DNA from: a virus
IMG/VR virus record: IMGVR_UViG_3300031673_000115
Location: 1-45,144 of that record
Reading direction: 5' to 3' (one strand)
DNA length: 45,144 nt
Both the position numbers and the translations under genes were made by a program. This document shows, in pieces, positions 1 through 45,144 of this stretch; position 1 is the first letter of the stretch, and every line of letters starts with the position of its first letter. The notes under the pieces were generated by a model. That model was given only the letters and a program-made list of their open reading frames with translations. It was not told the origin of the DNA and searched no databases.

Positions 1-127
1 GACATTTTTAATTTTTCATCTTCTACCGCTTTTAATTGGGCCTTTAAGGTCTCAACCTCTTCAAAAATCGGGTTGAATGTTCGATCATCTCTTAGGTCGT
101 CAATAGTAACCAGGTCTCGCGCCTTTG
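1..127. repeat. Direct terminal repeat (circular contig overlap), left copy
   Basis: These 127 bases are identical to the last 127 bases of the window. The gene on the minus strand here reads open through base 1 into the sequence left of 45018, so the ends join. A repeat of exactly 127 bases equals a common assembler k-mer size, so it is more likely an assembly overlap of a circular or permuted genome than a biological terminal repeat. Unit genome length is 45,017 bp. Confidence 0.95.
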
Positions 128-821
128 CGTTGCATTCAGTCTTAAGATGTTTTATGATCTCCGCAAAACTAAAATCTTTTAATTCTTTTTCCATTGTCTT
201 TTCTCCTGCTCCCTCTCCGGGCGTCGCAGCCTCTCCGGCCACTTCTTTATTTATTTTTGCTGCCGTGATTGCAGCTAACCGCATAGCGCCGCTAAACGCT
301 GGGCGGTCATTATTGCTATTAAGGCCAGCAATTGCCTTTAATTCCTCTATTTTTTCGGCAACCCAGCGCTTACCACTTTCTGGAATAAAATTCCAAACAG
401 CTTCTTGGCTGCACGTGTCGCACTTAATAGCTTCTTCTTTCATGTCTGGTGGGTGATATGTGACAACTACATGATGTAAAATACCATCAATCTGCTTTTG
501 TGCGCTTGCAACAATAGTGCCGATAATTTTTCTATCGGTATCCCCCTTTTTCAGGTGATTCTTAAAAAAACTAACTCCCTTAAGCACGATATTTTTTATT
601 GATTCTATCGCTCTCCGTGGCCAGCTAATAACTTCTGGATTATCATCACCCACCACTTCCGGGCTACTCTCCCCTTCGTGTGCAAAACTATACAGCTGGA
701 AAAATGGGTGCGGGTCTGATGTTTTAATTAATGCAAGGTCTTCCGGGTCAATCATAGATAATATTTCTGATTGATCGGAGGCGTTAATCTTTGCGATTAC
801 TGTTGTTATGCTTTTAATCAT
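1..821 (-). CDS. Putative prohead protease-scaffold protein, N-terminal part (continues across the junction)
   Basis: The start is ATG at 821, overlapping the stop of the upstream methyltransferase as ATGA. The frame is open to base 1 and continues at 45017 down to a stop at 44714, giving about 374 residues. The N-terminal ~130 residues look like a compact domain with His-containing motifs (SFAHEGES, FFKNHLKKGD) of the kind seen in XkdF-like putative phage proteases. The middle is Ala/Gly/Glu-rich and the C-terminal third is Lys/Glu-rich and predicted coiled coil, as in scaffolds. It lies between portal and capsid genes, where protease or scaffold genes normally sit. The protease assignment is inferred from position and general appearance; I cannot point to a certain catalytic triad. 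Only the part left of the junction is in this span. Confidence 0.6.
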   Translation of the reverse strand, partial: MIKSITTVIAKINASDQSEILSMIDPEDLALIKTSDPHPFFQLYSFAHEGESSPEVVGDDNPEVISWPRRAIESIKNIVLKGVSFFKNHLKKGDTDRKIIGTIVASAQKQIDGILHHVVVTYHPPDMKEEAIKCDTCSQEAVWNFIPESGKRWVAEKIEELKAIAGLNSNNDRPAFSGAMRLAAITAAKINKEVAGEAATPGEGAGEKTMEKELKDFSFAEIIKHLKTECNAKARDLVTIDDLRDDRTFNPIFEEVETLKAQLKAVEDEKLKM

Positions 822-1354
822 CTAATTCTTTTTACCCATGAATTATCAGGGAATATTTTATCCGGGCTACCGAGCAATTCCCCGACGGCCTTAACAACCC
901 CAGGGAACTTAACCAGATAGTCATGTCCACAAAGCCACCCCCCACGAAAAACCTTACTCTTCCATGCATTAATATCGTCATACACATCTTTATACTCATG
1001 CCCAGCGTCAATATAGACGAGCCCAACACTTTCGTCTTCAATATTTTGAGCAGCGGTGATTGAATAATCTCGGAAAATACTAATATTGATTCTGCCCTGC
1101 ATATTTTCAAGAAATCTTGAATATATTTCGTCCATGTCAACCTTGTCTGTTATATCGCCAATACCCGACACCCATGGATCAATCGCTAAAACAGAATTAA
1201 AATGATCAGAAAAAATTAAGGTACCATCCCCTTCATACACTCCGACCTCAATCATATTAATATTTTTAGTAAGTGTTATTTTATCAATATATTCAATCAT
1301 ATTAAGCAGACCAGCTTTTGATTGATTATCTCTCATTACTGGATAATTGTCCAT
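818..1354 (-). CDS. Class I SAM-dependent methyltransferase (Methyltransf_24-like)
   Basis: 178 residues. Motif I is MIEVGVYEGDGT near residue 35. A later VYIDAGHEYKDV and a GGWLCGHDY segment match the aspartate/HDY signatures of small-molecule and sugar O-methyltransferases of the Methyltransf_24 type. The start ATG at 1354 has AAGGAG 8-10 bases upstream. The gene overlaps the 3' end of portal by 29 bases and the next gene by ATGA, so it is embedded in the head operon. Its target is unknown. With a sugar cassette in the same operon, methylation of a glycan is one possibility, but that is inference. Confidence 0.75.
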   Translation of the reverse strand: MDNYPVMRDNQSKAGLLNMIEYIDKITLTKNINMIEVGVYEGDGTLIFSDHFNSVLAIDPWVSGIGDITDKVDMDEIYSRFLENMQGRINISIFRDYSITAAQNIEDESVGLVYIDAGHEYKDVYDDINAWKSKVFRGGWLCGHDYLVKFPGVVKAVGELLGSPDKIFPDNSWVKRIR

Positions 1355-2678
1355 TTTGTATTACTCCTTCATTATTATTATCATTATCAACAAATTGGTT
1401 GAATCCCTTAACTACTTTATCGGGTTTTTCTTTCTCTTCTTTTTCAATCTGCTTCTCTTCTTCTGCCGGGTCTATCCCCGGGATAAGCCCTCGCAGTGTT
1501 TGCATAGAGATTGCACCTTCCATTTTTAATGGCAAATAGATATCGTTAAGTGCAGCAAGATCGGCACTGGTGATATTTGGCAGCTCAATATCAGCTTCAA
1601 ATTCAGGTATTGTCTCTCCAAACGCTCTTGCTATGGCCGCAGCCTTTTGAATCAATTCATCATAGCCCTCAGCGATTGCAGTTCGTTGTTTTTTTGTTAC
1701 AAATTTAATCAGTTCGTCTAATGTCTCAGCTGTCGCCCGGTTAGACATTAGATCGGTCCAGCCTATCCAGTGAACAGGCAGCCCAGTATTGGCAGAAATT
1801 ATTTTAACATTTAATGCCATTTCTCCACGTACCGATTCTATCCCCCCGGCAGGAGGAGAAAGATAATAAGCTTTTGCCGGCATCGTGTAAGATTTTTCTG
1901 GGTCCCATGCCGCCTCATTAAGTTTTGCTTGAATATAATTTGCATCTTCCCTGGTTTTTGTTTCAATCGCCATTCTATTGGTCCCAAAAACATGATTACT
2001 TGCACGTAGATCAAAAAGAGCGCGCTCATAATTTTCTATTTCGGTTAACACATTGGCAATAGGTGGAGGCGTGATATTAATATCTTCAACACATCCGCCA
2101 ATATTAATATATACAAAATTATTCCCCGCATACTTTTTATTTTTTATATCTTTTTTGTTTTCAAATATTTCAACAGAAATCGGGTCGCGGTATTCATCAA
2201 CATCAACATGATATTCAATTTCCGTCCATGGTTGGATTCTTATCCTTATGTTTGATTCATCACCCACACCATCCCGCTTAATAATTATTAATGCCTTGCC
2301 CTCTTTTTCTAACAATTCAACTATCTGGATAAGTCGAATTGACGAAAGCTTATTAACATCAAGAAAATTATCAACCCATTTTTGCGCTGCTGGTGAATCT
2401 GCCTTAACAGAAATTCCGCCCCCGCAAATAAACGCGGCGCGATAATCAATAACAGCTCTGGTTAATGTTACTCCGTAGGCTGATCTGGCAAGGTAGTTCT
2501 CTTTAATCGTATTGACCTGTTTTGAGTAAGTGCCAAAATTATTTTTTCTTATTTTTGAAGTTGTGTTCGCTTTTGGCGATCCGGTAAGGGCGTCATGATT
2601 TTCATGCTCGCCCTCTGTTGCCCGGATTTCAACTTTTTTGAATAATTTTAACTTTATTCTGTCTATTAGTTTCGCCAT
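1326..2678 (-). CDS. Portal protein
   Basis: 450 residues, normal for a siphophage portal. It follows large terminase and precedes the protease-scaffold gene, the canonical portal position. Recognisable features are an N-terminal segment with TRAVIDYRAAF near residue 73, a central RMAIETKTREDAN region, and a C-terminal helical stem region with NRATAETLDELI. It ends in a charged Lys/Glu then Asn/Asp-rich tail. The ATG at 2678 lacks an obvious Shine-Dalgarno sequence and is preceded by a very AT-rich 65-base gap, unlike almost every other gene here. It may have its own promoter there, or translate as a near-leaderless message. Confidence 0.85.
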   Translation of the reverse strand: MAKLIDRIKLKLFKKVEIRATEGEHENHDALTGSPKANTTSKIRKNNFGTYSKQVNTIKENYLARSAYGVTLTRAVIDYRAAFICGGGISVKADSPAAQKWVDNFLDVNKLSSIRLIQIVELLEKEGKALIIIKRDGVGDESNIRIRIQPWTEIEYHVDVDEYRDPISVEIFENKKDIKNKKYAGNNFVYINIGGCVEDINITPPPIANVLTEIENYERALFDLRASNHVFGTNRMAIETKTREDANYIQAKLNEAAWDPEKSYTMPAKAYYLSPPAGGIESVRGEMALNVKIISANTGLPVHWIGWTDLMSNRATAETLDELIKFVTKKQRTAIAEGYDELIQKAAAIARAFGETIPEFEADIELPNITSADLAALNDIYLPLKMEGAISMQTLRGLIPGIDPAEEEKQIEKEEKEKPDKVVKGFNQFVDNDNNNEGVIQNGQLSSNER

Positions 2679-2743
2679 TATAATATAATATCATAAATAA
2701 AAATATATAGCAATACCTTTTTTGCAACTAACTATATAACCGG

Positions 2744-4192
2744 TTATGTAGGCAACACTATAGTATTAACATTAAGGTGCTCAATCACCCTGGTTAGCGT
2801 GTCAGGCGCATCATCATTTTTATTCTGGCCCAATTTGGAAAAGGTCATAACCGCACTATAAAACTGGGGCCACATTTCACGCCAATTATACGGAAAAATT
2901 ATTCTGCGATTAACTTCTCTGTGGTGAGTGAATATCCGGCTCTCTTTGTTTTGTGACTGGTTTTTTTCTAGAAAAGTTGTGCCAAACCATTTATGTTTTT
3001 CTTTTAGAATTTTTTCGACATGGAACGCCCATGAATGGCCCGCGCTATTACTCTCAATATCGGCGGTATTGATTTTGTAATTGATTAGTTTTTCCGCTGC
3101 TATCTCCTCGGTAATATCAATATCCTCTTGGGTGTAATCAACATCAAAAACATAGAAAAACTCCCCAGTTATATAACCGTATATTGAGCAAAGAAAATCC
3201 TTACCCTTGCCGGCGGTATCCGTGATCATTACCTTGCCTTGATGATCATACTCATGCTCAAAATCAGGTAGTTTCTTATAGGTGGTAAACTCCCGATACA
3301 TGAGGCCTTTTTTGTCGATCCTGTTCATACAATAATTTGCCTGAAAAATTAACGGGTCCATTACGCGTTCTATTTTTTTGTAATCATCAATTGATAAAAC
3401 ACCATCGCAAAGCATTTCACCATTATCCTGTAATGCACTACGAGAAAAAACATACCAGTCTTCTTTTTCTTCCCCCGACAATATGCGCCCGCAAATATCT
3501 TTCTTACTCCATGGCGTATGAGTTATAACGTTAATCGCGCTTGCTTCTTGCCTGGAAAACCAGGTTGACGTATACCATAGCCATAATTTGTCTAGCATAT
3601 TATCGTTATAGGCTATATTCGCGTCTTTAACCGGATCATCTATAAGCAACATGTTTCCGCCCTTGCCGGTTATTGAGCCACCAACCCCAGCCCCCTTGTA
3701 AGAAAAATGGCTCCCTACTAATGCCCATTTTTGGTAACTGGCTTGACCGTGCTTGATTTCTGTTTTTGGGAAAATATCGCGATATATAATCTCTTCGTCG
3801 TTGCGCTCCTGTGCGATTGTGTCTCTTGTATACCGAGAGAAATCTTGGGCTAGATCATCATCAAATGCGGCCGACAAAATTTTGAATTTAGGGTCCTGCC
3901 CGAATACCCAAGCAGAGAATAACACTAATGTCCTAGTCTTGCCATGTCGTGGCGGCATCTGGATAATTAAGTTTTTTGCAATCTTGCCATTAGGCAGTAT
4001 TAATTGTTTTTTATAAATCATTTCCAAAGTGTTGCACAGCTCAAAAAGATAGATTCTTTCCTGCTTGTAAAAAATTGGGTCTATCAATAAACAAAACTGC
4101 CAAAAACTACGGCTAGCAAGTTCAATACTGCATATTGTTATACGGCGCTCAATCTCCGCTTTTATTTTCTGATTGCAGCCTTCTGATTTCAT
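2744..4192 (-). CDS. terL: Terminase large subunit (packaging ATPase-nuclease)
   Basis: 482 residues, the usual TerL size. The ATPase domain has Walker A PPRHGKT (80-86) and Walker B MLLIDDP (181-187). The RNase H-like nuclease domain shows the expected acidic residues: D325 in ITDTAGKG, D378/E380 in ADIESNSAG, and D460-D464 in NDDAPD. It drives DNA translocation into proheads and cuts the concatemer. It overlaps the small subunit gene by 44 bases, with AGAGG ahead of its ATG. TerL type could help predict packaging mode, but that cannot be settled by eye. Confidence 0.95.
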   Translation of the reverse strand: MKSEGCNQKIKAEIERRITICSIELASRSFWQFCLLIDPIFYKQERIYLFELCNTLEMIYKKQLILPNGKIAKNLIIQMPPRHGKTRTLVLFSAWVFGQDPKFKILSAAFDDDLAQDFSRYTRDTIAQERNDEEIIYRDIFPKTEIKHGQASYQKWALVGSHFSYKGAGVGGSITGKGGNMLLIDDPVKDANIAYNDNMLDKLWLWYTSTWFSRQEASAINVITHTPWSKKDICGRILSGEEKEDWYVFSRSALQDNGEMLCDGVLSIDDYKKIERVMDPLIFQANYCMNRIDKKGLMYREFTTYKKLPDFEHEYDHQGKVMITDTAGKGKDFLCSIYGYITGEFFYVFDVDYTQEDIDITEEIAAEKLINYKINTADIESNSAGHSWAFHVEKILKEKHKWFGTTFLEKNQSQNKESRIFTHHREVNRRIIFPYNWREMWPQFYSAVMTFSKLGQNKNDDAPDTLTRVIEHLNVNTIVLPT

Positions 4193-4502
4193 CCATGACC
4201 TCTTCTGTCGTTAGTTTGGCGAGTTCTGTTCGGTATTGATCGGGCTTAAATTCAATTGAGTGTTTTGATGTCTCAACCGGCCTGCCGTCAGTGCGGTCAA
4301 TCAGATATTTGATCATTGGCACATCACCACCAATAGCGAGCTCATACATTTTTTTAACGACTGCTAATTTTTTCGATAACTTTCCTCCTGTGCCATCGTC
4401 GACATCAGACGTTACCTCTGCCTCCAATCTAACCAGGTCTGTAAATGTTTCGCCTAATTTTGGCCTACCGTTAGGATTGCCACTTTTCCCCTTTATCCAC
4501 AT
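4149..4502 (-). CDS. terS: Terminase small subunit (DUF5681-like)
   Basis: 117 residues, beginning with GKSGNPNGRPKLG, the signature of the DUF5681 domain often found in small terminase proteins next to TerL. It is the first gene of the leftward late operon. It has AAGGAT upstream of the ATG and a consensus promoter 25-50 bases further upstream. The role is recognition of phage DNA and regulation of TerL. The small-terminase call rests on the motif plus position. Confidence 0.8.
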   Translation of the reverse strand: MWIKGKSGNPNGRPKLGETFTDLVRLEAEVTSDVDDGTGGKLSKKLAVVKKMYELAIGGDVPMIKYLIDRTDGRPVETSKHSIEFKPDQYRTELAKLTTEEVMDEIRRLQSENKSGD

Positions 4503-4526
4503 ATTTTTGATCCTTCCATGATTTTC

Positions 4527-4555
4527 AATATATCATAATAATGATTTTTTGTCAA
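4527..4555 (-). promoter_or_regulatory. Strong leftward promoter for the late operon
   Basis: On the minus strand the sequence reads TTGACA (4555-4550), a 17-base spacer, then TATATT (4532-4527), a near-perfect sigma70 promoter about 25 bases before the terS ATG. The spacer contains the near-palindrome ATCATTATTATGAT, an operator-like element lying between the -35 and -10. This looks like the main promoter for the structural genes. Confidence 0.8.
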
Positions 4556-4897
4556 TATTTTTTGTATAGTATAGTAGACTAACCCACGGTAATGAGCCAG
4601 TTAGGCAGAGTAAGAGTTGTTGTTATTTTATTAATTATTCTATTTACTTATGCTATAAAGAATTACACGATATTGTTTTAAAAAGATCCGCCTATATAAC
4701 TATATAACTATATAACTAGATATATATATATATACAGATACCCCTATATTATTGCGATCTGTATATTAACACAAAACGGAAAAGTGGTTTCTTGTATAGG
4801 GGCATATGTTTACGGTTAGTAATGCGAGTTATTTGCAGTTAACTTACTATGCTATAAGGAATTGCGCTCATTACCAGACCTTACTATATAACTGGAG

Positions 4898-4920
4898 CTT
4901 ACTAAATTGGTAATGTATAG
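4898..4920 (+). repeat. 23-base repeat with inverted symmetry, copy 1
   Basis: CTTACTAAATTGGTAATGTATAG. The core TTACTAAATTGGTAA is an imperfect inverted repeat (TTAC...GTAA). A second copy, differing by one base, lies 44 bases downstream. Spacing of four helical turns fits cooperative binding of a protein dimer. Confidence 0.6.
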
Positions 4921-4941
4921 ACTGCTGTTGTGTTGTAATAA

Positions 4942-4964
4942 CTTACTAAATTGGTAAGGTATAG
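4942..4964 (+). repeat. 23-base repeat with inverted symmetry, copy 2
   Basis: Second copy of the 4898-4920 element, with G for T at one position. It lies about 70 bases upstream of the first rightward promoter, so it could serve as an operator or an origin iteron. Confidence 0.6.
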
Positions 4965-5030
4965 TTATATGAGTAGCGTATAAATGGGTTATATAGTTAG
5001 GAACTTTCTTCTATTATTGTTATTTTGGTG

Positions 5031-5059
5031 TTGACTTATAAAACTAATTGTGCTATTGT
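5031..5059 (+). promoter_or_regulatory. Rightward promoter P1 with AACTAATT operator in the spacer
   Basis: -35 TTGACT (5031-5036), 17-base spacer, -10 TATTGT (5054-5059). The spacer has AACTAATT at positions 6-13, as in three other promoters of this genome (8525, 13557, 18675). The flanking inverted repeat is less perfect here. It drives the first rightward gene. Confidence 0.75.
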
Positions 5060-5078
5060 ATTGAATAGGAGGGTTGAA

Positions 5079-5396
5079 ATGAATAAAATCAAAGTTGCTA
5101 AAAGAATCGAAGTTGCTAAAAAAATAATAGCCAACTACAGAAGCGGCAGGGATAAAAAAGTTTGCGATGGCGTCGCTTGTAGAAATTGTATCCTTGCAAG
5201 CGCCGAATGCAAAATACTCACGAACGCATTATTAGGTTATTACAACGTACTAACAGAAGATCGTCGCGACGAAATTATTTACAATCGTGCAAAAAAAATA
5301 TTGGCAGAATTGCAAAAATGCCCAACTTGCAAAGGGAAGGGGTGGGGGCGCATCCCCCAGGGGCTGGCTGAGCGGCTTTTTTATTTGGAGGATTAA
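5079..5396 (+). CDS. Small cysteine-rich protein with DnaJ-like zinc motif
   Basis: 105 residues from the ATG at 5079, chosen because AGGAGGG sits just before it. An in-frame upstream start would lie inside the promoter. The N-terminus carries a duplicated VAKRIEVAKKI segment. The middle has CDGVACRNC...C cysteines, and the C-terminus has CPTCKGKGWG, like a DnaJ CxxCxGxG repeat, which is shared with the next gene. First gene of the rightward region; function unknown. Confidence 0.65.
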   Translation: MNKIKVAKRIEVAKKIIANYRSGRDKKVCDGVACRNCILASAECKILTNALLGYYNVLTEDRRDEIIYNRAKKILAELQKCPTCKGKGWGRIPQGLAERLFYLED

Positions 5397-5398
5397 AA

Positions 5399-5581
5399 AT
5401 GGACAAAATCGAAGTTGAGAAAAAAATAGGCGAACTTATTTACAATCACGCAAAAGAAATGTGGGCAGAATCACAAAAATGCCCGATTTGCAAAGGGAAG
5501 GGGTGGTATAGAATTGGCGACTATGAGGAGCCGGATTCGATGACATGCCCAGAATGCAACGGCAGTGGGGTGATTGAATGA
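5399..5581 (+). CDS. Small zinc-ribbon protein, DnaJ-type CxxCxGxG
   Basis: 60 residues with two motifs, CPICKGKGW and CPECNGSG, a two-half zinc-binding arrangement like the DnaJ cysteine-rich region. Its first half resembles the end of the preceding gene, so the pair probably arose by duplication. GGAGG precedes the ATG, and the stop overlaps the next start (ATGA). Possibly a protein- or nucleic-acid-binding accessory factor. Confidence 0.65.
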   Translation: MDKIEVEKKIGELIYNHAKEMWAESQKCPICKGKGWYRIGDYEEPDSMTCPECNGSGVIE

Positions 5582-5931
5582 GAAACATGTCATTTTTGCA
5601 TACATGGGATCAATTCAGTGCCATGGAAAAAACAGAAACTTGCCGAGTCGGTTGGGGTGATTTGGCAATCGGCGAACGCATTCAAGGCGTTAAGAAGTGC
5701 ATGGGGCTGAAAAAAGGCGAACACGTAGAAAAGGGGCATGTTATTATTGTAAAAAAAGTTGAAGCTATTTTTACCGAAGCCTGGTTTTTTACAAAGTTGA
5801 ATGTTATAAGCGAAGGATTCCCTGAGCTTACTCCATATGAATTTGTTTATAACATTTTAATAGCTAAATGCAAAATAAATCACGGTAGAGCGATAAATCG
5901 TATAACTTTTGAATATGAGGTGAAAAAATGA
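5578..5931 (+). CDS. ASCH/PUA-like domain protein
   Basis: 117 residues starting MSFLHTWDQF (second Met at residue 4), with CRVGWGDLAIGERIQ and CMGLKKGE. I recognise this pattern from small phage proteins annotated as ASCH-domain, of the RNA- or nucleotide-binding PUA superfamily. The C-terminus (AINRITFEYE) also fits. It overlaps both neighbours by ATGA, so it is translationally coupled. The molecular target is unknown. Confidence 0.6.
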   Translation: MRNMSFLHTWDQFSAMEKTETCRVGWGDLAIGERIQGVKKCMGLKKGEHVEKGHVIIVKKVEAIFTEAWFFTKLNVISEGFPELTPYEFVYNILIAKCKINHGRAINRITFEYEVKK

Positions 5932-6347
5932 ACGACCCCTATTTGATCCCCGGCCAAGTTTGTGAGGTTTGGGACTGCAAAGAGAAGCCTAATTTTATAC
6001 CAGTAGCAAGATTTAAGATGTACGGAGCTGACGGAAGGCCAAGGTTTAGGAGAACTTCTCCACAAACTTCTTATGTTTGGGATCACTATCGTCCCATGGG
6101 CACAGAGTGGGACTTTGCCCCCGATTGGGCGGTTTGCTGCACGGTTTATAAGGATGGGAGTGTTAGGCTTTGGAACAACGAAAAACACGCAGAACATTTT
6201 AACAAAAAGGATACCCGGTGGCTTATTAGTCATTCTCAATTTTGTGTGTGTGAATGTGGTATCTGCCCAGACACTACCCGCTACCAGGGCGACAACTGGC
6301 GCGATAGTTTACGATTAAGGCCTGATTGGGCGAAGGGGAAAAAATGA
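5928..6347 (+). CDS. Hypothetical protein
   Basis: 139 residues, rich in Trp, Arg and Tyr, with a late CVCECGIC cysteine cluster near residue 107 that could bind zinc. It overlaps the neighbouring genes by ATGA at both ends. I do not recognise the family. The aromatic and basic content would suit nucleic-acid binding, but this is only an impression. Confidence 0.6.
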   Translation: MNDPYLIPGQVCEVWDCKEKPNFIPVARFKMYGADGRPRFRRTSPQTSYVWDHYRPMGTEWDFAPDWAVCCTVYKDGSVRLWNNEKHAEHFNKKDTRWLISHSQFCVCECGICPDTTRYQGDNWRDSLRLRPDWAKGKK

Positions 6348-6580
6348 AATTGTACGCAGAAATTACAAGATATGAAGTAATCAAGAAAGAACTTTGTGGT
6401 CAAGATACTAAAATCCATAGAGAACTTAGCAGTTATGTCCAGCCAATAAATAAAATAATGGATGCTATTGATAGGGAATTTGGGTCTTTGGCTGATGTCC
6501 AAAAAGGGCAAAAGTTGATAATTGAGATTGTGAAAATGTCTGACGAAGATATAAAAAACTTCCCAAATTTGGAGGATTAA
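6344..6580 (+). CDS. Hypothetical small helical protein
   Basis: 78 residues from the ATG at 6344, which overlaps the previous stop. It is mostly predicted helix with no cysteines except one, and the C-terminus is acidic. The next gene follows directly behind the stop. Not recognised. Confidence 0.55.
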   Translation: MKLYAEITRYEVIKKELCGQDTKIHRELSSYVQPINKIMDAIDREFGSLADVQKGQKLIIEIVKMSDEDIKNFPNLED

Positions 6581-6799
6581 ATGTTAAAACAAGATTTTGA
6601 TAAAGAATATGAAAAACTTTTTTCGGACCGGTGCCCTAATGGCGAAAGCATCCAACATAAAGTTCTGGAATGCTTTTTGAAGCTTGAAAAGCGTGGGATT
6701 AGTTCAAGCATAAAAAAATGTAAAAGTTGCTGGTGGGGATACCTAAACCTGCAAGAGCCAAAAGTTGAGCCAAAAATAGAAAATGGATTGTTTGATTAA
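6581..6799 (+). CDS. Hypothetical protein with CxxCWW motif
   Basis: 72 residues. It carries a KKCKSCWWGY motif near residue 47 and a single upstream Cys in the RCPNGES segment. The ATG directly follows the previous stop and has GGAGG upstream. Possibly a small metal-binding protein; function unknown. Confidence 0.55.
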   Translation: MLKQDFDKEYEKLFSDRCPNGESIQHKVLECFLKLEKRGISSSIKKCKSCWWGYLNLQEPKVEPKIENGLFD

Positions 6800-6824
6800 G
6801 CTATATTATAAATAGGAGGATTAA

Positions 6825-7031
6825 ATGAACGTTCGCAAGTGGTGGCATTGTGATATATGCAAAAAGAAAGTAAAAAATGGTTATGCTTCATATAAAATAG
6901 GGGGAAAGGACGGGGTATTATCGGAAGTGGGAGTGACAATTAACAAAGTTACGTGTTTAGATTGCCATGAAAAAATTGAATTAAAGAAAAAACAGCAAAA
7001 AAATTATCAAACAGGAGGATTAAATGAATGA
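6825..7031 (+). CDS. Small zinc-finger-like protein
   Basis: 68 residues with paired CDIC (near 10) and CLDC (near 45) motifs, a typical four-cysteine zinc ribbon, and a Lys-rich tail. AGGAGG lies 6 bases before the ATG. Its end overlaps the start of the SSB gene by 8 bases, so the two are coupled. Confidence 0.6.
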   Translation: MNVRKWWHCDICKKKVKNGYASYKIGGKDGVLSEVGVTINKVTCLDCHEKIELKKKQQKNYQTGGLNE

Positions 7032-7407
7032 TGTAAATTCAATCGTGATAGTTGGCAGACTGGTAAGGGATGCAGAACTAAAAACAACCAAGACGGGGGT
7101 TGTTGTGTTAAAATTTTCGGTGGCTGTAAACAGTAGTAAAAAAGATGGCGATAAGTGGGTAGATATCCCAAGCTTTTTTGATGTGCAATTTTGGGGGAAG
7201 TCGGCAGCGGCTATTAGTAGTTATTTGACAAAAGGCAAACAGATTGCAATTGCAGGAGAGTTACGACAAGAGCGCTGGACCGACACAGAAGGGAAAAGCT
7301 GTAGCAAAATTATAATTAATGCAACCCATATACAGCTGTTAGGATCAAAAACAACCAGCCAACAGGAGCCAACATTCACCCCTGGTGAAGGGGGGATACC
7401 ATTTTAA
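7024..7407 (+). CDS. ssb: Single-stranded DNA-binding protein
   Basis: 127 residues. The OB fold is clear: NSIVIVGRLVRDAELK at the N-terminus, then FSVAVNS, DVQFWGKSA, and GKQIAIAGELRQERW. The tail ends GGIPF, a weaker version of the bacterial DDDIPF tip that recruits partner proteins. It coats single strands during replication and recombination. GGAGG precedes the ATG. Confidence 0.95.
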   Translation: MNDVNSIVIVGRLVRDAELKTTKTGVVVLKFSVAVNSSKKDGDKWVDIPSFFDVQFWGKSAAAISSYLTKGKQIAIAGELRQERWTDTEGKSCSKIIINATHIQLLGSKTTSQQEPTFTPGEGGIPF

Positions 7408-7685
7408 AAATTAAACCCTGCCCTTTTTGTGGTATTATAATTGAAATACGACATGATAGTTGGCGTGATCAATATTATTGGTATTGTAATAACTGTGGTG
7501 CTATCGGGAGAAACTGTCAAACAAAAGAAGAAGCTGAAGAAGCTGCAAATATGCGATATATTCCAGTTGAACCAGCAAAAGATAGCCCGCTAACCTGCGA
7601 GGATTGTAAAAATTTTCCTTCAGAATGTGGCCGGCTTCACCCGCTAAAGCCAGAAAATTGTAAAAATTTTATATTAAGGAAATAG
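7401..7685 (+). CDS. Lar-family-like zinc protein with non-ATG start
   Basis: 94 codons overlapping the ssb stop. It begins with ILKIKPCPFCG, continues with WYCNNCGA and ends its first domain with EEAEEAANMRY, the pattern of Lar restriction-alleviation-family proteins (CPFCG, CxxC, then an eeA..aWN.R ending). A second cluster follows (CEDC...C...NCKNF). No ATG, GTG or TTG precedes the conserved start. The only candidate is ATT at 7401, just after an AGGGGGG stretch, or the gene is reached by re-initiation at the ssb stop. Whether it counters host restriction is unknown. Confidence 0.65.
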   Translation: MLKIKPCPFCGIIIEIRHDSWRDQYYWYCNNCGAIGRNCQTKEEAEEAANMRYIPVEPAKDSPLTCEDCKNFPSECGRLHPLKPENCKNFILRK

Positions 7686-7689
7686 AATT

Positions 7690-7926
7690 ATGAAAATTGA
7701 AAGAGAATTTTGTATTGCAATTTTGGAGGAAAACGGCTGGTTTTATGATGGCGAGTACTATAGCAAGAATAACTTGTTATCATTTGATATAAGCGATGAT
7801 TTAGAAATAACCCCGCTTGACGGGGACGGCGACCGGCCGCCAATCCCGATAAACAAGTATGTGCTACTCGGATATTTAATTCATCACCATCAACTATGTT
7901 ATGATTATGAGTGGCCGAAACAATAG
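7690..7926 (+). CDS. Hypothetical acidic protein
   Basis: 78 residues, rich in Asp, Glu and Tyr, with a central DGDGDRPPIP segment. The ATG is 4 bases after the previous stop with a weak AGGA. Not recognised; acidic DNA-mimic-type roles are conceivable but unsupported. Confidence 0.5.
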   Translation: MKIEREFCIAILEENGWFYDGEYYSKNNLLSFDISDDLEITPLDGDGDRPPIPINKYVLLGYLIHHHQLCYDYEWPKQ

Positions 7927-7935
7927 GAGGATTAA

Positions 7936-8478
7936 ATGAAACTAAACTTAAATGAATTTTTTAAAATTGAAAAGGAACAATTTGAAAAAATGACCGTTGA
8001 CGACAAATTCCGTCAGGCGCTTATTTGGTATTGGGATAATCCCTATCTTTGGGGCGAGGAAAACGCAAAAGGGGCCGACTGCTCCGGAGCGATATGTTTT
8101 GCATTAATGGTAGCAACCGAAAAGCCAATCAGGTTGACAGCAAGCGGGTTATATTATGAGATTTTTATTGATCAAATCTCGCCCGATAACCCCGGCGTGC
8201 TATTTTGGACAACCCGAAAACGTTTAGTCTATCCCGGAAAAACCTATGAGATAGGGGATATCTGCCATGTTGCCGGTTTTGTCGGTGATAATGTTTTGCT
8301 TAATATGACACCACCAAAAGCTAAATTTGAAACTTTGTGGGACGTTGGGCGTGATGGGGTAATAACTGATGACTATGAACTTGATACGCGCGGAATCAAC
8401 TGGCCAGCATTCCAAAAAATCTCCGACTCTCGGACCTGGAACCTGGACTGGGAATTATTGGATATAATGGAGGAATAA
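7936..8478 (+). CDS. NlpC/P60-family peptidase, candidate endolysin
   Basis: 180 residues. The catalytic cysteine is C49 in AKGADCSGAICF, preceded by NPYLWGE. The likely catalytic histidine is H111 in GDICHVAGFVGDN. These match the Cys-His arrangement of NlpC/P60 D,L-endopeptidases that cut peptidoglycan stems. There is no signal peptide, so release would need a holin. It lies among early/middle genes rather than beside the late operon, unusual for a lysin. It could alternatively act on intracellular substrates. AGGAGG precedes the ATG. Confidence 0.7.
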   Translation: MKLNLNEFFKIEKEQFEKMTVDDKFRQALIWYWDNPYLWGEENAKGADCSGAICFALMVATEKPIRLTASGLYYEIFIDQISPDNPGVLFWTTRKRLVYPGKTYEIGDICHVAGFVGDNVLLNMTPPKAKFETLWDVGRDGVITDDYELDTRGINWPAFQKISDSRTWNLDWELLDIMEE

Positions 8479-8524
8479 ATGAAAATAAATAATGAAAATA
8501 AATTAATTATTTTGCATTTAGGGG

Positions 8525-8553
8525 TTGACTTCTACAACTAATTGTAGTATTAT
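8525..8553 (+). promoter_or_regulatory. Rightward promoter P2 with TACAA-CTAA-TTGTA operator
   Basis: -35 TTGACT (8525-8530), 17-base spacer, -10 TATTAT (8548-8553). The spacer holds TACAACTAATTGTA (8533-8546), an inverted repeat with 5-base arms. About 80 bases here (8521-8602) are nearly identical to 18671-18753, including the leader and ribosome binding site. Confidence 0.85.
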
Positions 8554-8599
8554 ATATATAGAGAGTGCAACAAAAGCACAAACCTTGAGGAGGGTGAAT

Positions 8600-9394
8600 A
8601 TGAACGGAAAAGAATTTTTGAGACTGTACGGGAAAAAATTGACAGAACTGGCAATAGTCGACCAGCTGGATTATAGCCACGTAGAGTTACAGTCAGGCCA
8701 GTGGGTAGCCTGTGGTATCTCCGATGATGGGACGGAATTCACGACATGGATCACCGATGGGAATTCAGATTATGGCGTAATAGAGAATTACGGGTATGTC
8801 TCTCTTGAGTCAGACGTTGACCTTGACGAACCTGTAATGACAATTGAGAATTTAGGGTGTTTGCAAAACGCTCTAATCATCGGCTCACCGGATGATTTTT
8901 GCCAGTACGACGACGATATGTCAGACAAAATAGTTATATTGTCTGACAGCGGGGAGGTTATCCTGCAGGAGTCCAGGGAATTGTTGGGCAATTTTTTCCC
9001 AACCGACCGGATAATCACTCCGGTAATATCTGACTACACCGTAACTATCCGGGTAGAGGATATTTTTTCCAGCGAAATAAACACGGTCATAATGGAGCTG
9101 GATAAATGTATTGAGTACGACGCTCCCCACTGGGTTCGTGAGCAATACAGCAGCGAGGATATTGCTACCCACATCGTAACAACTGACACAGACTATGTTT
9201 TTATTGATATGATCCTACTAATGGCCCGCATGATAGACGGCAAACTATCCAAATGGACAGACCTCCCCTGTTTTGGCGACAAGCCCCCCGTTGGTAGCTC
9301 ATATCCCTGGTGGGTATATGACGGGCATTGGTGCATAATTGGGGAGTGCGCCAACGATCTAAAAATCGTCACCTATGATTATTTTGAGGAGTAG
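8600..9394 (+). CDS. Hypothetical acidic protein
   Basis: 264 residues from the ATG at 8600. GAGGAGGG is upstream, and an earlier in-frame start would lie inside promoter P2. The protein is strongly acidic (many Asp/Glu), with scattered Trp and a C-terminal SYPWWVYDGHW segment; no transmembrane segments. It is the first gene behind P2, so its expression is likely tied to that operator. I do not recognise the family. Confidence 0.65.
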   Translation: MNGKEFLRLYGKKLTELAIVDQLDYSHVELQSGQWVACGISDDGTEFTTWITDGNSDYGVIENYGYVSLESDVDLDEPVMTIENLGCLQNALIIGSPDDFCQYDDDMSDKIVILSDSGEVILQESRELLGNFFPTDRIITPVISDYTVTIRVEDIFSSEINTVIMELDKCIEYDAPHWVREQYSSEDIATHIVTTDTDYVFIDMILLMARMIDGKLSKWTDLPCFGDKPPVGSSYPWWVYDGHWCIIGECANDLKIVTYDYFEE

Positions 9395-9428
9395 ATCGGA
9401 ACAATTGACCGATTTGCTCTCCTTGTTT

Positions 9429-9467
9429 GGGGGCTCCGGCCCCCTTGTCTGCCCCTGATGCCGGGGC
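9429..9467 (+). terminator. Tandem GC-rich hairpins after the 8600 gene
   Basis: GGGGGC-TCCG-GCCCCC (9429-9444) is followed by TTGTCT. A second hairpin, GCCCC-7-GGGGC (9451-9467), comes next. The T-run is poor, so the pair may be a weak terminator or an mRNA-processing/stability element between the 8600 gene and the next. Confidence 0.5.
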
Positions 9468-9515
9468 ACCGATGATGGCCATGGCAGGCCGAAACAAAAC
9501 CTTGAGGAGGGTGAA

Positions 9516-9737
9516 GTGAGAACGAGAGAAGAGCATATTCGATGGGCAAAAACAAAAGCCCTAAAGCATGTAACAAGAGGAGATTTTGAAAAGGCATTTC
9601 GTTCCATGGTGTCATGTCTCAACAAACACAAAGAAACGCGAGGCCACATCGCAATTGAGTTGGGCTTAAATCTGATGATAAATGGCTTTCTAAATAATGA
9701 AAAATCCGTTAGGGATTATATTAATGGGTTCAACTAA
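9516..9737 (+). CDS. Hypothetical phage protein (helical, GTG start)
   Basis: 73 residues from GTG at 9516, with GAGGAGGG directly upstream. It starts RTREEHIRWAKTKALKHV and has an LNKHKETRGH segment. I recognise this pattern as a widespread small phage protein of unknown function. The same leader (CCTTGAGGAGGGTGAA) precedes several other genes here. Confidence 0.65.
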   Translation: MRTREEHIRWAKTKALKHVTRGDFEKAFRSMVSCLNKHKETRGHIAIELGLNLMINGFLNNEKSVRDYINGFN

Positions 9738-9741
9738 TAAT

Positions 9742-9820
9742 TAACTGCGATTAGTAATAGTAAGGGGGCCTGCTTCCGTTGGCTGACGGCCCCCACTTTT
9801 AAAACCTTGAGGAGGGTGAA
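9742..9820 (+). repeat. Repeated hairpin-leader module, copy 1
   Basis: It contains TAACTGCGATTAGTAATAGT, then a hairpin (GGGGGCC at 9764-9770 pairing with GGCCCCC at 9788-9794) followed by ACTTTT, then the leader CCTTGAGGAGGGTGAA. The same module recurs at 10147-10226, each copy before a paralogous membrane protein gene. Confidence 0.8.
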
Positions 9821-9821
9821 C

Positions 9822-10145
9822 ATGATCCGCAAAATAATGAAAACAATAGGCGTGCTGTTAATAGCTGCGATAGTAGCAGCGATAGTAGTTTTATGCATAA
9901 AGGTCCCTATAGCAGGGATACCCATAGCGGGTATGTGCGTATTGAGTAATCTTGTTATATGGATCGTGCAACTGATTGATGCGGAAACATATAGTGACAT
10001 AGAAGAAGTCACCGATACCCTTTGGCACAAAATTAATCTTGCCGTGTATACGGCAGGCATAGGGTGGCTGGTTATAGGGTTGATATATCTTTGGGAAAAT
10101 GACTCAGAGATCGAAGAGAAAATAAAAAAGTGGCGTAAAAAATAA
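9822..10145 (+). CDS. Small membrane protein, paralogue of the next gene
   Basis: 107 residues from the ATG at 9822. Three hydrophobic segments lie at about 8-26, 30-52 and 72-92. The C-terminus is charged (SEIEEKIKKWRKK). The C-terminal third (HKINLAVYTAG..., YLWEN) matches the 10228 product, so the two arose by tandem duplication along with their leaders. Topology would allow a holin or a superinfection-exclusion role; neither is shown. Confidence 0.65.
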   Translation: MIRKIMKTIGVLLIAAIVAAIVVLCIKVPIAGIPIAGMCVLSNLVIWIVQLIDAETYSDIEEVTDTLWHKINLAVYTAGIGWLVIGLIYLWENDSEIEEKIKKWRKK

Positions 10146-10146
10146 G

Positions 10147-10226
10147 TAACTGCGATTAGTAATAGTGATAGGGGGCCTGCTTCCGTTGGCTGACGGCCCC
10201 CACTTTTAAAACCTGAAGGAGGGTAA
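10147..10226 (+). repeat. Repeated hairpin-leader module, copy 2
   Basis: Second copy of the 9742-9820 module, with the same stem (GGGGGCC at 10171-10177, GGCCCCC at 10195-10201) and ACTTTT. The leader is slightly altered (ACCTGAAGGAGGG). It could act as an attenuating terminator or an RNA-processing site between duplicated genes. Confidence 0.8.
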
Positions 10227-10227
10227 T

Positions 10228-10569
10228 ATGATAAAAAAAATAATGATTACAGTTGGAATTTTGTTTTTAATTGCAGCTGTAGTAACTATAATTATTTTAA
10301 GTATAAAATTTCCAAAACTGATGATATGGGTTGGAATATTAGCCATTATAGCTAATTTTATTCTTTGGTGTTTATACATGATCGCGCTGATTGATGAAAT
10401 TGATGAAACATGGCATAACATTAACCTCGGAATTTATTCAATTGGACTATATTATATAGTTATTGGATTAAAATATCTTTGGGAAAATTCCGAAGAAATC
10501 GAAGAAAAAATTAAGATTTCTCGGAATAGAAATACCACAGGAGGGAAATATGATAGACAAAGAAATTAA
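10228..10569 (+). CDS. Small membrane protein, paralogue of the previous gene
   Basis: 113 residues with three hydrophobic segments (about 6-27, 30-53, 73-92) and a charged C-terminus. It shares the HNINLGIYSIG/YLWEN region with the 9822 product. Its last 20 bases overlap the next small gene. Codon choice is more AT-rich than in its paralogue, suggesting that one copy came from a related phage rather than from recent duplication. Confidence 0.65.
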   Translation: MIKKIMITVGILFLIAAVVTIIILSIKFPKLMIWVGILAIIANFILWCLYMIALIDEIDETWHNINLGIYSIGLYYIVIGLKYLWENSEEIEEKIKISRNRNTTGGKYDRQRN

Positions 10570-10684
10570 CATTAACAAAAAAATGAGATTTTTAGACAGA
10601 GCCACCAATGCTGTGGCAATAATTGGATTAATTTTATTATCAGTAGTTGGGACAATATTGATAATCTGGATAAAAACATTTTAA
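10550..10684 (+). CDS. Very small single-pass membrane protein
   Basis: 44 residues. The N-terminus is charged, followed by a hydrophobic span at about 21-41 and a WIKTF end. The ATG at 10550 has CAGGAGGG at the right distance and overlaps the previous gene's end, which supports it as real. Confidence 0.6.
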   Translation: MIDKEININKKMRFLDRATNAVAIIGLILLSVVGTILIIWIKTF

Positions 10685-10689
10685 AACTG

Positions 10690-11003
10690 AATAACCGCTA
10701 ACAGTTCACCCGGTGCAACTCCGGGAAGCGGAGGAGTGCCATGAAAGTCGGGATTTTATGGCCCGGTGGCGAGGTAGCGTGATCCGGGCGGCGGCCCTCT
10801 ACCGACGCATCCACCTGATCGGGTAGACGCCTAACGCGGCGGGATAAAAAAGGCGTTACCCTGGCCGGGGTTAAGGCTATCATCATAGGCCGCCACGGGG
10901 AAGGCGGCGCTGAGGTAAGCGCGAGAAGTGCCAGCCCCTGTATTTTTAAAACAGGCTGTTTGGTGAGGGGATCGACACCGGTTCGATGCCGGAATGATGA
11001 TAT
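10690..11003 (+). ncRNA. GC-rich structured RNA candidate with tRNA-like 3' end
   Basis: A stretch of over 300 bases with no convincing gene but high GC (38 of 60 bases at 10741-10800) in an AT-rich genome. Many short perfect stems are visible: CCCGG/CCGGG (10710-10726), GCCAT/ATGGC, ACGCCT/AGGCGT and GCCGCC/GGCGGC. Near the 3' end CCGG-TTCGATG-CCGG (10978-10992) mimics a T-arm. Right after it, ATGATGATA (10994-11002) pairs with TATCATCAT (10878-10886), like an acceptor stem. This suggests a folded RNA with a tRNA-like domain. I cannot match it to a known RNA family. Confidence 0.6.
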
Positions 11004-11009
11004 TTTTAG

Positions 11010-11077
11010 AGAGCCTTGACCGACACCCCTTCAGGGTGGTGTTGGGGTCGTGGCCGGTTCGAATCCGGCAGGCTCTA
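11010..11077 (+). tRNA. tRNA-like element, non-canonical (possibly degenerate tRNA)
   Basis: A perfect 7-bp acceptor stem (AGAGCCT 11010-11016 with AGGCTCT 11070-11076) plus unpaired A, and a perfect T-arm GCCGG-TTCGAAT-CCGGC (11053-11069). The part between them is only 36 bases, against about 41 in a normal tRNA, and folds mainly as CACCC-CTTCA-GGGTG with a 5-base loop. No standard D-arm and 7-base anticodon loop can be drawn. No 3' CCA is encoded. It is either a degenerate tRNA or a tRNA mimic that ends the structured RNA upstream. Confidence 0.5.
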
Positions 11078-11096
11078 ATTTTTATAGGAGGGTAAA

Positions 11097-11306
11097 ATGC
11101 TAAAAGAAATGAAACCAGAAAACAGGTATATGATTATCAATATTGATGAGTCATACGCTAAAGAAGTGTATGAAATATTGAAAGCGGGGCAGATCGAAAA
11201 AGGCGAATGGCCAGAAGGAAATATTTCTTTTGATGAGTGGGTTGATAAAACATGGCCGCTATCTTATGGTGAAAAATTATTTCGCGATTCTATAAAAGGC
11301 AGATAG
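11097..11306 (+). CDS. Hypothetical protein
   Basis: 69 residues with an MIINIDESYAKEVYEIL start region and a Trp-containing acidic middle. AGGAGGG is 6 bases before the ATG. First gene after the structured RNA region. Not recognised. Confidence 0.55.
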   Translation: MLKEMKPENRYMIINIDESYAKEVYEILKAGQIEKGEWPEGNISFDEWVDKTWPLSYGEKLFRDSIKGR

Positions 11307-11314
11307 GAGGATAT

Positions 11315-11572
11315 GTGGAAAAATTAAACGCTTATTATCATCAAATAGAATTGGCGTTAAGAGAATATAATCATGAAAAGGAGCGTCTCATGAAAAAAAC
11401 TGATATATTGATAGCCTTAAAAAATATTGTTCCTTCTGCTGAACTTGCAGCAAAGCAAATAACACACTGCAAAGAGTTGTTTATTCTAGGATCAATCAAG
11501 GCAAAAATTAAGAATCTCATTAAAAGGATAGAGGGAGGAGAAAATGGAAAAACTGACAAAACATCAGGCTGA
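11315..11572 (+). CDS. Hypothetical helical protein (GTG start), paralogue of 12105
   Basis: 85 residues from GTG at 11315, with AGGAGG upstream. The overlapping ATG at 11313 is out of frame and short. The N-terminus (YYHQIELA...YNHEKERLMKK) matches the start of the 12105 gene product, so they are paralogues with divergent C-termini. Mostly helical, possible coiled coil. Overlaps the next gene by 29 bases. Confidence 0.55.
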   Translation: MEKLNAYYHQIELALREYNHEKERLMKKTDILIALKNIVPSAELAAKQITHCKELFILGSIKAKIKNLIKRIEGGENGKTDKTSG

Positions 11573-11741
11573 TTGTCTTGATAGAATAAAAAGTAAATTT
11601 AAGGCCAATTCTTGGTTTTGTGAAATGGATTGCTTTCTGCTATTCGGGCGGGCGCACTATGTTTTACAAACATTAACAAAAAAAGGGTATTTGAATTATA
11701 TGATCTCTTTTGGTGATTGGGTTTATTTGTATAAAGATTAA
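11544..11741 (+). CDS. Small winged-helix-like protein
   Basis: 65 residues. LTKHQADCLDRIKSKF, then a second helix (HYVLQTLTKKGYL) and a C-terminal beta pair (FGDWVYLYK), arranged like a compact winged-helix DNA-binding domain. It is one of the few regulator candidates in the genome. A truncated relative is at 13474. The fold is inferred by eye only. GGGAGG precedes the ATG. Confidence 0.55.
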   Translation: MEKLTKHQADCLDRIKSKFKANSWFCEMDCFLLFGRAHYVLQTLTKKGYLNYMISFGDWVYLYKD

Positions 11742-11752
11742 GGAGGTAAATA

Positions 11753-12088
11753 ATGGATTATAAAAGACAATTAGACAGGCTTGACGATGCACTTATTGAT
11801 AATATAATAAATACTCATGACGATGAAATATTAAAAGAAGCATTAACCGATTACGGGGATAAAGCTCATTTAGCTAATCAGGTGCGAAAGATAATAAAAA
11901 AAATAAGTTATTTTGAAAAAATATTAAAAGATAATGAAGGTTATTTTATAAGGCATTACAAATCAAAAAATATTTGGCGCCGTTTTTTATGGAAACTAAT
12001 CGGATATAGAACTTTTCAAAACATTGTTTATGATGTGGCGGATGTATTTTTTCATGCCGGATTAGAGAATATGCTTAAAAAATTGTAA
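11753..12088 (+). CDS. Hypothetical protein
   Basis: 111 residues, rich in Lys, Asp and Ile, mostly predicted helix, with RHYKSKNIWRRFLWKLIGYR as a basic aromatic stretch near residue 64 that could touch membrane or nucleic acid. AAGGAGG precedes the ATG. Not recognised. Confidence 0.55.
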   Translation: MDYKRQLDRLDDALIDNIINTHDDEILKEALTDYGDKAHLANQVRKIIKKISYFEKILKDNEGYFIRHYKSKNIWRRFLWKLIGYRTFQNIVYDVADVFFHAGLENMLKKL

Positions 12089-12104
12089 TGATGGGAGATA
12101 GATA

Positions 12105-12287
12105 ATGGAACATGCAAATGAGTATTACAAAAAGATAGAATTGGCTTCAATAAAATATAATCATGAAAATGATCTTCTCATGAAAATAAACGCGGTTTAT
12201 ACTGACAATCAATTAACAGGGGATGAAAAGGAAGAGATCATCAATTCTGCAATAGACTATATTGCCACTTTGAGAAAAACAAATTAA
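12105..12287 (+). CDS. Hypothetical helical protein, paralogue of 11315
   Basis: 60 residues. YYKKIELAS.KYNHENDLLMK matches the N-terminus of the 11315 product. The rest is a short acidic helix region. GGGAG is upstream of the ATG. Function unknown. Confidence 0.55.
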   Translation: MEHANEYYKKIELASIKYNHENDLLMKINAVYTDNQLTGDEKEEIINSAIDYIATLRKTN

Positions 12288-12299
12288 CAGGAGGATCTA

Positions 12300-12503
12300 A
12301 TGACAATCAGAGAAATTAAATGTAGGATGTTTGTTTGGAAAGATTATTATGGTAATAATCTTGCTGAAAAGCAATTAATCGTAAATGCTAAAACCAGGAA
12401 GCAGCTTAAGCAAATTATAAAGGATCATATTTATTTGAAATTACAAAATGTTACCGCGCGGTCCCAGGCAGAAAAGTTTATAATGTTTTTGGAATTGAAT
12501 TAA
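12300..12503 (+). CDS. Hypothetical basic protein
   Basis: 67 residues, basic (many Lys/Arg), with a KTRKQLKQIIKDHI helix. AGGAGG precedes the ATG by 5 bases. Not recognised. Confidence 0.5.
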   Translation: MTIREIKCRMFVWKDYYGNNLAEKQLIVNAKTRKQLKQIIKDHIYLKLQNVTARSQAEKFIMFLELN

Positions 12504-12513
12504 GGAGGATCAA

Positions 12514-12933
12514 ATGAAGATATCAGAAAACACAATAAACAATATTAAAAAACATAACGCTTGTGAAGCTGGGATTCGGTGGGCTGAAAACAGTATTGGT
12601 GCTGATATCAATACCGCTTCGGATGATTGTTTTTTGTGGTTTGTCGGGGTGTGCAATAAAGAGATACCCAAAGGGTACAAAAAGTTTTTTAATAATTGTG
12701 CGAAAGAAAACCCGTGGGCTGCATTACAATACGCATCCAGTCTACTACCAGCTAATTTGTTAGAATGGTGTGCGAGAGAAAAACCATTGGGTGCATTAGT
12801 ATACGCAGCCAGTCTACTACCAACCGATTTATTAGAACGGTGCGCGAAAAAAGCCCCATTGGCTGCATTAGAATACGCGTCCAGTCTACTACCAGCTGAT
12901 TTGATAGAATGGTGCAAAAACAAATGCAGGTGA
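12514..12933 (+). CDS. Helical repeat protein, three 24-residue repeats
   Basis: 139 residues. A unique N-terminal domain of about 63 residues (NTINNIKKHNACEAGIRWAE...) is followed by three 24-residue units built on CA(K/R)E.P..AL.YA(S/A)SLLP..L(L/I)E. The underlying DNA repeats every 72 bases with very high identity. Each unit is probably a pair of helices, giving a solenoid that binds another protein. Its neighbour at 12957 is a paralogue with four units. I do not know the family; DUF4116-like leucine/alanine repeats are comparable. Confidence 0.7.
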   Translation: MKISENTINNIKKHNACEAGIRWAENSIGADINTASDDCFLWFVGVCNKEIPKGYKKFFNNCAKENPWAALQYASSLLPANLLEWCAREKPLGALVYAASLLPTDLLERCAKKAPLAALEYASSLLPADLIEWCKNKCR

Positions 12934-12956
12934 TTAATTTTAACAGGAGGATAAAA

Positions 12957-13451
12957 ATGATTATATCAAAAAACACAATAGACATAATTAAAAAACATAA
13001 CCCTTGTAGAGCTGGTATGCGGTGGGCGGAAAACAACATCGGTGCAGATATCAATACAGCTCAGGCGAAGTATTTTTTATGGTATGTCGGTGTGTGCAAT
13101 ATGGGGATACCAGAAGGGTATGAAACTTTTTTTAATGATTGTGCAAAAAAAAGGCCATGGTATGCATTAGCATACGTATCCAGTCTGCTAACAGCTGAAT
13201 TATTAGAACAGTGTGCGAGAGAAGAGCCATGGGCTGCATTAAAATACGCATCCAGTCTACTGCCAACCGATTTAATAGAATGGTGTGCTAAAAAAGACAC
13301 GTGGGCTGCATTAGGATACGCATCCAGTCTACTACCGGCTGATTTGCTGGAATGGTGTGCGAAAAAAAACCCAGTGGCTGCATTACAATACGCATCCAGT
13401 CTACTGCCAACCGATTTATTAAAATGGTGTGCGGAAAACAGATACGCGTGA
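12957..13451 (+). CDS. Helical repeat protein, four 24-residue repeats
   Basis: 164 residues from the ATG at 12957, with CAGGAGG upstream. The N-terminal domain matches the 12514 product (NTIDIIKKHNPCRAGMRWAE). Four units of the 24-residue repeat follow (for example WCAKK..W.ALGYASSLLP). The different unit number (four versus three) and the 72-base DNA periodicity indicate recent expansion or contraction by slippage or recombination. Likely a protein-protein interaction scaffold; the partner is unknown. Confidence 0.7.
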   Translation: MIISKNTIDIIKKHNPCRAGMRWAENNIGADINTAQAKYFLWYVGVCNMGIPEGYETFFNDCAKKRPWYALAYVSSLLTAELLEQCAREEPWAALKYASSLLPTDLIEWCAKKDTWAALGYASSLLPADLLEWCAKKNPVAALQYASSLLPTDLLKWCAENRYA

Positions 13452-13473
13452 TTGATTTTAATAGGAGGAGTAA

Positions 13474-13560
13474 ATGATTATATCAAAACATCATGCGGAG
13501 TGTCTTCAAAAATTAAAAGCCAAATTCAAAACAAATAAACATTTTGTGGCGCTTGATTGA
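13474..13560 (+). pseudogene. Truncated relative of the 11544 winged-helix-like gene
   Basis: 29 codons with AGGAGG before the ATG. HHAECLQKLKAKFKTN resembles HQADCLDRIKSKFKAN of the 11544 product, but a stop ends it after 28 residues. Its last four bases are the beginning of promoter P3. It looks like a remnant cut by insertion of the promoter module; a functional micro-protein cannot be excluded. Confidence 0.5.
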
Positions 13561-13585
13561 CAAACATAACTAATTATGATAAAAA
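13557..13585 (+). promoter_or_regulatory. Rightward promoter P3 with CATAA-CTAA-TTATG operator
   Basis: -35 TTGACA (13557-13562), 17-base spacer, weak -10 TAAAAA with an upstream TG (extended -10). The spacer carries AACTAATT in the same register as P1, P2 and P4, here inside the inverted repeat CATAA/TTATG. It would drive the primase-helicase gene group. Confidence 0.65.
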
Positions 13586-13601
13586 GAATAAAGGAGAGCC
13601 A

Positions 13602-13940
13602 ATGCGAATCTTAAAAATAATTTTAATTGCTTTTTTTTTGATACTATCGCTATTGTGTTCAATAGCTGCTACATTAATTTTATCCTGGTCATTATCAGGT
13701 ATTGACAGTTATACAATAGGACTGATTTGTATATCGTCATTCATTTCTTGGCTTACTGTCATAATAATAATGAGTTTTATAAAAGGCCGTGGGCCTGGTG
13801 AAAATATATTAATCATGGACAGGCAAGCCCGCCTTATGTCGTGCTTATTTGTAATCACTTTGCATGATACTTCACTTGCTGATAATTATATTATAAAAGC
13901 GATGAACGATAACATTATAACTAAAAAAGAGAGGGGATAA
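13602..13940 (+). CDS. Small two-pass membrane protein
   Basis: 112 residues from the ATG at 13602, with AAAGGAGAG upstream. Hydrophobic spans lie at about 4-30 and 38-60, followed by a soluble tail of ~50 residues. It precedes the primase gene directly. Unknown function; could anchor something to the membrane. Confidence 0.6.
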   Translation: MRILKIILIAFFLILSLLCSIAATLILSWSLSGIDSYTIGLICISSFISWLTVIIIMSFIKGRGPGENILIMDRQARLMSCLFVITLHDTSLADNYIIKAMNDNIITKKERG

Positions 13941-16583
13941 ATGTTATTTGATGATGCAAAAAATAAAATAACTCCCGCCCTAATATCAAAATATGTTACT
14001 TTTGCAGGTGGGAAAACATGGAATGATAAAGTAAGCGCCTACAACCCTATGCGTATAGATAACAACCCAGATTCTTTTTACATTAATCCGGATACTGGAA
14101 GGTGGCATGAATTTTCCCCAAAAGATGGCAAGTCTGACGGAGATATTTTCGATATCATATCAGCCGTCAACGGGGTAACTATAGAAGACGCGGCCCGGTC
14201 ACTCTCAGAATTCCCGGTAAACAAAAATCTATCGTCAGCAATAAAAAATAAAAAACCTCCGTCAATTATACCAATACCACCCGATGCCATGGGTGGAGAA
14301 TTACAATCGCACATTAAAAAAAATTACTTTGTTGATAAATATGGGAAAGCAGTTTCAGCATGGAAGTTTTCAACAGCTAACGGGGTAATGTATGTTCAAA
14401 TTCGTTTTATTAAAAATGATCAAAAAACAGACTTACCGTTTTATTATACAACAGAAAAAAAATGGCGCGCTGGCCGCCCCCCAGAGATAAAACTTTATCC
14501 TCTTTACAACACAAACAAACTAACAGCAGACATTAAAAAGGTGATTATTGTCGAAGGCTGCAAGTGTGCAACCGTAAAATATAATTTTAATGATAGCACC
14601 TTATTAATGACTGCCGGGGCCTGCACCGATGTTGATAACAGAGACTGGAGCCCATTAATCAATAGACCAGATATTGATATTGTTATCTGGCCGGATCGTG
14701 ATTTGCAAAAAGATAAAAACGGCGTCTTGCTTGATAATGATAAGCAGCCGGGAATGTCTTCTGCTCTAAAAATAAAAAATAAATATTTGCCTATCGCAAA
14801 AATCCTTAATGTGTATGAATATAACAAAGGTGATTTGCCAAGTGGCTGGGATATACACGACGCTATTGAGTCATGTATTGACCCGACAGAATTTATAAAT
14901 TCATGCCCAATTGTAGAAAAATTAAAACCAACTCAGCCAAACAAAGAGCCTATCCGAACCCCCCCGCAGCTAAAACAACCGTTTAAATTCCTCGGCTACG
15001 ACCAGGAAAATTATTACTTTCTACCAAAAGAAGCCCCATTCCCGATGAGAATAAACAAGTTAAAAGTAACTAAGGGGCTTTGTTTGTCGATTGCTCCTCT
15101 TGATTATTGGTTATTTAATTTTGAAAACCATACCGGTAATGTCAATTGGGATGCAGTGTTTGACTGGGTTGCAAGATCGTCAAACGCTGCCGGTGTAGTA
15201 AATAAAAAAAGAATACGTTCCGCTGGTTTTTGGCGGGAAGGTGACCAATTTTTTTTTAACACTGGTCGCGATGTCTACTCGGACGATGGCCAGCGTCGTG
15301 GTTATTTTGATCTTGATACGGAAAACATTTATATACAGAGCGATATAGATGCATCATCCGTAGCAATCGGTGCTCATGCAACAAAAAAGCAAGGTGCTGA
15401 TCTGGTCAAACTGTTTGAATCTCAAATGTTCGAATCAAAACTTGATGCATGGGTCTTGCTGGGCTGGTCTCTTATGGCGCCGTTTTCTGGTCTGCTTGAA
15501 TGGCGTCCACCTGTTTGGATGATCGGACCGCCGGGAACTGGCAAGAGCCATATTATAAGCAATATAATTCAGCCAATACTTAATGAATTTGCTTTTGTTT
15601 GCGGGTCGCGCACTACCTGGGCGAGCTTAAAAAGAATTGCCGGTAGTGAAAGCCGATCCGTTGTAGTCGACGAAATGGAAAAGCGAAATAAAAGAAGCTC
15701 GCTAAACATCGACGATATAATAGAAATGGCAAGGGATGCAGCAAGTAACGCATCAAACCAGATTTCACATGCATCGGGCGACAGGGGCATAGAAAAGTTT
15801 TGGATAAGATCATCTTTTCTTTTTGCGTCTGTTATGCCCAGCGTCTCAGGGGAGGCTATGGAAAGTAGGTTTTTAATCCCATGTCTTAAGCGCATCCCGC
15901 GCGGGTCCGATCTAATGGAACAAAAAAAAGCAGCTACTGCCGAGATCATGAGAACGGGGCTTTATCTTGATCCTGCAATTTTTATCAGGCGTAATTTTTC
16001 CAACATCGCCCAGATTGTCAAAAATATTGAGATACTGCGCCGGGAATTGATGTATGTATTAAGCACTCAGCGGGAAGCTGACAATTACGGAACAATTTTT
16101 GCTTTTATTTATTCTTTGTTATATGATGGTGATGTAACTGGTGATTTTATTTTACAATTGGGGCAAATGATAGAAGATGGCAAAAAAAATCAAATCCAGG
16201 CAGACGATGAAGTTTTATTACAGGAGATAATATCAAGCAAGGTACGCACTGACGAAGGGAGCGACAGAACAGTTGGTGAACTGCTAAAAAATATAATTGC
16301 CAATGCTGTTATCGGCGAGAGTGACCGGTATAATGATCTACTGTCGCGGAATGGAATTTGTTATTCTCCAAAAACAAAAACCGTAAATATACAATATCGA
16401 TCAAGGTCTATAAGTAAAATGATAGCTGACACTGAATACGCGTCAAATTATGGCGAGGTACTCCGCCGACACCCAGAATCCATGGATAAAGGCGAGTTAA
16501 AAACATGCTGGTATCAATCTGGAGCAGCTAAGTCTATTAGGTTTAGTGTTATTTTTATGGAAGGATTATTAAATGAAAAATGA
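13941..16583 (+). CDS. Primase-helicase (Toprim primase plus SF3/AAA+-like helicase)
   Basis: 880 residues. The N-terminal ~110 residues resemble the CHC2-type primase lead-in (YNPMRIDNNPDSF, WHEFSPKDGK) though zinc cysteines are missing. A Toprim core follows: VIIVEGCKCA near residue 201 and a WPDRD segment near 253. The C-terminal half is a DUF927-like ATPase with Walker A GPPGTGKS near 529 and Walker B-like VVVDEME near 573. It would prime and unwind phage DNA; with no polymerase gene present, host polymerase is presumably used. It starts after GAGAGGGG and overlaps the methylase gene by 11 bases. Confidence 0.85.
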   Translation: MLFDDAKNKITPALISKYVTFAGGKTWNDKVSAYNPMRIDNNPDSFYINPDTGRWHEFSPKDGKSDGDIFDIISAVNGVTIEDAARSLSEFPVNKNLSSAIKNKKPPSIIPIPPDAMGGELQSHIKKNYFVDKYGKAVSAWKFSTANGVMYVQIRFIKNDQKTDLPFYYTTEKKWRAGRPPEIKLYPLYNTNKLTADIKKVIIVEGCKCATVKYNFNDSTLLMTAGACTDVDNRDWSPLINRPDIDIVIWPDRDLQKDKNGVLLDNDKQPGMSSALKIKNKYLPIAKILNVYEYNKGDLPSGWDIHDAIESCIDPTEFINSCPIVEKLKPTQPNKEPIRTPPQLKQPFKFLGYDQENYYFLPKEAPFPMRINKLKVTKGLCLSIAPLDYWLFNFENHTGNVNWDAVFDWVARSSNAAGVVNKKRIRSAGFWREGDQFFFNTGRDVYSDDGQRRGYFDLDTENIYIQSDIDASSVAIGAHATKKQGADLVKLFESQMFESKLDAWVLLGWSLMAPFSGLLEWRPPVWMIGPPGTGKSHIISNIIQPILNEFAFVCGSRTTWASLKRIAGSESRSVVVDEMEKRNKRSSLNIDDIIEMARDAASNASNQISHASGDRGIEKFWIRSSFLFASVMPSVSGEAMESRFLIPCLKRIPRGSDLMEQKKAATAEIMRTGLYLDPAIFIRRNFSNIAQIVKNIEILRRELMYVLSTQREADNYGTIFAFIYSLLYDGDVTGDFILQLGQMIEDGKKNQIQADDEVLLQEIISSKVRTDEGSDRTVGELLKNIIANAVIGESDRYNDLLSRNGICYSPKTKTVNIQYRSRSISKMIADTEYASNYGEVLRRHPESMDKGELKTCWYQSGAAKSIRFSVIFMEGLLNEK

Positions 16584-17250
16584 ATGCTATTTGGTTGATA
16601 ACATGGAGTATATGGCGACTATTCCTGATAAGTTTTTTGATTTGGCTATTGTTGATCCGCCTTATGGTAAAAACATAAACACTACAGAAATGAGAGGGGA
16701 GAGAATAAAAAAACAGGAAGAAATGTGGGACAATAAAATTCCAGACAAAGAATATTTTCAAGAATTATTTAGAATATCTAAAAATCAAATAATATGGGGT
16801 GGTAATTATTTTCTTGATTTTTTAGGCTATTGCCATTCTCCAATAATTTGGGATAAGGTAAATCCCATGCCTGGGAAAAGGCATGATTTTGAATTTGCCT
16901 GGACTAATTTTAAAAAAACAGCAAGAATATATAAACAGGCGTGGATTGGATACGCGAGAATTTGGAAAGAAAAAGACCATCCTATACACAAGACACAAAA
17001 ACCAATTGCCCTCTACAAATGGATACTAAAAAACTACGCCAAACCAAGTGATAAAATCTTTGATTCCCACGTCGGGAGCGGATCAATTAGAATCGCATGC
17101 CATGACCTTGGTTTTTATTTTGAAGGATGCGAGCTTGATCCGGAATACCACGCAGCGCAAGAAGACAGATATCAAAACCATATCAAACAAGGTGATCTAT
17201 TTCATACCGACGAATACCAGGATTTAATTTATCATCAAGGGGAAATATGA
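16573..17250 (+). CDS. DNA methyltransferase (amino-methylase, DPPY type)
   Basis: 225 residues. Catalytic DPPY is at 28-31, in the order of beta-class N6-adenine/N4-cytosine methylases. The AdoMet-binding motif lies C-terminal (FDSHVGSGSIRIA near 163; the usual form is DPFxGSGTT). HKTQKPIALYKWILKNY precedes it, as typical. It modifies a short DNA site, probably to protect phage DNA from restriction. The Phe-Asp-Ser-His variant in place of DPF is slightly unusual. No restriction partner is present. Confidence 0.9.
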   Translation: MKNECYLVDNMEYMATIPDKFFDLAIVDPPYGKNINTTEMRGERIKKQEEMWDNKIPDKEYFQELFRISKNQIIWGGNYFLDFLGYCHSPIIWDKVNPMPGKRHDFEFAWTNFKKTARIYKQAWIGYARIWKEKDHPIHKTQKPIALYKWILKNYAKPSDKIFDSHVGSGSIRIACHDLGFYFEGCELDPEYHAAQEDRYQNHIKQGDLFHTDEYQDLIYHQGEI

Positions 17251-17459
17251 GAGACAATAATAAATTCGACTATCATTATTCTAAAATATTAGATCAAGAA
17301 TATGCTGTTAACAAAACGACAGGGATGGTCCATTTTTTCGATGGCACAAAATATAAAAAGGCGGAGTATAACATTATGATTGATGATAAAATGATGCCTG
17401 ATATTATAAAAAATATTCATTTTTTAAAATCTGTATTTAAGGGGGAACTGATAAAATGA
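17247..17459 (+). CDS. Hypothetical protein
   Basis: 70 residues, Lys/Asp/Met-rich, with short beta-like stretches (GMVHFFDGTKYKKAEY). It overlaps the methylase stop (ATGA) and the next start. Not recognised. Confidence 0.55.
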   Translation: MRDNNKFDYHYSKILDQEYAVNKTTGMVHFFDGTKYKKAEYNIMIDDKMMPDIIKNIHFLKSVFKGELIK

Positions 17460-17659
17460 CAATTGAAACTATTGATAAAAGAATTGCTGAATTAAAAGAA
17501 CTAAAAGAATCGATAGATGGGACTGAATGCGAGGTATACTCGCGCATAGTCGGGTACTACAGGGCAGTCAAAAACTGGAATAAAGGGCAGGCTGCACAGC
17601 GAAAACAAAGAAAAAATTATATTACTGGAGTAAAGGAAAAGGACATGGTGGCAAGATGA
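17456..17659 (+). CDS. Small protein resembling the C-terminal segment of anaerobic ribonucleotide reductase
   Basis: 67 residues. A short coiled-coil start (IDKRIAELKELKESI) leads to CEVYSRIVGYYRAVKNWNKG. From memory this resembles the segment near the glycyl-radical/zinc C-terminus of class III reductase NrdD (EVYSR.VGY.RPV.NWN.GK). The radical Gly site and the catalytic barrel are absent, so it cannot be a reductase by itself. It could bind or modulate the host enzyme, or use the fold for something else. AAGGGGG lies before the ATG. Confidence 0.55.
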   Translation: MTIETIDKRIAELKELKESIDGTECEVYSRIVGYYRAVKNWNKGQAAQRKQRKNYITGVKEKDMVAR

Positions 17660-17919
17660 TGAAATCAAAAGTAATAAGCTACGGGAAACTTGCAATATTT
17701 ATTATAACGGGCACTTATTTGTTTGTAACTATAATATCAATAATGCCGTTTGTAGATTCGACAATCGGAAATATTATATTTTCAGGTTTTAAGATTTTCA
17801 CCGGCACAATCGGCGCAATAGTTGGCCTAACAATAGGTAGATATGCGGCCAGAGAAACAGCACAAAGCGCAAGGGGAAATTACCCAGTAAAAAAGGAGGA
17901 AAGCGATGAAAAAAATTAA
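17656..17919 (+). CDS. Small two-pass membrane protein, holin-like size
   Basis: 87 residues (second Met at 17659). Hydrophobic spans lie at about 12-34 and 40-62, followed by a charged tail (KKEESDEKN). The size and topology fit a class II holin, but the gene is not next to the NlpC/P60 gene. It overlaps the previous stop. Candidate lysis gene, low certainty. Confidence 0.55.
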   Translation: MMKSKVISYGKLAIFIITGTYLFVTIISIMPFVDSTIGNIIFSGFKIFTGTIGAIVGLTIGRYAARETAQSARGNYPVKKEESDEKN

Positions 17920-18118
17920 ATCAGGTTATAGGGAACTTTCAAGAGCAGTGTTAGAGTTCGCATTAAAAGATTTAACTAATAAAAAAGCAGAAAAAAGAAT
18001 TGATTCTGAAAAATTTTTTAGCAGAGGGAATTATAAATTATTTTGCAATCTTGCAGAAGTTCAAGAGTGGGCAGTTACAAAAAAATATCATGAGATTTCC
18101 GGGAGGGTAAATGTTTGA
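17906..18118 (+). CDS. Hypothetical phage protein
   Basis: 70 residues. AVLEFALKDL near the start, a basic stretch, FF.....KLFCNLAEV and a WA segment follow a pattern seen in small conserved phage proteins of unknown function. AAGGAGG precedes the ATG. It overlaps both neighbours. Confidence 0.6.
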   Translation: MKKIKSGYRELSRAVLEFALKDLTNKKAEKRIDSEKFFSRGNYKLFCNLAEVQEWAVTKKYHEISGRVNV

Positions 18119-18446
18119 GAAAATTATGTATATTGTTAATATTATCGTTGGGGTGTTGCTGTTTGTTGCAATCGGAATGCTTGCAGGATACAAAATTGCA
18201 AACTATCAAAAAACTAACACAAATGTTGATAGTCAAGCTAAAGAACGTGAGGTCGCAATTAACAGAGCAATCCTTGCTAATATCGAAATCAGAAAAAATT
18301 ATCAGTCTGCAATTGCGGCACTTAATGAGATTGCGAATATCATTAGCAGAGCGGGAGAGATCAATGGCCAAATCTCGCTATCTATCGATGACGCTATTAA
18401 AATCGCGGAAAAAATCAACAGCCTGGTTGATGATAATAATCGGTAG
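18111..18446 (+). CDS. Membrane-anchored coiled-coil protein, possible inner-membrane spanin
   Basis: 111 residues. A hydrophobic N-terminal anchor (about 6-28) is followed by a long amphipathic helix with regular Ile/Leu/Ala spacing to the end. This N-in anchor plus extracytoplasmic coiled coil resembles an i-spanin. An alternative frame starting TTG at 18115 opens with a signal-like LCILLILSLGCC, as an embedded Rz1 would, but its lipobox is imperfect and it lacks Pro-rich sequence. Spanin assignment is speculative. GGGAGGG precedes the ATG. Confidence 0.5.
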   Translation: MFEKIMYIVNIIVGVLLFVAIGMLAGYKIANYQKTNTNVDSQAKEREVAINRAILANIEIRKNYQSAIAALNEIANIISRAGEINGQISLSIDDAIKIAEKINSLVDDNNR

Positions 18447-18489
18447 CGCTGGAATCGCAGCCGGTTACATAATAGGAGTAAACAAATGA
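18364..18489 (+). CDS. Very small membrane protein in an overlapping frame
   Basis: 41 residues from ATG at 18364, with GCGGGAGAG upstream. The N-terminus is basic and one hydrophobic span lies at about 21-38 (WLMIIIGSAGIAAGYIIG). Its first part overlaps the 3' end of the 18111 gene in another frame. Its stop overlaps the next start as ATGA, which supports real translation. Confidence 0.5.
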   Translation: MAKSRYLSMTLLKSRKKSTAWLMIIIGSAGIAAGYIIGVNK

Positions 18490-18671
18490 AAACGCCAACA
18501 AAAATTGCAAACGAGAACAGCTATCCATGGTGCACTGCCTGTAATATTACTAAAGAACTCGGAATTGGTGAGAAAGTGGGGTATTATACCCTACTGACAG
18601 CAAGCGAAGAGATAATCCTTCTAATGGAATTAAAAAAAAGATGCAGAAAAAAGAAAAAAGTTTCATTTTAG
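18486..18671 (+). CDS. Hypothetical protein
   Basis: 61 residues with a WCTACNITKELG segment and a strongly basic tail (KKRCRKKKKVSF). ATGA overlap with the gene before, and TAGGAG upstream. It ends just before promoter P4. Not recognised. Confidence 0.5.
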   Translation: MKTPTKIANENSYPWCTACNITKELGIGEKVGYYTLLTASEEIILLMELKKRCRKKKKVSF

Positions 18672-18674
18672 GGG

Positions 18675-18703
18675 TTGACAATTACAACTAATTGTAGTAT
18701 TAT
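18675..18703 (+). promoter_or_regulatory. Rightward promoter P4 with TACAA-CTAA-TTGTA operator
   Basis: -35 TTGACA (18675-18680), 17-base spacer, -10 TATTAT (18698-18703). The spacer has TACAACTAATTGTA (18683-18696), the same inverted repeat as P2. The whole segment to the ATG at 18751 nearly copies 8521-8602, differing at only a few positions. Confidence 0.85.
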
Positions 18704-18750
18704 ATAGATAGAGAGTGCAACAAAAGCACAAACCTTGAGGAGGGTGAACG

Positions 18751-19194
18751 ATGAACAGATTAAATTTAACCATGGATAACACAGAGGGTTATTGTCAGCA
18801 GCAGTTGGATGAGCTCAATAGTCTAATTAATGCCGCTCTGGTTGGAGTAGATGATGATGAATGGGATGAAATTCAGAGTATCTCCGAGAGAGTAATCTCT
18901 AATTACGACACAGACCAGGCCGAAAAAAAACGAACAACGGTTCAGGTGAGCATGCTTCCACTGGCTGACGGCCCCCATTTCTACAGGGATGAGAATATGA
19001 CTAGAGAGTACAGAGTTTCCAAAATAAAAAAAGATGAAGAAAATCATTTCCATTCATTTTTTTTTGAGTATTTCCATCCCGTTCATGGCTGGAGGGAAGT
19101 GCTGAATTTTAATACTAAAATAGAGTTAAAAGAGATATTTGCTTATCTCAAAAAAGGTGAAACAAAAAAAATTAAATTGGAAGTATCACAATAA
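18751..19194 (+). CDS. Hypothetical acidic protein behind P4
   Basis: 147 residues. The N-terminal half is acidic (GVDDDEWDEI); the C-terminal half has FHSFFFEYFHPVHGW. Bases 18952-18978 inside the gene copy the 3' half of the hairpin module seen at 9742 and 10147 (encoding LPLADGPH), so part of this gene was formed from, or recombined with, that non-coding module. Function unknown. Confidence 0.6.
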   Translation: MNRLNLTMDNTEGYCQQQLDELNSLINAALVGVDDDEWDEIQSISERVISNYDTDQAEKKRTTVQVSMLPLADGPHFYRDENMTREYRVSKIKKDEENHFHSFFFEYFHPVHGWREVLNFNTKIELKEIFAYLKKGETKKIKLEVSQ

Positions 19195-19198
19195 CCGC

Positions 19199-19220
19199 GG
19201 GGGCTTCGGCCCCCACTTTT
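19199..19220 (+). terminator. GGGGGC-TTCG-GCCCCC hairpin followed by ACTTTTA
   Basis: A perfect 6-bp GC stem with a very stable TTCG tetraloop (19199-19214) and a short T-run. It lies between the stop at 19194 and the next ribosome binding site. It is a compact relative of the hairpins at 9764 and 10171, which share the CCCCCACTTTT 3' side. Likely an intrinsic terminator or attenuator. Confidence 0.65.
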
Positions 19221-19233
19221 ACAGGAGGATTAA

Positions 19234-19695
19234 ATGACAAAAATTGAAATCAACATTGATGATTATGTGAGTGAAGATGAAAAAAAGACTTTGTGCATTG
19301 AGTACATTAAGGATGCTTTGCGTGGCCAGAAAGAAAACCACAGAGAACGGGTTCTGTCAAATATGGCCTATAACGCATCTTATCAGTTGTTGGATGAGGC
19401 GTTAACGGAAGAGGATAAAAAAACAATACGGACAAAGATTAAAAAACTTATTCAAAAAGACTCCTCCTATGATATTTTTAGAAAAAAAGACGCATGGGGT
19501 CAAGAGGATTCCGAAGCATATCTTGAGGTAAAGAAAGCCGTCAACCAGAATAAGCATCTAATCAATGGTCTCGTGTTAGAAGCAATACAAAAAAGAGACT
19601 ACGAAAAAGAATTAAATGAAAATTCTAATTATATTGCTGATGTATTGATTGAGGCTTTAAGAAGAGGGTTAAATCACGAGAAGGTAGATAAATGA
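19234..19695 (+). CDS. Hypothetical helical protein
   Basis: 153 residues, charged and mostly helical, with alternating Lys/Glu clusters and no cysteines except one. AGGAGG precedes the ATG. Its stop overlaps the next start (ATGA). Not recognised. Confidence 0.6.
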   Translation: MTKIEINIDDYVSEDEKKTLCIEYIKDALRGQKENHRERVLSNMAYNASYQLLDEALTEEDKKTIRTKIKKLIQKDSSYDIFRKKDAWGQEDSEAYLEVKKAVNQNKHLINGLVLEAIQKRDYEKELNENSNYIADVLIEALRRGLNHEKVDK

Positions 19696-20066
19696 AAATT
19701 GAGATAGGAAAAACTTACATTTGTAAAAACGGAAGGAAGGCTACCATTATATCCGGGGATGGTGCCAATATAGAATTCCCGATAGTGGTTAGCCTTAACG
19801 GGAGTTCAGGCCCCGTTAACTACACAAAAGAGGGGAAATTTTATGTACGGAGCGAATCTGATTTTGACATTGTAAAAGAAGCGGAGAGCCCAGACAACGC
19901 AGGTTTATGGAAAATAATTCATGAGGAGGTTGGTTGCGACTTTAAAAAAGTAACAATGGAAATGTATACACATAACGGCTCTGTTTTTAGGGTATCAACG
20001 CACTTTTGGAATGAATTCGGAATCGGAACAGCTTCTTCCGAGGCTTTAGTTTATGTTCCGGATTAA
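19692..20066 (+). CDS. Hypothetical protein, beta-rich start
   Basis: 124 residues. It begins KIEIGKTYICKNGRKATI, like small beta-barrel phage proteins, followed by a GPVNYTKEGKFYVR strand region. Coupled to the previous gene by ATGA. Not recognised. Confidence 0.55.
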   Translation: MKIEIGKTYICKNGRKATIISGDGANIEFPIVVSLNGSSGPVNYTKEGKFYVRSESDFDIVKEAESPDNAGLWKIIHEEVGCDFKKVTMEMYTHNGSVFRVSTHFWNEFGIGTASSEALVYVPD

Positions 20067-20089
20067 CCAGCAAAATAATAGGAGGGTAT

Positions 20090-20356
20090 ATGGAAGGATT
20101 TTATTGCAACAGATTAAAAAGAAACATATTGATTCTTGGGTATTCTGGAGGTGGTGAAGTTAATTTTAAAAATTTTGAAAAGGAAGCTTTAAGATTCTCT
20201 TATGATTCCGGTTTCCCAATTGAATCTATCTGTATAAATGAAATACATGAAAGCAACAGGTATAAACAAAATAAATTTATTTATTCTACTGTTGAAAATC
20301 AAAAAAAAATAAATGATTACTTTGCGGTAGAAAATTTTTATAGCTGGGTAAAGTAA
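20090..20356 (+). CDS. Hypothetical protein
   Basis: 88 residues, rich in aromatic residues and Asn. AGGAGGG is 4 bases before the ATG. No domain recognised. Confidence 0.55.
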   Translation: MEGFYCNRLKRNILILGYSGGGEVNFKNFEKEALRFSYDSGFPIESICINEIHESNRYKQNKFIYSTVENQKKINDYFAVENFYSWVK

Positions 20357-20372
20357 TTAACAGGAGGGTAAT

Positions 20373-20756
20373 ATGAAATATGAAGAAGAATTTGAAAAAC
20401 TAGAACAAGCGATCCTTAATCGGGGTAATGGCGAATATGATCTCGCGTGTTGCGGGATAGTATTAAGATTGTCTGATATGGAACCAGAACAAATTTCCTA
20501 TTTTTGCAAATGGCTATCACATCACGGGAGAGACCTCCCAAAAGCATTCGAATATTTTTGCAATTTGCCGAGTGCTTTCCACCACATCCCAATACATTTC
20601 CGAGGATATGCATGTCAAACAGAAAATTTTTATTTTCATTATGCTCATGACGTGATTAGCAGATACCAGGATTCAAAACCCGACCCAACGGCCGATAGAA
20701 TGGCCCAGAAAATTGAGGACGATATTGAAACGGCAGTCCATGGCGAGGAGTATTGA
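20373..20756 (+). CDS. Hypothetical protein
   Basis: 127 residues. It has LACCGIVLRL, an FCKWLSHHGRDLP segment and several His residues in the middle, and an acidic helix at the end. AGGAGGG precedes the ATG. Unknown function. Confidence 0.55.
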   Translation: MKYEEEFEKLEQAILNRGNGEYDLACCGIVLRLSDMEPEQISYFCKWLSHHGRDLPKAFEYFCNLPSAFHHIPIHFRGYACQTENFYFHYAHDVISRYQDSKPDPTADRMAQKIEDDIETAVHGEEY

Positions 20757-20757
20757 A

Positions 20758-20949
20758 ATGAGCACAAAATTATTGCCATGGTATGAGTTTTTGTCAGAAA
20801 GGATAAAAAAACTAAACGACGAAATGCGTAATATAACGGAAAAAGGAAAAAAAGTTCCGTTTGAACTTCTCTTTGAAGGGAACGAATTAAAAAAATTATA
20901 TCGAAAAATACAATCACTATGCAGTATACCAAAAAGCGGAGGAAAATAA
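20758..20949 (+). CDS. Hypothetical small helical protein
   Basis: 63 residues from the ATG at 20758, chosen because GAGGAG lies upstream and it starts immediately after the preceding stop. Charged helices; the stop overlaps the exonuclease start (TAATG), so it may be an accessory of the recombination genes. Confidence 0.5.
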   Translation: MSTKLLPWYEFLSERIKKLNDEMRNITEKGKKVPFELLFEGNELKKLYRKIQSLCSIPKSGGK

Positions 20950-21953
20950 TGCACGCATATCAATTAATAATTGACAACGATGAATTTATGACAGCCAGAA
21001 AAAAAGGTCTTGGTGGGTCTGATATAGTGACACTCCTGGGGTATAACCGCCAATACACCAGGAAAGTCGGTGGCCATATAGTGCAACAAACTCCGCTATT
21101 GCTTTGGAAGGAAAAGCGCGGCGAGGTGGAACCATTTTCCGGAAACAACCAAACCGAGTGGGGGAAACGATTAGAGCCGGCAATTATTGACGGATTTATC
21201 GAAGACCATAATCTTGATACGTGGGCGAAGATGACTAGGTTTATTCATCCTGATTTTTCATGGGCTTTTTCCCATCCCGACCTACTCTATAATCAGGATG
21301 GGGAGTGGAAGTTGTTAGAGGTAAAAACCACCCAATTATTCTCTTCGATTCGACGGGATGACATAGACTATGGGTATAGTGATAGTGATTTTTCCGAAAA
21401 CGGAATTCCCGCCTCAGTAGATATCCAGGTCCAATGGCAGCTTTTTACCGCCGACCTAAACGAGGCGACAGTAGCGGTATTAATCAATACCTCTGACTAT
21501 CGGGAATACGGGCCTATCCGTAGGAATGAATATGTTTTTAATCACATATATATGCTTGCCAAAGCTTTTTGGGGTCTGGTAACATCCGGGATTGCACCCG
21601 ACCCTGAAACCTATTCCGACACAAAGATTGTTTTTCCCAGGATCGAAAAAACTAAAAAAGTTATTGCCGGGGATGATATATATTCTGTTAAGGATATGCT
21701 TTCCCGACTGGCAGAAATTAAAAAAATAATAAAAGACTTTGAAAACGACGAAGAATTAATCAAGAAAAAATTAGCCGTGATAATTGGTGACTCACAATTA
21801 TTGACAGATAGCGATGGAGCAATCTATGCCAGACAATCAGAGCATGACAGGAGCTCTATTAGTTTGTCTGATCTGAAGAAAAAAGATAAAGAAATCTATT
21901 GGAAAATAGAAAAGTATATCAATATAACAAAAGTTAGGAGGCTATCAATATGA
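20949..21953 (+). CDS. YqaJ-like viral recombinase exonuclease
   Basis: 334 residues from the ATG at 20949. Hallmarks of the lambda-exonuclease/YqaJ fold are present: LGGSDIVTLLGY (21-32), WGKRLEPAI (71-79), the metal-binding Asp in SHPDLLY (D111), and LLEVKTT with the E-x-K pair (124-126), then VQWQLF. It digests one strand from DNA ends to start homologous recombination. Together with SSB and the two nuclease/helicase genes downstream it forms the recombination module. It overlaps both neighbours. Confidence 0.85.
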   Translation: MHAYQLIIDNDEFMTARKKGLGGSDIVTLLGYNRQYTRKVGGHIVQQTPLLLWKEKRGEVEPFSGNNQTEWGKRLEPAIIDGFIEDHNLDTWAKMTRFIHPDFSWAFSHPDLLYNQDGEWKLLEVKTTQLFSSIRRDDIDYGYSDSDFSENGIPASVDIQVQWQLFTADLNEATVAVLINTSDYREYGPIRRNEYVFNHIYMLAKAFWGLVTSGIAPDPETYSDTKIVFPRIEKTKKVIAGDDIYSVKDMLSRLAEIKKIIKDFENDEELIKKKLAVIIGDSQLLTDSDGAIYARQSEHDRSSISLSDLKKKDKEIYWKIEKYINITKVRRLSI

Positions 21954-22231
21954 ACATAAAAGAAAAAAATGTTTATATCCCGAATCACAGAAACAATGAC
22001 AGTTTTGTTAAAAAGGCGGAGCGTGTATTATTAAGTAGCGGGTGGAACAGAAAGAATATTTTTAAAACCATAGACACGTTTTGTAAAATAGATGCGATTA
22101 TTTTCCCCGCCGGTTGGGTAAAGTCCGATTATTACATGGCTGATTATAGCTACGCCATTAAATCAAACATGATAATAATAGAATTGTGCGGCGACACAAT
22201 AAAACTGACTGATAATTATAAGGAGGATTAA
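21950..22231 (+). CDS. Hypothetical protein
   Basis: 93 residues, no clear motif, with a basic first half and acidic end. Starts at an ATGA overlap with the exonuclease gene, with TTAGGAGG upstream. Placed inside the recombination module. Not recognised. Confidence 0.55.
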   Translation: MNIKEKNVYIPNHRNNDSFVKKAERVLLSSGWNRKNIFKTIDTFCKIDAIIFPAGWVKSDYYMADYSYAIKSNMIIIELCGDTIKLTDNYKED

Positions 22232-23083
22232 ATGGCAATATTAAAAGGCTTATCACCAAGAATGGCAGAGGTCGGTAAAATTAAAATCGGCGGGAAAGGG
22301 CAGGAGCTAACCAGCAAGACAGGAACAAAATACCGTCAACCAGTAAGGTTTGATCATTTCGTGGTAACTACTACGGAACGCGATGTAAATGGAGATTTTA
22401 AAATTGATCAAGAACTCATGGCAAAGCTCGGGAAAGATCCGAGGGAATTAAAAATCAGACTACCTTTTGATAGTATCGATATTGTTTTTTTTACCGAATA
22501 TCAGCGATATACCGGAAATAAAAAGGTATGCAGCGGTAACGGCATAAAAGCAACAACTGAAGGGCGAACGGTTGATTGTAACCCGGATACCTGCGACTTT
22601 TTCAAAAATAATAAATGCAAAGTTACCGGAATTCTTTCTTGTTTTCTGGAAGAGTCCAAAACTCTCGGCGCTGTCCATAAATTCAGAACTCATTCATATA
22701 ACGCAGTTGCTTCTATCCTGGCGTCACTTGACTTTATCGCAAATCGGACCAACGGGATTTTAATGGGACTCCCGCTAAAATTGGTCATGGTGAAAAAAAC
22801 AACGGCCGAACATGGAACAATTGATTTTGTGACAATTGTTATTGACGGGGAGGGTATGGATGCGATGCGGGATGCAGCAATGCATGAAATTCAGGCAAGG
22901 AAACTGCTTAACGTCGATATCGAAAAAATAGAATCCGCTGCAATTGCAAGCGGCATCGTAAACGATAACGATAACCCGCAGGATATACAAGAAGAATTCT
23001 ATCCTGAGCCGGTAACCGTTAGGCCATTGGCGGAGCGAATAATTAAGAGGAACGCACCCCCAGACCTTTTTGAGGATAAATAA
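22232..23083 (+). CDS. Recombination directionality factor-like (Gp3-like) protein
   Basis: 283 residues. The layout is that of phage proteins annotated Gp3-like/RDF-like or 'hydrolase or metal-binding protein': a start of ILKGLSPRMAEVGKIKIG, a VRFDHFVVTT segment, then four cysteines (C89 region ending in CNPDTCDFF, and NKCKV) that probably bind zinc, and a SYNAVASILASL stretch. No integrase is visible, so a directionality role is not supported here. Its place after the exonuclease suggests a strand-annealing or recombination-partner role. Confidence 0.65.
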   Translation: MAILKGLSPRMAEVGKIKIGGKGQELTSKTGTKYRQPVRFDHFVVTTTERDVNGDFKIDQELMAKLGKDPRELKIRLPFDSIDIVFFTEYQRYTGNKKVCSGNGIKATTEGRTVDCNPDTCDFFKNNKCKVTGILSCFLEESKTLGAVHKFRTHSYNAVASILASLDFIANRTNGILMGLPLKLVMVKKTTAEHGTIDFVTIVIDGEGMDAMRDAAMHEIQARKLLNVDIEKIESAAIASGIVNDNDNPQDIQEEFYPEPVTVRPLAERIIKRNAPPDLFEDK

Positions 23084-23084
23084 A

Positions 23085-23474
23085 ATGACGCATGCCACAT
23101 TGTCCTATAAATTTACACTTTTCTGGTCACAATTAGGTGGCCGGCTCTGGCAAACAATACCAGGCCAGTTGTGGACAGGGTCATTTATTGACAAAAAAAA
23201 TGGAGTTGTTACACTCAAAAACGCCAACTGTCAACAAATTTGGAAAAAGGGTGAGCCTGACAAATACGGTTATCGTCCACTTACAATAACACCTGGAATG
23301 GTAGGACAAACAATATTACAGTTTTGCAAGATTGAATTAAAAACAGATGCATATCCTACAATTACGGCAGGTCAATTAAAAAACTTGCAGGTGGTCGCCA
23401 AAAAAAATGGGTATTCCGCTATTGTTCGCGAGGAAGGTAATAGTTGGAAACTGGAGGAAATAAATGAGTACTAA
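23085..23474 (+). CDS. VRR-NUC domain nuclease
   Basis: 129 residues from the ATG at 23085. PD-(D/E)XK signatures of the VRR-NUC family are present: GEPD (56-59), KIELK (82-86) and the following Gln in TAGQLKNL (Q97), then YSAIV. Such stand-alone domains cut branched DNA such as Holliday junctions and are usual partners of phage replication helicases. It overlaps the next gene by 11 bases. Confidence 0.8.
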   Translation: MTHATLSYKFTLFWSQLGGRLWQTIPGQLWTGSFIDKKNGVVTLKNANCQQIWKKGEPDKYGYRPLTITPGMVGQTILQFCKIELKTDAYPTITAGQLKNLQVVAKKNGYSAIVREEGNSWKLEEINEY

Positions 23475-23787
23475 AAGTGAATCAATTAAGCATTGGGAAA
23501 TCATGATTGAATGGGTGGAGGCGCAGAATAAAGATGCTTTTCCTGAACCATTCCTAATGCGGGAAAGAATAGAAATATATTGGGGGGCTGAATACTGCCC
23601 GTATTGTATAAAGTACTATGTAATGTATGATTCTTGCCCAAATTGCCCAATTTCAAAAAGTGGTAATCGTTGCGAGGCTGATAATTCTATTTGGCGCAGA
23701 GTAAACAAAAGCCAGACCTGGGGCGAGTGGCTTGTCCATGCAAACGATATGCTATCGCTACTTGAATCTTTATCGGAGGAGGAGTAA
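23464..23787 (+). CDS. Cysteine-rich protein, copy A1 of a triplicated family
   Basis: 107 residues. The N-terminal helix is SIKHWEIMIEWV. Cysteines follow as CPYC, CPNCP and C, and a conserved WGEWLVHA...MLSLLESL end closes it. Close paralogues lie at 23968 and 24285. Probably a zinc-stabilised small protein; function unknown. GGAGG precedes the ATG. Confidence 0.65.
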   Translation: MSTKSESIKHWEIMIEWVEAQNKDAFPEPFLMRERIEIYWGAEYCPYCIKYYVMYDSCPNCPISKSGNRCEADNSIWRRVNKSQTWGEWLVHANDMLSLLESLSEEE

Positions 23788-23967
23788 ATGAAAACAATAA
23801 CAATAACAATAAAATGCCCAAACTGTTCGTCAATAGATTTGGAAATTATATCACCTAAAAGATTCAAAATAAGGCCGATAGGTTTTCTGTTAAGCTATAA
23901 ATGCGATAATTGCAAATTAAGTTTTGATTTGCATGTAAAATATGAAGCTACGGGACAGGAGGAGTAA
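23788..23967 (+). CDS. Small zinc-ribbon protein, copy B1
   Basis: 59 residues with CPNC and CDNC motifs separated by a basic segment, a classical zinc ribbon, ending FDLHVKYEATGQEE. A close copy is at 24600. GGAGGAG lies before the ATG, immediately after the A1 stop. Confidence 0.65.
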   Translation: MKTITITIKCPNCSSIDLEIISPKRFKIRPIGFLLSYKCDNCKLSFDLHVKYEATGQEE

Positions 23968-24288
23968 ATGAGCACTAAAACAGAATCAATCGAGCATTGG
24001 AAAGCTATGATTGAATGGGTGGGGACGCAGAATAAAGATAGCTGCCCCGATCGATCCCTAATGGAAAGAAAAATAAAAATGGACTGGAGGGCTTGGGACT
24101 GCCCGTATTGCGAAAAGTATTATGAAAGGCTTTCTTTTTGCCCTGATTGCCCGATTTCAAAAAGTGGTAATTGCTGCAACGATGAAAACTCTATTTGGCA
24201 GTGTGTAAACAAAAGCCAGACCTGGGGCGAGTGGCTTGTCCATGCAAAAAAAATGCTATCGCTACTCCGGATGAGGAGGAGTAAATGA
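23968..24288 (+). CDS. Cysteine-rich protein, copy A2
   Basis: 106 residues, closely similar to the 23464 product (SIEHWKAMIEWV start, CPYC, CPDCP, SGNCC, WGEWLVHA end). The C-terminus differs (RMRRSK) where the other copies end acidic, apparently by a local frame change. The stop overlaps the A3 start (ATGA). Confidence 0.65.
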   Translation: MSTKTESIEHWKAMIEWVGTQNKDSCPDRSLMERKIKMDWRAWDCPYCEKYYERLSFCPDCPISKSGNCCNDENSIWQCVNKSQTWGEWLVHAKKMLSLLRMRRSK

Positions 24289-24599
24289 GTATTAAAAAAG
24301 AATCAATTAAGCATTGGGAAATCATGATTGAATGGGTGAGGACGCAGAATAAAGATGCTGACCACAATCTATTCCTAATGGAAAGAAAAATAAAAATGAA
24401 TTGGCGATCTGAATACTGCCCGTATTGCGCAAAGCATGATATTTGCTTAGATTGTCCAATTTCAAAAAGTGGTAATTGCTGCAACGATGAAAACTCTATT
24501 TGGCGCATGATAGACGATAGTGCTACTTGGAGCGAGTGGCTTATTCATGCAAAAAAAATGCTATCGATGCTTGAATCATTGCCGGAGGAGGATGATTAA
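24285..24599 (+). CDS. Cysteine-rich protein, copy A3
   Basis: 104 residues, third member of the family, with CPYC, CLDCP, SGNCC and an acidic end. The C-terminal Trp motif is diverged (ATWSEWLIHA). Directly followed by the second zinc-ribbon copy. Confidence 0.65.
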   Translation: MSIKKESIKHWEIMIEWVRTQNKDADHNLFLMERKIKMNWRSEYCPYCAKHDICLDCPISKSGNCCNDENSIWRMIDDSATWSEWLIHAKKMLSMLESLPEEDD

Positions 24600-24770
24600 A
24601 TGAGTATAAAAAGAATAACAATAAAATGCCCAGAATGTTCGTCAATAGATTTAGAAGATAAAACAAGAAAAGGATATAACAAATGGCCACGTGGTTTTAT
24701 GTTATGCTATAAATGCAATAAATGCGGATCAAATTTCGATTTGCATGTAAAATATGAAGCTACGGTATAG
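24600..24770 (+). CDS. Small zinc-ribbon protein, copy B2
   Basis: 56 residues, paralogue of the 23788 product (CPECSSIDLE, CNKCG, FDLHVKYEAT). The order A1-B1-A2-A3-B2 shows duplication of an A-B unit with loss of one B. GGAGGAGG is upstream. Confidence 0.65.
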   Translation: MSIKRITIKCPECSSIDLEDKTRKGYNKWPRGFMLCYKCNKCGSNFDLHVKYEATV

Positions 24771-24780
24771 GAGGAAATAA

Positions 24781-25158
24781 ATGAAATATTTTTATGGTCA
24801 GGAATGCGACAAGATTTTTAATCATACTGAAATTAAAGACGCTATTGAATATGTACTGGTCGGTGGTATTTGCCACGACATAGAAATTATTGAAAAGGTC
24901 GCATCAAGAAAATCCGGGACTATCTTTTGTTCAGAATATCACGAGGTTGATCCTAAGTGCGATAGGTGTGAATCTAAAGAATTTATAAGACAGTCGCGTT
25001 GGTGCGTCCACAAAGGATATGGATTAATTGAAACCGGCGCGAAGTATCTATATTCCAGCGATGGAGAGAGTCATTTTAACAAAAACAATTTAATAAAATT
25101 ATCAGGAAGAAAAAAGATCAAAGTTGCTAAAAAAATAATAGACAACTATGAAAATTAA
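24781..25158 (+). CDS. Hypothetical cysteine-containing protein
   Basis: 125 residues with CDRCE and nearby Cys/His residues (CSEYHEV, WCVHKG) that may bind zinc. The last 15 residues (IKVAKKIIDNY) copy the N-terminus of the first rightward gene (5079), also at the DNA level. AGGAGG precedes the ATG. Confidence 0.6.
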   Translation: MKYFYGQECDKIFNHTEIKDAIEYVLVGGICHDIEIIEKVASRKSGTIFCSEYHEVDPKCDRCESKEFIRQSRWCVHKGYGLIETGAKYLYSSDGESHFNKNNLIKLSGRKKIKVAKKIIDNYEN

Positions 25159-25381
25159 AAACCTGTTCTATAAACCAAACAGCCCGATAGGGGAGATTCT
25201 TAAGGAAAATGACAGATATTACACTATAGATTTTCCTAGTAAAAAATTAAAATTAAAATTTGAAAGATGTTGGAGATATATGCATGACATAGAATCAGAC
25301 GCATTAAACATGTCTCGCTATCATGAGGAGGTATTTGGATATGAAAGAAACAATAATAAGATTATTAAACGAACATTATGA
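25148..25381 (+). CDS. Hypothetical protein
   Basis: 77 residues, basic, with beta-like start (YKPNSPIGEIL..NDRYYTIDF). Overlaps the previous gene by 11 bases and the next by 41. Weak ribosome binding site. Not recognised. Confidence 0.45.
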   Translation: MKIKNLFYKPNSPIGEILKENDRYYTIDFPSKKLKLKFERCWRYMHDIESDALNMSRYHEEVFGYERNNNKIIKRTL

Positions 25382-25562
25382 AATATTTATGCTAACTAAT
25401 AACCACCGGGAGTCTGTTTTGATGGCGGGGGCTTATTTAAAAGGAACCATTAATATTCTTTGTAGATTTCAGCAAATTACTGAAGCGCAAAAAGACAAGC
25501 AAATATATTTAATCGATGAAATAACAGAGGAGTTAATGGATGATGAAAATATTAGCGTATAG
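25341..25562 (+). CDS. Hypothetical helical protein
   Basis: 73 residues from the ATG at 25341; an ATG 18 bases upstream is in frame but GAGGAGG at 25325-25331 best serves the later one. Helical, with an acidic end. Overlaps both neighbours. Confidence 0.5.
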   Translation: MKETIIRLLNEHYEIFMLTNNHRESVLMAGAYLKGTINILCRFQQITEAQKDKQIYLIDEITEELMDDENISV

Positions 25563-25800
25563 AGTAATTTGTGTAGAAAAAAGTCGATTTTATCCGCAAT
25601 ATTTAATCAAAAAAAAATGGAGATATTTTTATAATAATAATTCATGGGGATCATGTATAAAGTGGTTTTACTCGCTTGTGCAAGCAATCAATTTTATAGA
25701 AGATTACCAAAGTAATGATAAAATAGTTTACTATAAAAGTGTTTTGCTGCCAAAAGGCAAGGGAGAATTAAGCATAACAGAAGGGGATAATAATGGATGA
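25540..25800 (+). CDS. Hypothetical protein
   Basis: 86 residues (second Met at 25543), aromatic-rich (Tyr, Trp), with a basic core. GAGGAG precedes the start. Overlaps both neighbours. Not recognised. Confidence 0.5.
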   Translation: MMKILAYRVICVEKSRFYPQYLIKKKWRYFYNNNSWGSCIKWFYSLVQAINFIEDYQSNDKIVYYKSVLLPKGKGELSITEGDNNG

Positions 25801-26032
25801 ATATATTAAAGAATTTATTAACAAGACAAAAAGGGAAGCATCGATTGAGAAAATGATAGATATTATTATTAAATTTATTAATAATATGATTAAAACAGAT
25901 ATTAAATCAAAAGAATTTATTTTGGGCTATTCGGCCGGAGTTATTTATACTTTTGCGATGATGGGAGTTATAACAAAAAAAGAAGTTCCTTTTGTGTCCA
26001 AAACGCTATTTGAATATATTTCTAATGTATAA
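25793..26032 (+). CDS. Hypothetical helical protein
   Basis: 79 residues, two amphipathic helices rich in Lys/Ile and one moderately hydrophobic stretch (FILGYSAGVIYTFAMMGVI, 43-61). Its stop overlaps the helicase start. Unknown function. Confidence 0.5.
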   Translation: MDEYIKEFINKTKREASIEKMIDIIIKFINNMIKTDIKSKEFILGYSAGVIYTFAMMGVITKKEVPFVSKTLFEYISNV

Positions 26033-27539
26033 ACTCCGCCCATACCAAACAGAATTTATATTATCGCTCCGTCAAGCAATTGCAACCGGGAAAAGATCAA
26101 TCATGGCTGTATTGCCTACCGGAGCCGGGAAAACTGTTGTATTTGCTCAGATAGCATATAACGCAATTCAAAAAGGAAAAAGCGTATTGATATTGGTGCA
26201 TCGTCAAGAAATATTTGATCAGACAATTCAAAAACTTGCAGCGCTTGATATATATGCCGGGCAAATATTATCAGGCCGATCCATAACAAAAAATTGTATC
26301 AAGGTTGGAATGATTCAAACAGTTGCAAACCGTCTCGGGAAAATAGAAAAGCCTGACCTAATAATAATAGATGAAGGTCATCACTCAACAGCTAACAGTT
26401 GGAAAAAAGTGATTGATTTTTATCCGGATGCAATTAAGCTTTTTTTTACAGCTACCCCCGAACGTATGGACGGGAGCGGATTTTCCGATATTTGCGACTG
26501 TTTGATTGAAGGTAAGGATATTATGTGGTTGATATCAGAAGGCTATTTGACTTTTCCAAAAATCTACAATCCAACTATGCCACCGATTCCGCAAATGCAC
26601 ATTATACGCGGAGATTATGACATTAATGAGCAGGCCAAATATATCCAATCAACCGCCGTCGCGTCTAACGTTATTGAATATCATAGACAATTATTATTAG
26701 GAAAACCTACATTATCCTTTGTCCCAAATTTGGCAATGGGCGAGTGGTATCAAAAAATATACAGAGATGCCGGGATATCGGCTCAGCTCATACAAGGCGG
26801 ATGCAAACATAAGAAGCAGCGCGAATTATCATGTAAGGCACTATCCGACGGATCGCTTGAAATACTTATCAGCTGCGGAGTTATTAATGAAGGTTTTGAC
26901 GTGCCTATCGTTATAGGCTGTCATATGCTGCGCCGTACCGGTTCAACCGGGTTATATCTACAACAGGGTGGAAGAACTACGCGCCCTGACTATTGCCCTG
27001 GTATGCCGCTTGATACCGCACAACAGAGAAAAGACGCTATCAGATTAGGACCAAAGCCAGAAGCGATTATTTTGGATTTTTGGGGTAATAGCCTACCAGA
27101 AAATCACGGCCATCTTGTAGCCAAAAGAATTTGGAGTCTCGACAGCAAAAGAAAAAAACCAGGTCAAAAAATATTAATGCGCTGCCCACAATGTAATTAT
27201 CCTTTGGTTTCCCGTGTTGCCGTCTGCCCCGATCCTGATTGCGGATATAATTTTAATTCCGCTGCAATTGCTACCAGAAAACAAGAATTTGAAAAATTTT
27301 CCGTAACGCTAAAAGAAGCTATCCCTGGCCTATCGATAGAAGAGATTGACAAAATTGCAAACATACTGATTATTGAAGATAAAAAGAAAAAACAGAATGC
27401 CATGATCGCATACGCGTTCAAATATGCCAGACTCGGAGAAAAGGAGAGTCTAGAAAAACTCGCAAGTCTGGCAGGATACAAATCTAACTGGGTCGACTGG
27501 GCTTGGGATTATGCCAAGTCTAAGAAAAAAATCAGTTGA
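26025..27539 (+). CDS. Superfamily 2 DNA/RNA helicase (DEAD/DEAH, RecG/XPB-like)
   Basis: 504 residues from the ATG at 26025, which begins the Q-motif region LRPYQTEF; an upstream in-frame start would lie within the previous gene. Motifs: PTGAGKT (31-37), IIDEGHH (114-120), FTATPERMDG (141-150), SCGVINEGFDVP, and QQGGRTTRP (motif VI). A C-terminal zinc ribbon (CPQC...CPDPDC) is followed by a helical tail. It probably remodels forks or recombination intermediates with the VRR-NUC nuclease and exonuclease. Its 3' end overlaps the converging late operon by 8 bases. Confidence 0.9.
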   Translation: MYKLRPYQTEFILSLRQAIATGKRSIMAVLPTGAGKTVVFAQIAYNAIQKGKSVLILVHRQEIFDQTIQKLAALDIYAGQILSGRSITKNCIKVGMIQTVANRLGKIEKPDLIIIDEGHHSTANSWKKVIDFYPDAIKLFFTATPERMDGSGFSDICDCLIEGKDIMWLISEGYLTFPKIYNPTMPPIPQMHIIRGDYDINEQAKYIQSTAVASNVIEYHRQLLLGKPTLSFVPNLAMGEWYQKIYRDAGISAQLIQGGCKHKKQRELSCKALSDGSLEILISCGVINEGFDVPIVIGCHMLRRTGSTGLYLQQGGRTTRPDYCPGMPLDTAQQRKDAIRLGPKPEAIILDFWGNSLPENHGHLVAKRIWSLDSKRKKPGQKILMRCPQCNYPLVSRVAVCPDPDCGYNFNSAAIATRKQEFEKFSVTLKEAIPGLSIEEIDKIANILIIEDKKKKQNAMIAYAFKYARLGEKESLEKLASLAGYKSNWVDWAWDYAKSKKKIS

Positions 27540-27915
27540 TATTTACAGACTGTTGGAGCATCCTAATTTTATTTTCGATTGCAGGCTTCCCCGGCATTTC
27601 ATAACTTTTTAGTGCGTCCCAACTATCAACGATAAAAACGATATCGGCAATTTTTAAATCTTGCGGATCGTTTTTAATTTTTTCGATATTCTTATCAATC
27701 CTGCTAATAAGATCGTTAATAATTTGCATCCTGATAGGAGCAAGCTCATTACTAACAGCCTCGGTAACAGTGTCTTTAATTTCCGCTTTAACCATCGCAG
27801 AAATTGCCGGAATGCTTAACGATAGCGATATGGTTACAACCATTAAACTTCTGACTATCGATAACAACCCTCCATTCCCTAACAGTTCCTTAATAAAATT
27901 TTTCTTTTCTACCAC
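27532..27915 (-). CDS. Membrane protein at the end of the late operon
   Basis: 127 residues, with one hydrophobic segment near 20-42 (IVRSLMVVTISLSLSIPAIS) followed by a charged helical domain. Last gene of the leftward operon, just after the fibre genes, a usual place for lysis or holin-type proteins. Only one membrane span is seen, so holin is possible but unproven. AGGTTTT upstream of the ATG is a weak site. Confidence 0.55.
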   Translation of the reverse strand: MVEKKNFIKELLGNGGLLSIVRSLMVVTISLSLSIPAISAMVKAEIKDTVTEAVSNELAPIRMQIINDLISRIDKNIEKIKNDPQDLKIADIVFIVDSWDALKSYEMPGKPAIENKIRMLQQSVNIN

Positions 27916-27928
27916 GTAAAAACCTCCG

Positions 27929-28885
27929 TTATTTAATTCTTATAATCCACACTACCGACATATTAATAGGCCGTGTTTCAGTGTCTGTTTTTGGTGCACC
28001 GGTTACGCCGTCAGTCATAGCACCCCTGGCGGTCAAAACATTTGCGTCAGTTCCTGCCTGTCGTTTAACTCCTAATATACTAGCCCCGGTTCCTGCCGGT
28101 TCGGTCGCCGCGATTGCGTAAGGCTGTGCCGTATTGTCAAATTTCGTATCATGCCAGTGCTTCATAAATGCATGATCTTGAAGGTCCCCCGAAGTATTTC
28201 CGCCCCTTAAAAACCTGCCGTCACCATTCAGGTCTGGGATTGTCTGGCCGTTAAGTGGAGATTCACTATCAGCTACTACCGACCCGTCGCATTCTACCCA
28301 GTTTTCTGGTAGCTCCGGTACGTCGGTTAATGTTTTGTGCCATGCGATAATTGATCCGATAGGTACGGCAGGAGAATATACATTGCCAATTCGTAATGTG
28401 TTCCCGCCATTTCCGTAAAAACCTTCTTGCACTGAATTAACGTTAATGATGTTTGCAAGTGCATCTAACGCATCAACATACACAACGCCTATACACCTTT
28501 TTGTTGTTGATATATAATAGCCGCCTTTTTCTGGGTCGTAAGAATTCTTAAACGCCGTCGGTATTACGTTTGCATCTGTCTCGCCTGCAATATCAAGAGC
28601 TGTTATACTCGTACTGGTTCCCGACACCGACAATTCTATTTTTGCCCATGTGCTGGTTGATATCCCGGCCAGCGAGATAGTAACTATTGATTTATACCAC
28701 ACAGAGCCTTTTTTACTGTCGTTATCAAGTCCGATTTTACCGACAGTCATTTTAAGCGCTCCGCCATCGTCGTATAATTTTGTGGTTATTGCCCCGAGTG
28801 TCATTCTGTTTTGTTCAAGTTCTTTTGGTCCCCATATACCGGAGTCGCCCCCGGTTGCCGGTTCAATTGTGAATTCGTTTGCCAT
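27929..28885 (-). CDS. Tail fibre protein with collar domain
   Basis: 318 residues. The N-terminal ~165 residues are homologous to the next fibre gene (MANEF start, LYDD.GALK, STSTWAKIELSVSG, YYISTTKRCIGVVY). The C-terminal part has a phage tail-collar domain (GSIIAWHK, ENWVECDG, IPDLNGDGRFLRG) and an end rich in Ala/Gly/Thr. The shared part probably attaches to the baseplate and the collar part trimerises and presents the receptor-binding tip. GGAG lies upstream of the ATG. Confidence 0.8.
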   Translation of the reverse strand: MANEFTIEPATGGDSGIWGPKELEQNRMTLGAITTKLYDDGGALKMTVGKIGLDNDSKKGSVWYKSIVTISLAGISTSTWAKIELSVSGTSTSITALDIAGETDANVIPTAFKNSYDPEKGGYYISTTKRCIGVVYVDALDALANIINVNSVQEGFYGNGGNTLRIGNVYSPAVPIGSIIAWHKTLTDVPELPENWVECDGSVVADSESPLNGQTIPDLNGDGRFLRGGNTSGDLQDHAFMKHWHDTKFDNTAQPYAIAATEPAGTGASILGVKRQAGTDANVLTARGAMTDGVTGAPKTDTETRPINMSVVWIIRIK

Positions 28886-28897
28886 ATTATTCTCCTG

Positions 28898-29752
28898 TTA
28901 TTCTAACACATCAAAAGTTATATTACCTCTGTTGTATGGGTCTGTATCAAAAGCTAAATGATTAAAAGTTCCTAATGATCTCCTACTTAAATATATCGTA
29001 GTACTATCTATCCATGATACACCTCCTGCCAACAAATCTGCATCGGCTAAATCAAAGAAACTATTTAGCAGATAATACTTATCATCGTTATCATCTCTTA
29101 TATATACGCTCATATTTCGAAAATCTTTATATTTTGCTCCAAAAACATGTGAAACATTTCTTGCAGGATCGGAATTCATATTCCATGTTCCTGTTTGCAT
29201 TTCAACCTTACACGAATAGCTACTTCTATTTTTTACAATATCATAAAAATCTGTTTGGGCCGTATCAATAAAAACTTTTCCATGAAATCCAAGCTGATTA
29301 TCATCCGCGTTAATAACACCGCCCAATACTCCACCGGAATCTTTGTATACAATTCCAATGCACCGCTTCGTAGATGTTATATAATATCCAGACTTTGCTC
29401 CAGACCAGGCCCCTGTGAATTCCGTAGGCAAAACAACCGGATTGGTTTTACCAGCAATATCAAGCGCCGTAAAAGTAACCGCTGTGCCACTTACACTCAT
29501 TTCAATTTTTGCCCAATTGCTGGTTGATACACCAGACATATCGACGGTAGTTATTGTATCAATATGTGATATACCTTCATTAGTTCCGTCATTTATTCCA
29601 ATTCTGCCTAACGAAACTTTTAGCGCTCCAGAATCATCATATAGATATGACGTGTATGCACCAATTGCGTATCTTATTAGTTCGTCATTAAAAGGCGCCC
29701 AATTGTTTAAATCCGCTCCAATTGACGGTTTTCTTGAAAATTCGTTTGCCAT
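28898..29752 (-). CDS. Tail fibre or receptor-binding protein, paralogue
   Basis: 284 residues. The N-terminal ~165 residues match the 27929 product (LYDDSGALK, STSNWAKIEMSVSG, YYITSTKRCIGIVY). The C-terminal ~120 residues are unrelated to it and rich in Asp, Tyr and Ser. The two genes therefore share an attachment module and differ in the distal part. Located directly after the hub gene, so part of the tail tip. Confidence 0.75.
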   Translation of the reverse strand: MANEFSRKPSIGADLNNWAPFNDELIRYAIGAYTSYLYDDSGALKVSLGRIGINDGTNEGISHIDTITTVDMSGVSTSNWAKIEMSVSGTAVTFTALDIAGKTNPVVLPTEFTGAWSGAKSGYYITSTKRCIGIVYKDSGGVLGGVINADDNQLGFHGKVFIDTAQTDFYDIVKNRSSYSCKVEMQTGTWNMNSDPARNVSHVFGAKYKDFRNMSVYIRDDNDDKYYLLNSFFDLADADLLAGGVSWIDSTTIYLSRRSLGTFNHLAFDTDPYNRGNITFDVLE

Positions 29753-29754
29753 TA

Positions 29755-30981
29755 TTATCTCCCTATACTGACCTGCAAATCAGTTAATTTTTTATTTACT
29801 TTCAAAATTGCTTCGTCCAGCCTAACCGGCAAACTGCCAAGCTCTATAGTTCTAACATTATCAGACCCAGTCATTTTATATGTTACTTCTTTTACCTGTA
29901 ACGTATCATCAACCACAATACCAGAAGGCTGACCACCGCCATATAATCCGCTACCATATAACCCGCTACCATATGCTGAAGGTGTTGGCGGAGTTGTGTT
30001 GCTTGCCGGTATCTCGGATATTATTCTTATCGTTCCGTCTGCTATCAAGACTATCGGATCAATATCTTCAATTTTCCACTGGATACTTGCTCGGCGGGTA
30101 ATCGTTTCATTTTCTGCAAGCACGCCCTGCGCCCATTTTTGCGCTGTCGTGTTGTCTATATTTGGAGCTACTAACTTTTCTTCAAAAATGTCATTATCCT
30201 CTGCGCTGCTAATCGTCGCAATATAAACCCCGTCTTTATCAAGCAAATAATATTTTGTTTTTAATTCAGTTTGGTCTTCAGGCTGATAATCGTCAATTCC
30301 CCTATTCCCTATTTTGCCAACAACTAAAACGGCTTTTATATTTTCTGATTTCGGTTTAAAAAAGAATTCCCCTTCCTGATCAACCCCACAAATATAACTA
30401 CCCTCGCTATTAGCAATTTTACGTAGCGCGTCGACAACCTCAGGTATTTGAGAGTAATTGATATCAAGCGTTGCTATTGTTATATCAGGCACAATAATTT
30501 TACTCGCATTTTTTACAATTGGCGTTTTTACAACTATCACATTATCGATAATATCTTCTAAAATATATGATAGTGTTTTGCTGACATAAGCCAGCGGCCC
30601 CGCATTAATGCGCAATAAATAATCATTAAGGCCAAATCCGCCGTAATTATATTCCGCCTTGGTGCTGCCTTCTACCGGAACGGTTCTTATAACTCCGGTA
30701 AAAAAATAATCCTCTGAGCCAAATAATCTTATTTTAATAATATCTTTTTTTGTTATTATTTGCGAACTTGCAAAAAATAAAATAAAATCACGTGGACCGG
30801 ATTCGTCAATAGTGAATTCGCATCCGATAAAATCTCCACTACCAGTCTGAAATGTTGATTTCCTAGCCAGTGTATTATCATATAATTCAACAGTAACTCC
30901 AACACCACTTGGGAAAGGCGTGAATACATATCCACCGTATGGACCGTATGAATATGGGTTCTGTCCAAATGTATAACTCAT
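29755..30981 (-). CDS. Tail-associated hub protein (Tal/gp37-like)
   Basis: 408 residues. A beta-rich beginning (PFPSGVGVTVELYDN, SGPRDFILFFASS) and a middle with FTGVIRTVP fit the baseplate hub fold. Tyr/Gly repeats occur near the start (SYGPYGGYVF) and near residue 345 (three copies of a GSGLYG-like unit). A C-terminal ILKVNKKLTDLQVS helix ends it. It lies between distal tail protein and fibres, the hub position. No enzymatic motif is visible. Confidence 0.7.
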   Translation of the reverse strand: MSYTFGQNPYSYGPYGGYVFTPFPSGVGVTVELYDNTLARKSTFQTGSGDFIGCEFTIDESGPRDFILFFASSQIITKKDIIKIRLFGSEDYFFTGVIRTVPVEGSTKAEYNYGGFGLNDYLLRINAGPLAYVSKTLSYILEDIIDNVIVVKTPIVKNASKIIVPDITIATLDINYSQIPEVVDALRKIANSEGSYICGVDQEGEFFFKPKSENIKAVLVVGKIGNRGIDDYQPEDQTELKTKYYLLDKDGVYIATISSAEDNDIFEEKLVAPNIDNTTAQKWAQGVLAENETITRRASIQWKIEDIDPIVLIADGTIRIISEIPASNTTPPTPSAYGSGLYGSGLYGGGQPSGIVVDDTLQVKEVTYKMTGSDNVRTIELGSLPVRLDEAILKVNKKLTDLQVSIGR

Positions 30982-31742
30982 AAATAAACCTTTCTGTAAG
31001 AAAATGTTATTGTACAGGCGGCCCCTTCATATTCAATTTCATTTTCAACCGGTTGCAATCTTAAAAAGTTTCCAGAAAAATTCTCTATTGAACTCCCGCC
31101 ATTCCTGGTAACCGTTCCTTTTTTTGTATCAATAACAACAATGTCGCCTGAAGTAAAAAGCGGATCGTTATAAATAAAACTTGTGGCACCATCAGACCGG
31201 TTAATCATTTTGACACCGGGAACATCTACTGACCTGTTTGCCGATATTGTAATTATCGAAAAAACAATATTGTCCGAACCGGTTAAATCAATAGTTAAGG
31301 TATCGTTCCCGGCAACAATATTACTATCATCAATTTCTGTATAATCTTCCCAAAACGGGAATTCAGCGATAAAACTAATAGTAAAAGATTGCAACTGAGT
31401 ATCCTCTTCCCCAGAAGGGTCACCTTCGTTAACATCATCAAAAATAACATTAATATAACGGTCGACACTATCGCCAGACCGTATCAATTTTCCACCTTTA
31501 AAAATAGCCAGCGATAGCGCTCTTTTTTTTGTTTCAAACTGCGCCAATGTATCGCCTTGCAATATCCCGGAAACTGTAACAATCTTTGACTTAAGATATC
31601 CGTCAGCAATTTGTCTGCCCCCATTTGCAAATGATTTATTAACTACGTTATTATTAGCCGAGATATTCCCGCCATTTATCCAAAATGTTTCCGGGAAATT
31701 GTACGTAGTTCCATTTTGATCTTCTAACGTTAAGTAACTCAT
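30978..31742 (-). CDS. Distal tail protein (Dit-like)
   Basis: 254 residues directly after the tape measure gene and overlapping it, the position of Dit. An N-terminal beta region (LTLEDQNGTTYNFPETFWI) and a YLKSKIVTVSGIL segment are typical of Dit N-terminal belts. The C-terminus is beta-rich. It forms the hexameric ring joining tube to tip. Confidence 0.75.
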   Translation of the reverse strand: MSYLTLEDQNGTTYNFPETFWINGGNISANNNVVNKSFANGGRQIADGYLKSKIVTVSGILQGDTLAQFETKKRALSLAIFKGGKLIRSGDSVDRYINVIFDDVNEGDPSGEEDTQLQSFTISFIAEFPFWEDYTEIDDSNIVAGNDTLTIDLTGSDNIVFSIITISANRSVDVPGVKMINRSDGATSFIYNDPLFTSGDIVVIDTKKGTVTRNGGSSIENFSGNFLRLQPVENEIEYEGAACTITFSYRKVYL

Positions 31743-34276
31743 ATTTTCCTCATTGTCCCCTGTATTAAATAACCAAGATTTCTATTTTGTTTGTCAATAT
31801 CAAGCGGTGTATAAATGTTATAAGTTGGGCTTATTTGAGTATTGCCACCACCACCTCGCAACATCGATTCAGTCTCTCTATTTGATATTACTCGCGCGCG
31901 ATCCTCGGAAAAAATAATCTCCGGCCCGTTTTCCCCGACAAGTGCAGGCCCAGAGAATGTTCCACCTGTTGCCAATGCCGGGATAATGCCAGCGGCAACA
32001 AACGCACTAGCAGAAGCCGCGGCAAACCCTATTCCAGAAACTATATTCCCGGCGAAAAAAGCTTCAGCTGACATTATAGCTAATTTTTCACCAAAAGCGC
32101 GTACAACTGCCGCGATTGAATTAAGTGCAGCCTTTTTTACATCGCTCCAAATATCAGTTTGTTGGGCCATCAAGTCATTTTGAGCTGCAAGGAATTCTTC
32201 TGTTGTCTCAAATGACGATGCTTGTAACGCATTTATTTCTTGCTGTACGTTCCAATTATTTACAAGTGCCCCGCCTAACGATTCAAGGGTTGGAGCAAGC
32301 AGTGATATATATTGATTAGCTGTTTTCTCCCACTCCTGCCGAAGCTCTTCTTGGCGGGCAAGTTCATCTGTTTGTAATTGGTTTGCGAGTTCTGTTCTTA
32401 CTATTGCATTTTCAGCGGAAGCAATGCTTTCAAATTCATTACGCCTTACAGTAGACGCATAGGCAAGCGCTTCAGTTGATAAAATATCTTTTTTAATTTC
32501 TTCTTGTGCTATTTTATTTTCTTCTGCGCTGTTATCCATTGCGGTAGTTAAGGCATTATTCATATTTTCGGCTCCAGCAACTACGGCAGCCGTTAAGTTT
32601 TCTTGCCCTGTTATCATTTCATCGTGATTTGCCATTACTGATTTTTTTGTTGTTTCAAAAGAAGTTCTAATAGTAACGTCCATATCTTTGGCACCGTCTT
32701 CTACTTTTTTCTGGAATTCTGTTGCCTCGTCTATGATTGTTGAAAATATATCAACATATCCGTCTACATAACCCAACGCAAGGTCCTTAAACGCTTCCCC
32801 TGCAGCTGTTGCAGAATTGGCTACATCTTTCCATTTTTTCTTGCCAGAAAGCACCTTAAAAAAATCATCAATTACGCCACCGCTTAACCTGACAGCTTTG
32901 ACTACATTGCCGATACTTGTTATTGCTGCTTGCAAAATTGTTGATAATATCCTAAACCCACCTGTAATAATATTCACTCCAAACGAAAGAATATTAAAAG
33001 CCCCTGCAGCTTCAGCAGTACCACCCCCCACATTTTCAATAGCCCCGCCAATTGATTCAAATAGTTCTTTTCCTTCTACTAACAGCACGTTAAAAATAGG
33101 AGTAAGTATTTTTTTTAATAATGTAAACCCGGCCGTTACTCCTGCTATAACATCGCTTACCACCTGTGCTCCCTGGGCACTGGCAAGGAATTTTATCATC
33201 CCGCTTGCTGCCTCTGTCGCCCCTACCGCTAATTCATCAACAAAACTTTTTCCAATATTACCAACAATAGTTGTAAGATTTGACGCAGTGTTTTTAAATG
33301 TTTCAAAAGTTTTCTCTTGTTTGTTAAATGCTATTTCAGTTGCACCGGCACTATTTTGTAGTTCTTTAAGGACATTATTAAATTCTTTCCCGCCTTCTCC
33401 TGTTAGAGCAAGCGCACCGGTTAAGCCCTCGGCGTCTGGTAATAATAACGATAATGCTTCTTTACTGCCGTCGGTTGATTTTATAACAGCGTCTAACGCA
33501 CCCTTCAGGCCAAGAGACTCGATAGCCATGGACCCGGATTCATACCCGATTTTTTCAAGAGCTGCCTGCATGTCTGTTGACGGTTTTAAAAATGCTTTTG
33601 TAATTGCATTAAATTTTGTTGTTGCCTCGGCTGCACTTATACCCTGCCTGGTCATTATAACAATTGATGCGCCTAGTTCGTCAAAAGATATTCCCATGTT
33701 TGCAGCGATCGGAATTGATTTTCCTAAAGTCGAAGCTAATTCGTCGCCAGTAGTTTTCCCGAGCTTGATAACAGAAAACAACTTATCACTTATAGATGTA
33801 GCACTATCGGCCTGGAGCCCGTAAGCATTAAGGCCAGTTGTTATAACATCAACTGCTGAATTAGTGGAAATCAAAGCAGCACCGGCAAACTTTGCAGCTT
33901 CCCCTACAAACTTAACGGCTTTTGCAGGGTCAACCGATGCGGATAACGCTTGATAAAGGCCGTCTGTTAATTCTTTTGCAGACCCAAGCCGACCATCCAT
34001 AGTAAGCAATTCTTTTGCCATTTCTTGGGTGTTTACTTTGGTTTGATCTACGAGGGTATTAACATTTGAAAAAGATTTTTGAAATTCGTTTGCAGTAAAG
34101 ACGGCCTTGACAAGTGCCGATGCAATAACCGCCCCGGCCGCCGCAACGATTGACCCGGCTACTTTTGCACCTTTGGCAATTGCAGAGTTACCGCTATTTA
34201 TTGTTTTTTGGCCCTGCTCATAATTCTTAGTATCAAGATTAAATTTCGCTACCGCCGCGCCTGCTTGAAAAGCCAA
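31739..34276 (-). CDS. Tape measure protein (TP901 type)
   Basis: 845 residues, TTG start at 34276 directly behind the chaperone stop (TAATTG). The N-terminal ~300 residues show the TP901-type core (FSNVNTLVDQTKVNTQEM, IAANMGISFDELGAS, GISAAEATTKFNAI). Hydrophobic segments, Ala-rich helices and coiled coils follow. A glycine motif GENGPEII is near the C-terminus. It sets tail length; 845 residues would give a tail of roughly 125 nm by the usual ~0.15 nm per residue rule. Confidence 0.9.
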   Translation of the reverse strand: MAFQAGAAVAKFNLDTKNYEQGQKTINSGNSAIAKGAKVAGSIVAAAGAVIASALVKAVFTANEFQKSFSNVNTLVDQTKVNTQEMAKELLTMDGRLGSAKELTDGLYQALSASVDPAKAVKFVGEAAKFAGAALISTNSAVDVITTGLNAYGLQADSATSISDKLFSVIKLGKTTGDELASTLGKSIPIAANMGISFDELGASIVIMTRQGISAAEATTKFNAITKAFLKPSTDMQAALEKIGYESGSMAIESLGLKGALDAVIKSTDGSKEALSLLLPDAEGLTGALALTGEGGKEFNNVLKELQNSAGATEIAFNKQEKTFETFKNTASNLTTIVGNIGKSFVDELAVGATEAASGMIKFLASAQGAQVVSDVIAGVTAGFTLLKKILTPIFNVLLVEGKELFESIGGAIENVGGGTAEAAGAFNILSFGVNIITGGFRILSTILQAAITSIGNVVKAVRLSGGVIDDFFKVLSGKKKWKDVANSATAAGEAFKDLALGYVDGYVDIFSTIIDEATEFQKKVEDGAKDMDVTIRTSFETTKKSVMANHDEMITGQENLTAAVVAGAENMNNALTTAMDNSAEENKIAQEEIKKDILSTEALAYASTVRRNEFESIASAENAIVRTELANQLQTDELARQEELRQEWEKTANQYISLLAPTLESLGGALVNNWNVQQEINALQASSFETTEEFLAAQNDLMAQQTDIWSDVKKAALNSIAAVVRAFGEKLAIMSAEAFFAGNIVSGIGFAAASASAFVAAGIIPALATGGTFSGPALVGENGPEIIFSEDRARVISNRETESMLRGGGGNTQISPTYNIYTPLDIDKQNRNLGYLIQGTMRKI

Positions 34277-34612
34277 TTAGCCTCTGCGTTGCCGCCTAAA
34301 TTGTTCGGCAAGGTTCCTCCTTTTAGTTTTTGCATCGTCTTCAAAACCGAGTACTTTTCTGATTGCCCGGTATATTTTCCCGATCTCTTTTGTTGCTGAT
34401 CGGAATTTAAATCTATTACCAATTATAACCGCTTCTGCTATCATGGCCTTGTTGGTAAGCAGTTCAATATATTTTTCATTCTGAACTGACTGTTCAACCC
34501 TTGCCATGGTAACAATATCAAGATTTTCTCGCATCGAATCAATCTCCGCAATAGAAAAACCAGCCCCAATCATGCCGAGAATGCTGTGCAATTCCCGGCT
34601 TATGCTGGGGGG
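34277..34612 (-). CDS. Tail assembly chaperone, frameshifted part (GT-like)
   Basis: This reading frame has no ATG or good ribosome binding site near its start and is open from before the end of the 34600 gene. It lies in the -1 frame relative to that gene. With a shift at the heptamer 34612-34606, a fusion of about 204 residues results, like the lambda G-T arrangement. The extra part is basic at its end (RRNLAEQFRRQRRG). It lies between tube and tape measure genes, as expected. Confidence 0.75.
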   Translation of the reverse strand, partial: PPSISRELHSILGMIGAGFSIAEIDSMRENLDIVTMARVEQSVQNEKYIELLTNKAMIAEAVIIGNRFKFRSATKEIGKIYRAIRKVLGFEDDAKTKRRNLAEQFRRQRRG

Positions 34613-34890
34613 ATTATTTTGCTCCGCTCTTTAATCCTATCAAAATAATAATTATAAACCTGAATTGAAGTTGTCCACTCTATTTGGTTCGAAACAATTT
34701 CTTTATCAATTCCCAAAATATCAGCAAGATTAGTTTCAATTGCGTCAATATGCGCCAGCGTTGTTTCGTTTTTTGTATACTCCTTCATTTTTCCCGATGA
34801 TGGGTAACTTAGTGCGAATTGCAACATACTGCTATCTTTTAATTGGATTTCAATTTCAATTTTTTCTTCAATATTTTTAAAAACTTTCAT
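34600..34890 (-). CDS. Tail assembly chaperone (G-like)
   Basis: 96 residues with an acidic beta start (KNIEEKIEIEIQL) and helices. It sits between tail tube and tape measure genes. Its last codons form a C-run (CCC CCA) just before the stop, the place of programmed frameshifting. It binds the tape measure during tail assembly. Confidence 0.8.
   Translation of the reverse strand: MKVFKNIEEKIEIEIQLKDSSMLQFALSYPSSGKMKEYTKNETTLAHIDAIETNLADILGIDKEIVSNQIEWTTSIQVYNYYFDRIKERSKIIPPA
34606..34612 (-). other. Putative -1 ribosomal frameshift site CCCCCCA
   Basis: On the minus strand the heptamer C CCC CCA is in the zero-frame phase required for X XXY YYZ slippage. It lies two codons before the stop of the 34600 gene, and the -1 frame is open into the next gene. 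Confidence 0.7.
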
Positions 34891-34908
34891 ATTTCTTCCT
34901 TTCTTATT

Positions 34909-35454
34909 TTACGCTAACGCTGTTGACCCAGCACCGCTCCACCAAAAATATCCCAGACTATCACTCCCTGCAGTGCGATCCTTAAAGACAAAGAATTTCA
35001 CTTCAAAATTTTCTTGGTCGCTTGGTCCAAAAGTAAGTATGTCGGAATCATTAACCGGGTAGGCTCTTGGGAAATTGATCCAATAATCTTCGTCTGTCGA
35101 CGCTGTATTTCCGCATTCGGTTCTTTTGATTACTAGCAACCCGGCAAGATCGTAAATCGATTGATAACAAATAGATTCTTTTTTAGCAGCGTTCCCACCT
35201 GCGCTAACTGTCATTCCGGAAAGGACAACGGCAAGCTGAGCAATGCTATATTTTGTCAACTTCATTGTTACCATCCAAATCTCACCCGTCAGGATCTTGT
35301 CAATAGGCTTTGTTCCGTGTTGTGCTGCATAAATATCAGTAAAATCTTTTTCATTTTCAATAACAATGTCCTCTACTGTTAACCCAAGACTAGTCCCTTT
35401 AAATTCTGCAGTTCCTGGCTTTATATCGCCATTAAAAGCATTATCTCCTAGCAT
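34909..35454 (-). CDS. Major tail tube protein
   Basis: 181 residues. A start of NAFNGDIKPGTAEFKGTSLG, a central TGEIWMVTMKLTKYS and an Ala/Gly end fit siphophage tail tube proteins. It lies between tail terminator and chaperone genes. Many copies stack as hexamers around the tape measure. Confidence 0.75.
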   Translation of the reverse strand: MLGDNAFNGDIKPGTAEFKGTSLGLTVEDIVIENEKDFTDIYAAQHGTKPIDKILTGEIWMVTMKLTKYSIAQLAVVLSGMTVSAGGNAAKKESICYQSIYDLAGLLVIKRTECGNTASTDEDYWINFPRAYPVNDSDILTFGPSDQENFEVKFFVFKDRTAGSDSLGYFWWSGAGSTALA

Positions 35455-35455
35455 T

Positions 35456-35866
35456 TTATACCTCCGTATATTTTATATTTAAATTAAAAACAAATTCAGC
35501 TCGGCCATTTTGATCGGTATTAATATGTGACGGAGTTTGATCCGCCAAAGCCTGACCGAAAATAATAGCCGGGAAAGTTTCCCCGTTAACCGTAACCGCT
35601 GGCATCGTGCAGCCGTTACGATCTCCAACGTAATCATATATCTTTTTTGATAATGCCCGCGCTGTTACCGAATCGATATCCCTACAATATACCTGACACC
35701 TGCGCTCCGTCCACCTAGTACGCGCCTGAATGACTCCTGACATTTCTGTTAATATTACAATTCTGTCGGGTATATTTTCCTGTGACAAAATCAAATATTT
35801 TTGATTAACATAAAATGATTCTGTCGGGAATTCATTTCTCAAGAACTGCGTCAAATTATATATCAT
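35456..35866 (-). CDS. Tail terminator (gp17-like)
   Basis: 136 residues. An N-terminal helix (LTQFLRNEFPTESFYVNQ) with ERRCQVYCRDID and FVFNLNIKYTEV at the end gives the minor-capsid/tail-terminator pattern. It follows the HK97-gp10-like gene and precedes tail tube. It caps the tail for head joining. Confidence 0.7.
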   Translation of the reverse strand: MIYNLTQFLRNEFPTESFYVNQKYLILSQENIPDRIVILTEMSGVIQARTRWTERRCQVYCRDIDSVTARALSKKIYDYVGDRNGCTMPAVTVNGETFPAIIFGQALADQTPSHINTDQNGRAEFVFNLNIKYTEV

Positions 35867-36351
35867 TTGCCAGTATCCTTTTTGGTAATGTCAGCCACTA
35901 ATCGGATAATCTCTCCGGAATCACCAGTAATGTGTTTTTGCATAAAATGCGCTTCAACATTACCGGATTGCAAAGATACCGGGCCTAGTTTTAACGTTAC
36001 CCCAATTTCCTCATTCATTTTTGCGGCGTATGGGGTATCAAAACCAACGTTTATTTCTTTTGGGTCTTTTCTGTATAATTTTTTATTTGGCTTCCCGCCT
36101 GCCTCAAACATGCTCGAATCACCTATAAATTTTGATCCAACAAAAACAGACCCCGACCCGCGTAAGTGCCCGGTTAATTTTGGGGGAATGGCCGCCGCTG
36201 CAGGTGACCCATTAACAATATTATTAAGTAATTGCAAACCGCCTGCCGCAAGCGCTCTATCGGTAGCTTTCTCAACAATATTAAAATATTTTTTAGTACT
36301 GGCCGGGATTGTATTGGAAACTAATTGATATTTCAAATATACACCTCCCAA
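35863..36351 (-). CDS. HK97 gp10-like head-tail protein
   Basis: 162 residues. A helix-rich beginning (DRALAAGGLQLLNNIVN) and GFDTPYAAKMNEE match the gp10-like family motif of the form tpYA...E.G. Ends acidic and Lys-rich. It overlaps the neighbours on both sides, between head closure and tail terminator. Confidence 0.75.
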   Translation of the reverse strand: MGGVYLKYQLVSNTIPASTKKYFNIVEKATDRALAAGGLQLLNNIVNGSPAAAAIPPKLTGHLRGSGSVFVGSKFIGDSSMFEAGGKPNKKLYRKDPKEINVGFDTPYAAKMNEEIGVTLKLGPVSLQSGNVEAHFMQKHITGDSGEIIRLVADITKKDTGK

Positions 36352-36662
36352 TGTGACGATACAAAACCAGGAGCCTTAAACTTTGACTTAATGACATACT
36401 GTTTGTCTTTCGTTTCCACATCATCACCGTCAATAGTTTTGATTTTGATTTTATCGTCCCACCCAATGATAGTATCATCATCGGATATTATAATCAATGT
36501 CTGTGCCATTAGCTCCTGACCATCTTTCCCAATGACTGGCTTATTAACAGGCTCAGTCCTAACCGACAAATTAGGATAAGCTACCGATTCGGTACGCGTT
36601 CCCCAACTATCAACACTCGCGGAGATTATATCAATTGTGGCGTTATCATAAATGCTGATCAT
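36333..36662 (-). CDS. Head-tail stopper/closure-like protein
   Basis: 109 residues, beta-rich, with a D-x-I-...-DKIKI pattern typical of gp16-like head-closure rings. Located directly behind the sugar cassette, where normal head-tail genes resume. The assignment is by position and beta composition. Confidence 0.6.
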   Translation of the reverse strand: MISIYDNATIDIISASVDSWGTRTESVAYPNLSVRTEPVNKPVIGKDGQELMAQTLIIISDDDTIIGWDDKIKIKTIDGDDVETKDKQYVIKSKFKAPGFVSSHWEVYI

Positions 36663-37297
36663 TTTTTCCTTTTAAGCTCCAAAGTTAAAAATCTATTTTC
36701 ACCGTCTTCTTTTCTTCTGATAACTTTGTATTTTTTTAGTATGCTCATTATATCGGTTTCGTTGGTGTAACAAGCAAGGTTTATTTCGTGAGTTGTTTTG
36801 TATGCGTCTTGCTGAAAAAGAGTTGCTCCGTTGAATTTAAATTGCATAATTATATTCCTGATGCCACTTTTATTTATTTTATCAAAAAATAAACCGTAGT
36901 ATTCCGCATCAGGTATATGTTGGATAACATTAAAACAAACAGCAACATCAAATCCCGGTTTGTTTAAAAGGTCAAGTCCATTTACCGGGTCTGGCATTAA
37001 GTAAACAGTACCTTTGATTTTTTTATTGCATAGTCTTTCAATTGCGCCGTTACATGACCTTTCTGATATATCCATTCCTGAGTATTGGCAAGTATTTTTT
37101 TCTGAAACCCATTCCCCGAATATGCCACCTCCGCAACCGATATCAATAATGCTTTTATCATTAAAATCAAAATCCATTACCGCATTCGAAAATTGATTTT
37201 TTAATCCGTCAAGCATTTTCTCTTCAACATCTATATGCGACGTTGTCCGGCTAACCCTTTTTTCCCATGCATTAATATAATTTTCATTATTGATCAT
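36659..37297 (-). CDS. Class I SAM-dependent methyltransferase at the end of the sugar cassette
   Basis: 212 residues. Motif I is IIDIGCGGGIFGEWV (near 49-63), with the acidic motif II residue in GMDISERS and motif IV region VCFNVIQHIPDAE. It resembles Methyltransf_11/25 sugar and small-molecule methylases. Its start overlaps the NanE-like gene and its stop overlaps the head-closure gene. The likely role is O- or N-methylation of a glycan made by the cassette; this is inferred from context only. Confidence 0.8.
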   Translation of the reverse strand: MINNENYINAWEKRVSRTTSHIDVEEKMLDGLKNQFSNAVMDFDFNDKSIIDIGCGGGIFGEWVSEKNTCQYSGMDISERSCNGAIERLCNKKIKGTVYLMPDPVNGLDLLNKPGFDVAVCFNVIQHIPDAEYYGLFFDKINKSGIRNIIMQFKFNGATLFQQDAYKTTHEINLACYTNETDIMSILKKYKVIRRKEDGENRFLTLELKRKK

Positions 37298-37910
37298 AAT
37301 TCCCCCTTGATCTTCCTATCATAGCATAAAAATATTTTTTTGTCAATTTATACTGGTCGCTAATCGCAGCACCAATACATATTTTATCAATCCCGCATTT
37401 CCGTATAATACTAACTCTATTTTCAGAGTTAATATTCCCCTCTGCAATTATTTTATTTTTTTCACCATTATCAATTAAATACTTCATTAAATCGTAAGGT
37501 GGTACAGTTGTTCCAAATACTCCGAGCGCGGTTGTATAATATTTGGGAATCAGCCCCATAGCTTGAAGATTGTCGTAATCCTCATTTTTTTGCAGGTCGG
37601 CAACGATATAAACTTTTTTTCTTTCACAGTATTGAAAAATATTTTCAAGATTTTCTCTGTTTTCAACTCGGCAGTCAATCGCTATATACTTTGCCCAGTT
37701 AGCAACGTTCTTCACCTCTGTAATTGTCGGGGTGATATATGGCATAGTTCGCGGGTTCTGGACTTTGATTTTGCATAGCCCGATAAGCGGAACTCTGCAC
37801 ACAATTGGCTTATCAGTTCTTATCATAGTTGCCCCGGCATTAATGCATTCCCTTGCTATCTCCGTTGTTGTTTGTTCTGATTTGCCTTGGACAGATACTA
37901 TAAATTCCAC
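37287..37910 (-). CDS. nanE: N-acylmannosamine-6-phosphate 2-epimerase (NanE type)
   Basis: 207 residues, slightly shorter than bacterial NanE (about 229). The (beta/alpha)8 phosphate-sugar epimerase shows FIVSVQG at the start, VPLIGLCKIKV with the catalytic Lys (K47), YIVADLQ with the aspartate (D105) and KIIAEGNINS with the catalytic Glu (E157), followed by ICIGAAIS, the phosphate-binding end. It interconverts GlcNAc-6-P and ManNAc-6-P. In bacteria this enzyme is usually catabolic; beside NeuB it would supply ManNAc-6-P for sialic acid synthesis. It starts just behind the NeuB stop. Confidence 0.8.
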   Translation of the reverse strand: MEFIVSVQGKSEQTTTEIARECINAGATMIRTDKPIVCRVPLIGLCKIKVQNPRTMPYITPTITEVKNVANWAKYIAIDCRVENRENLENIFQYCERKKVYIVADLQKNEDYDNLQAMGLIPKYYTTALGVFGTTVPPYDLMKYLIDNGEKNKIIAEGNINSENRVSIIRKCGIDKICIGAAISDQYKLTKKYFYAMIGRSRGNYDQ

Positions 37911-37911
37911 A

Positions 37912-38730
37912 CTAGAACCCCCTATAAATCAATTTTATTTTTCTTTCTTTCTCGCTCAACACCCTTTCGCCGCCTATAATTTTCTCAACGTCTTTTATGC
38001 GATCCATTATATACGCCATTTCCAGCGGGTCGCTTGATACGGTTTTGTGATCGGAGCCCTTCATATCATTATCAAGCGTGAAATGTCTTTCGATATATTT
38101 TGCTCCTGCCATTATCGCAAATGGAATCCCATAGCCGTGTAAATCATGAGAAGAATATCCAATTTCTGCGGTTGATATCCCCCTTAATGTTTTTAGGGTT
38201 TGCAAATTCATATCAGAAGTCAAACATGGATAAACAGAAATACAGTGCAAGATTATATCAGCATTATCAACCCATGGACTTAGTAAAATCTCTTCTTCTT
38301 CGTGCATCCCGGTAGATACTATTATTTTATAATTACGTGACCCGCGATTAGAAAAAAAACTATTATCCGTGAATAATTGACTTGGCAATTTTATATGTTC
38401 GGTTTTTATATCTTTTAAAAATTCAAAACTTTCTCCATCAAAAGCGGAGCATGAGAAAACCATCCCGAGCCCTTCAACCAATTTTTTAAGGTCGCGTATT
38501 TGATCGAAACTAAATTCAAGCGCCTTTCTATGTTCGTAATAATTTTCACCGAATGAATCGCTTAAGTTGCGTAATTTTATTTTTACGTTTTCCGGGATAG
38601 AATCAATATCACGTTTTTGGAATTTTACAGACCATGCCCCAAGGCTTTTAGCGCTGATAACCATTTTTCTGGCTAAATCCATTTCTCCGTTATGATTGCA
38701 CCCAACTTCAATTATTACTTTAGTTTTCAT
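37912..38730 (-). CDS. neuB: Sialic/nonulosonic acid synthase (NeuB type, lacking SAF domain)
   Basis: 272 residues from ATG at 38730 (GAGGG upstream; a TTG two codons earlier is too close to it). NeuB barrel motifs: IIEVGCNHNG (6-15), WSVKFQ (33-38), IVSTGMH (137-143), LHCISVYP (161-168), GYSSHD (191-196, usually G.SDH), and ERHFTLD...GSDH (214-228). It condenses PEP with ManNAc or ManNAc-6-P. Typical NeuB proteins are about 340-350 residues with a C-terminal SAF/antifreeze-like domain that covers the active site. That domain is absent. Coupled to the phosphatase gene by ATGA. Confidence 0.88.
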   Translation of the reverse strand: MKTKVIIEVGCNHNGEMDLARKMVISAKSLGAWSVKFQKRDIDSIPENVKIKLRNLSDSFGENYYEHRKALEFSFDQIRDLKKLVEGLGMVFSCSAFDGESFEFLKDIKTEHIKLPSQLFTDNSFFSNRGSRNYKIIVSTGMHEEEEILLSPWVDNADIILHCISVYPCLTSDMNLQTLKTLRGISTAEIGYSSHDLHGYGIPFAIMAGAKYIERHFTLDNDMKGSDHKTVSSDPLEMAYIMDRIKDVEKIIGGERVLSEKERKIKLIYRGF

Positions 38731-39218
38731 ATGCAATTTCCCTCAAAAAGATAATCAATAAATTCTCTTACTGCGCCATGACCCCCGTTATTTTTGCACA
38801 CATAAAAAAACGGGCCGTTAAGCATTTTATTATAATCACCAACAACCGCAGGGAACCCAACAGCGCTAATCAATTCCTGATCGTTTGTATCGTCGCCAAT
38901 AAATGCGACTTCTCCCAAATCAATACCAAGATCAGAGCAAATCAATCCCGCTTTGTCAAGTTTCCCGCCACTTGCCTCACCATCAAAAAAATAATTAAGC
39001 GTTCCGAGTTGGATAAGTTTTTTGGCACGGGCTTTATTTATCCCGCCTTTTTCGCTGGTAATCATGGCTGTCTTTACTCCAGCATTATTAAGCAAATATA
39101 TCCCGCGGCCATCTTTGTGGGAAAATACTTTTAGCTGTTCGCCGGCTTCTGAATAATAACAATTCCCGTCTGTAAGCGTACCGTCAACATCCATGATAAG
39201 TAATTTTACTTTCTTCAT
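38727..39218 (-). CDS. HAD-type sialate/KDO-8-P phosphatase (KdsC/NANP-like)
   Basis: 163 residues, typical of the C0 HAD subfamily that forms tetramers (KdsC, NANP, NeuA-linked phosphatase domains). Motif I DVDGTLTDG (D10, D12), HKDGRGI (35-40), motif II ITSEKGG (S55), Lys of motif III (K86), motif IV IGDDTND (D109, D110, D113), and NGGHGAVRE (144-152). It would remove the 9-phosphate from a nonulosonic acid before activation. A KDO-8-P role is possible by family but does not fit NanE in the cluster. ATGA overlaps on both sides. Confidence 0.85.
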   Translation of the reverse strand: MKKVKLLIMDVDGTLTDGNCYYSEAGEQLKVFSHKDGRGIYLLNNAGVKTAMITSEKGGINKARAKKLIQLGTLNYFFDGEASGGKLDKAGLICSDLGIDLGEVAFIGDDTNDQELISAVGFPAVVGDYNKMLNGPFFYVCKNNGGHGAVREFIDYLFEGNCI

Positions 39219-39832
39219 TCTAAATCTTCCTTTCGATCAACATCAATATTAAATTTGTCAAAGAAAAAAATTTTATTATTTGTGTCAAGGATATGCTTTT
39301 CTTTTAACATATCTTTTTTAAAAATATAAAAAGCACCTGTTTCTTTCCATACCTTTTTCTTTACGCATCCGTTATCGGTTCTGCTTTCCTGATTAAAATT
39401 AACCTGCTTGCCCTGGTTAGAGTAATAAAACCCATCCGGCATAATATGAACAGCAACCCCGGCCTGTGCCCGCATGCTTTTTTTAAACTCACTAATCCAT
39501 TTTTTCATATCGGTAAGAGATCGCCGCGGGCTGGTTACCTGCAAAAATATGTAAGCGTCTGCGTCAATCCCTGATTTCAAAATCTCCTCACACGTTCGAT
39601 GGGTATCACCTGCAAAGTACTCCGACCGTTCCCGCACCTCAAATACTCCAGGCACCTGTTCCGGCAAATCTAATTTCGGACCGCAGTCATGGAATAAATA
39701 ATATGGATATCCTAATTGCAAGGCTTTTTCTACGGTATGCATATATAAAGGCTTCCCTTTATAATTTTCAAATATTTTTCCGGGAAAACGTTTTGAGCCT
39801 TTGCGCATTAATGTTATCGTTACTATTTTCAT
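39215..39832 (-). CDS. neuA: CMP-sialic acid synthetase (NeuA type)
   Basis: 205 residues, near the size of compact bacterial cytidylyltransferases. The N-terminal nucleotide loop reads LMRKGSKRFPGK (8-19, usual form ARGGSKRIPGK). The central LQVTSPRR (97-104; usual LQPTSPLR) and C-terminal FNIDVDRKEDLE, with the metal-binding Asp pair, are present. It activates a nonulosonic acid with CTP. KDO cytidylyltransferase is the alternative, but the phosphatase/NeuB/NanE set favours sialic-type acids. Overlaps the glycosyltransferase gene by ATGA. Confidence 0.85.
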   Translation of the reverse strand: MKIVTITLMRKGSKRFPGKIFENYKGKPLYMHTVEKALQLGYPYYLFHDCGPKLDLPEQVPGVFEVRERSEYFAGDTHRTCEEILKSGIDADAYIFLQVTSPRRSLTDMKKWISEFKKSMRAQAGVAVHIMPDGFYYSNQGKQVNFNQESRTDNGCVKKKVWKETGAFYIFKKDMLKEKHILDTNNKIFFFDKFNIDVDRKEDLE

Positions 39833-41487
39833 TTCAATTTATCCAAACAACTTTTAATCTCTTCGTCAAACAATCTTACAGTTTCCTTAATGTCCCACAC
39901 ATTAGCCCGTTCAAGGCTGCGAGCCCCGAACTCTTCTCTTAATTTTTGGCTATTAAGCATGGCGGATAGTTCGCGTTCAAGCTGATCTTGATTCATGCAT
40001 TTTATTCCAGCATCTCCAACGACTTCTTCAATAACTCCACCTTCATATAGATAGACTATCGGCAAACCTGTTGCCATTGCTTCAATAACTGCATGGCTCA
40101 TTGTTTCCCGGAATGTTCCGTTGGCATGCACGTAGACGGATAATTTAGCAAGATGTGGATTTTTATTCTCATATATTTTTACCGTTTTATCGTAATACAT
40201 TCTTTCACGTTGTAGCGGAGCGGGATTTTTATTAATCAAATCAGAAAACATCAAACATTCCGATTGTGGATTTTTTGTTAAAATATTATCTACAAATCCA
40301 GCCCACCATTTTGGTATTTTCCCCGGGCTCCACCTTGTGATTCTGCCAAAGATAGACCGTGGGTAATCTGGCAATAATTTATAGTCATTTAAATCAACCC
40401 CTCCCTTTATTACTTTTGCGTCAACTCCATGATCTGAAAGACGCTGCTTCCATGTTTCCGTCAAACAAACAGAAGATAAAAACGGGCCATAGTCCCAACA
40501 GTTGGTTGAGTGTACGAGATTGATTGATTTCATTTTATGCGGGAACACCCTGATTGATTCTTTTGTACTCATAAAATGCTCTAATATGTATAGGTCTGCC
40601 TTGGGGACATTATCAAACATATGCATAGAATGAACACCATAACAATCGGAAATAATAGCCCTTGTTATATCGGCATGGTTTTCTGTCTTGCCAGAAAAAG
40701 ACAAGTGTGCTATTTTTGGCTCTCTACCAATTATTTTAATTTTTGGTTTTTTATCTATCACATCACAAAGAGAGATTTTGTCAAAAGGTTTAAGCTCAGT
40801 TCCAATGCTTTTTACCCTATGTTTCCACTGTGAAAAATTAAGATAGAATTGATTTGCTCTTTTATATTTCCTTAATCTTGATTCGTCTTTTGTCTCTCCT
40901 GTATAAGTGCTTTTATAATGATAATTGTCGCATGTTTCATCGCCTACCATACCAAAACCACAAAGATAAATCGGATTTGCTCCGGTAAGCAGCGCAAGGT
41001 TTACAGCTGCAAGCCCCGACAGACTGCCGGAATAAAGACCATCCTCTATTGAAATTGATGCACGATCTTCTTTTGTTTTAAAAACCGTAACTTTTTGTGA
41101 TGGTTTCATTTGTACCGTATTACGAACAAAAACACGACCTTTGAATTTTTTAATATCGTATGTAGTTATTGTTAAAAATCTTTGATCAAGAAATAAAAAC
41201 CATTCGAACCCGTCATAGTCTTCTATAACGTGATTTATTCCTATCGTATGCTTATTATCAAAAAATTCCCATCCCTCTTTATCAATAATATTTTTTAAAG
41301 AAGGGCCACAGCCGACTATATAACATGGCTGATCTTTCCAAACATCTTCTATATTGCCATAAGGTCCCAAGGCTTTATTTAAATCACCATCCATATAGCC
41401 GGCATTTTTGAAATATGCAGCAACTTGTTTTGTGGGTGCGTTCCTTTTTGGTGGTGATATGTTGTGTAAATGTAATATTTGACCCAT
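39829..41487 (-). CDS. Two-domain glycosyltransferase: DUF115/GT42-like plus GT4-like
   Basis: 552 residues. Residues ~55-235 show CYIVGCGPSLKNI (55-67), TIGINHV (81-87), and GSLSGLAAVNLAL then GANPIYLCGFGM (154-180). This is the pattern of DUF115/MptE-like domains, shared with Maf flagellin glycosyltransferases and related to GT42 sialyltransferases. Residues ~255-550 form a GT-B fold with a FGRITRWSPGK segment (380-390) and the GT4 E-x7-E motif (E461-E469 in RETMSHAVIEA). This protein could both move a nonulosonic acid and add another sugar. The acceptor is unknown. It is the first gene of the cassette, right behind the minor capsid gene. Confidence 0.8.
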   Translation of the reverse strand: MGQILHLHNISPPKRNAPTKQVAAYFKNAGYMDGDLNKALGPYGNIEDVWKDQPCYIVGCGPSLKNIIDKEGWEFFDNKHTIGINHVIEDYDGFEWFLFLDQRFLTITTYDIKKFKGRVFVRNTVQMKPSQKVTVFKTKEDRASISIEDGLYSGSLSGLAAVNLALLTGANPIYLCGFGMVGDETCDNYHYKSTYTGETKDESRLRKYKRANQFYLNFSQWKHRVKSIGTELKPFDKISLCDVIDKKPKIKIIGREPKIAHLSFSGKTENHADITRAIISDCYGVHSMHMFDNVPKADLYILEHFMSTKESIRVFPHKMKSINLVHSTNCWDYGPFLSSVCLTETWKQRLSDHGVDAKVIKGGVDLNDYKLLPDYPRSIFGRITRWSPGKIPKWWAGFVDNILTKNPQSECLMFSDLINKNPAPLQRERMYYDKTVKIYENKNPHLAKLSVYVHANGTFRETMSHAVIEAMATGLPIVYLYEGGVIEEVVGDAGIKCMNQDQLERELSAMLNSQKLREEFGARSLERANVWDIKETVRLFDEEIKSCLDKLK

Positions 41488-41500
41488 TTTTATTCTCCTT

Positions 41501-42652
41501 TTATTTCTTCAATATTTTTATAAATTGATCCAATATTGAGTCTCTTATAATTTTTTCAGTACTCCTGTCAAGCCTACTATTACCAAGATTTAATTTACCA
41601 ACCTCTTCCCTAACGGTTTCATTCATTACCTTTAATTGCATAGAATTAAATCCAGATGTGTTCTTATCTGTAAAATAATCCTTTGGAGCAGATTGTTTTT
41701 TTACGTTCGATCTCTCCGACACTGGCACATGACTTGTGCGCGTTGGGTGAATTTCTGTTTTACCATTTGCAAAATCAATATACGGTTCTATGCCCCTTCT
41801 TTCCAGCACCTCACGAAAAACAATAGTTATGTTATGCAGACAATTCGGATGGAAAGGGGGTTCCATTGTAAGTGGCGGGAAATCCTTGTCGTTGCCGGAT
41901 ATAGAGAAAATTTTTCCCTCAAAAGGGATGCATATTTCCGTAGTAGTGTTATGACTATCCACCTGCACCAAATCAGAGCCAACATTTGCCGCTATATTAA
42001 TCGTGCTTTGACTTTGTGCTTCCCGCGTTCTTGTCCTGGCCACTAATTCGGCGTAAGTGTTAGCTTTATATCTGCGTGATCCGGCCTTGAGGATATACGG
42101 ATCGGATAGCTGATCTTTAAGCGCCTGCAATATTCTGTTTTTTGTTTCCTGTATAGTTCCATTTGTTGATAATGCAACCGCTATTTCAGCATTAAGTTTT
42201 TGCTCTGTTATTATAGCCTGTTGCGTTCTGCGCAATAGCCCAGTAGTCATTTTCCTACCATCATCTAACGCAGAAGAAAAAATCAAAAGAGTATCATCAG
42301 TTAATACTTTTATCGCCCCTTTATGATATTGACTCTCAAGTACTATTTTAGGTATTTTATTTTTAATTACGTCAAGTGCTATTTTTTTCATTTTCTTAAT
42401 TTCGTACTTTGCTTTAATCAAATAACTTTGCGGGATTGCCGCTACTGCATATTCAGAAAAAATAATATTCATATCGTTATATGCTGCATTTATTTGGATT
42501 AAAGCCTTGTTCCAGTCTGCCGATGATGAATAAGCTCCGCTCGCTGCCAGTGTTTTTATTTTATTTATTTTTGCAGCCGGCACTTCAAGCCTTTTAATCA
42601 TGCGGATAGAGCGCTCTTCTAATTTTTTTCTATCTTCTGTCAATCCCATCAA
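41501..42652 (-). CDS. Minor capsid protein 2 / MuF-like head protein
   Basis: 383 residues. AELVARTRTREAQSQ, the DLVQVDSHNTTTEICIPFEGK segment and PPFHPNCLHNITIVF are signatures of Phage_min_cap2/MuF-type domains. The N-terminal half is helical. It usually follows portal in such phages; here it comes after the capsid and head-completion genes. It may enter the cell or bridge portal and capsid. It is the last head gene before the sugar cassette. Confidence 0.8.
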   Translation of the reverse strand: MMGLTEDRKKLEERSIRMIKRLEVPAAKINKIKTLAASGAYSSSADWNKALIQINAAYNDMNIIFSEYAVAAIPQSYLIKAKYEIKKMKKIALDVIKNKIPKIVLESQYHKGAIKVLTDDTLLIFSSALDDGRKMTTGLLRRTQQAIITEQKLNAEIAVALSTNGTIQETKNRILQALKDQLSDPYILKAGSRRYKANTYAELVARTRTREAQSQSTINIAANVGSDLVQVDSHNTTTEICIPFEGKIFSISGNDKDFPPLTMEPPFHPNCLHNITIVFREVLERRGIEPYIDFANGKTEIHPTRTSHVPVSERSNVKKQSAPKDYFTDKNTSGFNSMQLKVMNETVREEVGKLNLGNSRLDRSTEKIIRDSILDQFIKILKK

Positions 42653-43071
42653 TCAAGCTCCCGCGTGTATGTGGTAACCGGATTAAAAGATTGCCATTCG
42701 TCAAGCAGGTCTTTTGCTTCTTGTGGAAGTAACGTGCCGTTAGATCGTTCGTAAGTCTCAGAGAATTTTGAAATAGTAAAATTTTTTACCCCGGCATCTT
42801 GCAGGGCTTTTCTTTTTGACATTTCGGCACCGTCTGCCAGGATAAAATAGGCCGTTTCTGCCTGGGCATTTTTAACCTTTTCGTCAGTTTCAGATTTTGC
42901 AATTGAATAATCTTTGCTTGCATATATCCGCCAAAATGCTGTTATAATGGCCTTGTTTTGATTTTCTTCTGTAGCTGCAGCCCATGCGCCGGCACCAAAC
43001 TTACAATCAAGGTAAGCGTCTGCCTCGGCGTTTGTTATCCAGCTATTACTACCTACTGTTATCGTTGCCAT
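42649..43071 (-). CDS. Head completion / DnaT-like ssDNA-binding family protein
   Basis: 140 residues from ATG at 43071 (GGAG upstream; a TTG further up is in frame but less suited). TITVGSNSWITNAEADAYL with a WRI-type helix (FWRIYASKDYSI) fits the family annotated as putative DnaT-like ssDNA-binding protein, found in phage head-tail regions as a connector. Overlaps the minor capsid gene by 4 bases. Confidence 0.7.
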   Translation of the reverse strand: MATITVGSNSWITNAEADAYLDCKFGAGAWAAATEENQNKAIITAFWRIYASKDYSIAKSETDEKVKNAQAETAYFILADGAEMSKRKALQDAGVKNFTISKFSETYERSNGTLLPQEAKDLLDEWQSFNPVTTYTRELD

Positions 43072-43110
43072 TGCTTTCTCCAAATAAGGGGGATTGCTCC
43101 CCCTGTAATT

Positions 43111-44139
43111 TTATGCGAATAATACCCTCTGAACTTGGCTAGTGTCGCCAATAGCTGCGCCATACCATGCCCATATAGCGAGAATATACTGCAAAGATAA
43201 AATATCTTCGTCGGTTAACATATACGGCTGCACTTCGTCGGCCCGTTGGATTTGGTTTCCCGGCAATACCATAATACCAGTATTGGCCGGTATATAGCTA
43301 TTCCAGGTAAAAATTGGCCTTACACCATATTCCAAAACATCAAGCTGTGTTCCCGCTGTTTGACTATTGGAAACTGGCAATTGAAAATCAGATACTCTAA
43401 AGGCTCTGCCTAATCTTTTTTTCATCGACATCGGCAAGTATAATATCGGCTCACTTTGCGTATAACCATCTTCTGTGTGTCTTGCCATTAGTGTGTAATT
43501 TGCTGAGTCAATAGTATCAATATCCCTGGTAACCTGCGAATTTGTGGCCGTTGCATTGTACGTTGTAACGTTTGCATTAGAGTTGTCGGCAGGAGCTGCG
43601 TCAGCAAGTAGGCCATAATGCTGATCTGCTTTGTAGCTATAATAACGATTACGCATTTTTGGCATCATCTGGATCATTCTGGCAATCTGTCGATGCCTAA
43701 TCATTTCCTCGGACCACTGGACGGCCGCGCCATATTTCGCCGTGTAAGCTGTTTGTCTTTCACCAGAGAAACTTCTTACTTTTAGCTTATGCCCTTCCGG
43801 TACTTTTTCTATTGCAATACCATCGGTTACATCAAATATATCCCACCTACCGTCAACAGCTTCAACCAAATCAAATGCCAACTCGTAGAAGTTGTCCCAT
43901 TGTGGCATTTCCTGAAAAACTTTAAAAGCAGCACTAGACATTTCTGGAAAGTTAGAACTAACACCACTGCCAGTCTCGGATGCCATAATCATACGCTTAA
44001 AAGTTTCCGCTTGTTTTTGCGGTTCAAAAAAATGTGCTTCAATTGCACCACGTATCATTTTTTGCTCTTCAATTGTTATAGGCTTCCCGTCAATTGGTTT
44101 TCGCAAAATATCAACTATAGCTTTTATGTCAATTTTCAT
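43111..44139 (-). CDS. Major capsid protein (HK97-fold)
   Basis: 342 residues. N-terminal helix and E-loop region (TETFKRM-like QAETFKRMIMASE), a central VQWSEEMIRHRQIARM spine helix, a PILYLPMSMKKRLGRAF P-domain segment and a FTWNSYIPANTGIMVLPGNQI beta region typical of capsid proteins. Preceded by the decoration protein gene and followed by head completion. Present in hundreds of copies per virion. It is a likely substrate to examine for glycosylation by the nearby cassette. Confidence 0.85.
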   Translation of the reverse strand: MKIDIKAIVDILRKPIDGKPITIEEQKMIRGAIEAHFFEPQKQAETFKRMIMASETGSGVSSNFPEMSSAAFKVFQEMPQWDNFYELAFDLVEAVDGRWDIFDVTDGIAIEKVPEGHKLKVRSFSGERQTAYTAKYGAAVQWSEEMIRHRQIARMIQMMPKMRNRYYSYKADQHYGLLADAAPADNSNANVTTYNATATNSQVTRDIDTIDSANYTLMARHTEDGYTQSEPILYLPMSMKKRLGRAFRVSDFQLPVSNSQTAGTQLDVLEYGVRPIFTWNSYIPANTGIMVLPGNQIQRADEVQPYMLTDEDILSLQYILAIWAWYGAAIGDTSQVQRVLFA

Positions 44140-44151
44140 TTTTTCATCCCC

Positions 44152-44526
44152 TTATAACACATCGTGTAAAGTGCCGTCGTATTCAATATCTACGGTAGTA
44201 TCCGACGCTGCCGCATCTTCTAATGCAATCCCCAAATATAAATAGCCTACTGATTTCGTGGCAGACACATCATAATCATCGGCTGGGTCACCATATACCC
44301 GTTCACCTTTTGATATTGCCTCGCCAGTTCCTGATTTTTTGCCAATAACAACAGCGGGGCATTTGTAGATAAAAGTTGCTTCATCCTCAACCGATACGTC
44401 TACCGCCACATGGTTAAACCCGTAAACATCATTAACGAGTTCAATTGTACCCCTGACAGTATCAATTGTATATTCATGCACAAATTCAGTATATAACTGT
44501 GTGCTGCATCTAACATAAGCGGCCAT
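44152..44526 (-). CDS. Capsid decoration (DUF2190-type) protein
   Basis: 124 residues. Beta-rich and small, with YKCPAVVIGKKSGTGEAISKG-like DUF2190 signatures (shortened here: KCPAVVIGKKSGTGEAI), then YLYLGIALEDAAASD and an EYDGTLHDVL end. Such proteins decorate or cement capsids. AGGGGGTGG precedes the ATG. Located just upstream of the capsid gene. Confidence 0.8.
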   Translation of the reverse strand: MAAYVRCSTQLYTEFVHEYTIDTVRGTIELVNDVYGFNHVAVDVSVEDEATFIYKCPAVVIGKKSGTGEAISKGERVYGDPADDYDVSATKSVGYLYLGIALEDAAASDTTVDIEYDGTLHDVL

Positions 44527-44538
44527 ATAGCCACCCCC

Positions 44539-44703
44539 TTAATATATCCGGTTTGATAATTGCAATCCACAAGTTTCATGTTTGTTTTTTGCAATAATAG
44601 GGCCGGATTCTTTCTTTTTTAATCCAGGCAACGCCTGACTATTTTTTTCCGGCTTCTCTTCTGCAGCTTCGGTTTCATCTTCAAAAATATTTTCTTTCTC
44701 CAT
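44539..44703 (-). CDS. Small acidic/basic head-operon protein
   Basis: 54 residues, start ATG at 44703 with AAGGGGG upstream. Glu-rich N-terminus (ENIFEDETEAAEE), then Lys-rich. It sits between the protease-scaffold and decoration genes. The sequence is low-complexity and may be an unstructured assembly factor. Not recognised. Confidence 0.5.
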   Translation of the reverse strand: MEKENIFEDETEAAEEKPEKNSQALPGLKKKESGPIIAKNKHETCGLQLSNRIY

Positions 44704-44713
44704 GATTTCCCCC

Positions 44714-45144
44714 TTATGGTTTTATAAGTAAATTGTTTTTCGGGTCTCTGTAATCTTTTTCGCCTTGGCCTGCAGCACTATCGCCCGGCAAATCTGTTTT
44801 ATCAATATTTTGCTTGACAATAGATTTTTGAATTTCAAGCAACCCGTTCGCTTCATCCTCAATTGCCTTATCGTCCCTCTCCGGTTCTTTTTCGGCAATT
44901 TTCATAATACGATTTTTAATTACATCGTTTTCGATTTTAAGTTTTTTGATAATCGCTTCTGCCCTTTTGATTGCAGTGGCTGCCAACTCCTTTTTATTGA
45001 GCTCTTCTAACGTAGCAGACATTTTTAATTTTTCATCTTCTACCGCTTTTAATTGGGCCTTTAAGGTCTCAACCTCTTCAAAAATCGGGTTGAATGTTCG
45101 ATCATCTCTTAGGTCGTCAATAGTAACCAGGTCTCGCGCCTTTG
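44714..45144 (-). CDS. Putative protease-scaffold protein, C-terminal part (continued from base 1)
   Basis: The frame runs open from the right edge and is the continuation of the gene that starts at 821 on the other side of the junction. The ATG at 45022 is internal. The part is strongly charged (Lys/Glu/Asp), helical, and probably coiled coil, ending NNLLIKP. Bases 45018-45144 repeat the left end. See the entry at 1-821 for the protein as a whole. Confidence 0.6.
   Translation of the reverse strand, partial: KARDLVTIDDLRDDRTFNPIFEEVETLKAQLKAVEDEKLKMSATLEELNKKELAATAIKRAEAIIKKLKIENDVIKNRIMKIAEKEPERDDKAIEDEANGLLEIQKSIVKQNIDKTDLPGDSAAGQGEKDYRDPKNNLLIKP
45018..45144. repeat. Direct terminal repeat, right copy
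   Basis: Identical to bases 1-127; the overlap by which the circular or permuted genome closes. Confidence 0.95.

Follow-up and report, generated by a model that had tools for sequence, protein, structure and literature searches.

A cassette of six contiguous genes on the minus strand (36659-41487) of IMGVR_UViG_3300031673_000115 probably constitutes a phage-encoded protein-sialylation system, by which activated Neu5Ac would be made and then transferred, most likely to a virion protein. The window (the whole 45,144 nucleotides analysed) is a complete phage contig with an exact 127-bp terminal repeat. An earlier note on this DNA described five sugar enzymes followed by a methyltransferase among the structural genes, amounting to a near-complete sialic-type pathway with its own glycosyltransferase. 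Coordinates, strand and gene order proved exact on re-examination; the HMM and structure searches proposed in that note placed the genes in the expected families rather than unrelated ones; each assignment is backed by families, catalytic residues and structure prediction; and the pathway is refined to a 9-phosphate route fed by NanE (Table 1).

Table 1. Cassette genes, bordering genes and an associated methyltransferase of the window
Feature	Coordinates	Strand	Basis or remark
Methyltransf_24 methyltransferase	818..1354	-	adjoins portal gene
Small late protein, putative head closure	36333..36662	-	right border of cassette slot
SAM-dependent methyltransferase	36659..37297	-	Methyltransf_12 5.5e-11
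NanE-type N-acetylmannosamine-6-phosphate 2-epimerase, 207 aa	37287..37910	-	NanE family and residues
NeuB-type synthase, 274 aa	37912..38736	-	PF03102
KdsC-fold HAD phosphatase, 163 aa	38727..39218	-	HAD family, PDB 3e81
NeuA-like CMP-sugar synthetase, 205 aa	39215..39832	-	PF02348 and motifs
Two-domain glycosyltransferase, 552 aa	39829..41487	-	N-terminal Maf/GT42-like, C-terminal GT4/GT-B
Maf/GT42-like N-terminal domain	40726..41367	-	sialyltransferase superfamily, residues about 41-254
Minor head protein	41501..42652	-	left border of cassette slot

The slot lies between a minor head gene (mcp2) and a small late gene whose product gave no match in the family searches. The transferase gene is separated from mcp2 by 13 bp and overlaps the NeuA gene by 4 bp; the NeuA and HAD genes overlap by 4 bp and the HAD and NeuB genes by 10 bp, a gap of 1 bp precedes the NanE gene, and the methyltransferase gene overlaps the NanE gene by 11 bp and the small late gene by 4 bp. 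No terminator-like site was found on the minus strand inside the cassette, and from this and the contiguity of the genes we infer that the cassette is co-expressed with the virion genes. An assembly chimera with a bacterial contig, the outcome that the earlier note had considered fatal, is ruled out because the window has its terminal repeat and the cassette has the same neighbouring genes in independent contigs.

NanE is normally catabolic, as in the nanATEK operon of E. coli. In the phage, it would convert host GlcNAc-6-P to ManNAc-6-P, a committed biosynthetic step that appears to be new for this enzyme. It matches the NanE family (5.6e-16) and keeps Q8, R31, K47, D105 and E157, the reference residues being Gln11, Arg40, Lys63, Asp124 and Glu180 of SaNanE (PMC8482478). 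The Gln, Lys, Asp and Glu are invariant in eight phage sequences, as is the Arg40 equivalent except for a Lys in the relative L110. Arg208, a substrate-binding residue that contacts the C3/C4 hydroxyls (PMC8482478) and lies in the motif V-G-[SG]-A-x-T-R, is replaced by Asn or Asp in all eight phage NanEs aligned (Asp185 in the window), and therefore the substrate may differ. Some bacterial NanE-like proteins likewise lack this arginine, having Ala or Met. NanE is present in every complete cassette, and was not a neighbour of any of 77 other viral NeuBs; NeuB was found beside none of the 37 cellular NanE loci sampled.

NeuB would condense ManNAc-6-P with PEP to form Neu5Ac-9-P. Its annotated start is TTG, with an ATG 6 nt downstream. 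It matches PF03102 (6e-48), possesses the barrel with the PEP, metal and catalytic residues, and shares invariant columns E24, K52, K128, S131, H214, H235 and D246 with the NeuB of Moritella. PF03102 is the only domain found by Pfam, the SAF (antifreeze-like) domain being absent; all cassette NeuBs end before the SAF region and are similar in length to the Leptospira chain 6ncs (290 aa). They form one clade (support 100/100), and the best match in bacterial genomes has 36% identity and no cassette.

The HAD phosphatase is predicted to release Neu5Ac from Neu5Ac-9-P. It scores above the NCBIfam KdsC YrbI cut-off (114.7 bits; cut-off 106.95) and does not reach that of NF058599 (111.6 bits; cut-off 180), and its best PDB match is 3e81 (BT1713 family). 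An alignment with BT1713 and E. coli KdsC shows that it retains Glu56, Arg64 and Lys67 (BT1713 numbering), whereas KdsC has Arg at 56 and Thr at 67. The phosphatase thus has the HAD motifs and the Glu56/Lys67 pair of the KDN-9-P / Neu5Ac-9-P phosphatases (HAD C0), a pair that, from the study of BT1713, we take to mark sialic-9-phosphate phosphatases rather than KdsC. Two different HAD types occur in the cassettes, never both together: the window, L124 and L125 have the KdsC type, and the remaining cassettes a distinct small HAD. The window type is absent from G1-G3, which have the small HAD. In L124, NeuA and HAD are a single ORF, an arrangement like that of animal CMAS (3ewi is among the PDB matches).

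NeuA would then activate Neu5Ac to CMP-Neu5Ac. It matches CTP_transf_3 (PF02348, 2.9e-10, above the cut-off), contains the motifs RxGSKRxPxK, QxTSPxR and DxD of CMP-NulO synthetases (NeuA/PseF), and has R10, S13, R15, K19, Q98, T100, P102, D197 and D199 invariant in nine phage homologues. NeuA, NeuB and NanE all score under the NCBIfam family cut-offs.

The sugar could instead be another nonulosonic acid (e.g. KDN or a 3/4-modified amino sugar derivative) with the substrates of NanE and NeuB shifted, a possible but rather unlikely reading. It overlaps the preferred one, differing only in the sugar. The loss of Arg208, the KDN-9-P phosphatase family as closest relative of the phosphatase, and a NeuB score below the cut-offs of both NeuB_NnaB and PseI are consistent with it, but NeuB scores higher with NeuB_NnaB than with PseI, the remaining NanE catalytic residues are kept, and the window's cassette lacks the aminotransferase, dehydratase and acetyltransferase of legionaminic or pseudaminic acid synthesis.

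Transfer of Neu5Ac is assigned to the two-domain glycosyltransferase. Its residues 255-552 have a GT-B fold of GT4 type (Glycos_transf_1, PF00534, 2.4e-7; Z 22-26 against GT-B/GT4 structures), resembling TarM, SdgB and polysaccharide glycosyltransferases by structure comparison. Weaker matches are MptE-like and phrog_4603 'alpha-2,3-sialyltransferase', and PF01973 scores 22.7 bits, under its cut-off of 34.6. The AF2 model of the N-terminal domain (pLDDT 89.4) has as its best PDB match the Maf glycosyltransferase 5mu5 (Z 13.6 over 187 residues; Maf_flag10/MptE-like fold), followed by MjHPPK (Z 11.9), CstII (9.5) and GT29 enzymes (8.0-9.4), and Z drops to 4.2 with unrelated folds. As modelled, the domain is nearest by fold to Maf, a flagellin nonulosonic-acid O-glycosyltransferase, and then to the CstII and GT29 sialyltransferases, but because a pterin pyrophosphokinase also has the Maf/GT42 fold, the donor cannot be read from the fold alone. 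Among 14 phage sequences, Asn45 is invariant and His150 (kept in 13) and Tyr155 are nearly so; His150 is a putative match to His188 of CstII. Maf enzymes attach their sugar to Ser/Thr through O-linkage, and CMP-Neu5Ac is accepted by one of them (PMC11339370). By analogy with Maf on flagellin, the N-terminal domain may attach Neu5Ac to Ser/Thr, the most likely acceptor being a virion protein that is modified in the cytoplasm, either before assembly or while it proceeds. The GT4 domain may add another sugar before or after the sialic acid. As the earlier note suggested, the glycan may shield the phage, change its adsorption or block superinfection.

It is unlikely that the product of the same pathway goes to a glycan on the host surface (capsule, LPS or a cell wall polymer) and so changes receptors, blocks superinfection or alters the lysogen surface. 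There is precedent for phages altering the surface glycans of their hosts (PMC6586298), and the likeness of the GT4 domain to TarM, SdgB and polysaccharide glycosyltransferases would suit such an acceptor; against it, neither a flippase nor a membrane anchor nor a polyprenyl-linked transferase was recognised in the cassette, no integrase was found among the proteins scanned, the fold nearest to the N-terminal domain is that of a cytoplasmic protein O-glycosyltransferase, and the slot lies within head genes. That the glycan is attached to the phage's DNA, protecting it from restriction as a hypermodification, is very improbable, although DNA can be a target of phage glycosyltransferases (Pyle 2024, as cited in PMC12619734). 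There is no base-hypermodification enzyme among the Pfam/PHROG matches, and the cassette sits in the late head operon. Sialic acid salvage or catabolism, or diversion of host amino sugars, is scarcely credible despite the usual catabolic role of NanE, as NanA lyase, NanK kinase and a transporter are all absent and every complete cassette carries NeuA and the transferase.

Under the preferred reading of virion-protein sialylation, methyltransferases, and sulfotransferases in relatives, would cap the glycan; both vary between the cassettes of relatives. The methyltransferase of the cassette, which probably decorates the sugar, has homologues in the identical slot in L018/G1, L106, L110, L112 and L114. 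The portal-adjacent methyltransferase is probably a functional member of the cassette because its homologues lie within the cassette in G2, L110, L112 and L114.

An unbiased scan using the minor head protein showed that divergent phages carry the core of transferase, NeuA, NeuB and NanE at this same position. In all, ten cassettes are complete, the window's and those of at least nine relatives; they were found partly without NeuB as query, and the slot is empty in about six relatives. The dN/dS ratios in one relative pair (0.06-0.30) indicate purifying selection; this and the recurrence of the gene order in divergent phages show that the arrangement is not due to chance. The search of related phages suggested in the earlier note has thus revealed a recurrent, optional module of the whole phage lineage. 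INPHARED contains no close DNA relatives of the window and no match to tail protein 29755. As to the host, most of the best terminase relatives listed come from phages of Bacillota and Fusobacteria (at most 42% identity); when 398 genomes of the Streptococcus hillyeri phylum were searched with the major capsid protein, a single match, weak and partial, was obtained. One point against the preferred reading is that the major capsid proteins of cassette-bearing phages show no Ser/Thr or insertion signature that would set them apart as the acceptor.

Like the cassette, the Maf flagellin systems of Clostridium, Campylobacter, Aeromonas and Geobacillus combine a CMP-NulO pathway with a PF01973-type transferase, and act in the cytoplasm on Ser/Thr of a protein that self-assembles (PMC11339370), as is predicted by analogy for the phage acceptor. 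In contrast, the cassette is phage-encoded in a head operon, its transferase is fused to a GT4 domain, and it has a NanE-fed 9-phosphate route and no flagellin. The animal route (GNE kinase step, NANS, NANP, CMAS) shares the phosphorylated intermediate, the phosphatase step and a fusion like that of L124, but in the phage NanE would supply ManNAc-6-P from GlcNAc-6-P, in place of a UDP-GlcNAc epimerase/kinase, and the SAF domain is missing from the phage NeuB. Bacterial NeuABC (Neisseria, E. coli K1) shares the NeuB and NeuA families, whereas the cassette has NanE and a phosphatase instead of NeuC. NeuB clusters of marine and jumbo phages (e.g. MH319754, LR756508) have NeuB without SAF and often a small HAD nearby, but no NanE, another slot and a different NeuB clade. 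We know of no de novo nonulosonic-acid pathway in mycobacteriophage virion glycosylation, which resembles the predicted phage system in that glycans are on virion proteins, namely capsid and tail tube subunits (Freeman 2023, as cited in PMC12619734). A search of 50,697 annotated phage records found no comparable self-contained pathway with a transferase in one head-gene slot, and no prior report of a phage sialic acid pathway was recognised in the open-access literature searched; beyond phage virion glycosylation in general, nothing comparable turned up in these collections and papers.

Virion glycosylation is already known in phages; what had no counterpart in the records and papers searched is a self-sufficient pathway to an activated sugar of sialic type, with its transferase, in one slot between head genes across divergent phages. 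The full proposal is more tentative than sialylation as such: a tailed-phage lineage may make true Neu5Ac from GlcNAc-6-P by a NanE-initiated 9-phosphate pathway undescribed in cells, and O-sialylate its own virion by a Maf-GT4 fusion with variable methyl and sulfate caps. The cassette is a compact enzyme set for sialylating proteins that is amenable to testing. If the proposal is true, NanE would have a new role in biosynthesis, and phages would be able to coat their particles with an acidic sugar that serves animals as a mark of self.

The window is the complete contig of a tailed phage: the same 127 bases open and close it, and genes for terminase, portal, tape measure and distal tail proteins can be identified. 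Six contiguous cassette genes occupy the minus strand between the minor head gene and a small late gene, and their positions agree exactly with the coordinates in the earlier note. Adjacent genes share 4 to 11 bases or are spaced by 1 to 13, and no terminator-like site was found on the minus strand within the block; the tight junctions and the lack of a terminator would fit, without proving, a single transcript shared with the head genes. A strong promoter-like site, called by consensus match (11/12, with TG ahead of the second hexamer), lies immediately ahead of the methyltransferase gene. Elsewhere in the window, a Gp3-like (recombination directionality factor-like) protein matches PF18897 (6e-33), although no integrase was recognised among the proteins scanned, and a Methyltransf_24 gene adjoins the portal gene; the counterpart of this methyltransferase gene lies within the cassette in the related contigs G2, L110, L112 and L114.

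Coordinates of features in the window and in related viral loci
Feature	Record	Position	Strand	Remark
Minor head gene	window	41501-42652	minus	cassette neighbour
Small late gene	window	36333-36662		cassette neighbour, opposite end from minor head gene
Promoter-like site	window	37346-37318		
Gp3-like protein	window	22232-23083		
Methyltransf_24 gene	window	818-1354		
G1 additions	L018	11450-16141		SprT-like, small HAD, TauE/SafE exporter, sulfotransferase, sulfotransferase-methyltransferase fusion, SPASM radical SAM, methyltransferase
Variant slot	L129	8414-11969		
NeuB and proteins with GT29-like motifs	L007 (LR756508.1)	7247-12068		

With a NeuB alignment as query, a scan of IMG/VR, where the gene is common, gave no fewer than 564 viral loci; among the matches listed, three have the cassette together with its head-gene neighbours. 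In INPHARED, NeuB occurs in 3 of 50,697 records, one of them a bacterial contig. A second scan used the minor head protein alone, free of NeuB ascertainment. The genes for glycosyltransferase, NeuA, NeuB and NanE occupy the slot beside it in L106, L108 (G2), L110, L111, L112, L114, L116 (G3), L123 (G1), L124 and L125. The NanE gene of G2 is at the opposite contig end; the G2 contig carries a 127-bp terminal repeat and the ends of G3 overlap inside NanE, so in both the reading was continued from one contig end to the other. L110 is nearly identical to L114, and is the one visible from the minor head gene through the right border. Counted once each, the complete cassettes number ten (window, G1, G2, G3, L106, L110, L111, L112, L124 and L125). 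The slot runs into a contig end in L107 and L122. It is empty, with the minor head gene followed directly by the small protein and the next gene, in L109, L113, L117/L119/L121, L120, L128 and probably L126. L129 has a partial variant encoding GT42-like and NeuA-like proteins, a 348-aa protein without assignment and two Methyltransf_24-like proteins; NeuB was not found up to the contig end. In the tree of major capsid proteins, phages whose slot is empty fall into one supported clade and the window is a long branch of unsure placement. Between L124 and L125, dN/dS of the cassette genes is 0.06-0.30. The decoration genes vary from phage to phage: methyltransferases occur in the majority of cassettes, sulfotransferases in G1, G3, L111 and L124, and a radical-SAM/SPASM protein with a TauE exporter in G1.

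The cassette NeuB matches Pfam NeuB (6e-48), and its PDB relatives are sialic acid and pseudaminic acid synthases; among NCBIfam models it scores 177 bits with NeuB_NnaB and 118 with PseI, neither reaching the cut-off. It lacks the SAF domain. In an alignment with a SAF-bearing bacterial NeuB, the columns E, K, K, S, H, H and D, known from Neisseria NeuB, are invariant. In a tree with 53 other viral NeuBs and 8 from bacteria, the cassette NeuBs group as one clade (support 100/100). NeuA matches CTP_transf_3 above the cut-off and has the motifs R-x-G-S-K-R-x-P-x-K, Q-x-T-S-P-x-R and D-x-D; the methyltransferase matches Methyltransf_12 and relatives. Family scores of NanE, NeuA and NeuB fall below the curated NCBIfam cut-offs; such scores would be expected of a distant branch, but do not prove a shared substrate.

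The window phosphatase exceeds the TIGR01670 cut-off and has the BT1713 family as its top PDB match. Like BT1713, it carries Glu at position 56 and Lys at 67, where the residues of E. coli KdsC are Arg and Thr; the Glu and Lys reportedly mark KDN/sialic-9-P phosphatases in the BT1713 study. The KdsC type is found in the window, L124 and L125, and another small HAD of about 105 aa in G1, G2, G3, L106, L110, L111, L112 and L114. The two never occur together in one cassette, suggesting that a dephosphorylation step is required and can be filled in two alternative ways. In L124, NeuA and the KdsC-type HAD form a single open frame of 383 aa, resembling animal CMAS; they are two genes in its close relative L125, and one of the contigs may thus carry a frame change.

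Within 6 kb of NeuB at 77 other viral loci (L021-L097), tblastn found the small HAD of about 105 aa at 41 and NeuA at 17, and the former may be a general phage nonulosonic-9-P phosphatase. NanE (within 6 kb) and NeuC (single bacterial query) were found at none of the 77 by tblastn, whose sensitivity is limited. In L007, a 484-kb phage record, NeuB adjoins four proteins whose motifs (GNSG ... RFN.AP ... VGSRTD) resemble, by eye, the sialylmotifs of eukaryotic GT29.

The NanE-type protein matches Pfam at 5.6e-16. The S. aureus NanE active site consists of Gln11, Arg40, Lys63, Asp124, Glu180 and Arg208 (PMC8482478). Equivalents of the first five are retained in the phage proteins, except for an Arg to Lys change in L110; the Arg208 position is Asn or Asp in all eight phage sequences. 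Since in the S. aureus Arg208Ala mutant 3.7% of kcat is left and KM rises roughly 10-fold (PMC8482478), phage activity on ManNAc-6-P is plausible and substrate binding is possibly altered. NeuB, NeuA and this HAD were absent within about 1.5 kb on each side of all 37 NanE-like loci, some of them weak partial matches, from three bacterial phyla. In L188 and L189, two genomes from the phylum of a Phycisphaerae MAG, the open frames that contain the NanE-like match are 742 and 797 aa long, possibly fusions.

The full-length transferase model has a pLDDT of 79.5, and residues 255-552 match GT-B/GT4 structures, TarM and SdgB included (Z 22-26). Modelled alone with 14 phage sequences (pLDDT 89.4), the N-terminal domain best matches the Maf glycosyltransferase 5mu5 (Z 13.6, 187 residues, 3.8 A), followed by M. 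jannaschii HPPK (11.9), SteA (9.9) and CstII (9.5); mammalian GT29 sialyltransferases score about 8.0-9.4, and the list later drops from 7.5 to 4.2. Maf proteins, with a CstII-like central domain (pfam01973), add nonulosonic acids to Ser/Thr of flagellin, and Clostridium Maf can use CMP-Neu5Ac (PMC11339370). Because HPPK has the same fold, the fold alone does not fix the donor, and its assignment rests on the adjacent NeuB and NeuA.

According to this sequence- and model-based analysis, host GlcNAc-6-P would be epimerised to ManNAc-6-P and condensed with PEP to Neu5Ac-9-P, which would lose its phosphate, be activated with CTP and be transferred by the Maf-like domain. The cassette very probably makes a CMP-nonulosonic acid; if so, Neu5Ac is a somewhat favoured identity for the sugar. 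Since the head genes include one for a probable cytoplasmic protein O-glycosyltransferase, a virion protein is the somewhat favoured acceptor.
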